NCBI RefSeq assembly: GCF_005930495.1
Contig: NZ_SJEX01000033.1
Location: forward strand, 1 to 46,918
Source of the DNA: Modestobacter excelsi
GTDB taxonomy: Bacteria; Actinomycetota; Actinomycetes; Mycobacteriales; Geodermatophilaceae
Direction: 5' to 3'
Length of the DNA stretch: 46,918 bases
The notes beneath the pieces are model-generated. The model did no database searches, was not told the origin of the DNA, and was given only the letters and a program-made list of their open reading frames with translations. The first letter of the stretch is position 1. The number at the start of each line of letters is the position of its first letter. Positions 1 through 46,918 of the stretch are shown here, piece by piece. A program made the position numbers and the translations under genes.

Positions 1-205
1 TTGCCCCCGGGCGGCTGGCTCGACGGGGGCCCGAACTGCGGCGCCATGCCGCCAGGTGCCGTACGGGTGCCCTGTGCGGACTGTGAACGCGCGGCAGGAC
101 CGAAGAACTCCGCGCCCGGTCGTTGATCAGTCATCTTGTACTCCGAAACTGACAGACGTCCTTGGGAGGAATCTCGCCACGCCAAGCCACGCGATTCGGC
201 CTGCG

Positions 206-757
206 TCACCACTTGGTGAGCAGGTCCAGGTCCAAGTCCCGATCGGGCTCGTCGCCCCTTTCCTCACGCGTGGCACTCGTGCCCGCGACCGGGGTCACCG
301 CGACGTTGAGCAGCGGCGCGATGGTGCTCGGCAGTTGCTCCAGCTGCGGCCGGAGCGGGCGCGCCGTCGCCTCCACCCACTGGATCGAGGAGAGGAAGAA
401 CGCGAGCGGTCCGGTGAGGGCCGCCGTCCGGTCGATGCGCACGGTCAGCATCGGCTTGCGCTCCCGCGACGCGAGCTCGACCTCCCGGTAGACCTCCGGC
501 GAGGCGCAGGACCGGGCTGAGAACACCACGACGAGCAGCCGGCTGCTCCGGATCCCGTCTACGATCGACCCGGCCCACGGGCTCCCGGCCGGGATGTCCC
601 GAGGCGCGATCCAGCAGCGAAGGCCCGCGGCTTCGAGCACACGGACGATCTCCGTCGCCTGACTCGCATCGGCGCTCGCATGCGAGATGAACGCGGCCGG
701 CGCCGACGAGTCGGGCCTCTCCCACCACCTGGTCCGCGGAGCATCCATGTCCGTCAT
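206..757 (-). CDS. TIR-domain protein
   Basis: This 183-aa soluble protein is almost entirely one TIR domain (about residues 20-140). Visible marks are the first strand AFISHASAD (22-30), a BB-loop-like WIAPRDIPAG (49-58), and a Glu at 92 in YREVELA, where the NADase glutamate of bacterial TIR domains usually sits. Bacterial TIR domains often cleave NAD+ or make cyclic ADP-ribose signals in antiphage defence; that activity is inferred from the family. There is no fused sensor domain, signal peptide or membrane segment, so any sensor would have to be another protein. The tail after residue 150 is acidic and low-complexity (DRDLDLDLL). The neighbourhood holds a SLATT protein, a lipase and a dead integrase, which fits a decayed defence island. 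Alternative: a TIR scaffold without enzyme activity. Confidence 0.8.
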   Translation of the reverse strand: MTDMDAPRTRWWERPDSSAPAAFISHASADASQATEIVRVLEAAGLRCWIAPRDIPAGSPWAGSIVDGIRSSRLLVVVFSARSCASPEVYREVELASRERKPMLTVRIDRTAALTGPLAFFLSSIQWVEATARPLRPQLEQLPSTIAPLLNVAVTPVAGTSATREERGDEPDRDLDLDLLTKW

Positions 758-1893
758 CCCCCTTGCCCTGCGACACGTGACGGCGTTCAGAGCGCCCTGA
801 GCGGAGAATCGATACGTGGCGTTCCCGGGCCATTGTGGCGACTGTCACATCTCGGTCACCAGAGGCGTCGGTGCGGCGGACAGAGACCGGTGCGTCCTCA
901 CCCGGATGGCGCTGCCTGATACAGAGGGTCGACATCGGAGGAGCTTGCTCTGCCGGCTGGCTCACGTCGGAGAGGCGCTCGCCATGATCGCCACGTCGTT
1001 CAGCGGGTTCCGGCCAGCTTCTCAACAGCAGGTCAACGTCCCGATTCGCCCTCCCCATCGGGGATCTCATCTGGGTGCCACGACCACGGTCGCAGCGTCG
1101 ACGCCGGCCGGCATGTCGGCACACCTCCCACAGCCACGGGACAGCGCCGTCCTGCAGCGCGCCCCGCTCCCCCGCCACGTCCTGGGAGGTGGAGCTCACC
1201 AAGCCCGAACCCTGCAGTCCCCGGAAGAGCCTCGCCGTCATGGCCACGCGATCCCCCTGCCGTCAGCCGAGATGTCAGCACGCGGCCGTGATCGTCGCGT
1301 CACCGGAATGTCACCGCTGGCCACGTGAGGACGACGGGCACGACACCGCCGACCGTGGCCGTGTTGCCCGCGGTGCGCGGACTTCCCTTGGTCTTCCGCG
1401 GCGAGTTCACCCGGCGGTCGGTCAACATCCAACAGACGGAGTGGGCGGCCCGTTCGGGCGTATCACGCGGATGACCGACAGCCGGATGCTCGACGACGCG
1501 GACGGGCGACGGCCCCGGCGGGCTCTCCTGCGCAAGCCTGGATGGGCGACGCGACTCGAGGACTGGATCCGGGCCCGCCCGCGGTCGTCCGGGATCGCCG
1601 ACTGTCCCGCTTCGCGGCGCCGCCCGACTCGAGGACGAGGACAACCGGAGGCGGTGGGTTGTGGAGACCACGCCGGATCAACGCGGTCCCTGCATGGTCG
1701 AGCTGGAGGTGCAGCACGGCTGGAACGGCGACGGGTGCTCGCGCCGTGGTCGTGTGCGTATGTAGCGTGTCACCCCTCGCACGAACTCACCCCGGTGTTC
1801 CTGCAGCTCGGGAGCCCAGAGTGCTGTCGTTCGAGGGACCGAAACACTTGTTGTACCGCCGTGGTGGTTGGCGGCTCCCAGCCGGGATGAGCG
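758..1893. other. 1.1-kb stretch without a supportable gene
   Basis: Open frames occur on both strands, but their translations are Arg/Pro/Gly-rich, look like frame shadows, and show no recognisable motif. No RNA gene or clear promoter was recognised. The stretch separates the TIR gene from the integrase remnant and may be decayed DNA. Confidence 0.5.
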
Positions 1894-2190
1894 TCAGCCG
1901 TCGAGCAGCGCGGCGAACCGGCCAGCCGCCTGCCTGCCCATGCCGGGGTGGACGTGCTGGCAGACGGTGAGCGTGATGGTCGCGTTGGCGTGGCCCAGCC
2001 GCTGGGACACGACCTTGACCGGCTCGCCGGCAGCCGGGCAGCGTCGCGTGGGTGTGCCGCAGGTCGTGCAGTCGGATCATCGGCAGCAGCTCCTCCCCCA
2101 GAACGGGCGCCTGGCGACCTCCTTTCGACGCCGGGGCCTGGGTACTCGTCGGGCACCCGCTTCCCACGACCGCCGGTGAGAACGATCCCG
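1894..2190 (-). pseudogene. Tyrosine recombinase (phage-type integrase) C-terminal remnant
   Basis: On the minus strand one frame gives MIRLHDLRHTHATL, which contains the HxLRH box of tyrosine recombinases. The homology then shifts frame and continues as VKVVSQRLGHANATITLTV, followed by QHVHPGMGRQAA and a stop at 1894-1896. The second catalytic His (LGH) is present. The nucleophile position, normally the Tyr of a TVY-type motif, reads Cys (codon TGC, one base from TAC). A frameshift, a lost nucleophile and a missing N-terminal half mean the protein cannot work. This is the scar of an integrated element; no attachment site or adjacent tRNA was seen. The upstream edge is approximate. Confidence 0.75.
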
Positions 2191-2278
2191 GTCTGTCAGG
2201 TCTGAAGCGGGCGTCCGATCTGATGGACCACCGACGGGCCGCGGAGCAGCATGGGCATGCACTCGGGAGGGAGCCTCC

Positions 2279-2743
2279 ATGGTGAGTCCTGACGGTACGG
2301 GGGCACGCGTCGACCCGGGATCGAACCACCCGGCCTGGGCGCGCTTGCTCGACCAACTCGACTGGTATGACCGCAAGAGCAGCAGTGCGCAGCGGGCCTT
2401 CACCCGGCTGAAGGTCGTCGAGTTGTTCATCGCCGCAGCGGTCCCGGTGGTAGCCGGAGCGGGCGGATCGACGTTGCTCATCGCCACGCTGGGGGCTGCT
2501 GTCCTCGTTCTCGAGGCGGTGCAACAGCTCTTCCAATGGCAGACGAACTGGGTGCTGTATCGCTCCACGGCCGAGGCGCTGAAGCACGAGAAGTACTTGT
2601 TCCTGTCGTCAGCCGGGCCCTACGCCTCCGCAGACCGGCTGCGGGTGCTCGCGGAACGGATCGAGGGGCTCATCTCCCAGGAGCACGCCAAGTGGACTCA
2701 AGGGCGAGAGCGGGCCGAGCCGGGGCCTCCCCGGGCGAGCTGA
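2279..2743 (+). CDS. SLATT/DUF4231-type membrane protein
   Basis: This 154-aa protein has the usual SLATT/DUF4231 layout: an N-terminal helix (LDQLDWYDRKSSSAQRAFTRLK, about residues 24-45), two transmembrane segments (about 46-62 and 66-84), and a C-terminal helical region with LYRSTAEALKHEKYLF, a recurrent family pattern. The family is proposed, from genome context, to form membrane pores as an effector in nucleotide-signalled defence; that is family knowledge and is not shown here. The start is supported by GGGAGGGAG about 5 bases before the ATG. A GTG directly follows and could be used instead. The nearby TIR gene, possibly a signal producer, makes a defence role plausible, although dead sequence lies between them. 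Confidence 0.75.
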   Translation: MVSPDGTGARVDPGSNHPAWARLLDQLDWYDRKSSSAQRAFTRLKVVELFIAAAVPVVAGAGGSTLLIATLGAAVLVLEAVQQLFQWQTNWVLYRSTAEALKHEKYLFLSSAGPYASADRLRVLAERIEGLISQEHAKWTQGRERAEPGPPRAS

Positions 2744-3046
2744 CCACAGGCGGCCGTGAGACCGAGGCTCTCTGGGAGCGCTTTGACAAGGACCGACGCC
2801 GTCGCGCCGCGGGGCTCTCAGGTCGCGGGCGATCGCTGCTGCGACTTCGGTAAGGCGGGCCGTCCACAGCAGCAGTCGGTCCGCGGAGTACCGGACCGTG
2901 GGCGCGGACACGGAGACCTCCTGCAGGCCGTGATGTAGCAGTGACGCGCTCGTGACAGTGGCGCTGTCAGGCTGCGGACCGTGCCAGTACTGCAGGCAGT
3001 AGGACGCCGCCGAGGGACCGAGCCGGTCCGTCCAAGGGGAGGCGCC
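2744..3046. other. Intergenic region with a regulator fragment
   Basis: These 303 bp contain no complete gene. The middle holds a minus-strand IclR-like fragment (listed separately). The last bases carry GGGGAGG, the ribosome site of the lipase gene. Confidence 0.5.
2810..2935 (-). pseudogene. IclR-family regulator C-terminal fragment
   Basis: The minus-strand translation contains EVSVSAPTVRYSADRLLLW followed by TARLTEVAAAIARDL. This closely resembles the end of the ligand-binding domain of IclR-family repressors (pattern 'SVSAPxxRxxxDR...L..AA..I...L'). Only about 40 codons are recognisable. The DNA-binding half is absent and the frame runs on past the usual end, so this is a relic. It supports the view that the left 5.7 kb is a graveyard of partial genes. 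Confidence 0.5.
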
Positions 3047-4285
3047 ATGGGTGTCGGACATCAGACCTCAGGCGACGACGTCCTGTACGTCGACTCACCG
3101 GCCGTCGGCACCGGGCTGCAGCCCTTGCCGTGCGGGGACGACCTCCGACCCGAGCCGCCCCCGGACAGCCGGGATCCGCTCGCCGTCACGCTCTCCGGCG
3201 GGGGCTTCCGGGCCACACTCGCCGGTCTCGGCGCACTCCGCCTCATGGCAGACATCGAATCCCTTGGCGACCTGCGCTACCTCTCCTCGGTGTCCGGCGG
3301 GTCGATCACCAACGCGGTCACCGCGCTCGCCTGGCCGCGCCTGCGCGACCGCGGCTTCACGACCGCGGCGTTCGACGAGCTCGTCGTCGACCCGGTCGTC
3401 GCGCAGCTGTCGAGCCGCTCGCTGAAGTTCGCCCTCCTGCGCGGGCTGTGGCGCACCGTCGGACCGGCGACGCGGACCGACGTGCTCGCGCGTCGGCTGG
3501 ACGAGTGGTTCCTGCACGAGGCGGAACTCGAGCACCTCGACCCCGGCGTCCGCTGGATCATCAGCGCCGCGAACATGATGTCGGGGGTGCGCTTCGGGTT
3601 CGAACGCGACGTCGTCGGCGACTACACCATCGGGCTTCTGCCGACGAAGGGGACCGGGCTCCGGCTCAGCCGGGCCGTCGCCGCCTCGGCGGCCGTGCCC
3701 GGGACGTTCGCGCCCGTGCGGCTCGGCGACCTGCAGTTCCCGTGCGGCACGGTCCCACCGGCCCTGCTCGACGGCGGGGTGTACGACAACACCGGTCTCG
3801 AGGCACTGGACGGCGAGCGGTACCGCGACGTCTTCCTGTTCACGTTGAACGCCGGAGGTCTGCTGCGGGCCGGCCCCTACGGCAAGGTGCCGCTGGTCCG
3901 CGACCTCGCCCGCGCCAACTCCCTCCTGTACCGCCAGAGCACCACGCTGAGGACGCGGGACATGGTCAACCGGTTCCGTCGCGGACGGGAGCTCCCTCCG
4001 GGGTCGCGGCTGCCGGACGGTGCGCACCGCGGTGTGCTGGTCTCGCTCGCCACCGACATGCCCACCGAGCGTCCCGAGCCGCTCCGGGCGTGGTACGCCG
4101 CGCATCCCGAGCATCGGACGTACGACGGCCGCGACCTGGCCCGCGTCCCGACTGTCTTCGACAAGCTCGACGAGCGGCTCTGCCGCGCCCTCGTGTACCG
4201 CGGCTGGTGGCTCATGGGAGCCGCACTGGCGGCCTACCACCCCGAACGACTGCCCTCCAGCGGCATCAGTCCGCCGCCGCTCTGA
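3047..4285 (+). CDS. Patatin-like phospholipase/acyl hydrolase
   Basis: This 412-aa protein carries the patatin Ser-Asp dyad. The glycine-rich oxyanion segment is SGGGFRA (50-56), the nucleophile is Ser83 in SSVSGGS (a variant of GxSxG with Ser in place of the first Gly), and the Asp is in DGGVYDN (242-248). The family hydrolyses acyl chains from phospholipids or other lipids. There is no signal peptide, so it would act in the cytoplasm or be delivered. The start was chosen at ATG 3047 because GGGGAGG lies 6 bases upstream; an earlier in-frame ATG at 2981 lacks such a site. The C-terminal 150 residues form an accessory region (DMVNRFRRGRELPPG and beyond). Patatins serve as effectors in some antiphage systems, but no cyclase gene is visible here, so the role is open. 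Confidence 0.85.
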   Translation: MGVGHQTSGDDVLYVDSPAVGTGLQPLPCGDDLRPEPPPDSRDPLAVTLSGGGFRATLAGLGALRLMADIESLGDLRYLSSVSGGSITNAVTALAWPRLRDRGFTTAAFDELVVDPVVAQLSSRSLKFALLRGLWRTVGPATRTDVLARRLDEWFLHEAELEHLDPGVRWIISAANMMSGVRFGFERDVVGDYTIGLLPTKGTGLRLSRAVAASAAVPGTFAPVRLGDLQFPCGTVPPALLDGGVYDNTGLEALDGERYRDVFLFTLNAGGLLRAGPYGKVPLVRDLARANSLLYRQSTTLRTRDMVNRFRRGRELPPGSRLPDGAHRGVLVSLATDMPTERPEPLRAWYAAHPEHRTYDGRDLARVPTVFDKLDERLCRALVYRGWWLMGAALAAYHPERLPSSGISPPPL

Positions 4286-4286
4286 C

Positions 4287-4302
4287 GACGGGCCGTCCCG
4301 TC
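4287..4302. terminator. Short hairpin after the lipase gene
   Basis: Two bases after the lipase stop codon, GACGGG and CCCGTC form a 6-bp stem around a 4-base loop. No T-run follows, so it is at best a weak or factor-assisted terminator. Confidence 0.3.
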
Positions 4303-4324
4303 GGGATTCGGAAGGAGAGTCGGC

Positions 4325-4905
4325 ATGCCGACCGCGGGCGACGCCGGCCTCGCCATCGAGGCCCTCCCGGTGCGGCAGGACGACTGCACCCTGGTCACCT
4401 GGGGCCGCCCACGGACCGCCACAGAATGCTCATCGACGCCGGCCCGGTGCCGGGCTACCCCGCAGTGCAACGCAAGATGTCCCGCCTGGAGCCCGGGGAG
4501 CGGCACCTCGATGTCGTCGTCACGCACGTCGACGCCGACCACATCGGGGCATCCTTCGGCTGCTGAACAATGCCTCGCTCGGGCTGACCGTCGGCGACGT
4601 GTGGTTCAACGGGTTCGAGCACCTGCCCGTCGTCGACGACGACGGCTACCTCGGGCCGCCGCCCGGCGAGATTCTCGCGCCCTGCTGGAGGCGCTGCACC
4701 TGCCCTGGAACGCGCGCTTCGACGGGGCGGCGGTCAGCCGGGCGCGGGGAGCCGCACCGGCCCGGCTGGAGCTCGACGGCGGCCTGCGCGTCACGGTGGT
4801 GGTGCTGTCGGACAGGGAACTCGCCGCCCTGCGTCCCGTTTGCCAGCGGGAGTGCCGCGCGGCGGGCCTGGTGGCGCCGTCGACCTGCAGGGCCGACCCG
4901 CCCCG
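4325..4905 (+). pseudogene. Metallo-beta-lactamase-fold hydrolase, frameshifted
   Basis: An ATG at 4325 follows GGAAGGAG. The first frame reads IEALPVRQDDCTLVTWG. Homology then moves to a second frame with MLIDAGPVPGYPAVQRKM and the metal motif THVDADHIGAS (HxDxDH type), which hits a stop at 4564-4566. It continues in a third frame with LTVGDVWFNGFEHLPV and returns to the first frame near 4680 (ALLEALHLPWNARFDG). Three shifts within about 300 bases mean no full-length protein is made, unless the assembled sequence contains errors. The family acts as zinc hydrolases on small molecules or nucleic acids. Confidence 0.7.
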
Positions 4906-5271
4906 CCGCCTGGCGTCAAGGTGCGCGACGGGGCGGTGTGGGTGGCAAACACCGACCGCGCGACGCTGTTGCGCATCCCCATCACGTCGCAGGGCGACGC
5001 CGGGCCGATCAGCACCGTGGCCTCCGGCCTGACCGGTGTCGACGACTTCGCCTTCACGGGTGAGGGCAACACGGTGCTGGCCACGCTGAACGTGCCGAAT
5101 GAGGTCGCCCTCGTCCGCGCCGACGGAACGCACGCCATCGTGCTCACCGGCGAGGACGGATTGCAGAACCCGACGTCGGTGGCGGTGCGGCACAGCCGGG
5201 TGCTCGTCACCAGTGCCGCGTACTTCACCCGCGCGGATCCGAATCTGTTGCGCGCCCACCTGGACGACTGA
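4906..5271 (+). pseudogene. C-terminal fragment of a six-bladed propeller (SMP-30/NHL-like) protein
   Basis: From about 4906 the frame reads VKVRDGAVWVANTDRATLLR, then DDFAFTGEGNTVLATLN and GLQNPTSVAV, ending LLRAHLDD and a stop. These repeats match the last blades of secreted lactonase-like or NHL propellers. No signal peptide and no earlier blades are present. The fragment is fused directly to the end of the broken metallo-hydrolase, which suggests a deletion joining two unrelated genes. Confidence 0.6.
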
Positions 5272-5685
5272 GCCCTGCCCGGAGCCTGACCACGGCACCG
5301 GACGTCCGCCGCGATGCCGCCGGCCGTGGAGGCCCGGTCGATAGGACGGACTTGCGCCTGCGGGTGCTACCGCGCGGTCGGATGGGCGCGCAGGGTCGCG
5401 AGGCCCGAACGCGCTCAACGCCCGCCGCGGTGCAGGCCCCGGCTTCGTTGGCGTGCCTCTGCGAAGCGCGACGACGCCAGCACGGCGATCTCGTGGCTGA
5501 GCACCAATCGTCGACGGTGATGCCCGCCGACACGAGGGCGACCACTCCCCCGTCGCCGCCGAACACCGGACCGGTCGCCCGCACCGACGACCCGAGGGTG
5601 TCGGCGGAGCTCGGGCACGGTCACGGTCACGGCGATGCGCTGCTCGTTTCGGGCCTCTTCCGTAGGGCGGTACCGCGTTGCAGAA
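5272..5685. other. Gene-free region with a possible sensor fragment
   Basis: No intact gene. On the minus strand near 5500-5590, RATGPVFGGDGGVVALVSAG resembles the extracytoplasmic PAS segment of CitA/DcuS-type sensor kinases ('VRAxxPVxxxDGxVVGxVSVGI'), but only about 25 codons fit and the frame then breaks. It is treated as a weak relic. Confidence 0.3.
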
Positions 5686-7722
5686 CTAGGACAGGCGCAC
5701 GAACGTCGCTGTCGAGGGGACCTCGCCGCGCAGCAGGAACAACATGTAGTACCCGGGGGGCGCGACGAAACCGTCGGGCGGTGCCTGGACGGTCAGGTCG
5801 GTGCTCGATCGAGCCGTGATCGTCAATTCGACGAAACGCTGATCGGCATTGAACGAATGCGTGCAGGAGCCGCAGCGCAACAGACTGACCGAGCTGATCG
5901 AGGAGGGGTTCTCCGTACCGATGACAGCCGTGCTCGCGTAGGACATCTGTGTGGGTGCAGAGGTGATCGTCGGCCGAGGACCCTTGAACAGGTAGGGCGG
6001 GCTGTAGAACTCCAGGCAGAGTTGCTCCTCGTGGAAGGGGCCGGGGTTCCACAGCGAGTCGGTTCCCGCGGTGAGGACCCTGCCATCGGGTAGCAGCAGG
6101 GCAGTGGCGTGGTACAGCCGCGGCACGGACATCGGCGCCATCGTGGTCCAGGAGTTCGCCACCGGGTCGTAGCGCTCGGCTTCCCATACCGGATTGGCGC
6201 CGTTGTCGGCGGAACCCGCATCGCTCCCGTTCATCACCAGCACGCTGCCGTCGGGCAACAGGACCGCGTCCGGCATCACCCGCCGGTGCGCCAGGGGGGC
6301 GACCAGACGCCAGGCCAGCGGCGTCGCCGTGAGATCGAGGACCTCACAACTGGCCGTCGCGGGGGTTCTGATGGTGACCGCTGGTCCTCCTCCGCCCCCG
6401 CCGATCAGCATCACCCGGGCGCGGTAGGGCGGGTTGGTGGTCGGGCGCAGCGGCAGCAGCACGCTGGTGCCCTCCACGCCGTAGGTGCGGGCGTTGCGGT
6501 CAGGACGGTCCGCGGTCTCCAACTCGGTGGAGGCGAACGTGAAGTTGGTCAGGTCCAGGAAGGCCGTTCTGGTGCCGCCATGCAGCAGCAGCTTGCGCGT
6601 GGGCAACACGAAGAGGAACGGGAACGTGACGAAGCCACCGAAGCGGGTCATCGGCGGTGCGCTGACCGGGAGGTGGACAGTCCCGGTCGTGGGATCGAAG
6701 ATCTCGTAGGTGGTGTTCTGGTTCGCGACCGGCAGACGCTTCTCCCCGCCGGCCATCAGCATGCGCCCATCAGGGAGGGTGACGACCGAGGGGTACCAGC
6801 GGGCGGCGGCGAGCGTCCCGGCGTAGGACCAGGACCCTCCGCCGGGACCACCGGGCGAGAAGACGTGGACCGAGCGCAACCTGTCTTGGTTCTCCCTGTC
6901 CCCGCCGGCAACGAGCAACCGACCGTCCGGGAGGAACGCGTGCCCGCTGCAGAAGATGTTGGGCAGCGCCGTCTCACCATGCGCTCCGTGGTACGCGGGC
7001 GTGGCGGCGGTTCTTGAGGCGAGGTCCAGGACCGCGGATTCTCCGAACGGGGTGGGGACCTCTCCGGGATTGTCAGGATCCGCAGGCTCCCGGTAGCTGA
7101 GGAAGAGGACGCCATTGGTGTGCAGCAGGGCGGTGTGCAGTCCCGAGATGCCCGCATGGAAGGTGGGCTCCTCCCACATCCCGACCTTGACCCTGTCCGC
7201 CGGACCGACCGGCGGATAGTCCGGACGAGGGAACACCTCGTAGGCGCCTCGGCCCCCGTCCCAGTAGATGCATCCCTTGTCGAACTCGCTCACCCGCCCC
7301 GCCTGATGCGGGAGCTCGTACTCATTGCTCGTCGGGTACCCCAGCGGGCCGCGTTCCCATCCGAGGAACGACCACAGGGCATGGATGTCGCCGTGCACCT
7401 CGTGGGCTCCGGTCCGTGGCGTCCAGTAGATCGACCCCGAGGTCGGCCCTGCCTGGAAGTGGTTGAACCGCCCGACACCGTCGGGTGTGGGGGTCTCGTC
7501 GGTGGTCGGGTAGCCCAGGACGCTGCGTTCCCAACCGAGCGAAGACCACAGGGCACGGATGTCGCCGTGCACTTCGTGGGCTCCGGTCTGCGGCGTCCAG
7601 TAGATCGACCCACGCTCGTAGTGCTGAAAGCGCCCGATCCCGTCGGGCGTGGGCTCCTCAGCACCTGTCGCCGGCCCGAGGAGGGCAGCCAGGGACTGGT
7701 GCTTGTCGCTGATCTCGCTCAT
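5686..7722 (-). CDS. LGFP-repeat copper-radical oxidase (galactose/glyoxal oxidase family)
   Basis: This 678-aa protein has three LGFP repeats (about 1-165; for example LGWERSVLGYPTTDE at 62-76) and then a seven-bladed Kelch-type catalytic domain with a C-terminal immunoglobulin-like domain. All expected copper ligands and radical residues are visible: Cys258 (FCSGHAFLPDG) and Tyr310 (ARWYPSVVTLPDG) for the Cys-Tyr cofactor, Tyr537-His538 (RLYHATALLLPDG), and His622 (CTHSFNADQRFVEL). The family oxidises alcohols or aldehydes to the next level with release of H2O2. LGFP repeats bind or decorate the cell envelope in actinobacteria. GGAGGAC precedes the ATG. No Sec or Tat signal peptide is seen, unusual for an enzyme that normally acts outside the cell; a different export route or a partner is implied. 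The substrate is unknown. Confidence 0.88.
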   Translation of the reverse strand: MSEISDKHQSLAALLGPATGAEEPTPDGIGRFQHYERGSIYWTPQTGAHEVHGDIRALWSSLGWERSVLGYPTTDETPTPDGVGRFNHFQAGPTSGSIYWTPRTGAHEVHGDIHALWSFLGWERGPLGYPTSNEYELPHQAGRVSEFDKGCIYWDGGRGAYEVFPRPDYPPVGPADRVKVGMWEEPTFHAGISGLHTALLHTNGVLFLSYREPADPDNPGEVPTPFGESAVLDLASRTAATPAYHGAHGETALPNIFCSGHAFLPDGRLLVAGGDRENQDRLRSVHVFSPGGPGGGSWSYAGTLAAARWYPSVVTLPDGRMLMAGGEKRLPVANQNTTYEIFDPTTGTVHLPVSAPPMTRFGGFVTFPFLFVLPTRKLLLHGGTRTAFLDLTNFTFASTELETADRPDRNARTYGVEGTSVLLPLRPTTNPPYRARVMLIGGGGGGPAVTIRTPATASCEVLDLTATPLAWRLVAPLAHRRVMPDAVLLPDGSVLVMNGSDAGSADNGANPVWEAERYDPVANSWTTMAPMSVPRLYHATALLLPDGRVLTAGTDSLWNPGPFHEEQLCLEFYSPPYLFKGPRPTITSAPTQMSYASTAVIGTENPSSISSVSLLRCGSCTHSFNADQRFVELTITARSSTDLTVQAPPDGFVAPPGYYMLFLLRGEVPSTATFVRLS

Positions 7723-8433
7723 GGAGTCCTCCGCGCTGATGGGAGCCCGATGCCTTCATCGCCACCGATGAGCACTTCGCAGACCCTGGCGACCCGGAGA
7801 CCCATCCTCGTCAAGATCCGTCACCGGTTCGTCACAACCTCTGCCACCACCCGCTGGTGCCTCGTGTCCCGACCCGCCGTTCCGCATCGCGGCCTGCGAT
7901 CTCGTCACCCAAGGCAGCGCTGCCGGTGCTGGACGCCGGTGACCCGGTAGGAGCGGTCGCGGTTCGCCGCCACAGGCCTGTGCGTGGTGGCGAATCACCC
8001 CTCGACACTCATCGCTGGCGCTCAATGACGATGACCGACTTGCCGGAGTCGCTGCAGGGCACGCCCGTCGAGCCGGGCGGATGGGCCGAGCCTCGGCTCC
8101 CATACCGCTGATCCCCTTCCCGCGACGGGAAGCCGCCGGGCCGCCGACGACGGCGAGCGCGGACGCCCCCGCCCAGCCGAGCAGTGCCCGTCGGCTCAGC
8201 TCCCGCACGACTCATCACCGGTGGCGCCCACGCGTGCCCCGTCCCCCAGGCCCCCGTGCTCGCGACCCGCGTCGGGGTGGTCCGACGCACGGTAGCGGCC
8301 GGGGACGGGACACCGGAACCTCTGCGGTCGCAGGATGTTGCCGACGTCTTCGGTGCCGCGGGCGGGCGCAGCGGCAGGGCGTGCGCGATGAGTGGCAGCT
8401 GTTCCTCGTCGAGGCGGTGTTCACCACGGTGGG
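7723..8433. other. 711-bp region with no intact gene
   Basis: Apart from the signal-peptide-like start described next, the region holds only frame-shadow ORFs. No terminator or promoter could be recognised. Confidence 0.45.
7756..8208 (-). pseudogene. Tat-signal-like N-terminus, probable broken gene
   Basis: The frame opens with MRELSRRALLGWAGASALAV, a good twin-arginine signal (SRRALL, then a hydrophobic stretch and an Ala-rich end). After about residue 28 the sequence becomes Arg/Pro/Ser-rich and resembles no domain. The usual reading is a secreted protein whose body was lost by frameshift or deletion. It lies between two envelope-directed genes. Low certainty. Confidence 0.3.
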
Positions 8434-10428
8434 TCACGCTGGTCGCCGCCATCCGGCGGGGGACTCCGAGAACTCGGCGAGGCGCCGGATCTTCACCACG
8501 TCGCCCGTGCGCGGGGCCTCGACGACGTTGCCGTCACCGATGTACATGGAGACGTGGTGGATCCCCGAGGGTCCGTAGAAGACCAGGTCCCCCGGTTGCG
8601 GGTCCCCGGTGGCCGGGAGGTTCCCCTCCCACTGGGCTCCCGTCCACATGCCGATGCTCCTCCCGCCCAGTGCCCTCCCCCACGCGTACTCGATCAGGCC
8701 GCTGCAGTCGAAGCCCACGGTGTTCGCACCCTGTTTCACCCCCAGCGTCGGTCCGGCCATGTCGCCACCACCGAAGCTGTAGGGCGTCCCGAGGTAGGCG
8801 AGGGCCGCGCTCACCGCCCTGCCTCCCGGGGTGTCCGGTATGCGGACCACCCACTGCCTTCCCTTGCTGGTCACGGTGACCGTCCGGCCGGGGCCGTAAC
8901 TGCCCCCTGCCGGGGACGGCGCAGGAGCCGACGGTGCGCCGCCGGCCGCACGCTGGAGGGCCGCCGTCGTCACCGGGCCGACGACGCCGTCGGCGACCAA
9001 CCCCTCCCGTCGCTGGAACGACATGACCGCCGCACGTGTCCGGGAGCCGAACACCCCGTCGACGGCCAGTCCCGCACCGATGACCCGGTTCAGGGTGCTC
9101 TGCACCCACCTGACGTCGGTGGTGGGCGACTCGAACTCCTGTGTCCACAGCGTCTCCCGCACCCTGCTCTCGCGTCTCCCGCCGAGCGACCCCGCCCACA
9201 CCTCGGAACGGAGGCCGTCCAGCTCCCGGAGCGGCTGCTGCGGGATCGGGATCTCCAGGTGGTATGCCGGATCTGAGTTCGACGGCCCGAGGAAGTAGCT
9301 GACCCGCCCGTCCGATCGGCAGGCTCGTTCGAACGCCGCCTTGTCCGCGACGGAGCTGGGAGCGACGTCGATGACCGCGAGCACCCGCGGGTCGCCGGTG
9401 TGGTGCGAGACCTTGGTGGGTCCCAGCTCGATGATCTTCCGCTCCATGTCGGCCCTGACCTGGGCGTCGCTCCGGCCGGCCGCGCTCGACGCGATGTACA
9501 CCTCGATGACCCGGTCGCCGTACGGGCCGTACAGGTCCAGTTGGCTCTGCGGGCCGAGCCGGCGACAGTTGTCGAACATGATCCGGGCCTGGTCGGCCGG
9601 CGTCCGCTGGGTGCTGGACACCAGCACCTCGCTCAGTCCGGCGGCGCGCACGATGTCGGTCAACACGCCGAGCGCGTACGGGGCCACCACTTCCCGCTTG
9701 GCGTTCGCCGCCCACCGGATGACCGGCGCGCCCGACGACGGCTGACCCGTCGCCGGCGCGCCCGGAGCGGCACCTCCCCGAGGAGGCTGAGCACCCAGCA
9801 GAGGCCGCACCTGCGTGTCGCGGATGCGCAGCCACTCCTGGCTGAGGGTGCGGAACCCCGGTTCGGAGAGGGAGAGTGAACGGCCACCCCGTGCGGGGTA
9901 CCGACGGTTGAACACCGAATCGGTGAGCGCGTTCTCGTTGGTGACGCCTCGGGCGACCTCTGCCCTGATGACCGCGTTCTCGACCGACGAGGACGTGCCC
10001 GCGGAGCTCGGCCCGTAGGAGAGCTCCGCTGCGACGGGCGCGGGAGCCGAGCCGGAGGAGCGGGCCGAGGCGCTGCGCCGCCGGTCGCTGCCCCGACCCG
10101 CCCGCAGCTCGCCGAGCAGCCCTCGCCCGGAGGCCCGACGCCGAATGCGGTACGGACGCCGACCCCCGTAGAAGAAGTTGCCGCTGACCCGCCGGTGCGC
10201 CTGGCCGTCCGGTCGGCGGACCAGCTGGACGCGGAAGTGCGGACGGGGCCGGGCGTCGTGGTCGAGGGTCCAGCCGGGACCGAGGCCGCGCGCGTGCTCC
10301 CTGGCCATCGCCCGGGCCTGCCGCGCCGTCGGACACCAGTAGTTGTGCCGCCCGGGCATGTCGGTGATCTCCACCCAGACGGTGTCCCGCGTCGCGGGGG
10401 CCGCTCCGGTGGCGGACGGACGGGTCAT
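8434..10428 (-). CDS. Multidomain cell-wall hydrolase: M15-like + PG-binding + NlpC/P60
   Basis: A 664-aa protein. An N-terminal basic region (1-130) is followed by a linker and a D,D-peptidase-like domain (about 245-400) with SSTQRTPADQ, HHTGDPRVLAVID and YHLEIP, matching the zinc site of M15-type peptidases. A PG_binding_1 domain follows (about 430-500; AVDGVFGSRTRAAVMSFQRR), then an NlpC/P60 domain (about 535-664) with catalytic Cys575 in FDCSGLIEY and His625 in HHVSMYIG. Two peptidoglycan-cutting activities in one chain suit local wall opening. There is no signal peptide, so release must come from another route or from lysis. GAGGAGGAG precedes the ATG. It is the last gene of the run that starts at 16537, 129 bp after the PLP gene. 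Such hydrolases are common beside injection systems and phage-like particles. Confidence 0.82.
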   Translation of the reverse strand: MTRPSATGAAPATRDTVWVEITDMPGRHNYWCPTARQARAMAREHARGLGPGWTLDHDARPRPHFRVQLVRRPDGQAHRRVSGNFFYGGRRPYRIRRRASGRGLLGELRAGRGSDRRRSASARSSGSAPAPVAAELSYGPSSAGTSSSVENAVIRAEVARGVTNENALTDSVFNRRYPARGGRSLSLSEPGFRTLSQEWLRIRDTQVRPLLGAQPPRGGAAPGAPATGQPSSGAPVIRWAANAKREVVAPYALGVLTDIVRAAGLSEVLVSSTQRTPADQARIMFDNCRRLGPQSQLDLYGPYGDRVIEVYIASSAAGRSDAQVRADMERKIIELGPTKVSHHTGDPRVLAVIDVAPSSVADKAAFERACRSDGRVSYFLGPSNSDPAYHLEIPIPQQPLRELDGLRSEVWAGSLGGRRESRVRETLWTQEFESPTTDVRWVQSTLNRVIGAGLAVDGVFGSRTRAAVMSFQRREGLVADGVVGPVTTAALQRAAGGAPSAPAPSPAGGSYGPGRTVTVTSKGRQWVVRIPDTPGGRAVSAALAYLGTPYSFGGGDMAGPTLGVKQGANTVGFDCSGLIEYAWGRALGGRSIGMWTGAQWEGNLPATGDPQPGDLVFYGPSGIHHVSMYIGDGNVVEAPRTGDVVKIRRLAEFSESPAGWRRPA

Positions 10429-10557
10429 GGCTCCTCCTCGGGAGTTGCGGGCATGGGTGGTCAGGAGTTCCGCGGGGTCCCCGGCGGACGCTTCCGTCGG
10501 GACACCGCGCCCCGGTCGGCTCGTCGCCCGTGCCGGCGCGGCACTGACGGTCGACGG

Positions 10558-11637
10558 TCACAGCGGGGCTCCCGTGCCGACGGTGCGGTGCGCCGCCTCC
10601 GCCAGCAGGTCGGCCGCCCAGTCCACCTGCGGAGCCGACAGCGTGGCGGTGAGGACGACGGTGACCGCGGCCCCCTGCCAGCACGGCGGGACGGTCACCA
10701 GGCTGCGCAGCCCCGCGGCGCCCAGCCAACTGCACATCGCGGCCGCACGCCGCCGGTCGGTCGGCTCCAGCCGCTGGACCGGGAACTCACCGGCGCCCAG
10801 CCGGACGCCCCGGTCGGTCAGCCGTCGCCGGAACCGGCGGACCAGCCAGAGCAGGCGGGCACGGAGCCGGTCCCCCGACTGCTCGTTGACGGTGAGCGCC
10901 CGGTCGGCGGCGCGGAGATCGGCGGCCGTCGGGGCGCTGCTGTGCACGCGCGTCGGCCCGCGGGTCCGGATCTCCTCGACCAGCCCGGTCGGCCCGGCCA
11001 CGACCGCCAGCGGCGCACCGAAGCCCTTGGTTAGGGAGTCCACCAGCAGCACGGGGCCGGCGGCACCGGTCCAGCGCACCGTTCCCCCGCCGCCGTGGCC
11101 GTAGGGCGCCCCGGGGTCGGGGTGCCGACCGAGGATGCCCAGCGCCTGGGTGTCGTCGAGCACGAGCACCCCGCCGTGCGGTCGCAGCGTCTCGAGGTAG
11201 CCGGCGACCGGCGCGGCCCGCCCGCAGCCGGTGCAGTACCCGTCGGCGAGGACGAGGGGACGCCGGCCCCCGCCGCCCAGGGCCCGGAGGCACCGGTCCA
11301 GCCCGGCGGGGTCGTGGTGCGGGAAGGTCCGCACCAGTACCCCCGCGCAGCGCCGGCCCGCCAGCGGCCACCGGCCGACCGGGTAGCTGGCCGCGTCCAC
11401 CAGGACGGCGTCGCCCGGGCAGCTGTTGAACAGGTCGAGGAAGGCGTGCAGGGTCGAGCGGAACAGCAGGCCGGCCTCCGCACCCACCAGTCCGGCCAGC
11501 CGCGCCGCCACGGACCGGGCGGGTTCGGCGCGGTCGAGCGCGGCCGGGACGCCCGCGGTCAGCGCGTCCCAGCCGCCGAGCTCTGCGGACGTGTGCCGCA
11601 GGCCCAGGTACAGCGAGCCGGTCAGGTCGAGCACCAC
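10558..11637 (-). CDS. PLP-dependent enzyme of the alpha-oxoamine synthase/aminotransferase fold
   Basis: This 359-aa protein is built like 8-amino-7-oxononanoate synthase and relatives (fold type I). It shows VLDDTQALGILGRH (about 172-185), where the PLP-ring Asp lies, and the Schiff-base lysine in DSLTKGFGAPLAV (about 200-212). It is near the usual length (380-400) but slightly short at the N-terminus. The start is placed at GTG 11637, 10 bases after the preceding stop, with TGAGGA about 9 bases upstream. Such enzymes join an acyl thioester to an amino acid or remodel amino acids. No biotin genes are nearby, so a modifying or secondary-metabolite role within this operon is more likely. Substrate unknown. 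Confidence 0.68.
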   Translation of the reverse strand: MVLDLTGSLYLGLRHTSAELGGWDALTAGVPAALDRAEPARSVAARLAGLVGAEAGLLFRSTLHAFLDLFNSCPGDAVLVDAASYPVGRWPLAGRRCAGVLVRTFPHHDPAGLDRCLRALGGGGRRPLVLADGYCTGCGRAAPVAGYLETLRPHGGVLVLDDTQALGILGRHPDPGAPYGHGGGGTVRWTGAAGPVLLVDSLTKGFGAPLAVVAGPTGLVEEIRTRGPTRVHSSAPTAADLRAADRALTVNEQSGDRLRARLLWLVRRFRRRLTDRGVRLGAGEFPVQRLEPTDRRRAAAMCSWLGAAGLRSLVTVPPCWQGAAVTVVLTATLSAPQVDWAADLLAEAAHRTVGTGAPL

Positions 11638-11647
11638 CGGTGCGTCC

Positions 11648-13552
11648 TCAGCCGCGACGCTGGGCGAGCAGCCGGCGCTGCAGCAGCACGGTCGGGACGG
11701 TGGCGTCGACCCGCGACGTGAGGTCGACCCCGGTCGCCGCCCGGTAGGCGTGCGTGTAGCGCTGCATCTCCGGGCGCCAGTAGCGCGCCCAGTTGGCCGC
11801 CTGCTGGGGGTCGTTGACGTCGCTCCAGTCGCCGAACCGGATCGACAGCAGGATCTGCTCCCCGTAGACCCCCAGGTCCCGGAAGTGGGTGACGCTGACG
11901 TCGGTCCAGCGCTGCATCGCCTTGAGCGAGTCCACCCGGTCCATCCAGGGCTCCGGGTAGGGCACCATGACCCGCCCACCGAGGAACTCCCGCATCTCCG
12001 GGCGGGACAGCAGCCACTCCATCACGAGCATCTCGGCCCGCGCGGTGGAGGGCAGGTCCCCGTACTGGTTGTGCGCGCCCTCGGCGAGGAGCAGGTGGGT
12101 CTCCCGCAACGCGTTGAGCACCGGGAAGCCGTCGGCGATGACGGTCGTGTCGTCGTCCTCCTTGAAGAAGACGTGCGCCAGGAACAGCAGGTTGTGGAAG
12201 GACGCGAGGAACTTGTGCCGTCGGTCGACCGTCTGCACCGGCGGGTGCAGGGCCTGGCCGGTGAGCCGCAAGCCGTACTCGTGCTCGTACTCCGCCGAGC
12301 GGCGGACCACGGTGAGCCGGGAGTACTCCTCTTGAGCCCACCCCCAGATGAGGTTGCCGAGCGGCCGGAGGGGGTCGATGTCCAGCCGGGCGAGCGGGTC
12401 GGGCCCGTGCCGCGGCGTGCGGTTCTGGAACCGGGCCAGGATCGCGTACATGGCCTGGACGAGCATCGCCTCCTCGTGCCAGTACGACCAGATCAGCTCG
12501 ATGGACAGCGGGTCGCTGATCCGCGACCGGAGGATGCCGTAGCAGGTGGCCGGCACCTCCATGGGCCCCTTGAGCGGGATGTCCCCGAGCCGTGCCTGGA
12601 TGGTGTTGAGGTAGGGCATGACCGGCCCGGACTCCTGGCGCAGCTGCTCGAAGTAGTCCGCACGCATGTCGGCGATCTGCTGCTTGGTCGGCCGGAAGCC
12701 CAGCCGGGTGGTCTCCCGCAGCGCCAGCTGCTCCGGCGTCAGCCCCTCGATCTCGCGCCACCCGGGGCTCTCGTCGGTGGCCCCCATGCGGGCCCGGCCG
12801 GTCACCACCTCGTCGGTGATGACCCCCATCTCCTGCATGAGGAAGGCGTCCGTCGCCCGGCACAGCAGCTCGAAGGCCCCGGTCCCGCGGAACTGCAGGG
12901 CCTGCCGGGCGCCGCGGACCGGGGCGGTCTCCCCGCACATCACCGAGTCGATGAACTCCTTGTACCGAGCGAAGGAGATCGCCTCGGTCCGGTTGCGGAT
13001 GATCATCCAGAGGACCTGGTCCGAGGTCGGGACGGTGGAGGTGCGCTGCAGGCTCACCGGGACGATGCCGTCCTGGTTCCTGCTGCCGGTCGGCGGGACG
13101 ACCCGGAGCCGGAACACCGCCAGGTCGGGGGGGCCGTCCGGATCGTCGCCCCTGCCCCTGGCCGACTCGGCGCGGACGGCCCGGGTGAGGGTCGATCGGT
13201 CCGCGGCGGCCAGGAGGTCCGCCGGGGCGTCGACGTCGTCGGTGCCGCCCGGGTCCGCCGGCTGCGGGTGCTCCCCCGGCGACTGCGTCGGCTTCAGGGT
13301 GCGGCGGCAGCTGACGTCGTAGGCGCCCGGGCGGAAGCCGTCGGTGTCCATCGTGAACAGGGCCGGGTCGGTGGGGTCCTGCCGACCGGCCTGGGTCACC
13401 GAATCGGTCGGGAAGGGGCCGGTGACCTCCCAGCGGAGGTCGTAGCGCTCCGCCAGGGCGCCGCCGAGGTCGGCGTCCTGGACGCGGAACCACACGGCGG
13501 TCCCGGCCGGCACGGTCTCGGTGAAGCTCGCGGAGATCTTGAAGGTGCTCAT
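11648..13552 (-). CDS. Large protein of unknown function
   Basis: A 634-aa protein. The N-terminus (1-160) looks like a small beta domain (SASFTETVPAGTAVWFRVQD) with an acidic linker. The C-terminal 470 residues are helix-rich, with many aromatic and charged positions: KEDDDTTVIADGFPVLNALR, LAEGAHNQYGDLPSTARAEM, VMVPYPEPWMDRVDSLKAMQ and AANWARYWRPEMQRYTHAYR. The high density of invariant-looking His/Trp/Asp/Glu suggests an enzyme or a defined assembly protein, but I recognise no catalytic motif. No signal peptide or membrane helix. AGGAG lies 9 bases before ATG 13552. It sits 36 bp after the protease-like gene and 10 bp before the PLP gene, so it belongs to the same transcript. Confidence 0.7.
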   Translation of the reverse strand: MSTFKISASFTETVPAGTAVWFRVQDADLGGALAERYDLRWEVTGPFPTDSVTQAGRQDPTDPALFTMDTDGFRPGAYDVSCRRTLKPTQSPGEHPQPADPGGTDDVDAPADLLAAADRSTLTRAVRAESARGRGDDPDGPPDLAVFRLRVVPPTGSRNQDGIVPVSLQRTSTVPTSDQVLWMIIRNRTEAISFARYKEFIDSVMCGETAPVRGARQALQFRGTGAFELLCRATDAFLMQEMGVITDEVVTGRARMGATDESPGWREIEGLTPEQLALRETTRLGFRPTKQQIADMRADYFEQLRQESGPVMPYLNTIQARLGDIPLKGPMEVPATCYGILRSRISDPLSIELIWSYWHEEAMLVQAMYAILARFQNRTPRHGPDPLARLDIDPLRPLGNLIWGWAQEEYSRLTVVRRSAEYEHEYGLRLTGQALHPPVQTVDRRHKFLASFHNLLFLAHVFFKEDDDTTVIADGFPVLNALRETHLLLAEGAHNQYGDLPSTARAEMLVMEWLLSRPEMREFLGGRVMVPYPEPWMDRVDSLKAMQRWTDVSVTHFRDLGVYGEQILLSIRFGDWSDVNDPQQAANWARYWRPEMQRYTHAYRAATGVDLTSRVDATVPTVLLQRRLLAQRRG

Positions 13553-13588
13553 CGGGGGTCACTCCTGGAGACGAAGGGGAAGTGCAGG

Positions 13589-14905
13589 TCACGCGGCGTA
13601 GAGCTGCTGGGGTCTCCCCTGCGCGGCCGCGGCGCAGAGCGCTGAGACGTCCAGCGAGCTGCGGACGGCCCACTGGGTCAGCAGGTCGCCGAGCAGCCGG
13701 CTCTCCGGTTCGGGGGCCAGCCGGCCCGCGGCCCGGGCCTGCCCGACGACCGCGAAGGCCAGCGTGGGCGGGACGGATGGGAGCAGGCCCGGACGTCGTC
13801 GCCACTCGTCGAACCGCGCCAGCAGGGGGCCGGCCCGGCGGTCGGGAAGGAACAACTCCTCGCGCAGCGACCGTCCGTGCAGGCTCGACGGCCGGTGGTC
13901 GAGCAGCAACCGGACGAATTCCGGCGCGGCCGCGACGAGCCCGGCGATCGACTGCCGGTGGGCAGGGGGCAGCTCCGCCAGGGGGTAGAGCGCACGCCAC
14001 AGCCGCCACGTGGCGGCCCACTGCGGGTGGGGGTACAGCTCTTCGCCGATCGCGCAGCTGAGGCGGACCCGGACGTAGGGAACGGGGTGCGGGTCGGCTC
14101 CGCTGGGCCGGAAGACGAACCAGCGGGGCAGGCTGACCACGCCCATGAGTCCCAAGGTCGAGGAGATGCCGAGACGGGCCACCGACCAGAGATCGGCGAC
14201 GATCTCGGAGGCCCACTGGTCGAAGCAGGCCCACGTCCCGCGCGCCTGCGGTGGCAGGTACCGCTGCGCCCGACGGACGTCGTCCCGGATCCCTGGGACG
14301 AGGTCCAGCAGCGCGGCGGCCTGGTGCCCCACCTCGTGCACGAGGGAGCTGGCGATGCCGTGCCCGATCATCCGCTCGCGCGGGACCCGGATGATCGCGA
14401 CCGGGTTCGCGGAGTTCCCCGGGAGTCGGGTCCGCGCGCGGCGGATGGCGGCTCCCGGGCCGCGCGCCAGGTAGCAGACCACCGGTGGCACGTCCAGGAC
14501 CGACCGCGGCAGGCTGAGTGCGTCGGCCGCCAGCACGTCGAGGCCGGACAGCCAGACACCGGTGGCGTGCTCGCTGCGCTGGGTGATCACCTCGGTGAAC
14601 AGGTCGAACTGCGACAGCACGTCGTTGAAGCGCAGCCGGATGAGCGTGAACCGCCGCTGCTGTTCGGCCGGGGACGCCTCGAGGCCCGGCCCGCGCAGCC
14701 AGCCGAGGTAGTCGAGGACCAATCCGTGGAGGGTTCGCCGCCCCTCGATGAGCAAGCCGTCGATGGCCGCCTGCGCGGTCGGGAACAGGGCCGCGGCCGG
14801 CACCATCGTCTCGTGCACGGCGAAGGGCCTGACCTGGTCCAACCGGGTCAGCAGCGCCCGCGCCTCCTCCTCGAGGAAGCGGATCGGGAGCGGATCGCGC
14901 GGCAC
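13589..14905 (-). CDS. HEVGH zinc-metallopeptidase-like protein
   Basis: This 438-aa protein carries the zincin motif HEVGH at about 189-193 (LVHEVGHQAAALLDL). A downstream Glu in WASEIVADLW, about 40 residues later, could be the third zinc ligand (gluzincin-like). The preceding region has GHGIASSLVHEVG, and the C-terminal half is helical (GVVSLPRWFVFRP onward). No signal peptide, propeptide or membrane segment. The start is GTG 14905, 2 bases beyond the preceding stop, which implies translational coupling; no strong ribosome site is seen. Its place directly after the two hydrophobic-core paralogues suggests that it processes or guards them; this is inference. Alternative: a structural protein with a zinc site. 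Confidence 0.7.
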   Translation of the reverse strand: MPRDPLPIRFLEEEARALLTRLDQVRPFAVHETMVPAAALFPTAQAAIDGLLIEGRRTLHGLVLDYLGWLRGPGLEASPAEQQRRFTLIRLRFNDVLSQFDLFTEVITQRSEHATGVWLSGLDVLAADALSLPRSVLDVPPVVCYLARGPGAAIRRARTRLPGNSANPVAIIRVPRERMIGHGIASSLVHEVGHQAAALLDLVPGIRDDVRRAQRYLPPQARGTWACFDQWASEIVADLWSVARLGISSTLGLMGVVSLPRWFVFRPSGADPHPVPYVRVRLSCAIGEELYPHPQWAATWRLWRALYPLAELPPAHRQSIAGLVAAAPEFVRLLLDHRPSSLHGRSLREELFLPDRRAGPLLARFDEWRRRPGLLPSVPPTLAFAVVGQARAAGRLAPEPESRLLGDLLTQWAVRSSLDVSALCAAAAQGRPQQLYAA

Positions 14906-14907
14906 GA

Positions 14908-15750
14908 TCAGACCCCGTGCAGCACCATCGTGCCGCCGCGGCGCTCCCAACGACCGGCTCGTGGGCGACCGGAGTTCGACGTCTCCAGCTCCAAGCCGTC
15001 CGTCTCGTCGGGCCCGGCGCCGCCGGGCTCGTAGCCGCCGTCGTCGGGCTCGTAGCTGCCGTCGTCGGGCTCGTAGCTGCCGTCGGAGGGGGTCGGGTAG
15101 GGCACGGGATAGGCGAATCCGGGCCGGGGCCGCGGGCGGCCGGGGCGGGACGGACGTCCTGGCCGGCGACGGCGGGACGACCGGCGCAGCCCCGGGGTCG
15201 CGGCCACGATCGCCGCCTGCGCCACCGCCCGCGGCGGCGCGTTGCGCGGGGCGGACGCCGCGGTGCGGGCGGCCCGGGCGCCCATCCGGACGACCTCCTG
15301 GGCGACGGCGAACTCGGCCTCCTCCTCGTTCATCGACTCGAGCTCCAGCTCGAACAGGTTGCTCGCCATCGAGCCGAGGGTCGAGCCGAGGGCCGTCCCC
15401 ACCCCCGGCACGACCGACCCGAGGGCGCCGCCCACGATGGGCAGCGCGGACTTGGCCACGTTCTTCAGCCCACCGACGAGGGCCTTGCCCGCACCGGACC
15501 GGGCGAAGTCCCTCACGCCCTTGGCCGCCCGGCTGACCAGCTTGCCGAGGAACTCCTCGAGCTCGGCCTCGGAGGTGACCTCCAGCAGCTCGCTCGCGAG
15601 TTCCATCTCCTGCGTCGCGCCGAGACCCCCGCCGGTCTCCCCGCTCACCAGTTCGGCGAACAGCTCCTGCTCGCCCTGCTCGGTCTCCCACTCACCAGTC
15701 GGGTTCTCGTACTCGTTGCCGTACCCGTACTCGGTCTCGTAGCTCGTCAC
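14908..15750 (-). CDS. Acidic N-terminus, hydrophobic Gly-rich core, tail-tagged protein (paralogue B)
   Basis: A 280-aa protein in clear sections: an acidic, Tyr/Glu-rich N-terminus (ETEYGYGNEYENPTGEWE), a helical segment (MELASELLEVTSEAELEEFL), a hydrophobic glycine-rich core (about 95-145; KSALPIVGGALGSVVPGVG), an acidic helix (EEEAEFAVAQEVVRMGARAA), a basic Pro/Arg stretch, three YEPDDG-type repeats, and the ending GRWERRGGTMVLHGV. The section order and the ending match the neighbouring 244-aa protein. The core resembles pore-forming or membrane-inserting peptides, but no function is established. The start is GTG 15750 with AGGAGAGGAC upstream. It is the second gene of the presumed sigma-54 transcript, 52 bp after the first. 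Confidence 0.72.
   Translation of the reverse strand: MTSYETEYGYGNEYENPTGEWETEQGEQELFAELVSGETGGGLGATQEMELASELLEVTSEAELEEFLGKLVSRAAKGVRDFARSGAGKALVGGLKNVAKSALPIVGGALGSVVPGVGTALGSTLGSMASNLFELELESMNEEEAEFAVAQEVVRMGARAARTAASAPRNAPPRAVAQAAIVAATPGLRRSSRRRRPGRPSRPGRPRPRPGFAYPVPYPTPSDGSYEPDDGSYEPDDGGYEPGGAGPDETDGLELETSNSGRPRAGRWERRGGTMVLHGV
15015..15092. repeat. Short in-frame tandem repeat (YEPDDG type)
   Basis: About three copies of a 21-bp unit encode DGSYEPD-like heptads within paralogue B. The unit may change length between strains. Confidence 0.6.
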
Positions 15751-15802
15751 GGTCCGTGTCCTCTCCTGTCTGCGGGATGTGCTGGTGGACGTCGCGCGCC
15801 GG

Positions 15803-16537
15803 TCAGAAGCCGTGCAGCACGACGGTGTTGCCGTGCCGGACCCAACGGCCCGACTGCGGCTGCGAGCCCGGCCGCGCCGGGGGTGCCGAGTCATCGGCAC
15901 CGCGAACCGGCAGCCGGCTCAGCACCGGAGCCAGCCCGGGGGCGAGGTGCTGCGCAGCGGCCACCGCCGCGGCCTTGGCGGCACGGGCCGGCGGTCCCTG
16001 CGCGGGGGTGGCGGCCGCTCGACGCGCGGCGTCGGCGGTCCAACGGACGAGCGCCTGGGCGGTCTCGAACTCCCGGTCCTCCTGGCTGAGCCCCTCCAGC
16101 TCGAGGCCGAGCAGGTCGCCGGACGCGCCGCCGCCTCCCCGCTCGCCGTTGCCGGACCGCGCCCACCCACCCACGGCCTGGCGGACGACGGGCAGCGCTT
16201 GGCCGATGGCCGACTTCGCGATGCCCGTGAGCGTCTGGCCGGTCGGCGTCCTCGCGAAGCTGCGCACAGCCCCCGCCGCGCGGTCGACCAGGCTGCCGAG
16301 GAACCGGTCGAGCTCCTGCTCGGTGCTGACGCCGAGCAGCTCGAGGGCGAACTCGGTCTCCGGGACCTCCCCCTGCAACGGGGCCCTCGACGACCACTCC
16401 ATCTCGTAGCCACCTGCGGGGATGATCTCGCCGAGCACCTCGAGGAACTCCTCATGCTCGGCGCCGAGCGCCCCCCGCCCGTCCTCGTGCTCCTCCTCCG
16501 TGGCCGCCTCCAGCATCGTGCGGTCCAAGTCGTGCAT
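15803..16537 (-). CDS. Acidic N-terminus, hydrophobic core, tail-tagged protein (paralogue A)
   Basis: A 244-aa protein, first gene of the run. It has a Glu/His-rich start (MLEAATEEEHEDGRG), the helix ETEFALELLGVSTEQELDRF, a hydrophobic stretch around GIAKSAIGQALPVVRQAVGG, then QEDREFETAQALVRW, an Ala-rich helix, and the final GRWVRHGNTVVLHGF. Alignment by eye with the next gene is continuous from the ELL-V-(T/S) helix to the last residue, so the two arose by duplication. No signal peptide. GGAGGAGG lies 6 bases before ATG. A -24/-12 promoter ends about 30 bases upstream of the start codon. Proteins with similar tails recur in bacteria as unnamed families; I know of no assigned role. Confidence 0.75.
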   Translation of the reverse strand: MHDLDRTMLEAATEEEHEDGRGALGAEHEEFLEVLGEIIPAGGYEMEWSSRAPLQGEVPETEFALELLGVSTEQELDRFLGSLVDRAAGAVRSFARTPTGQTLTGIAKSAIGQALPVVRQAVGGWARSGNGERGGGGASGDLLGLELEGLSQEDREFETAQALVRWTADAARRAAATPAQGPPARAAKAAAVAAAQHLAPGLAPVLSRLPVRGADDSAPPARPGSQPQSGRWVRHGNTVVLHGF

Positions 16538-16578
16538 GACGTCCTCCTCCGCTCCGCGGGTCCGACGTCATCCCTTCC

Positions 16579-16594
16579 TGCAAGAAGCGTGCGC
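16579..16594 (-). promoter_or_regulatory. Sigma-54 (-24/-12) promoter
   Basis: Read on the minus strand this is GCGCACGCTTCTTGCA. Against the consensus TGGCACG-N4-TTGCW it matches 10 of 12 fixed positions, with the exact 10-bp spacing and an intact -12 GC. The first G of the -24 GG is C. The expected start of transcription is near 16568, about 30 bases before the paralogue A start codon. It faces the operon and lies just downstream of a sigma-54 gene. Confidence 0.65.
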
Positions 16595-16645
16595 ACCCGC
16601 GGGCACGGGCGGGACGCGGGTCCGGGAGGGTGCCGGCGACCGGCT

Positions 16646-16695
16646 GTTCGCCGCGCCTGCTGGATGGGCACCCGGTCGCGAACCCCGGTTCGCCG
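16646..16695. promoter_or_regulatory. Putative enhancer (upstream activator) sites
   Basis: A dyad, GCGAACC-CC-GGTTCGC, lies at 16678-16693, about 115 bp upstream of the expected transcription start, where enhancer-binding proteins usually bind. Its half-site GTTCGCCG (16688-16695) recurs exactly at 16646-16653, 42 bp away, or four helical turns on the same face. No T-run is present, so a terminator for rpoN is less likely, though possible. Confidence 0.5.
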
Positions 16696-16701
16696 TCGGG
16701 C

Positions 16702-17991
16702 TCAGCGCAGGTGCTGCGCAGGGATGCCGAGCTGCTGCCGGTACTTGCGGACGGCGCTGCGGCTGACGGAGTGGCCGCGCTCGGCCAGTGCCCGCGCGAG
16801 GTCCGCGTCCGACATCGGCGCGCGCTCCCCGGCCACCAGGCCGCGCAGGCACTCGTGCGCGGTGCGGGCCCGCCCGAAGAGGTCGCCCAGCGGGACGACC
16901 CGCCCGCCCGGCAGCTCGACCGACTTGCCCTGCACGGCCCGGCTCACGGTCGACTCGTGCAGCCCGAGGGCGGCGGCGACGTCCGTACGGGTCATCGGCG
17001 CCGGAGCCGGCGTGCGGGCCAGCAGGAAGGCGCGCTGCCGCTCCGCCACCTCGACGCCGACCCGCTGCAACGTGTGCGCCCGCTGGGCCAAGCGGTCGAG
17101 GAAGGCGGCGGCCTCGGCCAGAGACCGGGTGAGCACCTGGCGCTCGCCGTCAGAGAGCCGGGTGAGACGCCCCCGATCGGCAGCGAGGCCGACGAAGTCC
17201 GGGTGCAACCGGAGCCGCGGCTGCCGCACCAGGGAGACCCGCACCTCCCCGTCCGCGACGGTCACCACCAGGTCGGGGCGGAGGCGGGGTGGCCGGGCGG
17301 TTCCGCGGTCCACGGGCACGCACGGCCGCATCCGGGTGCGGAGGTACTCCCAGGCGGCCGTCACCTCCTCCACCGGCACGCCGAGCGCCCGGGCGACGGA
17401 GGGCAGGCGCCCCCGCGCGAGCGCAGGCAGGTGGTCCCGGACGACGGAGCGCAGGACCGCCGGGGCGTCGGGGAGCGCGTCGAGCTGCAGCAGGAGGCAG
17501 TCGACGAGGTCGACCGCGCAGAAGCCGGCAGGGGCCACCTGGCGGATCGCCGCCACCACCCGCCGGATGCGGGCCACGGGGAGGCGCAGGTCGGCGGCGA
17601 GGCACTCGGGTGACCGGTCGAGGTAGCCGCGGTCGTCGAGGTCGGCGACGACGTGGTCGAGCAGCAGCCGGTCGGCGCTCGGGAGCAGCGCGGCGGCCGC
17701 GGTGACGACGTCGGCGAGCTCGCCTGGCGGCTCGGCTGCCGGGTCCCCGTCGAGGACGGGCCCGCCGGGCCGGGGAACGGCCGGGACCGCGAGGCACCCG
17801 CAGGCGCCCGAGGCCGCCACGGTGCCGCAGACCGGGCACTCGCCCGGGTCGTCCAAGGCCGGGTTGCCGGCCAGCACGTCCCGGACGTGCAGTTCCAGCT
17901 CGACGTCCGGTAGAGCGAGCAGGTGGGCCGCCTGCACGAGCGCGGGGGTCACCGTGAGGGCGTGGGTCAGCTCCTGCCGCAGGCCGGTCAC
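16702..17991 (-). CDS. rpoN: RNA polymerase sigma-54 factor
   Basis: A 429-aa protein with the sigma-54 order. Region I (about 4-48) has LTVTPALVQAAHLLALPDVE, the activator-interacting helix. The core-binding region (about 95-225) has LDDRGYLDRSPECLA and APAGFCAVDLVDCLLLQL. The HTH (about 331-360) has ALGLHESTVSRAVQGKSVEL. The RpoN box is SRSAVRKYRQ (410-419; consensus ARRTVAKYRE). Region II is short and contains four Cys (CPVC at 52-55 and CGC at 64-66), which look like a small zinc site. The family directs RNA polymerase to -24/-12 promoters and needs an ATP-driven activator. Start GTG 17991 overlaps the activator gene's stop (GTGA), with AAGGACGG upstream. Sigma-54 is generally regarded as missing from Actinobacteria, so this is a notable find. 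Confidence 0.9.
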   Translation of the reverse strand: MTGLRQELTHALTVTPALVQAAHLLALPDVELELHVRDVLAGNPALDDPGECPVCGTVAASGACGCLAVPAVPRPGGPVLDGDPAAEPPGELADVVTAAAALLPSADRLLLDHVVADLDDRGYLDRSPECLAADLRLPVARIRRVVAAIRQVAPAGFCAVDLVDCLLLQLDALPDAPAVLRSVVRDHLPALARGRLPSVARALGVPVEEVTAAWEYLRTRMRPCVPVDRGTARPPRLRPDLVVTVADGEVRVSLVRQPRLRLHPDFVGLAADRGRLTRLSDGERQVLTRSLAEAAAFLDRLAQRAHTLQRVGVEVAERQRAFLLARTPAPAPMTRTDVAAALGLHESTVSRAVQGKSVELPGGRVVPLGDLFGRARTAHECLRGLVAGERAPMSDADLARALAERGHSVSRSAVRKYRQQLGIPAQHLR

Positions 17992-19457
17992 GGCGTGCCG
18001 TCCTTCCCGGGCAGCGAGGCGGCGCGCTGCTGCTGCTTCTGCAGGGCCCGGGGGGTGAGGCCGAGCATCTCCGCCGCGCGCTTCTGGTTGCCTCCGGCCC
18101 GTCGGAGCGCGACCCGTCGGGCACTGGAGGTCACGGCCGTGTGGATGTCGTCGTAGCGGACGCCGCGGTCCAGGGCTGACCCGATCACGGCGTCGAGGTC
18201 CGGCTCGCCCCAACCCGGGGCCGGCCGAAGTGCCGGCCGCTCGGCGTCGCCCTCGCCGTCGTCCCCGCCGTCGTCCTTGCCGTCGTCCTCGCCGTCGAGC
18301 GGCGGCGCCGGGACGGGGCGGAAGCGCGGCCGCTCGTCCTCCGGCACGTCCCCGACGGTGATCGGACCGCTGCCGACGTGGCGGGTCAGCACCCGGAGCG
18401 CGAGTTGGCGCAGGTCCCGGACGTTCCCGGGGTAGCTCCGACAGCGCAGCAGGTCGGCCACGTCCGCGTCGACGCCGAGGTCGTGGCCGCGCACGACCCG
18501 TAAGAAGTGGCGGAACAGCGGGAGGATGTCGTCCGGCCGGTCCCGCAGCGGCGGCAACGCCACGGTGGACACCGCGATGCGGTAGAAGAGGTCCGCGCGG
18601 AAGCGTCCCTCCTCGACCTCCCTCGGCAGGTTCCGGTTGGTGGCGCAGACCAGCCGGAACGAGGTGTGCAGCCAGTCGTTCCCACCCACCCGCTTGAAGG
18701 TGCCCTCCTGGACGACACGGAGCAGCTCGGCCTGCAGCGGCAGCGGCAGCTCACCCACCTCGTCGAGGAAGAGCGTGCCGCCGTGGGCGGCGGAGAACGC
18801 GCCCTCCCGTGCGGCGTGGGCGCCGGTGAACGCGCCCTTCTCGTGACCGAAGAACTCGCTGCCCGACAACCCCGGGACCACGGTGGTGCAGTCGACCACG
18901 ACGAGCCGGCCCCGGACCACCCGCGGGTCGAGGTGGTGGACCAGGCGTGAGGCCAACTCCTTCCCGGTGCCCGACTCGCCGGTGATGAGCAGTGGTGAAC
19001 TGGAGAAGCGGGCCGTCTCGACCAGCGTGGTCAGCGCTCGCAGCCACCTGGTCGAGGTACCGACCAGCTCGTTCCGGACGGTGTCACTGGTCAGCAGCTC
19101 GGCCAGCGCCGCCCACCGGTGCAGGCGACTACCGAGCTCGTTCCCCAGGTCCGGCCCGGACACGAGGACGTCGTCGGCGCCCTGCTCGAGGAGTCGCCAT
19201 CCGTCACCCCGGCCCAGGCCCGACCGGTCGGTCAGCACGGCCAGCACCCGCCGGCCTCGAACGCCGGCGACCGAGGCGACGTGCGCGAGCGCACCCGGCG
19301 TGACCTCGTCCAGAGCGAGCACCAGCGACGCACCGTCCGCTGGGACCCCGTCCGGCAGCACGACGATGTCGCAGGACTCGACGTGCTGCCGCAGCCGCAG
19401 CACGAATCCCGCTGACCGCGTCAGCGAGATGTCGAGCGTGACGGTCGTGCGGCCCAT
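17988..19457 (-). CDS. Sigma-54-dependent transcriptional activator (enhancer-binding protein)
   Basis: A 489-aa protein. Residues 1-115 resemble a receiver domain but lack the usual acidic pair and the conserved Lys; Asp50 (LALDEVTPG) might be the acceptor. The AAA+ domain (about 130-365) has Walker A GESGTGKE (160-167), the sigma-54 contact loop GAFTGA (208-213), Walker [10 protein letters not shown] (229-237) and an arginine-finger region ([10 protein letters not shown]). A linker with repeated DDG acids (about 395-420) leads to a Fis-type HTH at the end ([23 protein letters not shown]). GAFTGA shows that the target is sigma-54 polymerase. GGGGGA lies 5 bases before ATG. The sigma-54 gene overlaps its stop, so the two are made together. 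The receiver-like domain suggests control by a partner or ligand instead of ordinary phosphorylation; no sensor kinase is adjacent. Confidence 0.93.
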
Positions 19458-19760
19458 GCCGTTCCCCCACGGTCACGTCCATCGGTGTCGGCGAGGATCC
19501 TCAGCGCGGCAGACGGCGGTCAAGGGGCCTCCGACAGGAAGGCGTCGCGGACCTCGCGCCCACTGTTGCGCGTCAGCCGCCGCAGGCGTACACCTACGGC
19601 GAGGCACAGGCGACCGCAGGTGCAACGGTGCTTGCCTCCGTCCACACCGCCGGCCGCGCCGCGCGTCCCAGACGACCGCGGCGGCCGTTGTCGAGTCCCT
19701 GCCCCGAATCATCCGAGGACGGCGCACGTCCGACCGCCCTCGTCCTCTCGAGGGAGCACC
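19458..19760. other. Divergent intergenic control region
   Basis: These 303 bp separate the activator gene (minus) from the gene at 19761 (plus) and must hold promoters for both. No clear -35/-10 pair stands out. One sigma-54-like element is listed separately. Confidence 0.5.
19621..19635 (+). promoter_or_regulatory. Weak sigma-54-like element
   Basis: TGCAACGGTGCTTGC matches 9 of 11 fixed consensus positions with correct spacing, but the second G of the -24 GG and the following C differ. It shares ACG-N-T-N-CTTGC with the better element at 16579-16594. It lies about 125 bp before the start codon at 19761. Without a second line of evidence it stays tentative. Confidence 0.25.
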
Positions 19761-21305
19761 ATGTCCGATCCCCAGGTCACCCCTGACGAACTGCGCAGCC
19801 AGCAGTCGCAGGAGACCGTCCACGAGCGCATCACCCCGGTCCCCTTCGCAGTGGACCCGCTGGCGGAGGAGGCGGCCGGTGACCTCGGCCGCCGGTACCG
19901 GGAAGCGGCGACGACGGTGCGGCTGCGTCCCAGGGTGCTGGCAGACGCCGTCAACGGGATCGAGGCGGCCCATCCGCCTGCCATCATCCGGCTGCTGTGC
20001 CGACAGCCCGGCCTGGTCCTGCACGCTCTCGGGCAGGCGAAGTCCGCGGGCACGCTCGACACCGACGGCCCGGCACGCAGCGTCCTCGACTTCGTCGGCG
20101 GGACCGCTCTCCGGGACTTCGTCGATGCCGTGGCCGACGTCGCCACCCGGCCCGAGGTGCTGACCCCGCTGGCGGAGGAGCTCGGCCTGGAGCCCGGCGA
20201 CGTCCCGCGGGACGCCCTCGTCGAGAGACTCCGTTCCGACGGCGTGGACATCCGCGAGGGACGGTTCACCGAGTCGCTCAAGGACGCCCTGCGGGCAGTG
20301 CGAGATGAACGCGCAGGTGACCCGGGTCCTCGAGAAGGACCGCCGAAGGCACCCGCCGGTGCGCCCGGGCCGGCCGGCCGGGAGGAGGAGAGGGTTCCGG
20401 ACCGCGGCGAGCAGGCCGCCCGGGGGCGCGGGCGCGGCCTCGGACCGCCCGACCTCTGGGGTGTCGATTGCGACCTCGACCTGCCTGTGGAGAGGGTGGC
20501 GCCCCCTGCCCAAGGCGACCTGCTCGAGGTGGCGCGCACGATCGCCACCCTGTACCAGTTCACCGAGCGGCAGCCGCTGTTCCCAGCGATGGACAGGCTG
20601 CGCAGTCAGGCTCTGGACGGCGATCTGATCCCGCTCGACGTCGCGGTCGCGCGGAAGGGCGTCGAGGGCGAGTCCGGCCGCGACGAGCAGCTGTGCCGAC
20701 TGCGTCTGTCCAGCTACAGCTGGAACCACGAGTTCGACCCGCTGACCCTCCGGCGGCGGGCCGACGTCGCCGCGACGATCGGCATCCGCGACTCCGCCGC
20801 GACCGCGAGGGTGAACTCCGGGTTCGCCCTGGCCGCGGACCAGCTGGTCGACGTGCTCACCGGGTTGGTGACCGACCGGGAGAAGTACCCCGCCGACTGG
20901 GTGCGCACGGTGGCAGCCGACGTCTCGTTGCAGCTCGCCGGCTCCTTCCGAACCGCGGTCACCGGAGGGGTCCTCGTCGACGTGGCGCTCTGGCGCCGGC
21001 AGTTCAGGCTGGCCTCCGAGGTGTTCACCCGTCCGCTGCTGCGGGAGCTGCTGGGTGTCACCAACGATCCCGACCGGGGCCCGGCGCCGGCGATCCGGAA
21101 GGTCCTGCCGTCGACCAGGTTCGACGCTGCCGCGCTGTACCGCGAGTGGGTGGCGCTCGACCGTGTGCTCGACCTCGCACGACGCCTGGCGATCGACAAG
21201 GACGTCCCGCAGGACGAACTCGAGAGCTCGGCAGCAGCCGCGCTGACGCTCCGTGCGCTGCGTGGCAGGCTCCGCCTGCCGGCCCTCCCGGGAGCGCCTG
21301 GATGA
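19761..21305 (+). CDS. Protein of unknown function
   Basis: A 514-aa protein in two helical halves joined by a Pro/Gly/Arg-rich linker (about 190-232). The N-terminal half is acidic and Leu/Ala-rich (LRPRVLADAVNGIEAAHPPA). The C-terminal half (about 240-505) contains WGVDCDLDLPVERVAPPAQG, FTERQPLFPAMDRLRSQALD and SWNHEFDPLTLRRRADVAAT. No signal peptide, membrane helix or catalytic motif is seen. ATG 19761 follows GAGGGAGCACC; an in-frame start at 19485 is rejected because it would run through the divergent control region. It may be controlled together with the activator/sigma-54 pair it faces. Function not recognised. Confidence 0.65.
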   Translation: MSDPQVTPDELRSQQSQETVHERITPVPFAVDPLAEEAAGDLGRRYREAATTVRLRPRVLADAVNGIEAAHPPAIIRLLCRQPGLVLHALGQAKSAGTLDTDGPARSVLDFVGGTALRDFVDAVADVATRPEVLTPLAEELGLEPGDVPRDALVERLRSDGVDIREGRFTESLKDALRAVRDERAGDPGPREGPPKAPAGAPGPAGREEERVPDRGEQAARGRGRGLGPPDLWGVDCDLDLPVERVAPPAQGDLLEVARTIATLYQFTERQPLFPAMDRLRSQALDGDLIPLDVAVARKGVEGESGRDEQLCRLRLSSYSWNHEFDPLTLRRRADVAATIGIRDSAATARVNSGFALAADQLVDVLTGLVTDREKYPADWVRTVAADVSLQLAGSFRTAVTGGVLVDVALWRRQFRLASEVFTRPLLRELLGVTNDPDRGPAPAIRKVLPSTRFDAAALYREWVALDRVLDLARRLAIDKDVPQDELESSAAAALTLRALRGRLRLPALPGAPG

Positions 21306-21563
21306 CCGGAGCAGCCCGACGACGGTAGACGCCGCACCACGGAGGTGGTGACGCCGCGGTGACGCCGGAGCGGGAACCTCGGTCCCGACGTCGGGTGGAC
21401 GCGACAGGAGGTGTCATGGACGGCTGTTCCTCCTCCTGGGGTCGCACAGCCCCGAGGCCCGATGCCCCCACCGTGACCGCGAGGGTGGTTCCGCGGAAGG
21501 GCCCCGGTCGATGGGAGGTCTGCATCCCGCCCGTCGTCACCGATGCCGCAGGAGGCCTCAGCG

Positions 21564-22028
21564 ATGTTCCGAGCCGCGACCGTCCTCCGGGAGGACGCCC
21601 TGGACGAGCGCTCCCTCCGGAGGCTGGACAACCGGGAACTGGACACCGTGTTCCGGTCCAGCCGCGCGGGAGACCTCCCGCGCGGACGCCTGCCCGGCAC
21701 CACGCTGCTGTTCCCCGGGACCCGTGCCTGCGGACCCCTGGCTCGGCTCGTCCACCTCGCGGTCTGGCAGGGCAAGGAGACCGAGCCCTCCGGCCGGTCG
21801 CTGGAGAACCTCGTGGGACCGCTGCGCACGCGGACGATCCGGGCCCTCCTGTCCCACGACCGCAGCTGGGTCGACGGTGGGAAGTGCGTCCTCATCGACT
21901 ACTCGAGGACGTCGGTCGTGGCCCGGATGGTCCGCGACGAGATCCGTCTCGTGACCCCCGGCCTGTACCTCGGCGTCATCTGGTTGTGGAATCGGCGGGT
22001 CGGGTGGTTCACCTTGCGCCAGCGGTAG
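21564..22028 (+). CDS. Conserved protein of unknown function, partner of the haem-enzyme cluster
   Basis: A 154-aa protein with LDNRELDTVFRSSRAGDLPRG near the start, GTTLLFPGT, then VWQGKETEP, and a final beta-rich part DGGKCVLIDYSRTSVVARM plus DEIRLVTPGLYLGVIW. The pattern (strand-rich, Gly/Tyr/Leu end) resembles a small ligand- or lipid-binding barrel family that I cannot name with certainty. The start at ATG 21564 is supported by GCAGGAGG 8 bases upstream; the upstream in-frame ATG at 21543 has no such site. It ends 40 bp before the catalase-like gene, so it probably opens the same operon. No signal peptide. Confidence 0.65.
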   Translation: MFRAATVLREDALDERSLRRLDNRELDTVFRSSRAGDLPRGRLPGTTLLFPGTRACGPLARLVHLAVWQGKETEPSGRSLENLVGPLRTRTIRALLSHDRSWVDGGKCVLIDYSRTSVVARMVRDEIRLVTPGLYLGVIWLWNRRVGWFTLRQR

Positions 22029-22068
22029 CCGCGCGTCCGCCCCGACCTCCCGCTGCGAGGGCCGCGCC

Positions 22069-23337
22069 GTGAACCCGGAGGGCCCGTTCACCTACGCCGT
22101 GCTGCGCCCGTTGAGCGACCTGTTCCTCTGGACGTGGCGCCTGGAGCGCCGGCTCGAGTTCCTGTACCGCCAGCACTTCGACCGGTGGTTGCGCCCGCCG
22201 CTGTTCGCCCTGCTGCAGGGCCTGCAGAACCTGCTGCGGCGCGAGGACGAGCGTCTGGGCCTCGCCGAGGAGCGGGAGCTGCCCGACGAGGAGCGTTGCA
22301 ACCAGGAGATCATCGACACGATCAGCGCGTTCACCCGTGAGAACTGGCTGCCCGGCGGTGCGCAGCGGTTCGGGAACACCAAGACGTTCGGGGTCCTGCG
22401 CGGGGAGTTCACCGTCCTCCCCGACCTGCCCGAGGACCTGCGGCACGGGCTCCTCCGCGAGCCCCGGACCCATCCCGCGTGGGTCCGGTTCTCCGGTCCC
22501 GGCCCCTTCTCGCCCCCTGACCTCGAGGACCTGGGCCAGTGCTCGGTGGCGATCAAGGTCATGGACGTGGACGGCCGGAAGCTCATGCCCGACGAGCAGC
22601 GCACCCAGGACCTGATCCTGGTCTCGCCCGCGAGCTTCGTCACGCCGGACGTCCGGGAGAACTCCAGGATGCAGCGGTGGGTGCGGGCCAAGGCCCCGCT
22701 GGGCTACCTGCTCGACCCGCCGGGGCGCCACCTGCTCCACCTGACGATGCAGCTGCTCTACAGCCCCGTGCACGGCAACCCGCTGGAGGTGCAGTACTAC
22801 AGCAACGTGCCGTTCCTCCTCGGCGAGGGACGGGCCGTCCAGTACTCCCTCAAGCCGAGGCAGGAGCCCCGGACGAGGATCCCCGCCCACCCCGGCGAGA
22901 ACTACCTGCGCGACGCCATGGTCCGCACGCTGGCCGCCGGCCACTGGGAGATGGACTTCATGGTGCAGGTGCAGACCGACCCGCACCGGATGCCGGTCGA
23001 GGACGCCACCGTGAAGTGGCCCGAACGCCTCTCGCCGTACCTCCCGGTGGCCCGGCTGCGGCTCCCGGCCCAGCGCTTCGACAGTGACGCGCAGCTGGCC
23101 TTCGCCGACGTGCTCCGGTACAACCCGTGGCACAGCCTCCCGGAGCACCGGCCCCTCGGTAACTCCAACCGCGCTCGGCGCCGGATGTACGAGGAGCTGG
23201 CCGAGCTCCGTCAGTCGATGAACGCCTCGCCGCACGTCGAGCCCGACGGCACCGAGGTCTTCCCCGACGGCGACCGGGCTCCGGAGCCACGACGCCGGCC
23301 CGGCACCGCACACCCGCGCGTCGCGTCCGAGGGCTGA
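22069..23337 (+). CDS. Catalase-fold haem protein (catalase-related family)
   Basis: A 422-aa protein of the short catalase-related family, smaller than true catalases (about 480-750). The N-terminal amphipathic part (1-70) may touch membrane. The family's distal motif is replaced by RFGNTKTFGVLRGEF (100-114): where catalases have the essential His, this protein has Asn103. The remainder keeps WVRFSGPGPFSPPD, IKVMDVDGRKLM and the typical ending NPWHSLPEHRPLGNSNRARR. Loss of the distal His argues against H2O2 dismutation and for a different haem reaction, such as handling organic or fatty-acid hydroperoxides as allene oxide synthase-type relatives do; that is inference. The start is GTG 22069. 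The gene is followed 12 bp later by its neighbour, in one operon with two other haem enzymes. Confidence 0.78.
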   Translation: MNPEGPFTYAVLRPLSDLFLWTWRLERRLEFLYRQHFDRWLRPPLFALLQGLQNLLRREDERLGLAEERELPDEERCNQEIIDTISAFTRENWLPGGAQRFGNTKTFGVLRGEFTVLPDLPEDLRHGLLREPRTHPAWVRFSGPGPFSPPDLEDLGQCSVAIKVMDVDGRKLMPDEQRTQDLILVSPASFVTPDVRENSRMQRWVRAKAPLGYLLDPPGRHLLHLTMQLLYSPVHGNPLEVQYYSNVPFLLGEGRAVQYSLKPRQEPRTRIPAHPGENYLRDAMVRTLAAGHWEMDFMVQVQTDPHRMPVEDATVKWPERLSPYLPVARLRLPAQRFDSDAQLAFADVLRYNPWHSLPEHRPLGNSNRARRRMYEELAELRQSMNASPHVEPDGTEVFPDGDRAPEPRRRPGTAHPRVASEG

Positions 23338-23349
23338 GGGAGGACCGGC

Positions 23350-24615
23350 ATGCCCCAGCAGTCCGCGGTCACGGTCCTCGCACCGCTGCCGCCGGAGAAC
23401 AGGGACCGGGTGCTCGACGCGCTGGCGCATCTCGCCGGGCCCGGACGTTCGGCCCTGGCGTTCGACCGGCACCCCGGCCTGCACTTCGCCCGGCTGCTCC
23501 TCGTGGAGGGAGGTCCGAGCCCGACCGGCGCGGAGATCGGCCCGAGCCTGCTCTACGCAGCCGACCTGGACGGCTCGGCCGAGGCCCACCTCCGTGCGCT
23601 GGCCGACGTCTCGGCCGAGGGTCTGGACCGGGCGTTCGGCTCCTGCACCGGGTACCCGGAGCGACCGGACCCGGACGGCCGGACGGCGTGGCTGAAGGCC
23701 CACCGGATCCCCGAAGCGGCCTTCTACGTCAACACGGTCGGACGGGGCGTTTCGCAGGTCCTCGCCGAGGAGGGGCTGCGCCGGGGACTGGAGACCTACC
23801 TCGACGCGCACCGGGCGGACGTGGCAGGCCTGTCCCCCGGCCAGATCCACGCAGTCCTCCGCCGGCACGCGCTCGCCGACCCGCAGCTGCGGTTCGGGGC
23901 CGTGCCTGCGCGCCGGCCGCCGGTGTGGTGGCGGACGCGCGAGCGCGCCCACCTGGTCGCCGTCCCGCTGGTGCTGCTGCCGGTGGCCCCCCTCATCCTC
24001 CTGGCGCTGCCGTTCGTGGCCGTCGCGCTCCGGCTGCACGAGGTCCGGGACGTGCCCGACCGTCAGCGGCCCGATCCCGCCGCCGTGGAGCGCCTGCGGG
24101 CCGCCGAGGACCGCGTGGGTCAGAACCCGTTCGCTGCCGTCGGCTTCCTCAAGCCGGGGCCCTTCCGGGCCGTCCTCACCCGGGTCGTCCTCCTCGCGAT
24201 CAGCTACGCCGTCCGCCACGTGCTCAACCGCGGCGACCTCGCCGGGGTCAAGACGATCCACTTCGCGCGCTGGGTCTACCTCACACCGGAACGGATGGTC
24301 TTCCTCAGCGCCTACGACGGCAGCCTCGAGAGCTACATGAACGACTTCATCGACAAGGTCGCCTGGGGCCTCAACGCCATCTTCAGCAACGGGATCGGCT
24401 ATCCCCCGACGGTCCTCCTCCTCTGGCGAGGCGCCCGCCAGGAGGACCTGTTCAAGGACCATCTGCGCAACCACCAGGCACTCAACCAGGTCTGGTGGTC
24501 GGCCTACGACCAGCTCACCGCTCTCAACACCGGCTCGAACGCGGCCATCCGCACCGGGCTGGCCCGGCGCTCGCTGTCCGACGCGGAGGCCCGCGCATGG
24601 CTCGCCCTGCTCTGA
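23350..24615 (+). CDS. Membrane-associated protein of unknown function in the peroxidase operon
   Basis: A 421-aa protein. Residues 1-185 look like a tandem ferredoxin-like (dimeric alpha/beta barrel) region (VTVLAPLPPENRDRVLDALA, LHFARLLLV), the fold that DyP peroxidases also use. One strongly hydrophobic segment (about 198-230) gives one or two membrane helices. The C-terminal half has a distinctive patch HFARWVYLTPERMVFLSAYD, GSLESYMNDFIDKVAWGLN, SNGIGYPP and VWWSAYDQLTALNTGSNAAI. No catalytic motif is known to me. GGGAGGAC precedes ATG. The gene overlaps the DyP gene by 19 bases, so the products are likely made together; a membrane platform for the peroxidases is a reasonable guess. Confidence 0.72.
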   Translation: MPQQSAVTVLAPLPPENRDRVLDALAHLAGPGRSALAFDRHPGLHFARLLLVEGGPSPTGAEIGPSLLYAADLDGSAEAHLRALADVSAEGLDRAFGSCTGYPERPDPDGRTAWLKAHRIPEAAFYVNTVGRGVSQVLAEEGLRRGLETYLDAHRADVAGLSPGQIHAVLRRHALADPQLRFGAVPARRPPVWWRTRERAHLVAVPLVLLPVAPLILLALPFVAVALRLHEVRDVPDRQRPDPAAVERLRAAEDRVGQNPFAAVGFLKPGPFRAVLTRVVLLAISYAVRHVLNRGDLAGVKTIHFARWVYLTPERMVFLSAYDGSLESYMNDFIDKVAWGLNAIFSNGIGYPPTVLLLWRGARQEDLFKDHLRNHQALNQVWWSAYDQLTALNTGSNAAIRTGLARRSLSDAEARAWLALL

Positions 24616-26111
24616 CGGCCGGCAACCGCCGCGCCGGCCTGGCCGGCGCGGGGACCGGCGCCCCACCTCCTGTCACCGACAGTGGGCGGCGCCTCGACCG
24701 CGCCGACGTCCAGGGGCTCGTGGGCAGCGGCTACGGCCGCCTGCCGGAGGCGGTGTTCCTCGGCCTGCAGGTCGACGACGGCGCCGCGGGCCGCAGGCTG
24801 CTCGCCGACCTGCTCCCCCTCGTGACGAGCATGGCCGGCGACCGTGCCGACAGCGCGCTCAACGTCGCGGTCAGCCACCCGGGCCTCGGCCGGCTGGGGA
24901 TGCCGCAGGCGGCGCTGGCGGGGTTCTCCCTGGAGTTCGCCGGCGGGATGGCCGCCCCCACCCGCAGCGCCTTCCTCGGGGACGTCGGGGAGCAGGCGCC
25001 GGCCACCTGGGCGTGGGGCGGACCGCACCACCCGCGGGTCGACCTCCTCCTCCTCCTGTACGCCCGATCAGCGGAGGAGCTCACCGCGCACCGCGACTCG
25101 ATCCGGCAGCGGTTCCCGGCCGACGGCGTCCGGGAGGTCGTCGCGCTGCCCACGACGCCGGTGTCCCCCCGCGACCACCTCGGGTTCGCCGACGGGATCT
25201 CCCAGCCCGCGGTGACCGGCCTGCACGGCCGCAGCGAGCGGGGCGTCGCGCTGGGAGAGTTCCTGCTGGGGTACCCCAACGCCTACGGCCGGCGCACCGG
25301 GCGCCCGCTGCTCCCCGCCGCGGACGACCCGGGCCGGGTGCTGCCACCCGCGCCCCGCGCGGACGCGCCCGACAGCGTCGACCTCGGCCGCGACGGCAGC
25401 TACCTCGTCGTCCGGACGCTGGCCGTCGACGTCGACGCCTTCTGGAGCCACGTCCACCGGTGGGCGGCCCGGACCGGGCTGCCGCCTGAGCAGGTGGCGG
25501 CCAAGATGGTCGGACGCTGGCCCGACGGCACGTCCCTGACCGTGAGCCGCGACCACCCGCTCGGCGACGAGCCGGTCGACAACGACTTCCGGTACCACCG
25601 CGACGGCGACGCGGCCGGCCTGGGCTGCCCGATCGCCGCGCACGTCCGCCGGGCCAACCCGCGGGACTCGCTCGATCCTCGTCCTGGCTCGGACGCCTCT
25701 GTGCGGGTCAACGACCGGCACCGGCTGATCCGCCGGGGTCGGCAGTACGGCCCCCCGCCGGGGACCTCCGACGGGACCGGGCCCGACGGTGAGCGCGGGC
25801 TGCACTTCCTCTGTCTGAACGCCAACCTCAGCCGCCAGTTCGAGTTCGTCCAGCACACCTGGATGGACAACCCGGCGTTTGCGGGCCTGCACGGCAGCCC
25901 GGACCCGATCGCCGGCCACCACCCGCCGGACGGCGGCGGGGTGTTCCCCCTCCCGGCCGATCCCGTCCGCCACCGATTGCTGGACCTGCCGCGCTTCCTG
26001 CGGCTCCGCGGTGGGGGCTACTTCTTCCTGCCCGGCGTCCGCGCCCTGCACCACCTCGCCTCCCACCCGGCTCACCAGTCGTCCGTGCGCGACGGGAAGG
26101 ACCGCCCATGA
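24597..26111 (+). CDS. DyP-type haem peroxidase
   Basis: A 504-aa protein with the DyP marks: GxxDG as GFADG (196-200) with the catalytic Asp, the proximal haem His349 in IAAHVRRANPRDS, and a distal-Arg region NDRHRLIRRGRQYGP, followed by FLCLNANLSRQFEFVQ near the end. DyP peroxidases use H2O2 to oxidise dyes, lignin-like phenols or other small molecules. No Tat signal is visible in this chain (the N-terminus MARPALTAGNRRAGLAG is Ala/Gly-rich and lacks an RR-hydrophobic pattern), so it would be cytoplasmic or encapsulated; no encapsulin is nearby. The start ATG 24597 lies inside the previous gene. The next gene starts at its stop (ATGA). It is longer than most bacterial DyPs (about 310-450), which fits the longer class. 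Confidence 0.9.
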   Translation: MARPALTAGNRRAGLAGAGTGAPPPVTDSGRRLDRADVQGLVGSGYGRLPEAVFLGLQVDDGAAGRRLLADLLPLVTSMAGDRADSALNVAVSHPGLGRLGMPQAALAGFSLEFAGGMAAPTRSAFLGDVGEQAPATWAWGGPHHPRVDLLLLLYARSAEELTAHRDSIRQRFPADGVREVVALPTTPVSPRDHLGFADGISQPAVTGLHGRSERGVALGEFLLGYPNAYGRRTGRPLLPAADDPGRVLPPAPRADAPDSVDLGRDGSYLVVRTLAVDVDAFWSHVHRWAARTGLPPEQVAAKMVGRWPDGTSLTVSRDHPLGDEPVDNDFRYHRDGDAAGLGCPIAAHVRRANPRDSLDPRPGSDASVRVNDRHRLIRRGRQYGPPPGTSDGTGPDGERGLHFLCLNANLSRQFEFVQHTWMDNPAFAGLHGSPDPIAGHHPPDGGGVFPLPADPVRHRLLDLPRFLRLRGGGYFFLPGVRALHHLASHPAHQSSVRDGKDRP

Positions 26112-26542
26112 CCCCCAGCACCGATCTGGCCCGCGTGCTGCTTGCCGCCGTCCGCCTGACGATGGGGACGGCGGGTCTGCTCGCACCAGGTCTGGTCATC
26201 CGCCGGCTGGACATCGACCCGACGACGCAGCCGGGGATGCGGTACCCGCTGCGGATGTTCGGTATCAGGACCGTCCTCATCGGGGCGGAGCTGCTGACCC
26301 CGGACACGCGCCGGCGGTGGCACGCAGAACGGCTGGCCCCGCTCGTCCACGGCAGCGACACGGTGTCGGCGTTCATCGCCTGGCAGCTCGGCGACCTGCC
26401 CCGGCGTGCCGGTGCCATGGCCACCGCCATCTCGGCGGTCAACCTGGTCCTGTCGATCGTGAACCTGCGGTCGCACCGCCCCGAGCCGCCGCGCCGCCGG
26501 TTCGCCGCGGGACTCCCCCGTCGTGCCCCCCGGTGCCGCTGA
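26108..26542 (+). CDS. Small membrane protein in the peroxidase operon
   Basis: A 144-aa protein with three to four hydrophobic helices (around 8-30, 46-62, 78-95 and 100-118), a conserved-looking MRYPLRMFGIRTVLIGAELL, and a basic Pro/Arg tail. The pattern resembles DUF4267-like small integral proteins; no function is known. Its ATG overlaps the DyP stop (ATGA), so it is translationally coupled. It could anchor or couple the haem enzymes at the membrane; this is inference. Confidence 0.6.
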   Translation: MTPSTDLARVLLAAVRLTMGTAGLLAPGLVIRRLDIDPTTQPGMRYPLRMFGIRTVLIGAELLTPDTRRRWHAERLAPLVHGSDTVSAFIAWQLGDLPRRAGAMATAISAVNLVLSIVNLRSHRPEPPRRRFAAGLPRRAPRCR

Positions 26543-26606
26543 TCTCGTCGTCGGCCAGCTCCGGCTGGACGAGGTCAGCACGCCGCTCTTCCGAGGAGAC
26601 CACACC

Positions 26607-28451
26607 ATGACCACGTCCCAGCCCCTCGACCCGGGCGCGACCTCGAACGGTCACCGGTCGGGTCGGTGGTCGCGGGTCCACCGCGCCGCGGCCAGGGCCC
26701 TGGACCGCAGTCGCGGCTGGGACCGCCTGTCCCCGCCCCTGGCGCTGGCAGTCCTCGCGGGGCTCCGGGACTCGCTGCGCCGGCACAACCTCTACGACAC
26801 CTCCGCGCTGCCGACGGTGCAGCCGCCCGCCGTCCCTCCCCTCGAACCGCGGATGTTGACCGAGCGGACCGTCGAGGGCACCCACAACGACCTCCGCGCG
26901 CCCGCCACGGGCATGGCCGGCTCGCGCTTCGGGCGCAACGTCCCGCTCTCGGCGGCTGCCCGGCCGACGCCGGCCCAGGTCCTGGAACCCAGTCCCCGTG
27001 AGGTCAGCCGGCAGCTGATGACCCGCACGGAGTTCATCCCCGCGACGTCGGTGAACGCGCTGGTGGCCTCCTGGCTGCAGTGGATGATCCGGGACTGGTT
27101 CAGCCACGGGAAGAGCCCCACCGACGCCCCCTGGCAGGTCGACCTGGCCGACGACGACCCGTGGCCTGATCGGCCGATGACGATCATGCGCACGCCCGAG
27201 GACCCGACCCGGCCGGACACCTCCTCACCACGGACCTCCATCAACACTTGCACCCACTGGTGGGACGCCTCGCAGATCTACGGCAGCACGGCCCAGCAGC
27301 AGCGGGAGGCCCGGGCCTTCGAGGGCGGGAAGCTGCGCGTCGAGGCCAGCGGGATGCTGCCCACGCCCAGGAGCGACCACCCCACGCTCGAGGAACCGGG
27401 GTTCTGGCTCGGGTTGGTCCCGCTGCAGACCCTCTTCACCCGCGAGCACAACGCCGTCTGCGACATGCTCGCCGCAGAGTTCCCCAGGTGGGGGGACGAG
27501 GAGCTCTTCCAGCGCGCCCGGCTCGTCGTCGCCGCGCTCACCGCCAAGATCCACACGGTGGAATGGACCCCCGCGGTCATCAGCCACCCGGTGACGGTCA
27601 CCGCCCTGCGGGCGAACTGGTGGGGGCTGGCGGGTCAGCGGTTGGGCACCGCGTTCGGCCGGCTGAGCGACAGTGAGCTGATCAGCGGCATCCCGGGGTC
27701 ACCGACCCAGGACTACGGGGTCCCGTACTCCCTGACCGAGGAGTTCGCGGCCGTCTACCGGATGCACCCGCTGGTGCCGGACCTGTTCGACCTGCGCTCA
27801 CACGTCGATGACGGGCGGTACCGGGCGGAGCCCTACACCCTGCGCGAGCTGTCCGGGCCCAAGTCCCTGGCCCTCCTCGAGACCGTGCCGATCGCTGACC
27901 TCCTCTACTCCCTCGGCACCGAGCACCCCGGTCTGGTCACCCTGCACAACTTCCCGGTGTCCCTGCAGGAGTTCGTGCGCCCGGACGGGAAGGTGATGGA
28001 CCTCGCCGCCGTCGACGTCCTGCGGCACCGGGAGCTCGGCGTGCCGCGGTACTGCGAGTTCCGGCGCCGTCTGCGCCTCCGCGCCCCGGCGACCTTCGAG
28101 GAGCTGACCGACGACCCCGACGTCGCCGGGCAGATGTCGCGGCTCTACGGCGGCGACGTGGAGGAGGTCGACCTCATGGTGGGCCTGTACGCCGAGCGTC
28201 GGCCCGCGGGCTTCGCGTTCAGCGACACCGCGTTCCGCATCTTCATCGTGATGGCGTCGCGCCGGCTCAACAGCGACCGGTTCCTGTCGCAGGACTTCAC
28301 GCCGGCGGTGTACACGGCGCCCGGGATGCAGTGGCTGGCCGACAACACGATGGCGTCGGTGATCCTGCGTCACCACCCAGAGCTGCGGCCGGCGCTGCGC
28401 ACCGCCCCCAACGCGTTCTTGCCGTGGCTGCGTGCCGGCGCCGGGGCCTGA
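26607..28451 (+). CDS. Alpha-dioxygenase/cyclooxygenase-like haem peroxidase (animal-peroxidase superfamily)
   Basis: A 614-aa protein. The distal haem His is probably His167 (RDWFSHGKS), DASQIYGS (220-227) is the superfamily DxSxxYGS box, and LFTREHNAVCDML (277-289) is the REHN box. The segment EFAAVYRMHPLVPD (379-392) gives the proximal His387, with Tyr384 three residues before it. That Y-x-x-H spacing is that of the catalytic Tyr and haem His of prostaglandin synthases and plant alpha-dioxygenases, which insert O2 into fatty acids; ordinary peroxidases lack this Tyr. Length fits alpha-dioxygenases (about 620). GAGGAGACC precedes ATG 26607; an upstream frame overlapping the previous gene is rejected. 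No signal peptide. It probably supplies fatty-acid hydroperoxides for the catalase-fold or DyP enzymes; this is inference. Confidence 0.85.
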   Translation: MTTSQPLDPGATSNGHRSGRWSRVHRAAARALDRSRGWDRLSPPLALAVLAGLRDSLRRHNLYDTSALPTVQPPAVPPLEPRMLTERTVEGTHNDLRAPATGMAGSRFGRNVPLSAAARPTPAQVLEPSPREVSRQLMTRTEFIPATSVNALVASWLQWMIRDWFSHGKSPTDAPWQVDLADDDPWPDRPMTIMRTPEDPTRPDTSSPRTSINTCTHWWDASQIYGSTAQQQREARAFEGGKLRVEASGMLPTPRSDHPTLEEPGFWLGLVPLQTLFTREHNAVCDMLAAEFPRWGDEELFQRARLVVAALTAKIHTVEWTPAVISHPVTVTALRANWWGLAGQRLGTAFGRLSDSELISGIPGSPTQDYGVPYSLTEEFAAVYRMHPLVPDLFDLRSHVDDGRYRAEPYTLRELSGPKSLALLETVPIADLLYSLGTEHPGLVTLHNFPVSLQEFVRPDGKVMDLAAVDVLRHRELGVPRYCEFRRRLRLRAPATFEELTDDPDVAGQMSRLYGGDVEEVDLMVGLYAERRPAGFAFSDTAFRIFIVMASRRLNSDRFLSQDFTPAVYTAPGMQWLADNTMASVILRHHPELRPALRTAPNAFLPWLRAGAGA

Positions 28452-29212
28452 GCAGCGACGCGCCGCCGGCGCTCAACGTCGCGGCGATCCGTCAGCGCCT
28501 CGAGCGCACGGACCCGCGTGCCTCAGGAGCGCCGCCCGGGAACGAGGGACGAGGCCCGAACGGAGCCGACGCCGCCGGGCAGTGACCCCGATGTCGGTTC
28601 CACGCCTCACGACGACCGGACATGGGAGTCCACCGGAGCGTCACGAAGTAGATCTCCGGCCTCAGGTTGTTCAGCCGAAGACCTGCACGCCCCGTTCCTT
28701 CCCTGCTCACTCATCCCCGTTGACCGGGCCCGCCGAACGGCGCCGCGTCGGTTCGGGCAGATCATCACGGTTCGCCTGAACCGCCGGGGCCGACGCCTCA
28801 GGCACGGCCGGCTGCGTCCGCCTTGCCGGTGGCGCGCTCGCCGACGAACTCCGTCGGCACACGCGTGTCGACACCGGTCCCTGGGGTGGCGCCGACCCGA
28901 GGCCCAGGTGCGCTTCCCGTCCTCTCACCGCCATGTCGGTGGTGATGTACAGATCTCAGGCGCCAGGCGTCACGGCGGCGTCAAGGAACTGTGATCGCGC
29001 GTCCACGGACCTTCCGGTGGCCACGACGAGTGGGCTGGTCACACGACCGGGCCCAGCGTGGTCGCGACGGCCGGAACCGGTGCCGTGGACTGGCTCAGTC
29101 CGTCCCATGCCCTCGGGCTTCATCGCCGGGCGCTACGGACGGCTCCCTGCCGGGCGCCGGACGCCTGGTCAGTCATCGGATCAGCCGCCCGGTCACTCGA
29201 CCGAGCCGCCGT
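28452..29212. other. 761-bp gene-free region between convergent genes
   Basis: The plus-strand haem operon and the minus-strand propeller gene converge here. Open frames have no recognisable product. A small stem CGGTC-actc-GACCG near the 29213 end might aid termination of the minus-strand unit. Nothing else stands out. Confidence 0.45.
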
Positions 29213-31636
29213 TCACACACCCGACAGGTCGATCCGGAACATGCCGCGGCCGTGGGTCACGGCGACCAGCGTCTCGTCCATCCAGATCAGGTCGTCCACC
29301 GAGACGTTGGCTGGGCCCTCGTTGGTGGGTGACCAGTGCCCGCCGGCGTCGTCGCTGGCGAACAGCCCGACCTCGGTGCCGAGGTAGACCAACTGGGGCT
29401 GCCCGGGATGGACGGCGACGGCACGCACCGGCGCGGGAGGCAGCACCGACGCCGGCGGGAACCAGTCGGCTCCACCGTTCCGGGTGATCCACACGTTGTC
29501 GCTCAGGTATCCCCCGAACGCGACGTAGACGGTGTCCGGGTCGCCGGGGTCGACGGTGATGCTGGTGCAGTACCGCTGCGGCGTGAGCGCGTTCGGGCCG
29601 GTCGCGCCGACCCGCTGCCAGGTGGGAGTGGGGCTCGTCCCGTTCGCCGTCCGGAACACCATCCCGTTGCGGTGCCCCACCCAGACGGAGTCGGAGTCGG
29701 ACGGCGCCACGGCGATCGCGCTGATCGGCGAGCCCGTGCTCGGTTTGACCGAAGCCCAACGGGGGCCCGAGGTGGGCGTGTTGGCCCGCTTCGCCTCGTC
29801 GGTCCGCCACAGCTGCAACCCGCCGGCCAGGAGACGTTCCGGCTCGTTGGGGTCCAGCACGAAGGGGGCGATGAACAGGGCCTTCCCCAAGCGCGCATCG
29901 GGGATCTGGAACGGCACGGGCTTCCAGTCCCACGCCTGCGTGGCCTGGTTGAAGAACTGGCCGCTGATGTAGCGGTCGCCGGACGTGTCGTCGGTCGTCC
30001 CCCCGTCGGTGTTGCGGTGGATGTTGAGGAACACGTACTCGCCGTAGAAGACCATCGGGTCGGTGGGATCCGCGGCGCACCAGCCGCCGTCGCCCCCGAA
30101 GATCGTCGTCCAGCTCTCCGTGCCCCCCGAAGGGTCGTAGCAGAGCGTCCCGTTGTCCTGAGCACCACCGATGATCTTGCCGCTGGATGTGTTGCCGGCC
30201 CCGCCGTAGAACTGCGTCGCCCCGTAGTCGTTCACCAGCTCCGTCCACCCCGACGTGTACGGCGGGGCTGCCTCGGTGCCGACCGCGGCCAGGTCGCCGA
30301 GGTACACGCCGCCGTCGTTGCCGACGACGACCGTGGTGTTGGTGACGCCGTCGTAGGCCGGGTGCGCCACGAAGGCGTGCTGGTCGGCGTGCGCCGACGC
30401 CGGGGCTGCCCACCACGTGCTGATCTCCGCCAGGTGGTCGCCGCCGTCCAGGCTGCGCCAGAGGTTGATGCCACCGACGACGACCAGGTCGCTGCTGGTC
30501 GGATCGCCTGCCCAGATGACGTTGTCGTACCAGCCCTGGTCGCCCAGGTACGGCGCAGGGTGACCGTCGACGTCGACGGTCTTGCGGGGTGCATAGCTCT
30601 GCCCCCTGTCCTCGGACCGCCAGATCTCCCCGTTCGTGGCCTGGACGGAGGCGTACACGATCGTCGGGTCGGCGGCGGCATAGGCGAGTTCGACCCGCCC
30701 GGACCAGGGCCCGTGCCCGGCGGCCGTCCAGGTGAGTCCGCCGTCCTGGGTGAACCAGGCCTCGGCTGCGTCGACGGCACCGGCCACCGCGCGGTCGTCG
30801 TCCTGAGGGTCGAACCGCACGTCACCGGTGGCCACGTCGTGGACCTTCGTCCAGGTCGCCCTCGCCGCGTCGGCGCTCCGGAAGATGCCGGTCCCGGTGG
30901 CGGCCAGCACCACCGTGCCCGACGGCGAGACGGCGATCCGGTTGACCTCGTGGAAGTCCGGGGTGGCCGTGGACGGCAGCCGGGACCACGTCGTCGCATC
31001 GGTCGTCCGGAAGATCCCGGCCCCACGCAGCGCGTCGGCGTTGTTGAACCCCTCACCGGTGCCGACGTAGATGTGCGTCGGCCGGGACGGGTCCATCGCG
31101 ATGGACGCGCAGGCCAGATTGGCCAGGAAGTCGTCGACCGGGGCCCACGAGCCGCCGCCGTCCGTCGTCTGCCACACGCCGCCACCCGCGCTGGCCGTCC
31201 ACATCCGGTCGGGATCGGCAGGATCCACGACGATCCCTCGGGTGCGGCCCCCGATGTTCCCGGGACCGATCCACTCCCACACCGCGGACTCCAGTCCGGC
31301 CGTCGGTCCGCCACCGGGGGCGACTGCCGGCCCGGTCGGCACGCCGGCGGCGGTCCGGCTCGTCGACGTCGCGACCATGAGCGCACGCGTGGCAACCGCG
31401 GCGGCCAGGGCGTTGGCAGGCACCCGTCCGTCGTCGTCCCCCTCCTGCTCGAGTCGGAACAGCGCTCGCTCCCGCGGCATGTCCGGGTACTCACTGCGCC
31501 GGATCGCGCGCTGCACCGCGGCGTCGGAGAGCCCTGCCAGGGTGTCGGTGGTGGTACCGCGCGTCTGGCGCAGCACCTGGACCTGCTCCACGCTGAGGTT
31601 CTTGGTCCTCGCCAGGTCCTCGTCAGGGATGTTCAT
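29213..31636 (-). CDS. BNR/Asp-box beta-propeller protein (VPS10/sialidase-like fold)
   Basis: An 807-aa protein. Residues 1-110 are helical and acidic (NLSVEQVQVLRQTRG). The rest is a double propeller with many Asp-box or WD-type repeats (TTDGGGSWAPV, SADAARATWTKV, TQDGGLTWTAAG, SEDRGQSY, TRNGGADWFPP, SDDAGGHWSP). True sialidases carry an FRIP motif and catalytic Arg triad, which I do not find, so hydrolase activity is not claimed. Similar folds bind polymers or proteins, or act as xyloglucanases. No signal peptide is visible, which is odd for this class. ATG 31636 follows GAGGTG; a GTG two codons earlier is also possible. It follows a PQQ-repeat gene by 27 bp, so both are probably in one unit. 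Confidence 0.75.
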   Translation of the reverse strand: MNIPDEDLARTKNLSVEQVQVLRQTRGTTTDTLAGLSDAAVQRAIRRSEYPDMPRERALFRLEQEGDDDGRVPANALAAAVATRALMVATSTSRTAAGVPTGPAVAPGGGPTAGLESAVWEWIGPGNIGGRTRGIVVDPADPDRMWTASAGGGVWQTTDGGGSWAPVDDFLANLACASIAMDPSRPTHIYVGTGEGFNNADALRGAGIFRTTDATTWSRLPSTATPDFHEVNRIAVSPSGTVVLAATGTGIFRSADAARATWTKVHDVATGDVRFDPQDDDRAVAGAVDAAEAWFTQDGGLTWTAAGHGPWSGRVELAYAAADPTIVYASVQATNGEIWRSEDRGQSYAPRKTVDVDGHPAPYLGDQGWYDNVIWAGDPTSSDLVVVGGINLWRSLDGGDHLAEISTWWAAPASAHADQHAFVAHPAYDGVTNTTVVVGNDGGVYLGDLAAVGTEAAPPYTSGWTELVNDYGATQFYGGAGNTSSGKIIGGAQDNGTLCYDPSGGTESWTTIFGGDGGWCAADPTDPMVFYGEYVFLNIHRNTDGGTTDDTSGDRYISGQFFNQATQAWDWKPVPFQIPDARLGKALFIAPFVLDPNEPERLLAGGLQLWRTDEAKRANTPTSGPRWASVKPSTGSPISAIAVAPSDSDSVWVGHRNGMVFRTANGTSPTPTWQRVGATGPNALTPQRYCTSITVDPGDPDTVYVAFGGYLSDNVWITRNGGADWFPPASVLPPAPVRAVAVHPGQPQLVYLGTEVGLFASDDAGGHWSPTNEGPANVSVDDLIWMDETLVAVTHGRGMFRIDLSGV

Positions 31637-31663
31637 GGTCACCTCGGGCTTCGGTCGGATCGG

Positions 31664-32365
31664 CTACTGAGGGAGCGGGGGTGGGCGGCGGGTCTGCTGG
31701 TCGAGGAGGACCTCCCAGAGCACCGCGTCGTCCTCCTGATCGACGCCGCGGAGGACCACGGCGTCGGTGGCCGCGGGGGTCGCCAACTCGACACGGAGCC
31801 CCCCGGCCCGCCCGGCGTCGACGACGTCGGCAGCGAGACCGCGGTCCCCGGCGAGCTCCGCCGTCTCCCGTTCGGGTCGGGCGTGGGCGGCGAGGTCCCC
31901 CGGTGACGCGGGCTGGACCGACCGGGATCCCAGATCGACACGCACAGCCCCGTCCGCCTGCCGAGCGTGCTCGTCCAGGACGCGTGCACCGGGTGCCGCA
32001 CCGCCCTCGTACCAGGTGCTGGCCTCCCAACGGAGCAGGACCTGCTCGCCGTCGAGGGTGCAGTCCAGCGAGGACGGCGGATCGTCGGCAAGGGCGCGCC
32101 GCGCCCAGATCGGGACGTCGGGGAGGACGGCCGTCCAGAGTTCCCGACCGTCCGCGCTGTCCAGGACGACGACCACGGGCCCGTCCGGATCGTCCACCCG
32201 AACAGCGACGACGGCGTGCGCGGTGACGGCGCACGGCCGCAGTCCCCGCCCCTGGCGCCAGCGCACGTCCCCGGTTCGTGGATCCAGGGCGAGCAGCACA
32301 CCGGCACGGGTGCCGACGACGGCCAGTCGGTCGTCGTCGGTCACGCCACGCGGGATGCGCTGCAT
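31664..32365 (-). CDS. Short PQQ-repeat/quinoprotein-like propeller protein
   Basis: A 233-aa protein with two or three propeller-type repeats near the start: GVLLALDPRTGDVRWRQGRG and VVVLDSADGRELW, the pattern 'xALDxxTGxxxW' of PQQ repeats. The remaining 150 residues are acidic and Ala/Asp-rich with no motif. It is too short for a full eight-bladed quinoprotein and has no signal peptide, so it is probably not a dehydrogenase; it may be a fragment or a small binding protein. Its stop lies 27 bp before the BNR-propeller start. The start is ATG 32365; the ribosome site is weak and other in-frame starts are possible. Confidence 0.6.
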   Translation of the reverse strand: MQRIPRGVTDDDRLAVVGTRAGVLLALDPRTGDVRWRQGRGLRPCAVTAHAVVAVRVDDPDGPVVVVLDSADGRELWTAVLPDVPIWARRALADDPPSSLDCTLDGEQVLLRWEASTWYEGGAAPGARVLDEHARQADGAVRVDLGSRSVQPASPGDLAAHARPERETAELAGDRGLAADVVDAGRAGGLRVELATPAATDAVVLRGVDQEDDAVLWEVLLDQQTRRPPPLPQ

Positions 32366-32677
32366 CTGGTCAGGGCTCCGAGCCCGGTCTCCGGGCGGCG
32401 GAGGGACGAGCCTGCGGCGCGTCGTGCATCTCCGCCTCCTCGTGGTCCGGCCGGCTGAGCATCCCGGGCGAGCGTCACCGCGACGTCACTGCCGCGTCGG
32501 TCATCTCCCTGCGGCCGTACCAGACCCGCGGGGCGCGTCGCCCGACTGGCCCGGCGGCCGGACACCCTGTCACCCGACCGTCACCGGTGACGTCCCCGTG
32601 ACGGCGCGACTGGACAGTCGGCACACGATCGCCGCCGCTTCGCCGAAGGGCGCCGGCACCTGCCTGAAGGAGGATTC
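32366..32677. other. Intergenic region between divergent genes
   Basis: These 312 bp lie upstream of both the propeller unit (minus) and the small membrane protein (plus). On the plus strand GGCAC at about 32620 recalls a -24 half-site, but the -12 half is one base off, so it is not called. Confidence 0.35.
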
Positions 32678-32938
32678 GTGGAGGAGATCTTCCCCATCAC
32701 CGCAGGCCTGATCTGCGGACTGCTGCTCGGGCAGCTCACGGCCAGGCGGCGACTGGCGGTCGGCCTCGCCTTCTCGATCGTGGCCGGCTTCCTGGCCACG
32801 GTGCTCTCAGGTGAGTGGCGGCTCAACTGGGCGTTCCTGCTCATCGACATCCCGCTCGTCGCCGGGTGTGCAGCGATCGGCTTCCTCGCGTCGCGGGCGG
32901 TGGCGCTGCGGAGATCGACGGGAGAATGGATCCTGTAG
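32678..32938 (+). CDS. Small two- or three-helix membrane protein
   Basis: An 86-aa protein with hydrophobic segments at about 7-21, 29-45 and 51-73 (ITAGLICGLLLGQLT, LAVGLAFSIVAGFLATVL, WAFLLIDIPLVAGCAAIGFL) and a short basic tail. The GTG start at 32678 has AAGGAGG 6 bases upstream, a strong ribosome site that makes the call credible despite its size. No named family recognised. It stands alone on the plus strand. Confidence 0.65.
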   Translation: MEEIFPITAGLICGLLLGQLTARRRLAVGLAFSIVAGFLATVLSGEWRLNWAFLLIDIPLVAGCAAIGFLASRAVALRRSTGEWIL

Positions 32939-32940
32939 CG

Positions 32941-32970
32941 CGGCCGGTCGACGAGCTCGCTCGCCGGCCG
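32941..32970 (+). terminator. Stem-loop after the small membrane gene
   Basis: CGGCCGG and CCGGCCG form a 7-bp stem around a 16-base loop that contains the internal palindrome CGAGCTCG. It starts 3 bases after the stop at 32938. No T-run follows. Confidence 0.4.
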
Positions 32971-33960
32971 AGGGTGTCAGGACCCGCATGCCCCTGCAGG
33001 TGAGACGTCCCTGTCGCGGGGCGTGGTGGCAGGTCATGCTGCAGCTTTCGGCTCGGACCGGACCATAGTCCCCTCCCGCCCGTCAATCTCTCCAAGCCCG
33101 ACGCCATCGTCAACACCGGTTCACCCCTGGAAGGCCTTGTCGACGGAACGCCGGTCAGGCCCGGCGCCCTCCTCGACCTGACCCGGTTCCCAGGCCCATG
33201 GGACACGGTCCAAGCCCGTGGGACACATGGCACCTCACCCGCGCCCCGCACCGAGACCACCCCCCGAGGTGCTCATGCCGGCCTCGAGCACCCTGTGCCC
33301 CGACACAGGCAAGGTTGACCAGTGCGTTCGGCTCGGCCGCCGCTGTCTCGAGAACCGACAGCAAGAAGGTCAGCGGCAGAGGTACAGCTCGTAGGGACGC
33401 CAGCCAGAGAAACCGCCTCGCGCGCTCCATCGAACACGTCGCGTCGACAAAGCGCAGCGCCACCCGGGAGAGGTGAGCGGTACGCACGCGCAGGCGCGAC
33501 CCGCCCGCACTGGCCTTGACGTAGGCGGTGGGCGACGTACGCGGGTCGTTCACGAGCAGCAGATGATGCTCACCCCACCCGAGGAACCGCTAGGCGTGAC
33601 GCGGAGAAGCACGCCGGCCACCGCCGGGATGTCGTGGTGACCAGACACATCCCCGGAGAACGTCGGCCAACAAGTCCTGGCACCGGACGCGCCGACCTGG
33701 ACATCGCAGAATTGGACACCTGCGTCAGCATCCGCCGACCGGCGAGGGCAATCATCCAGGCAATGCCTCGCGCGTGAGGCGCCACCCGTCCGTTCCAGCT
33801 ATGCGCTGAAAGCGCGTCGATGTGCGCGGCAGATAGTTGAGTCCAGCATGGTTGGACCTGTTGGCAAGAGTGAACATTGGTAGACCAAGGCCACCGGTTC
33901 GACTGTCCGACACTTGAATGACGGTTGCCGCTCGGGCAAGACGGGGACATGGCGGTGATC

Positions 33961-33984
33961 ATGAACGGTTGTCCCGCCGTTCAT
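33961..33984 (-). terminator. Perfect inverted repeat at the 3' end of the eCIS operon
   Basis: ATGAACGG and CCGTTCAT form an 8-bp perfect stem around an 8-base loop, 58 bp beyond the stop of the carrier/toxin gene. It could end the eCIS transcript; no T-run is seen. Confidence 0.4.
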
Positions 33985-34041
33985 TTCGCACCTACCACCG
34001 CGCATTTTCACCGTGTGCGCCGCTACGGTGGCCGCGCGAGG

Positions 34042-37000
34042 TCACCCCGCACCCTTGCGCCTCTCGGCCAGGACCTCGTCCACGGCCTCGACGGCCATTC
34101 CCTTGACGTCCGCCAATTGATCCTTCGAGGCCTTCGCGACCGCGTCTGGCGTCGGCAGAAGTTCCCCGGGGGGAATCCCACGCCGCTCGGCATGCGTCAG
34201 CGCGATACCTTCCGATTTTGCCCCGTAATCCTCATGGACCGCCTGATTGGTCCGCACCACAGCATGACCTCGGACCACCTCCAGGGTATTCGCGATCCGG
34301 GCGCGCTCCACGACTTGAGCGCCAGTCATGGTCAAGGGGGCGTCTGCAGCAGTTCCCTTGAGCTTTGCGGGCGCCGCCCCCTCCTTCTTTCGGGCGCGGT
34401 CGAGCACGCATTTAAGACGCCTGATGAGTGGACCGTCGGCATGCGCCTTGAACAGACCCGCCGACGACTTGTATGTCTTCGCTTTTGCAGCTCCTCGGTA
34501 GAGCATTATCGTCGCCTGCTCCTTGTCAACCCGACCCTTTCGCTTGATTTCCGGGAGCCCGAGCTCTTCCCAAAGCATCGCACCAATTCTGAACGGCAAG
34601 ATGTGCTCGGCCTCCAGATGGTGGATTTCGGGCCCGTTCCGGAGGCTTGAGCCTTGCTCGCCGTAGAGTTTCTCCTCCCCGACGCCCTTAGCGTGCCGGC
34701 GTGGAATCTTCGGATCCTCAACGGCTTTGGGTGCCTTGGGCCCGGGCTCATCCGGACTGGCCGAGTAGAAGAATTGCCAGCTGTCGGCGGCGTCGTGCAC
34801 CGAGAGCGAGGAGAATACGGGATTAGTTCTCCGAGTGTCAGTTGCGATCTCATCCGCCTCAGCCTTCGCCAGCTTGCCATCCTTTTCGCGCGCCGCGATG
34901 GCCCGATTCAGCGCAATCAGTCCGGCGTCAATCTTCGCCGCCTTCTGGGGGTCGTTCTCGTGGTTCGTCCGCTTCTTCTTGTCTTTGCTGCCGAACAGGC
35001 CCCTGATTGCGCTGCCAGCCGCCTTGACCAGCTTGACCGCCCCTCGGATCAACCAGTCGATCGCCTTGTTGACCGGCGTCTGAGCCCGCGCCATCGTCTC
35101 CTTGACCGGCTTGGACGGATCACCGATCCCGAGCAGGTTGGCCAGGAACCCGATGGCCACGGGGATGGCCTTGGCCAGCGCCTTCTCCACCCAAGCGGCG
35201 GCCGCGCCGATGTTCCCCTTCACGATGGCCGCCACGGAGTCGACGATCGCGGTGACCAGTTCCATGATCTGCGACCCGCGCTCGATGAAGAACTTCACGA
35301 TGTCGTAGATCGCCTTGCACGCCTTGAAGAAGGCCGATGCCGGGTTGAGCAGGCTGATGATCCACGTGACCCCGGCGATGAGGACCTTCTCCTTGACGAA
35401 GTCGAAGATCGCGTCGAGCACCATCGACTTGAGGTCGGACACCTTCTCCTTGATGAACCGCCAGAGTCCGCCCACGCCCTCGGTGAGGAGGACCTTGAAC
35501 ACCTCGGCCGCGCCTTCGAGCGCGCCCACCACCGATTCCCCGACGATCTTGACGGCCCGCGCGCGGAAGTTGGCGTACGTGAGGCCGAGGAACTGGAGGA
35601 CCAGGCTCACAATGCCCGGCAGGTCGAAGGCCTTGGGCAGCTGCAGCCCGGCGCCGGAGAGCGCCCCGAAGATCCAGTCCATCAGGCCCTTCTGCAGGTG
35701 CGTCCCGATGTTGGCCATGAAGTTCTTCAGGCCGAGCATCACGGCCGAGACGAGGTTGCCGAGGAACCCGATCGGGTCGTGGATGATGTCGCTGACCACG
35801 CCCGCCGCCCGCGCCAGGACACCGAGCAGCATGTCCTTGAACGCAATGATCTTCTTGACGAGCCCGACGGTCGCGTCGTAGACGCGCTGCCACAGCGACT
35901 TGTTCGCCTCGCGCAGTTCCTCCTCGCGCGCCGACATGCGCTCGTAGGACTCCTTGTACTGGTCGGCGAGCTTGCTGACCAACGCATCGCGGTGCTCGTC
36001 GATCTGGGTCGCCATGGCGTCGAAGTCGCCGCTCACAGCCTCACGCGCCTCGTCGCCGACCTGCCTGAGGTCCCCCTCCAGCCCCGTGACGAAGTCGTCG
36101 ACCCGTCGGCGGCCGGCGGCGACGCAGTCCTTGGCCTCGGTCAGCTTCTTGTCGACGAAGGTGGCAACCTCGTCGATGGCGAGGTCGACCTGGTGCATGT
36201 ACTCGGCTCGCGCCGTCCCGAGTGCCTGGGTGATGTGCTCGTCCCATTCGCTGCCCCAGGTCGTGAGCCAGGTACCGACGCCGCCCTTGGCGTCCTCGAA
36301 CGCGGCCTCGTACGCCGCCTCAGCGCGGGTGAGACCTGCGGCGAAGATGGTGGGCGCCTGGTCGTCGATCTGCTTGAGGACCGCCTCGACCTGCCCCTTC
36401 GTCTCGTTCTTGATCCCGGCGATCCGGTTGGTGACCTCCTGGCGGCGCGCGGCGTCCCGGGCCGCGACGGCTCGCTGCTTGTCCCCCACCTTGCCGAGCT
36501 GGTCCCCTCGCCGGCCATGGACCTGGCTGAGGCCGCCGGCGAGGGCGTCCTCCCCACGGGCCAGTGCCTTCTCCTGGACCCCCGCCTCGTGTGCGCGGTA
36601 CTGGCCCTCGGCTGCGGCTTCGTGCTTCTCGGCGGTCGTCCGCGCCTCGATGGTGGACCCGAAGGCGGGCTCGTTCCCCTTCCTGAGCTGGTCCTGGGTC
36701 ACGTCGTTCTGCGCCATGGCGGTGTCGGTCGGGGCGCGGTCAGCTGAGTAGTCGAGTCGCTGTGCCGGCAACGGGGCAGGAACGACCGGTCCGGCCGGCA
36801 CTGCGGCGGGCGGTGGCCCAGCCGGCTGGACGTGCAGGTCCGTCTTCGGAGGGGCCGGCTGAGCCGACGCCGGCACGTCCGTCCGCGCGGCAGCCTGCAT
36901 CGGCCCGACGGCCGCGTCACGCTCCGCCCGCAGGTCGCCCTTCAGGGTCTGGCTCGCTGTGGTCGCACCGGTTTTCATGACCGTCGCGGCCTCGTCCTCC

Positions 37001-37758
37001 GTCCTGGGCTGCGGCGTCGCCTCACGGATTGCCTGCCTGAGCCGGGCCTTGAAGTCGTCGCGTCCGACGGCCTTGGGCTCCGCTGCGTCGAGCCCGGTCA
37101 CCGTCTCGACGGCTGCGCCTCGGACCTGCTCCGTGCGCGGCTCGATCGCAGCCGCCTGTGCCGAGCCGACCGCCGTGTGCGCCGGTACATGCCGTTTCGC
37201 GACACCGGCGCGTCGGCGCACGGCGGCGACCGCGGGGGCGATCGCCTCCCGGGCATCCGGTCCGGCCGACGCGGCCGCAGGGGTCTCGGGAGCCTGCGCG
37301 ACCGGTACGGCGGTCCCTCGTCCCTGCGCACCCGCTTCCGGGCCGGCCGGCCCCGCCGCCCGCCTCTCCGCCGCCTTCTGCGGCGAAGCCGTCACAGTCG
37401 GCCCGGCGCGACGGGGGGCGGTCGCAGCCGGCCGGCCACCAGGACGGCGCTGGGAACTGCTTGCGGACGCCGCCATCGCGCTGTTGCCGAGGGCGGGTGG
37501 TCGCCCGGCGAGCGCCGGGCCCGCAACAGAAGCGCCGGCGAGCGAGGCGGCGACGGCCGCATTGCCGACCATCCCCTGCGCTCGTCCCGCTCCGGCGACG
37601 GACGCTGTCGGTGAGGGCGCGGCCGTCATCCTCACGGGCGCCGTCGCCCGGCCTGACGAGCGGGTCGCGCGGCGCGGCGGCGCGGCGGCGGGCGCCATTG
37701 CCACGCTGGGTGACGGTCGTCGCGGACGAGCGCGCGGAGGCGGTGGCATGGACCTCAC
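34042..37758 (-). CDS. eCIS-associated carrier protein with a variable C-terminal (nuclease-like) toxin tip
   Basis: A 1238-aa protein with five zones. Residues 1-340 are disordered Pro/Ala/Arg-rich. Residues 340-640 form long helices (EVTNRIAGIKNETKGQVEAV, DDFVTGLEGDLRQVGDEARE). Residues 640-930 carry repeated hydrophobic amphipathic stretches (FKDMLLGVLARAAGVVSDII, LVLQFLGLTYANFRARAVKI) typical of large eCIS-linked proteins. A basic joint (GSKDKKKRTNHEN) precedes a C-terminal module of about 300 residues. The tip has NGPEIHHLEAEHILPFRI, whose HH-xxx-EH-xx-P resembles HNH/Endo VII-like nucleases. DNA for the tip is about 55-60% G+C, against 65% or more upstream, a sign of module exchange. 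The GTG 37758 overlaps the ATPase stop (GTGA); ATG 37749 is an alternative start. It is the last gene of the eCIS run. Delivered toxin is the likely role; nuclease activity is unproven. Confidence 0.7.
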   Translation of the reverse strand: MRSMPPPPRARPRRPSPSVAMAPAAAPPRRATRSSGRATAPVRMTAAPSPTASVAGAGRAQGMVGNAAVAASLAGASVAGPALAGRPPALGNSAMAASASSSQRRPGGRPAATAPRRAGPTVTASPQKAAERRAAGPAGPEAGAQGRGTAVPVAQAPETPAAASAGPDAREAIAPAVAAVRRRAGVAKRHVPAHTAVGSAQAAAIEPRTEQVRGAAVETVTGLDAAEPKAVGRDDFKARLRQAIREATPQPRTEDEAATVMKTGATTASQTLKGDLRAERDAAVGPMQAAARTDVPASAQPAPPKTDLHVQPAGPPPAAVPAGPVVPAPLPAQRLDYSADRAPTDTAMAQNDVTQDQLRKGNEPAFGSTIEARTTAEKHEAAAEGQYRAHEAGVQEKALARGEDALAGGLSQVHGRRGDQLGKVGDKQRAVAARDAARRQEVTNRIAGIKNETKGQVEAVLKQIDDQAPTIFAAGLTRAEAAYEAAFEDAKGGVGTWLTTWGSEWDEHITQALGTARAEYMHQVDLAIDEVATFVDKKLTEAKDCVAAGRRRVDDFVTGLEGDLRQVGDEAREAVSGDFDAMATQIDEHRDALVSKLADQYKESYERMSAREEELREANKSLWQRVYDATVGLVKKIIAFKDMLLGVLARAAGVVSDIIHDPIGFLGNLVSAVMLGLKNFMANIGTHLQKGLMDWIFGALSGAGLQLPKAFDLPGIVSLVLQFLGLTYANFRARAVKIVGESVVGALEGAAEVFKVLLTEGVGGLWRFIKEKVSDLKSMVLDAIFDFVKEKVLIAGVTWIISLLNPASAFFKACKAIYDIVKFFIERGSQIMELVTAIVDSVAAIVKGNIGAAAAWVEKALAKAIPVAIGFLANLLGIGDPSKPVKETMARAQTPVNKAIDWLIRGAVKLVKAAGSAIRGLFGSKDKKKRTNHENDPQKAAKIDAGLIALNRAIAAREKDGKLAKAEADEIATDTRRTNPVFSSLSVHDAADSWQFFYSASPDEPGPKAPKAVEDPKIPRRHAKGVGEEKLYGEQGSSLRNGPEIHHLEAEHILPFRIGAMLWEELGLPEIKRKGRVDKEQATIMLYRGAAKAKTYKSSAGLFKAHADGPLIRRLKCVLDRARKKEGAAPAKLKGTAADAPLTMTGAQVVERARIANTLEVVRGHAVVRTNQAVHEDYGAKSEGIALTHAERRGIPPGELLPTPDAVAKASKDQLADVKGMAVEAVDEVLAERRKGAG

Positions 37759-39923
37759 CGAGCCGATCGGGCCCCGGGCTGGCCCAGGAAGGTCGCGTAC
37801 GGCCCGAGCTCGGCCGGCTGGAGCAGCCGCGCCTCGCGTTGGTACTGCCGGGCCACGCCGCGGACGACAGCCCCCATGGAGATCGCATCCTCACCGGCGT
37901 CCGCGGCCAGCAGTGCGGCGCTCCGGGCGGCCGACACGATCCCCGCACCCGTCATGTCCAGCCGGGCGAAGACGTCCAGGTCCACGTCCGGGGCCAGCGG
38001 GGCCTTTGCCGGGAAGGCCTGGTGCCACAGCCGCCGGCGCTCGGCCGGGCCCGGGCGGGAGAAGTGCACGGCGAAGTGGAAGCGCCGGGTGAACGCCGGG
38101 TCGATGTTCTCACGGAGGTTGCTCGCCAGGATGACCAACGCGTCGGTGCTCTCCAGTCGCTGGAGCAGGTAGCCCACCTCGAGGTTGGCGTACCGGTCCG
38201 TGCCGTGCTTGACCTCGCCACGCTTGCCGAACAGGGCGTCGGCCTCGTCGAAGAAGAGCACCGCCTGGCTCTCCTCCGCCTGGCCGAACACGGACTCCAG
38301 GTTCTTCTCCGTCTCCCCCACCCACTTCGACACCACCTGGGACAGGTCGACCGACAACAGGTCCAGCCCGAGGGAGTTCGCCAGCGCATCCGCCGACATC
38401 GTCTTGCCCGTCCCCGGCTCACCGGTGAACAGCACCCTGACACCCGAGTCGCCGGCCCGCCGGCGGAAGCCCCAGGCATCCGCCATGCGCGGCCAGGTGC
38501 GGAACGCCGCCGCGACCTCCTGGAGGTGGGCGAACTGCTCGGCAGGCAGCACCAGCTCGTCCATCGTGCGGGTCGGCGTGACGGCGTGGGCCTGCCCGGC
38601 CCACCGACCCCGGGTCACCGACGCGATGGCCGGCGCGAGGTGGTCGCCGAGCGGGGCGGGCCGCCCGTTCCCGGCCAACCGTGCCCCGGCGTCGGCCACC
38701 GCCGCGACGGCGCGCATCTCCTCCCCGTTGAGCCGGTAACGCGATGCCAGCTCTGTCAGCGACCCCTCGTCGAGCACCGGGAGCGCGGCCGCCCACATGC
38801 GACGGCGCTGGTCGTGGTCCGGGTCGGGCTGCGCGACCTCGGCGTAGCTGCGGGCGGCGAGCAGGCCGGCCGGCCGGACAGGCGCCGCGCCGGTGAGCAC
38901 GGTCGGCTGCCGGCTGCGGGTCAGCAGGTCCAGCACCGCGGCACCGGCGGGGCCGGTCAGCTCGTCACTCCGCACCCAGAGGAGCGCGCCCAGCTCGGCC
39001 GCCAGCTGCGCGGCGGCACGGACCTGCTCGGGCATCGCACCGGCGGCCTGGTCGGCGAGGTCGACGGGCAGGCGGCGGAGCGGGCACCGGGCCGCAGCGG
39101 CGAGGGCCAGGGCGGCGTCCCGCTGCACGGTCGTCGACCCACCCCAGAGGCCGACCAGGTCGATCGAACGGCTGCGCACCGCCGCACCGAGCCGCTGCAC
39201 CATCTCCGGCGCCAGTTGCGGCGGAGCGGTGTACCCGGGAGGCGGGAGGACCTCGTCCGGGTCCTCTCCCATCAGGTCGGCCGTCCCGCCGGCGCCGAGC
39301 AGGAACTCCGGCAGCCCCGGGCCCAGCACCAGTTCCTCTGTCCAGCCGAGGGCTGACGGTCCGGCAGAGCACAGCAGACCGTGCCGCCGCAACCTCCCGG
39401 CCGGCCCGAGAGACCGGCGCACCGACGCCGGGTCCGCGCCCCCTTCCGTCAGCACGGTGACGACCAGTTCGGCGCTCGGCAGCCTGCGGTTGAGGTCGTC
39501 GACGACGTAGGCGTAGGCACGCTGCCACGCCCGGTCCAGTTCCGGAGCAAGGGCCAGGAGCAGCACATCCTGCTCACGGCGGTCGAGCCGGAACCGGCAG
39601 GCCAGTGCGTCCAGAGGCAGTACGACATCGGCCGCGGCGGCCGCCCGGCGCAGCTCCCGTTCCCCGACCGGGTCGCCGTCGTCGGTGCGCGCCTCCGCCG
39701 GCCGGCCGAGGGCGGGCACCCCGGCGGCGATCCGGTCCACCTGCAGCTGGGCCTCCTGCGCGGTGACGCAGAAGGGCGTGAGGTCTGGTCGGGTGAGCTG
39801 CTCGGCCTCGGCGGTCTGCCGTTCCACCGCCTGGCGCAGCGCTCTGTGCAGCGGGAGCAGGCGCACCCGCAGGTGCGCGAGGGCGAGCTCCACGGCGTCC
39901 GCGGTCAGGATCGGTCCTGTCAC
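37755..39923 (-). CDS. AAA+ ATPase of the contractile injection system (Afp15/Pvc15-like)
   Basis: A 722-aa protein. The long N-terminal part (1-470) is a helical CIS-specific extension with a degenerate nucleotide-fold section (LVVTVLTEGGADPASVRRSL). The C-terminal AAA+ domain has Walker A FTGEPGTGKTMSA (about 500), Walker B AVLFFDEADALFGKRG (about 550), sensor-1 LVILASNLRENID, and the arginine-finger segment PAFTRRFHFAVHF. Every eCIS encodes one such ATPase, thought to act in assembly or in sorting cargo. GTG 39923 is chosen because it follows the previous stop by 2 bases; an ATG at 39965 lies within the upstream gene. It overlaps the carrier gene by 4 bases. Confidence 0.88.
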   Translation of the reverse strand: MTGPILTADAVELALAHLRVRLLPLHRALRQAVERQTAEAEQLTRPDLTPFCVTAQEAQLQVDRIAAGVPALGRPAEARTDDGDPVGERELRRAAAAADVVLPLDALACRFRLDRREQDVLLLALAPELDRAWQRAYAYVVDDLNRRLPSAELVVTVLTEGGADPASVRRSLGPAGRLRRHGLLCSAGPSALGWTEELVLGPGLPEFLLGAGGTADLMGEDPDEVLPPPGYTAPPQLAPEMVQRLGAAVRSRSIDLVGLWGGSTTVQRDAALALAAAARCPLRRLPVDLADQAAGAMPEQVRAAAQLAAELGALLWVRSDELTGPAGAAVLDLLTRSRQPTVLTGAAPVRPAGLLAARSYAEVAQPDPDHDQRRRMWAAALPVLDEGSLTELASRYRLNGEEMRAVAAVADAGARLAGNGRPAPLGDHLAPAIASVTRGRWAGQAHAVTPTRTMDELVLPAEQFAHLQEVAAAFRTWPRMADAWGFRRRAGDSGVRVLFTGEPGTGKTMSADALANSLGLDLLSVDLSQVVSKWVGETEKNLESVFGQAEESQAVLFFDEADALFGKRGEVKHGTDRYANLEVGYLLQRLESTDALVILASNLRENIDPAFTRRFHFAVHFSRPGPAERRRLWHQAFPAKAPLAPDVDLDVFARLDMTGAGIVSAARSAALLAADAGEDAISMGAVVRGVARQYQREARLLQPAELGPYATFLGQPGARSAR

Positions 39924-39925
39924 GA

Positions 39926-41965
39926 CTAGCCCCCGCTCAAGGTCAGGGTCCGCCCGTTCAGCCACGGGACGTCGTGGACGTCGGCCAGCAGGCCGTGGCG
40001 CAGGAGGTCGGCGTGCCGACGACCCAGCGGCACCACGACGGCCACCTCGTCCCTGCTGTACCGGACGACGCCGCTCAGGTCGGCCAGTCGTTCCAGCGCC
40101 AACAGGGGGTCGGGCGGCTCGCGCTCCTGCCAGAGCAGCCAGCTGATCGTGCCGAGCCCGAGGGCCGCGATGAGCGGCAGCGTCCGAGCCAGGCCGGTCA
40201 CCGGTGCCAACGGCGCGGCCCGGCGGGACACCGCCAGTGCACGGACCAGGTCGTCGACCCGGGTCAGCTGGTCCGGCAGCAGGGCGAGGTGCGCGATCAG
40301 GTCCGGAACGGCCGCACCGGGCAGCTCGGGCGAGATCCAGGCGCTGCGGCCCGGCACCCGCAGCCGGTGTTCACCCCGTGTCGGTGGCAGGTCGGTGGCG
40401 ATCGCCATGCCGGCAGCCGTGAGCCGGCGGAGCCGCTCCGTGCTCACCGGGCCGAGCACCGGGTCCGGACCGGGCGTGGCGCCCAGCAGCACGTTGGGCC
40501 GGCCGCACGCCGACCACATCCGCACCACGGCATCCGACTCGTCGGTCCAGCCGATCGGGAACAGCCCCTCCGGGTCGACGAGCAGGAGGCCCCCACCGGC
40601 CGACTCCGACACCTCGGTGAGGAGCAGTGGGCGCGTCGCGGTGTGGCCGCGGCAGAGCGTCAGCGCCACGACGGCATCGAGCACCGGCGCAGCGTCCGCG
40701 GCCCGGCGGAGGAACCCGGTCAACGCCTCGTCCCGGACGTCGTCCAGATCGGCGAAGGCGGCCGCCGCCGTTCGGGTCCCGGGTGCACGCTGCCAGCCGC
40801 GGTGCAGCGGCGCGAGGACGGTGTAGGCCAGGGCCGCGGCGAACAGCTGCGTCTGCCGGAGCAGGTGCCGGTCGTCCCCGCGGGCGGCGCACGTCAGCGC
40901 CGGTGCCAGCGCGTCCAGCACACCGACCCTGGCCAGCGCTCCGGCGACCAGGAACGGCAGTACCGACTCGACCTCCACGGGTCCGCGGACGCGGTTCCCC
41001 GCTGACACGACTTCGCCGCCCAGCGACAGAGCTACCGGTAGCGGCTCGCCACGTGGGTCACCGGATGCGGGCCCGGCCGCCAACGGCAGGTCCCGAGCGG
41101 GATCGGGCTGCGAAACGGCGGTCGCCGGGTGGGCCGGGCCCGGTTCGGCCGGGTCGCCGCTCCGGACGACGTGGTCCCCCCCTCTCTCGGCGCGGCGCCG
41201 GGTGACCGCCGCGTCGAGGGCAGCAGTGACCGCTTCGGCGACGTCCCCGCGCTCTCCGCTGCCGGGATCGCGGGGCAGCCCGGCCGGCGCCGCGCTCGCC
41301 ACCCACAGCTCGCGCCAGGTCACGAGCGTCGGGATGGGCAGCAGCTCAAGGAGGACCGCCAGCTCTCCGCACTCAGCGACCCTCAGCAGCAGAGCGGGCA
41401 GCACGGCGTCCGGGTCGGCCGGTCCGACCGCCTGCGCGAGCGTGGCGGCCACGGCGTCGCGGGTCGGCTGCGGGAGCAGGTCGAGCACCGGCGCCAGCTC
41501 GTGGCGTGCGGCCAGCTCCGCCGCGAACCCGAGGATCGGCGGCCCCGGTGGGTGCGAAGGCGCCCGCAGCGGCTGCGCGTCCGGGTCACCCGCCGGCGAC
41601 GCACCATCGCCAGTTGTCAGAGATCGGGCGAGCGGCACCTGAGAGGTCCGCACCGACGCCCGGACGGCGACATCGACCAGACGTCGCCCCGCGCCGGAGG
41701 GCGCGCCGGTCCGGCCGGAAGACCCGGCGAGCAGCTCCGGGAGCCCGACATGGACGTCGAGCACCACGGGCTCGGTGATCTCGATGTCCTCGTCGCCGTC
41801 CGGCAGTGCGTCGAGCTCGCGGGCCAGCAGCTCCGGCAGCGCATCGAGCACCCGGCGGGTGAGCAGGTCGGGGTCCGGACCCCAGCTCCAACCGCCACGC
41901 CGGACGACCTCGACCGTGCACCGCCGCACGACGACGTCCTGACGCGGGCCGAGGTCGCTGCTCAT
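39926..41965 (-). CDS. Contractile injection system tape measure protein (CIS_TMP-like)
   Basis: A 679-aa protein. The N-terminal 70 residues (VVVRRCTVEVVRRGGWSWGP, then LDVHVGLPELL) and the C-terminal end (ALERLADLSGVVRYSRDEVA then LLADVHDVPWLNGRTLTLSG) match the two conserved ends of CIS tape-measure proteins, in which the last strand ends with a PWL-x-G-R pattern. The middle is variable, Ala/Leu/Pro-rich and mostly helical, as expected of a length ruler; the AAA+ gene follows directly, as in other eCIS loci. The start is ATG 41965, which overlaps the preceding stop (ATGA). No signal peptide. The identification rests on pattern and order, with no profile search. Confidence 0.72.
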   Translation of the reverse strand: MSSDLGPRQDVVVRRCTVEVVRRGGWSWGPDPDLLTRRVLDALPELLARELDALPDGDEDIEITEPVVLDVHVGLPELLAGSSGRTGAPSGAGRRLVDVAVRASVRTSQVPLARSLTTGDGASPAGDPDAQPLRAPSHPPGPPILGFAAELAARHELAPVLDLLPQPTRDAVAATLAQAVGPADPDAVLPALLLRVAECGELAVLLELLPIPTLVTWRELWVASAAPAGLPRDPGSGERGDVAEAVTAALDAAVTRRRAERGGDHVVRSGDPAEPGPAHPATAVSQPDPARDLPLAAGPASGDPRGEPLPVALSLGGEVVSAGNRVRGPVEVESVLPFLVAGALARVGVLDALAPALTCAARGDDRHLLRQTQLFAAALAYTVLAPLHRGWQRAPGTRTAAAAFADLDDVRDEALTGFLRRAADAAPVLDAVVALTLCRGHTATRPLLLTEVSESAGGGLLLVDPEGLFPIGWTDESDAVVRMWSACGRPNVLLGATPGPDPVLGPVSTERLRRLTAAGMAIATDLPPTRGEHRLRVPGRSAWISPELPGAAVPDLIAHLALLPDQLTRVDDLVRALAVSRRAAPLAPVTGLARTLPLIAALGLGTISWLLWQEREPPDPLLALERLADLSGVVRYSRDEVAVVVPLGRRHADLLRHGLLADVHDVPWLNGRTLTLSGG

Positions 41966-42489
41966 CAGACCGTGTGGACGTCGAGCCAGCCGAAGCGGCC
42001 GGGGACGAGCACGAGGACGCCGTGGGTGCCCGCGGTCGACGTCACCGGTAGCACCACCTGCTGCTGCCCGTCCTCGATCGTCCCCTGCAACGGCGCCGCT
42101 GCGCCGGACACCACCACCAGGACGTCCGTGTCCGCAGTCACGGGGTCCGGTAGGGCCAGCGTCAGCGTCGAGTTCGTCAACGCCAGCGAAGGCTGTCCGG
42201 GCGCCCAATCGGTGAGCCGAGCGAGCGTCTGGCCGCCGGTGGAGGACTCCGACAGCTCGTGAGCCATCGGTTCGATGAGGGGTTCCGGCACCTTCGGCAA
42301 GGTCGTGCAACGGAGCATGTCGGCCGGCAGGGGAAGGTCCACCACCGTGTGGTCCTCGGTCCACAGGTGCACCACCAGACCAACGGGGCCGGTCAGGTCG
42401 GCGACCTCTGGTTCGGCTGCCAGGCCGGTGCCGCTGAGCGCCCCCACGACGTGGCCGGTGAGGGGCACGTGCACCACGGTGACGCTCAC
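41965..42489 (-). CDS. Small eCIS-cluster protein of unknown function
   Basis: A 174-aa beta-rich protein (VTVVHVPLTGHVVGALSG; LVLVPGRFGWLDVHTV). It overlaps the upstream gene at GTGA and the tape-measure gene at ATGA, so it is locked in translation with both. A baseplate or sheath-end accessory is the natural guess from position. No family recognised. Confidence 0.65.
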   Translation of the reverse strand: MSVTVVHVPLTGHVVGALSGTGLAAEPEVADLTGPVGLVVHLWTEDHTVVDLPLPADMLRCTTLPKVPEPLIEPMAHELSESSTGGQTLARLTDWAPGQPSLALTNSTLTLALPDPVTADTDVLVVVSGAAAPLQGTIEDGQQQVVLPVTSTAGTHGVLVLVPGRFGWLDVHTV

Positions 42490-43640
42490 GGCGTCCCTCC
42501 TCCGTGGCCGTCGCCGGCCACCGTCGCGAGCACGAGGAAGTCGGCTGCCGCGGGCAGGTCGCAGAAGGCGCCCTTGGTGTCCACGCTCAACCAGCGCACC
42601 AGGCTGAGCAGCCTGCGCTCGGCGTCCACGGTGCACGTGACGGGGCCCAGAGCCCAGAGACCGGAGGGGAGCGCCGCCGGCCGCTCCAGCCGCGGGGTGA
42701 CGCGCAGGTGCAGGTCGACCCTGCCGGCGTCGACCTGCACCTGCGTGACTCCCTGTGGCAGCGGGAGCAGCATCCCGTCGGTGGCCGTGCCGGACGTGAC
42801 CAGGACCCTGGGGGTGGGGCCGCCGATCTGGAGCGTCCCGCCGACGTACAGGTCGCCCTGCGGGTTCACCTCGAGCAGCCGGTCGACCGAACCGTCGCCC
42901 TTGAGCCGGCCGAACGTGAGGGTGCCCTCACCGCCGTCCAGCACGAGCGCCGACCGGCCGGCCTCGGCCGCCGGGTCGGGGCGCAGCATCAGCCGGCCGG
43001 ATCGGGCGACCACGGTGTCCGCGCGGACCCCGGCATACCGCCGTCCCACGCTCCCCGAGGTGTCGAACTCGTCGGCGAAGTGTCCGTTCTGCCAGAGCAC
43101 GAAGCCCAGCAGGACCCGCCAGGGGACGGTTCCGTTCCCCGGGCCGGCGTCGACGGCCGGGGGGACCTGGTCGTCGACGAACCGCTCGTCCCCGAGCCGG
43201 CCGAAGATGACCTGGTACGCCTCCTCGACACGGGTCGGCTGCGCCGTGCCGCCGCACGCGGAGGTCAGCAGGGACACGGACTGCGGCTGCGCGTCCCGCC
43301 CAGCGAGGAACACCGGGTACAGCTGAGTGGTGGGCTGGTCGGCACCGTTGGTCTGCCGGAACGCCGCCTCCTCGAGGGCCACCGGCTCGGCCACCACGAT
43401 CTCGCGCCCGGTGCCGTCCACGGCGACGCCGGGTTGCACCGTGACCGCGACGAAGTCCGAGCCGTTGTCCGGGTCGGTCCGACGCTCTTTCGTCAGCGTG
43501 AGTCCCTGGGCTATGCCCCAGTCGTGCTGGTGGCGGTTGTGCCGTGCGACGGCTCCCCGCGCCTGCTCGACCGTGGCCGTCAGGTCACCGGCGGCCAGCA
43601 CCTGTCCCTCGTAGAAGGCCGGACGCACGAGTGTGGCCAT
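42486..43640 (-). CDS. eCIS baseplate/fibre-like protein (module of FYxGQ...VxPGxAxD type)
   Basis: A 384-aa protein. The N-terminus has RPAFYEGQVLAAGDLTATVE and VTVQPGVAVDGTGREIVV, a module also found in the two genes upstream. The middle is strand-rich (LVLDGGEGTLTFGRLKGD; QGDLYVGGTLQIGG), as in fibre shafts. The C-terminal part is a beta domain ending LVLATVAGDGHGGGTP. The start ATG 43640 lies 2 bases after the previous stop; an ATG at 43670 would overlap it by 26 bases. It fits a tail-fibre or baseplate accessory protein of the injection machine. Confidence 0.65.
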   Translation of the reverse strand: MATLVRPAFYEGQVLAAGDLTATVEQARGAVARHNRHQHDWGIAQGLTLTKERRTDPDNGSDFVAVTVQPGVAVDGTGREIVVAEPVALEEAAFRQTNGADQPTTQLYPVFLAGRDAQPQSVSLLTSACGGTAQPTRVEEAYQVIFGRLGDERFVDDQVPPAVDAGPGNGTVPWRVLLGFVLWQNGHFADEFDTSGSVGRRYAGVRADTVVARSGRLMLRPDPAAEAGRSALVLDGGEGTLTFGRLKGDGSVDRLLEVNPQGDLYVGGTLQIGGPTPRVLVTSGTATDGMLLPLPQGVTQVQVDAGRVDLHLRVTPRLERPAALPSGLWALGPVTCTVDAERRLLSLVRWLSVDTKGAFCDLPAAADFLVLATVAGDGHGGGTP

Positions 43641-43644
43641 CGGT

Positions 43645-45936
43645 TCACGCTCCCGGGTTGTCGTTGCCATCGCCGGGAGCCGGTTCGGCCGCCGGCCCCT
43701 GCACGGCCCCCGGCCCCTGCACGGCCGCCGGCCCCTTCTCGGCGGCCGGCCCCTGCTCGGCGGCCGGTGCCCCCTGGGTCGCCGGCGCTGCCTTCTTCGC
43801 CACGGCCGACTTCTTGACCGGGACCGTCGTGCCCGCGGGGGCCGTCTTCTTCACGGGAACCGCCTTCTTCGCCGGAGGAGACGATCCGCTGGGCCCCGGG
43901 ACCGGCTGCCCGGCCGGGGGTACAGCCGGTCCTTCGCCCGGCGGAGGCTGCGTGCGGCTCTCCAGTTCAGTCAGCCGCGCCGTGACGGCGGCCAGCTGGC
44001 CCCGCAGGGCGGCGATCTCCTGGCCAGAGGCGGGAACACCGTTCCCCACGACGTCCTGGTCGGGTGCAGGCGCCACGCCGGACGTGGTGGCGGCCGGAGC
44101 CGAACGCGTCGCCGCGTCCGAGCGGTTCACCGCGGACGACGAGGACGTGGCGCCGACCAGCGCCAGCAGCCGGCCGAGGTCCGAGGCGTCCGGCTGGTCG
44201 GAGAGCCAGCCCGGTCCGAACGGCAGGTGCACGCCGTCACCTGCCTTGACAGCGGTGTCCTTCGGCACCGGACCGCAGCAGACCCGTCCGGCCAGCTCCT
44301 GCAGCTCGTAGAGCTGGGGCAGCCAGGCGCTGTAGGTCGCCCCGCCCGGCAGGACCTGCTCGCGATCAGCTGCGCAGATCCGGATCACCGTGCAGTCGTC
44401 GACCTCGAGGCTGGCCAGCAACACGTCCGTGTCCGCGCAGTCGGTCGGCGACGGCAGCAGGGAGCCGCACACCAGGTCCACGAGGTACCGGAAGAGGACG
44501 ACGTAGACGGCGTCGGCGAGGGTGGCGAGGTCCTTCAGCTCCGCGGCGCCGACCGTCCCGGCGTCACCCTCGTCCTGCTCAGGCAGCGGCAGCGGCGCCA
44601 CGATCCGCGCGACGTCGACCCGCAGGTCGCAGCTGGTCACCTCCGCCGAGGTCTCCAGCCGGATCAGCAACCACTCCCTGAGCCGGGCCAGGTCCCTGCG
44701 CAGGTCGGACCGCAACGGCCGGTCCAGGGGTGCTCCGAGGGCGACCAGCCGCTGCTCCATCGGCGTCCGGTTGCCCTCGGCCAGCACCTGCGCCCTCGTC
44801 TGCCCGACGACGGCCCGGGCCACCCCGCGCCGGGCGGCGTCCGGCCAGGTGCGCTCGGGCAGCGACACTCCTGTGCTGTCCGGCCCACCCGCCGAGTCGT
44901 CGACCGTGGGGCCGAGCCAGTCGCAGGCCCGGCCCAGCGTGGTGCGGGCCTCCTCGACCTGGGACAGGTCGTCGTAGTGTTCCCGCAGCCGCTTCTGGCC
45001 GGCCTCGTCGTACAGGTCGTAGCGGGCGACGGCCGCAGCCAGCGTCCGCACCGTCTCCGTCATCTGGCGGTCGAGCGCCGGGGAGCGGTCGCCACCCGTC
45101 CGCTCGAGCAGCGCGCGCAGACCGTCCAACGCAGCGGTGAGGTGCCGCGCGTCGGTGGCCTCGAAGACGATCCGGGTGTCCTCGGCGAGCGCGGCTGCGC
45201 GCAGCCGCTCCCGGTACTGGCCGAGCCGCCGCCCCCGGGACCAGACGGTCAGGAAGCCGCTCAGCTCCCCCAGTGCCCGGCGGAGCGTGTCGCCCGGACG
45301 GTAGCGGTGGTCCGGGGGGTCCTGCGGGCACTTGATCGACAGGATGAACCCCTCGCGCACCCTGGACGGCACGCAGCCGACCGGGCCGCACGGCTCCTGG
45401 GTGGCGTAGGGAGCCACGGGCTCGGCGTCCGCCTCGGCGTAGCGGATGTAGAGGCCGTAGTGGCGCGTCCGAGTACCCTCGCCCTCCTCCCCGGATCCAT
45501 CCGGCTCGGCGCACGGGTCGCCGCAGTCGACTCCGAGACCCCGCACCCGCATCTCGTGGACCAGGTCGGTGACGGGGACGGTCTGCGGACAGCCGACGAC
45601 GATCTCGCTGCCGCAGCAGTCCAGCGCGTACCCGGGTGTCACCACGACGTCCCCACCGCCGCACGGTGCGCAGAACACCTCCAGTCCGCTGACGACGCCG
45701 GGGCCGAAGAGCAGCCGGTTGCGCAGGCGATCCTTGCCGGTGACGTAGTCGATCAGCAGCTGCAGGTCGTCCTCGGTGAGCAGCTGGCCGGCGAAGAACC
45801 GCGGCCGGGTGAACCCCGCCGTGGCGGGCGCCGGACTGCCACCGCACCGGCAGCCCCCGCTCGCGGCATGCGCCCCGCCACTGCAGCCGCAGCCGCCGGA
45901 GCGGGAGCTGCTCGCCGGCATCGTCGTGACCGTCAT
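43645..45936 (-). CDS. Large eCIS-cluster protein with Cys-rich N-terminus and low-complexity tail
   Basis: A 763-aa protein. The N-terminus is Cys/Gly/Ser-rich (GGCGCSGG, GGCRCGG; possible metal binding). The shared module follows: FTRPRFFAGQLLTEDDLQLL and VVTPGYALDCCGSEIVV. Helical regions occupy about 200-480 with several Cys. A coiled-coil segment (QEIAALRGQLAAVTARLTEL, about 650-670) leads into a Lys/Ala/Pro tail (AKKAVPVKKTAPAG, then AAEQGPAAEKGP repeats). The tail resembles histone-H1-like or linker sequences. The ATG overlaps the upstream stop (ATGA). Role: structural, baseplate or spike-base proximal by position; unproven. Confidence 0.65.
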   Translation of the reverse strand: MTVTTMPASSSRSGGCGCSGGAHAASGGCRCGGSPAPATAGFTRPRFFAGQLLTEDDLQLLIDYVTGKDRLRNRLLFGPGVVSGLEVFCAPCGGGDVVVTPGYALDCCGSEIVVGCPQTVPVTDLVHEMRVRGLGVDCGDPCAEPDGSGEEGEGTRTRHYGLYIRYAEADAEPVAPYATQEPCGPVGCVPSRVREGFILSIKCPQDPPDHRYRPGDTLRRALGELSGFLTVWSRGRRLGQYRERLRAAALAEDTRIVFEATDARHLTAALDGLRALLERTGGDRSPALDRQMTETVRTLAAAVARYDLYDEAGQKRLREHYDDLSQVEEARTTLGRACDWLGPTVDDSAGGPDSTGVSLPERTWPDAARRGVARAVVGQTRAQVLAEGNRTPMEQRLVALGAPLDRPLRSDLRRDLARLREWLLIRLETSAEVTSCDLRVDVARIVAPLPLPEQDEGDAGTVGAAELKDLATLADAVYVVLFRYLVDLVCGSLLPSPTDCADTDVLLASLEVDDCTVIRICAADREQVLPGGATYSAWLPQLYELQELAGRVCCGPVPKDTAVKAGDGVHLPFGPGWLSDQPDASDLGRLLALVGATSSSSAVNRSDAATRSAPAATTSGVAPAPDQDVVGNGVPASGQEIAALRGQLAAVTARLTELESRTQPPPGEGPAVPPAGQPVPGPSGSSPPAKKAVPVKKTAPAGTTVPVKKSAVAKKAAPATQGAPAAEQGPAAEKGPAAVQGPGAVQGPAAEPAPGDGNDNPGA
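43687..43763. repeat. 18-bp tandem repeat, about 4-5 copies
   Basis: Units such as CCGGCCCCTGCACGGCC repeat with an 18-bp period and encode hexapeptides of type [AG]A[EV][QK]GP near the C-terminus of the 763-aa protein. Copy number could vary. Confidence 0.75.
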
Positions 45937-46918
45937 CGGTGGTCCCTCACTCGGTCGTCCCGCACGAAGAACCAGCTCTCGAAGGTCGCGCCGCCTGCCC
46001 CGCTGCCGGAGGTCCACGGTCCGATCCCGGACGGCGGCACCGGGCAGAACTCCGGTTCCGCCCCTCCGCCGATCAGCGGCACCAGTCCCCCGACGTTGGT
46101 CCCGTCCACCGGCCGGCAGCAGCGATCGAGGATGAAGGCGGTCCGGATGGTGATCAGCACCCGGTCCTGGTGCTGCAGCGTCTCCCCGGTGACCTGTCGG
46201 TACCGGAACTGGCTCGTGTACCCGTCCTCCGGCAGGTCCTGGAACTCGCCGGCCATGCGGTACACGCTCGCGTTCTCACCTCGTCCACCCTTGAGGACCT
46301 CGATGTCCACCACCCCGGGCCGCAGGCTCCGGGCGTGGACCTCATCGGAGAACCGGACCACGAGACCCCCGGACTCCTCGTAGGTGCCGAGCAACTGCTG
46401 GGTCTCCTCCACGGAGTAGGTGGAGCCGTGGGTCCAGCTCACCCCGGTGATCACGGTGGGCCGGCGGAGTCCGAACGGCCGCCGGACCTCCTCGTGCACC
46501 TGTCGGCGGTCGACCGGCCGGTGCCAGTCCACGTCGTCGATCCGGGCCAGCCACAGCACCGTGTCCTCGCAGGTCTCGCAGGTGTCGCAGCGGGTGTCGG
46601 CAACCGGGCGGGTCGCCGTCACGCGGACGACGAACCGCTCCTGCGTGTAGCCGAAGTCGCAGTCCTTGCCGCCGCCGCACGCGTCGTCGTAGACCATCCG
46701 GGTCGGTTCCACCGCCCGCTCGTCGTACTCGACGCCGACCCAGAGCGTGGCCCGGTCCGGCCACTTGGCGCGGTCCTCCGCCGACAGGGCCGCCCAGAGG
46801 TCGACCTCGCAGCCGGAGTCGGGGTAGACGACCACCTCGTTCCCGACACAGTCCACCCCCAGGCCCTCGGTGATCCGGACCTTGGCCAGCCGCGGACGCG
46901 GTGACCCCGCCCCCGCCG
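45933..46918 (-). CDS. eCIS-cluster protein, N-terminus outside the window
   Basis: The frame is open to the right edge, so the 327 visible residues lack the start. They begin with the end of the shared module (ITEGLGVDCVGNEVVVYP), continue with several Cys pairs (CDTCETCEDT, an apparent metal-binding cluster), then DVDWHRPVDRRQVHEEV and a C-terminal beta domain ending FFVRDDRVRDHR. It resembles the first 300 residues of the downstream protein in layout. It is the third of three such genes in tandem. The core tube, sheath and baseplate genes are expected beyond the window. Confidence 0.6.
   Translation of the reverse strand, partial: AGAGSPRPRLAKVRITEGLGVDCVGNEVVVYPDSGCEVDLWAALSAEDRAKWPDRATLWVGVEYDERAVEPTRMVYDDACGGGKDCDFGYTQERFVVRVTATRPVADTRCDTCETCEDTVLWLARIDDVDWHRPVDRRQVHEEVRRPFGLRRPTVITGVSWTHGSTYSVEETQQLLGTYEESGGLVVRFSDEVHARSLRPGVVDIEVLKGGRGENASVYRMAGEFQDLPEDGYTSQFRYRQVTGETLQHQDRVLITIRTAFILDRCCRPVDGTNVGGLVPLIGGGAEPEFCPVPPSGIGPWTSGSGAGGATFESWFFVRDDRVRDHR

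Follow-up and report, generated by a model that had tools for sequence, protein, structure and literature searches.

A putative self-contained sigma-54 regulon in the actinobacterium Modestobacter excelsi and its relatives in other phyla

A sigma-54 gene, its activator and a co-directional run of genes

The window, that is the whole stretch of 46,918 nucleotides analysed here, contains on its minus strand an activator gene, a sigma-54 gene and six further genes running in the same direction (16537-8434), with short sites in the gap downstream of rpoN:

17988..19457, minus strand: sigma-54 activator (bEBP), 489 aa; Pfam Sigma54_activat and HTH_8, alignment of 26 sequences
16702..17991, minus strand: rpoN, sigma-54, 429 aa; Pfam AID, CBD and DBD, alignments, GTGA overlap
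16678..16693, no strand: putative enhancer dyad 1, GCGAA-N6-TTCGC, exact; sole exact match in the window, counterparts in relatives
16636..16651, no strand: putative enhancer dyad 2, with a single mismatch; spaced 42 bp from dyad 1
16579..16594, minus strand: -24/-12-like site GCGCACG-CTTC-TTGCA; 41 nt upstream of the ATG of target gene 1, same in G007
15803..16537, minus strand: target gene 1, 244-aa glycine-rich protein ending GRWVRHGNTVVLHGF; 43-row family alignment
14908..15750, minus strand: target gene 2, paralogue of gene 1, ending GRWERRGGTMVLHGV, start inferred; family alignment
13589..14905, minus strand: putative zinc metalloprotease, HEVGH, start inferred; motif invariant in four sequences
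11648..13552, minus strand: 634-aa conserved cassette protein; 35-row alignment
10558..11637, minus strand: PLP-dependent BioF/serine-palmitoyltransferase-like protein, start inferred; its NCBIfam bioF match (8e-18) falls short of the cut-off
8434..10428, minus strand: NlpC/P60 peptidoglycan hydrolase with PG_binding_1, last gene of the run; Pfam 9.7e-16 and 1.8e-14

The rpoN product comprises, in order, the activator-interacting region I (Sigma54_AID, E 2.3e-8, 34.2 bits against a Pfam cut-off of 23.8), a linker with four cysteines, the core-binding domain (Sigma54_CBD, 8.6e-26, 91.2 against 22.9) and a shortened DNA-binding domain with a helix-turn-helix and the RpoN box SRSAVRKYRQ (Sigma54_DBD, 1.3e-25, 90.4 against 22.8). 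A first-pass annotation of this DNA had described a complete-looking rpoN with region I, core-binding part and helix-turn-helix, had read the box in these same letters and had proposed a Pfam search as a check; the three sigma-54 domains exceed their curated cut-offs and Sigma54_activat is matched as well, so that this description stands. A chance match was considered as the source of the sigma-54 call and rejected in view of all three domains and of co-conserved sites. The best PDB relatives found by phmmer are sigma-54 chains (7qwp, 7.9e-31), and no other gene of the 5.26-Mb genome matches the sigma-54 DNA-binding domain. The NCBIfam rpoN_sigma model yields 199.5 bits (1e-58) and the equivalog cut-off of 277.35, a naming threshold, is not reached; by this score the window sigma-54 is a divergent member of the family and not a standard equivalog.

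The open frame (16702-18213) exceeds the gene, whose start was placed by homology at the GTG at 17991, overlapping the TGA stop of the activator gene. The frames of both genes are open in the window and in a second genome of the same genus (G007), as expected from the earlier description of the pair as intact. Over 429 aligned codons the two rpoN genes share 93% amino-acid identity, with a dN/dS of 0.50 that is higher than those of the protease (0.22) and of the 634-aa protein (0.23) between the same two genomes, so that a slow decay of rpoN is possible.

The adjacent gene encodes the full GAFTGA-type activator that had been proposed, with an AAA+ domain (Sigma54_activat, 7.2e-54) carrying the GAFTGA loop and Walker motifs, followed by a Fis-type helix-turn-helix (HTH_8, 3.8e-7). 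Its N-terminal domain has no Pfam match; a receiver domain gave no match at E values up to 1 in the window protein and was absent among the best 25 of 38 families for the 26 activator members. By eye, the stretch preceding the AAA+ domain resembles the end of a receiver. In the window, G007, Kibdelosporangium and Rhodococcus rhodnii the activator gene immediately precedes rpoN and is read in the same direction. In G008, G728, G671 and ten more actinobacterial loci it stands at the far end of the block, facing the target operon, and in a Chloroflexi locus it immediately follows rpoN. Since its position varies, the overlap of the two genes noticed earlier is real in the window (GTGA at 17988-17991) but is no general feature of the family. 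Each of seven carriers has a single strong Sigma54_activat match (E<1e-50), and seven genomes lacking rpoN have none. All of these genomes also give weak matches near 1e-7, which are probably other AAA+ proteins, because the family also matches in all 14 control genomes, archaea included.

The core of the cassette downstream of rpoN consists of the two glycine-rich paralogues, the HEVGH protease (H181, E182, V183, G184 and H185 invariant in four aligned sequences), the 634-aa protein and usually the PLP enzyme, which was not found in the cassettes of G008 and G671 and which is followed in the window by the NlpC/P60 hydrolase. The gene order is the same in G007, G008 and G728 and is rearranged in G671. 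The glycine-rich pair, the protease and the 634-aa protein have no match in Pfam, NCBIfam or PHROGs; in PDB, the protease and the 634-aa protein have no match by sequence and the glycine-rich family has two weak ones. A plasmid search with a relative of the protease returned six records, none with an informative name. As a guess, and a rather doubtful one, the operon product may act at the cell envelope, given the NlpC/P60 hydrolase, the protease and the shared C-terminus of the glycine-rich proteins.

Promoter-like and enhancer-like sites upstream of the target genes

Both window dyads are situated between rpoN and the first target gene, upstream of the promoter-like site, where enhancer sites are thus present at the sequence level as putative dyads 42 bp apart. 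Their number is unremarkable (three matches in the window against 1.6 expected); what is remarkable is their pairing and position. No other dyad pair with at most one mismatch was found in the window, and the sigma-54 and activator genes therefore probably depend on a promoter of a different kind. The -12 half of the promoter-like site (TTGCA) is optimal, and its -24 part, GCGCACG, departs from TGGCACG at -26/-25. By score alone the site is not significant, as 26 window positions score equally high on the fixed weighting of the -24/-12 consensus that was used.

The same region was read upstream of the first target gene in 18 rpoN-bearing actinobacterial lineages (downstream of rpoN in Agromyces). 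Fifteen have TGGCACG together with TGC at -12, Micromonospora has TGGCCCC-TTTC-TTGCA, and the window and G007 share GCGCACG-CTTC-TTGCA. The earlier suggestion that the gene pair adjoins an apparent target is supported by -24/-12 sites and paired dyads in relatives and by less canonical ones in the window.

A larger set comprised 73 loci, i.e. 85 minus two duplicates (L040 and L108) and minus ten that lacked upstream sequence or a recognised first gene, L038 among them; the sites of L038 are visible in a separate reading, outside this tally. In 50 of the 73 (13/18 actinobacterial and 37/55 others) no other 16-mer on either strand of the locus scores as high as the -24/-12 site. Dyad pairs, defined by at most two mismatches per dyad and a spacing of 40-44 bp, occur in 53 of the 73 loci, compared with 7 of 13,800 stretches drawn at random from these loci, and the spacing is exactly 42 bp in 37 of these 53. 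One locus (L027), in which a higher-scoring wrong site was picked, counts as a miss in both tallies. By group, such pairs are present in 48/55 non-actinobacterial and 5/18 actinobacterial loci, and since the dyad pattern had been derived from actinobacterial loci, only the other 55 form an independent test. Closer pairs are frequent in the actinobacterial loci, for example at 20 bp in Pseudarthrobacter and two Arthrobacter and at 31-32 bp in AC_7 and Rhizocola; these spacings are near two and three helical turns. Some actinobacterial dyads carry more mismatches, and Lentzea and Micromonospora have the promoter and no convincing dyad pair. An Actinomadura locus devoid of both rpoN and activator has neither dyad nor promoter and serves as a natural control.

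According to PMC12316311, a high GC content may make such promoters hard to separate from chance sites. The sequence TGGCACGNNNNNTGCW occurs 2 to 35 times per genome across 12 genomes, with 3-5 occurrences in three same-genus carriers and 2-6 in five same-genus non-carriers, and it is rarer than a reversed-pattern control in 11 of the 12; these counts do not support that idea. A genome-wide sigma-54 regulon was rejected, the sequence being no commoner in the same-genus carriers than in the same-genus non-carriers and below the control in 11/12 genomes.

Distribution and phylogeny

The rpoN census that had been proposed covered 97 relatives (23 of the genus, including M. excelsi itself, 34 of the family and 40 of the order), three of which have a sigma-54 match above the cut-off, namely the genome itself, G007 and G008. 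Among 394 genomes sampled across the class four exceed the cut-off, three of them convincingly (the genome itself, G671 and G728) and one unconvincingly (G810, E 2.6e-4). Of 396 genomes sampled across the phylum, 18 exceed the cut-off, made up of the genome itself, 15 strong ones outside the class (E 1.3e-36 or better) and two weak ones; canonical sigma-54 thus exists elsewhere in the phylum. G396 and G423 of this sample were not counted, being weak though above the cut-off, and G386, G399 and G414 are below it. G087, G810, G586, G687 and G751 were likewise not counted as sigma-54, their Pfam matches being weak (E 2.6e-4 to 7.2e-4, G810 uncounted despite exceeding the cut-off); frames were inspected for G087 and G810. 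The cassette protease and rpoN occur in the same three of the 23 genus genomes, and close protease matches (E<1e-200) and convincing rpoN coincide in the same three genomes of the class sample. That sample gave 14 further protease matches (7.7e-36 to 6.8e-4), all in genomes where no rpoN was counted; these represent remote relatives or noise.

PMC3162934 (2011) and PMC12316311 (2025) both describe Actinobacteria as lacking sigma-54, which would speak for a contaminant contig from a phylum that has it, the event the first-pass annotation had named as fatal to its own reading. Contamination was nevertheless rejected, and its likelihood is negligible, because the block is also present in two other assemblies of the genus, the single-contig genome G008 and the separate assembly G007 (URHA0031). 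The GC content is 0.64-0.77 in 2-kb steps across the window and 0.73-0.77 over the gene pair, and the window sigma-54 falls in an actinobacterial clade. The earlier statement that sigma-54 is regarded as absent from Actinobacteria thus agrees with both papers, but has to be qualified by the canonical rpoN of other classes.

Searching named genomes with the protease alignment yielded 134 relatives, of which 80 were kept, 17 of them actinobacterial and the others from Proteobacteria, Acidobacteria, Chloroflexi, Gemmatimonadetes, Planctomycetes, Verrucomicrobia, Nitrospirota and other groups. By profile search, some loci being short contigs, rpoN is part of the cassette locus in 14/17 actinobacterial carriers and in 1/63 others, a Chloroflexi bacterium (L097). 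Whole genomes were searched for sigma-54 in 30 of the 80 (15 actinobacterial, the Chloroflexi bacterium and 14 others). Exactly one was found in 13 of the 15 actinobacterial carriers, at the cassette in 12 and on another contig in Agromyces (L058). There, rpoN lies near the end of its contig, with a dyad pair of 42-bp spacing and TGGCACG-GAAC-TTGCA downstream of it, a split consistent with an assembly break. The Chloroflexi carrier has its cassette sigma-54 as its only one, and all 14 others have one canonical sigma-54 (8.6e-58 to 1.4e-70) and, by profile search, none in the cassette locus. Neither a sigma-54 nor a strong activator was found anywhere in the genomes of Actinomadura KC216 (L087) and Streptomyces scabichelini (L111); as they keep the cassette genes, the block may be otherwise regulated or dead there.

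The phylogeny, also suggested beforehand, was built from 41 rows and rooted at the midpoint, with many rows of unusual composition and one long branch. The 18 actinobacterial cassette sigma-54s form one clade (100/99), to which, under this root, the Chloroflexi cassette sigma-54 is nearest (split 100/97), and none of nine other sigma-54s of the phylum in the tree falls inside it. The window sequence groups with AC_7 and Rhizocola (97/93), that of G008 with Georgenia and Cellulomonas (100/100). As these two types of one genus lie in different parts of the tree, the phylogeny suggests separate acquisitions within the genus. The single clade, together with the canonical sigma-54 of other classes, would also be compatible with an old vertical inheritance from an actinobacterial ancestor and loss in nearly all lineages. 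This is quite improbable, considering the rarity of carriers (3/97 relatives and 3/394 of the class sample, the genome itself included), the separation of the window and G008 types, and the position of the nine other phylum sequences outside the clade. The two options offered initially, a horizontal gain or an overlooked lineage, are both in line with these data, the former by presence in 3/23 genus members and the divided tree position, the latter by the 18-member clade.

The cassette sigma-54s are also distinguished by their architecture. In 17 of 18, the linker between region I and the core-binding domain carries two cysteine pairs, the first C-x2-C and the second mostly CxxC (CC in G671, CxC in the window); AC_7 has no linker cysteines, and the motif is found in 0/23 other sequences of the tree. 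Acidic residues make up 5-17% of the linker, against 17-42% in the others. Helix-turn-helix and RpoN box are separated by 61-64 residues in 17 cassette sequences and by 63 in that of the Chloroflexi bacterium, whereas 21 others have 74-77; L016 is left out, as is L116, whose value of 113 stemmed from a pattern match earlier in the sequence. We infer that the cysteines may bind zinc, and by these characters the cassette sigma-54 would be a distinct subfamily with a zinc-ribbon-like linker and a shortened DNA-binding domain.

A putative mobile regulon and its place among sigma-54 systems

The window most probably contains a horizontally acquired, self-contained sigma-54 regulon made up of the sigma-54, its activator, the dyads, the -24/-12 site and the co-directional operon, a reading to which we assign a probability of roughly 0.87. 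The activator would sense some signal, perhaps through its N-terminal domain, and bind the two dyads in the gap downstream of rpoN, while sigma-54-RNA polymerase would occupy the -24/-12 site; the GAFTGA loop would then open the complex and switch on the operon. The operon would be sigma-54-dependent across phyla and, since actinobacteria mostly have no housekeeping sigma-54, would travel there with a dedicated one. Against this reading stand the off-consensus window promoter, the 40-44 bp spacing in just 5/18 actinobacterial loci, the rpoN dN/dS of 0.50 and the cassettes without sigma-54 in L087 and L111.

The second arginine of the RpoN box is altered in the window sigma-54. The arginine lost is presumably one of R455/R456 of the model sigma-54. 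SRSA in the box is limited to the window and G007, both arginines being kept in the other 16 cassette sequences, and GCG instead of TGG at -24 is likewise confined to these two. The RpoN box is reported to touch the -24 element (PMC7057263), and R455A or R456A mutants of the model sigma-54 lose binding to the promoter region (PMC7175178). The joint change of box and promoter fits both co-evolution and decay, and as it amounts to one evolutionary event, no statistic is possible. Tentatively, and at somewhat less than even odds, an operon crossing phyla took along its dedicated sigma-54 with the zinc-ribbon-like linker when it entered bacteria that had none, and the box change from ARRT to SRSA in the window lineage co-evolved with that from TGG to GCG, giving a natural orthogonal sigma-54. 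Alternatively, the imported sigma-54 may be decaying in this lineage. The lost arginine and changed -24 element would then be early damage, and the operon would be silent or transcribed from a different promoter. The SRSA box set against the arginines of the other 16, the binding defect of the alanine mutants and the dN/dS of 0.50 point in this direction; we consider it unlikely, given that two species have open frames, G007 shares the 16-bp site exactly, with its optimal -12 half, both dyads are kept, AID and CBD exceed their cut-offs and the changes are older than the split of the window species and G007.

PMC12316311 names divergent RpoN-like genes in Alloactinosynnema L-07, Modestobacter marinus BC501 and Citricoccus SGAir0253-1, which it does not take as bona fide RpoN, considering the phylum effectively without functional RpoN. 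These genes probably belong to the same family as the cassette sigma-54, and the section on them describes no cassette, promoter or enhancer. No description of this cassette was found in the open-licence literature by titles and beginnings of abstracts. The present data argue against the printed conclusion that Actinomycetota effectively lack functional sigma-54, and several carriers are named strains open to testing. They suggest that sigma factor, activator, enhancer, promoter and target move together as one complete regulatory system, so that a host's lack of sigma-54 would not necessarily exclude enhancer-dependent operons. The linker has the look of a structured substitute for region II, the window lineage offers a natural test for a change in -24 recognition, and a one-target sigma-54 in a high-GC host could serve as an orthogonal expression tool.

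Enhancer-binding proteins of the NtrC/NifA type are AAA+ proteins with Walker motifs and GAFTGA, a Fis-type helix-turn-helix and paired upstream dyads. By this comparison the window activator resembles them in all these respects, but differs in its putative dyad, GCGAA-N6-TTCGC, and in an N-terminal domain that Pfam does not match. The cassette sigma-54 shares with canonical RpoN (PF00309, PF04963, PF04552; TIGR02395) the three domains in order, the helix-turn-helix and RpoN box, an activator gene and, in most relatives, -24/-12 sites. It differs by the four-cysteine linker that replaces the acidic region II in 17/18, by a helix-turn-helix-to-box distance about 12 residues shorter and an NCBIfam score below the equivalog cut-off, and by being tied to one operon in a phylum said to lack sigma-54.

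Genes of the window outside the rpoN operon

The window carries several genes outside the co-directional block headed by rpoN and its activator, as well as a second cluster on the minus strand (34042-46916), which contains an AAA+ ATPase and a CIS13-like protein.

Features of the window outside the rpoN operon
206-757: TIR-domain gene, close to the window edge (Pfam TIR_2, 3.3e-22)
5686-7722: galactose-oxidase-like protein with LGFP repeats, past the operon end
26523-28451: animal-haem-peroxidase family protein, 642 aa (family match 9.4e-106)
within 34042-46916, minus strand: AAA+ ATPase with a winged-helix variant domain
42486-43670, minus strand: CIS13-like protein (NCBIfam 6.1e-12, below cut-off)

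The haem peroxidase gene closes the stretch 22069-28451, where the frames preceding it resemble a catalase and a Dyp-peroxidase on inspection by eye alone. The AAA+ ATPase, together with the below-cut-off CIS13-like match, suggests that the region 34042-46916 contains contractile injection system genes.

Cassette genes and protease relatives without sigma-54

Cassette genes are present in Actinomadura KC216 (L087) and Streptomyces scabichelini (L111), and the search of these two genomes gave no sigma-54 match. In the class sample, a dozen genomes without sigma-54 encode proteins distantly related to the cassette protease, with E-values of about 1e-16 to 1e-36.

Sigma-54 in other classes of the phylum

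At two loci from other classes of the phylum, L029 (genome G430) and L030 (G374), an activator-like gene adjoins rpoN. TGGCACG-N4-TTGCA sites lie near rpoN at 6626 and 9847 in L029 and at 127 in L030; the genes that follow them in L029 resemble, by eye, FAD oxidoreductases.

In the phylum sample, 13 genomes outside the window's class carry a canonical sigma-54 (L005-L017; E 1.9e-58 to 2.7e-50), which contradicts the absence of sigma-54 from the phylum printed in PMC12316311 and PMC3162934.
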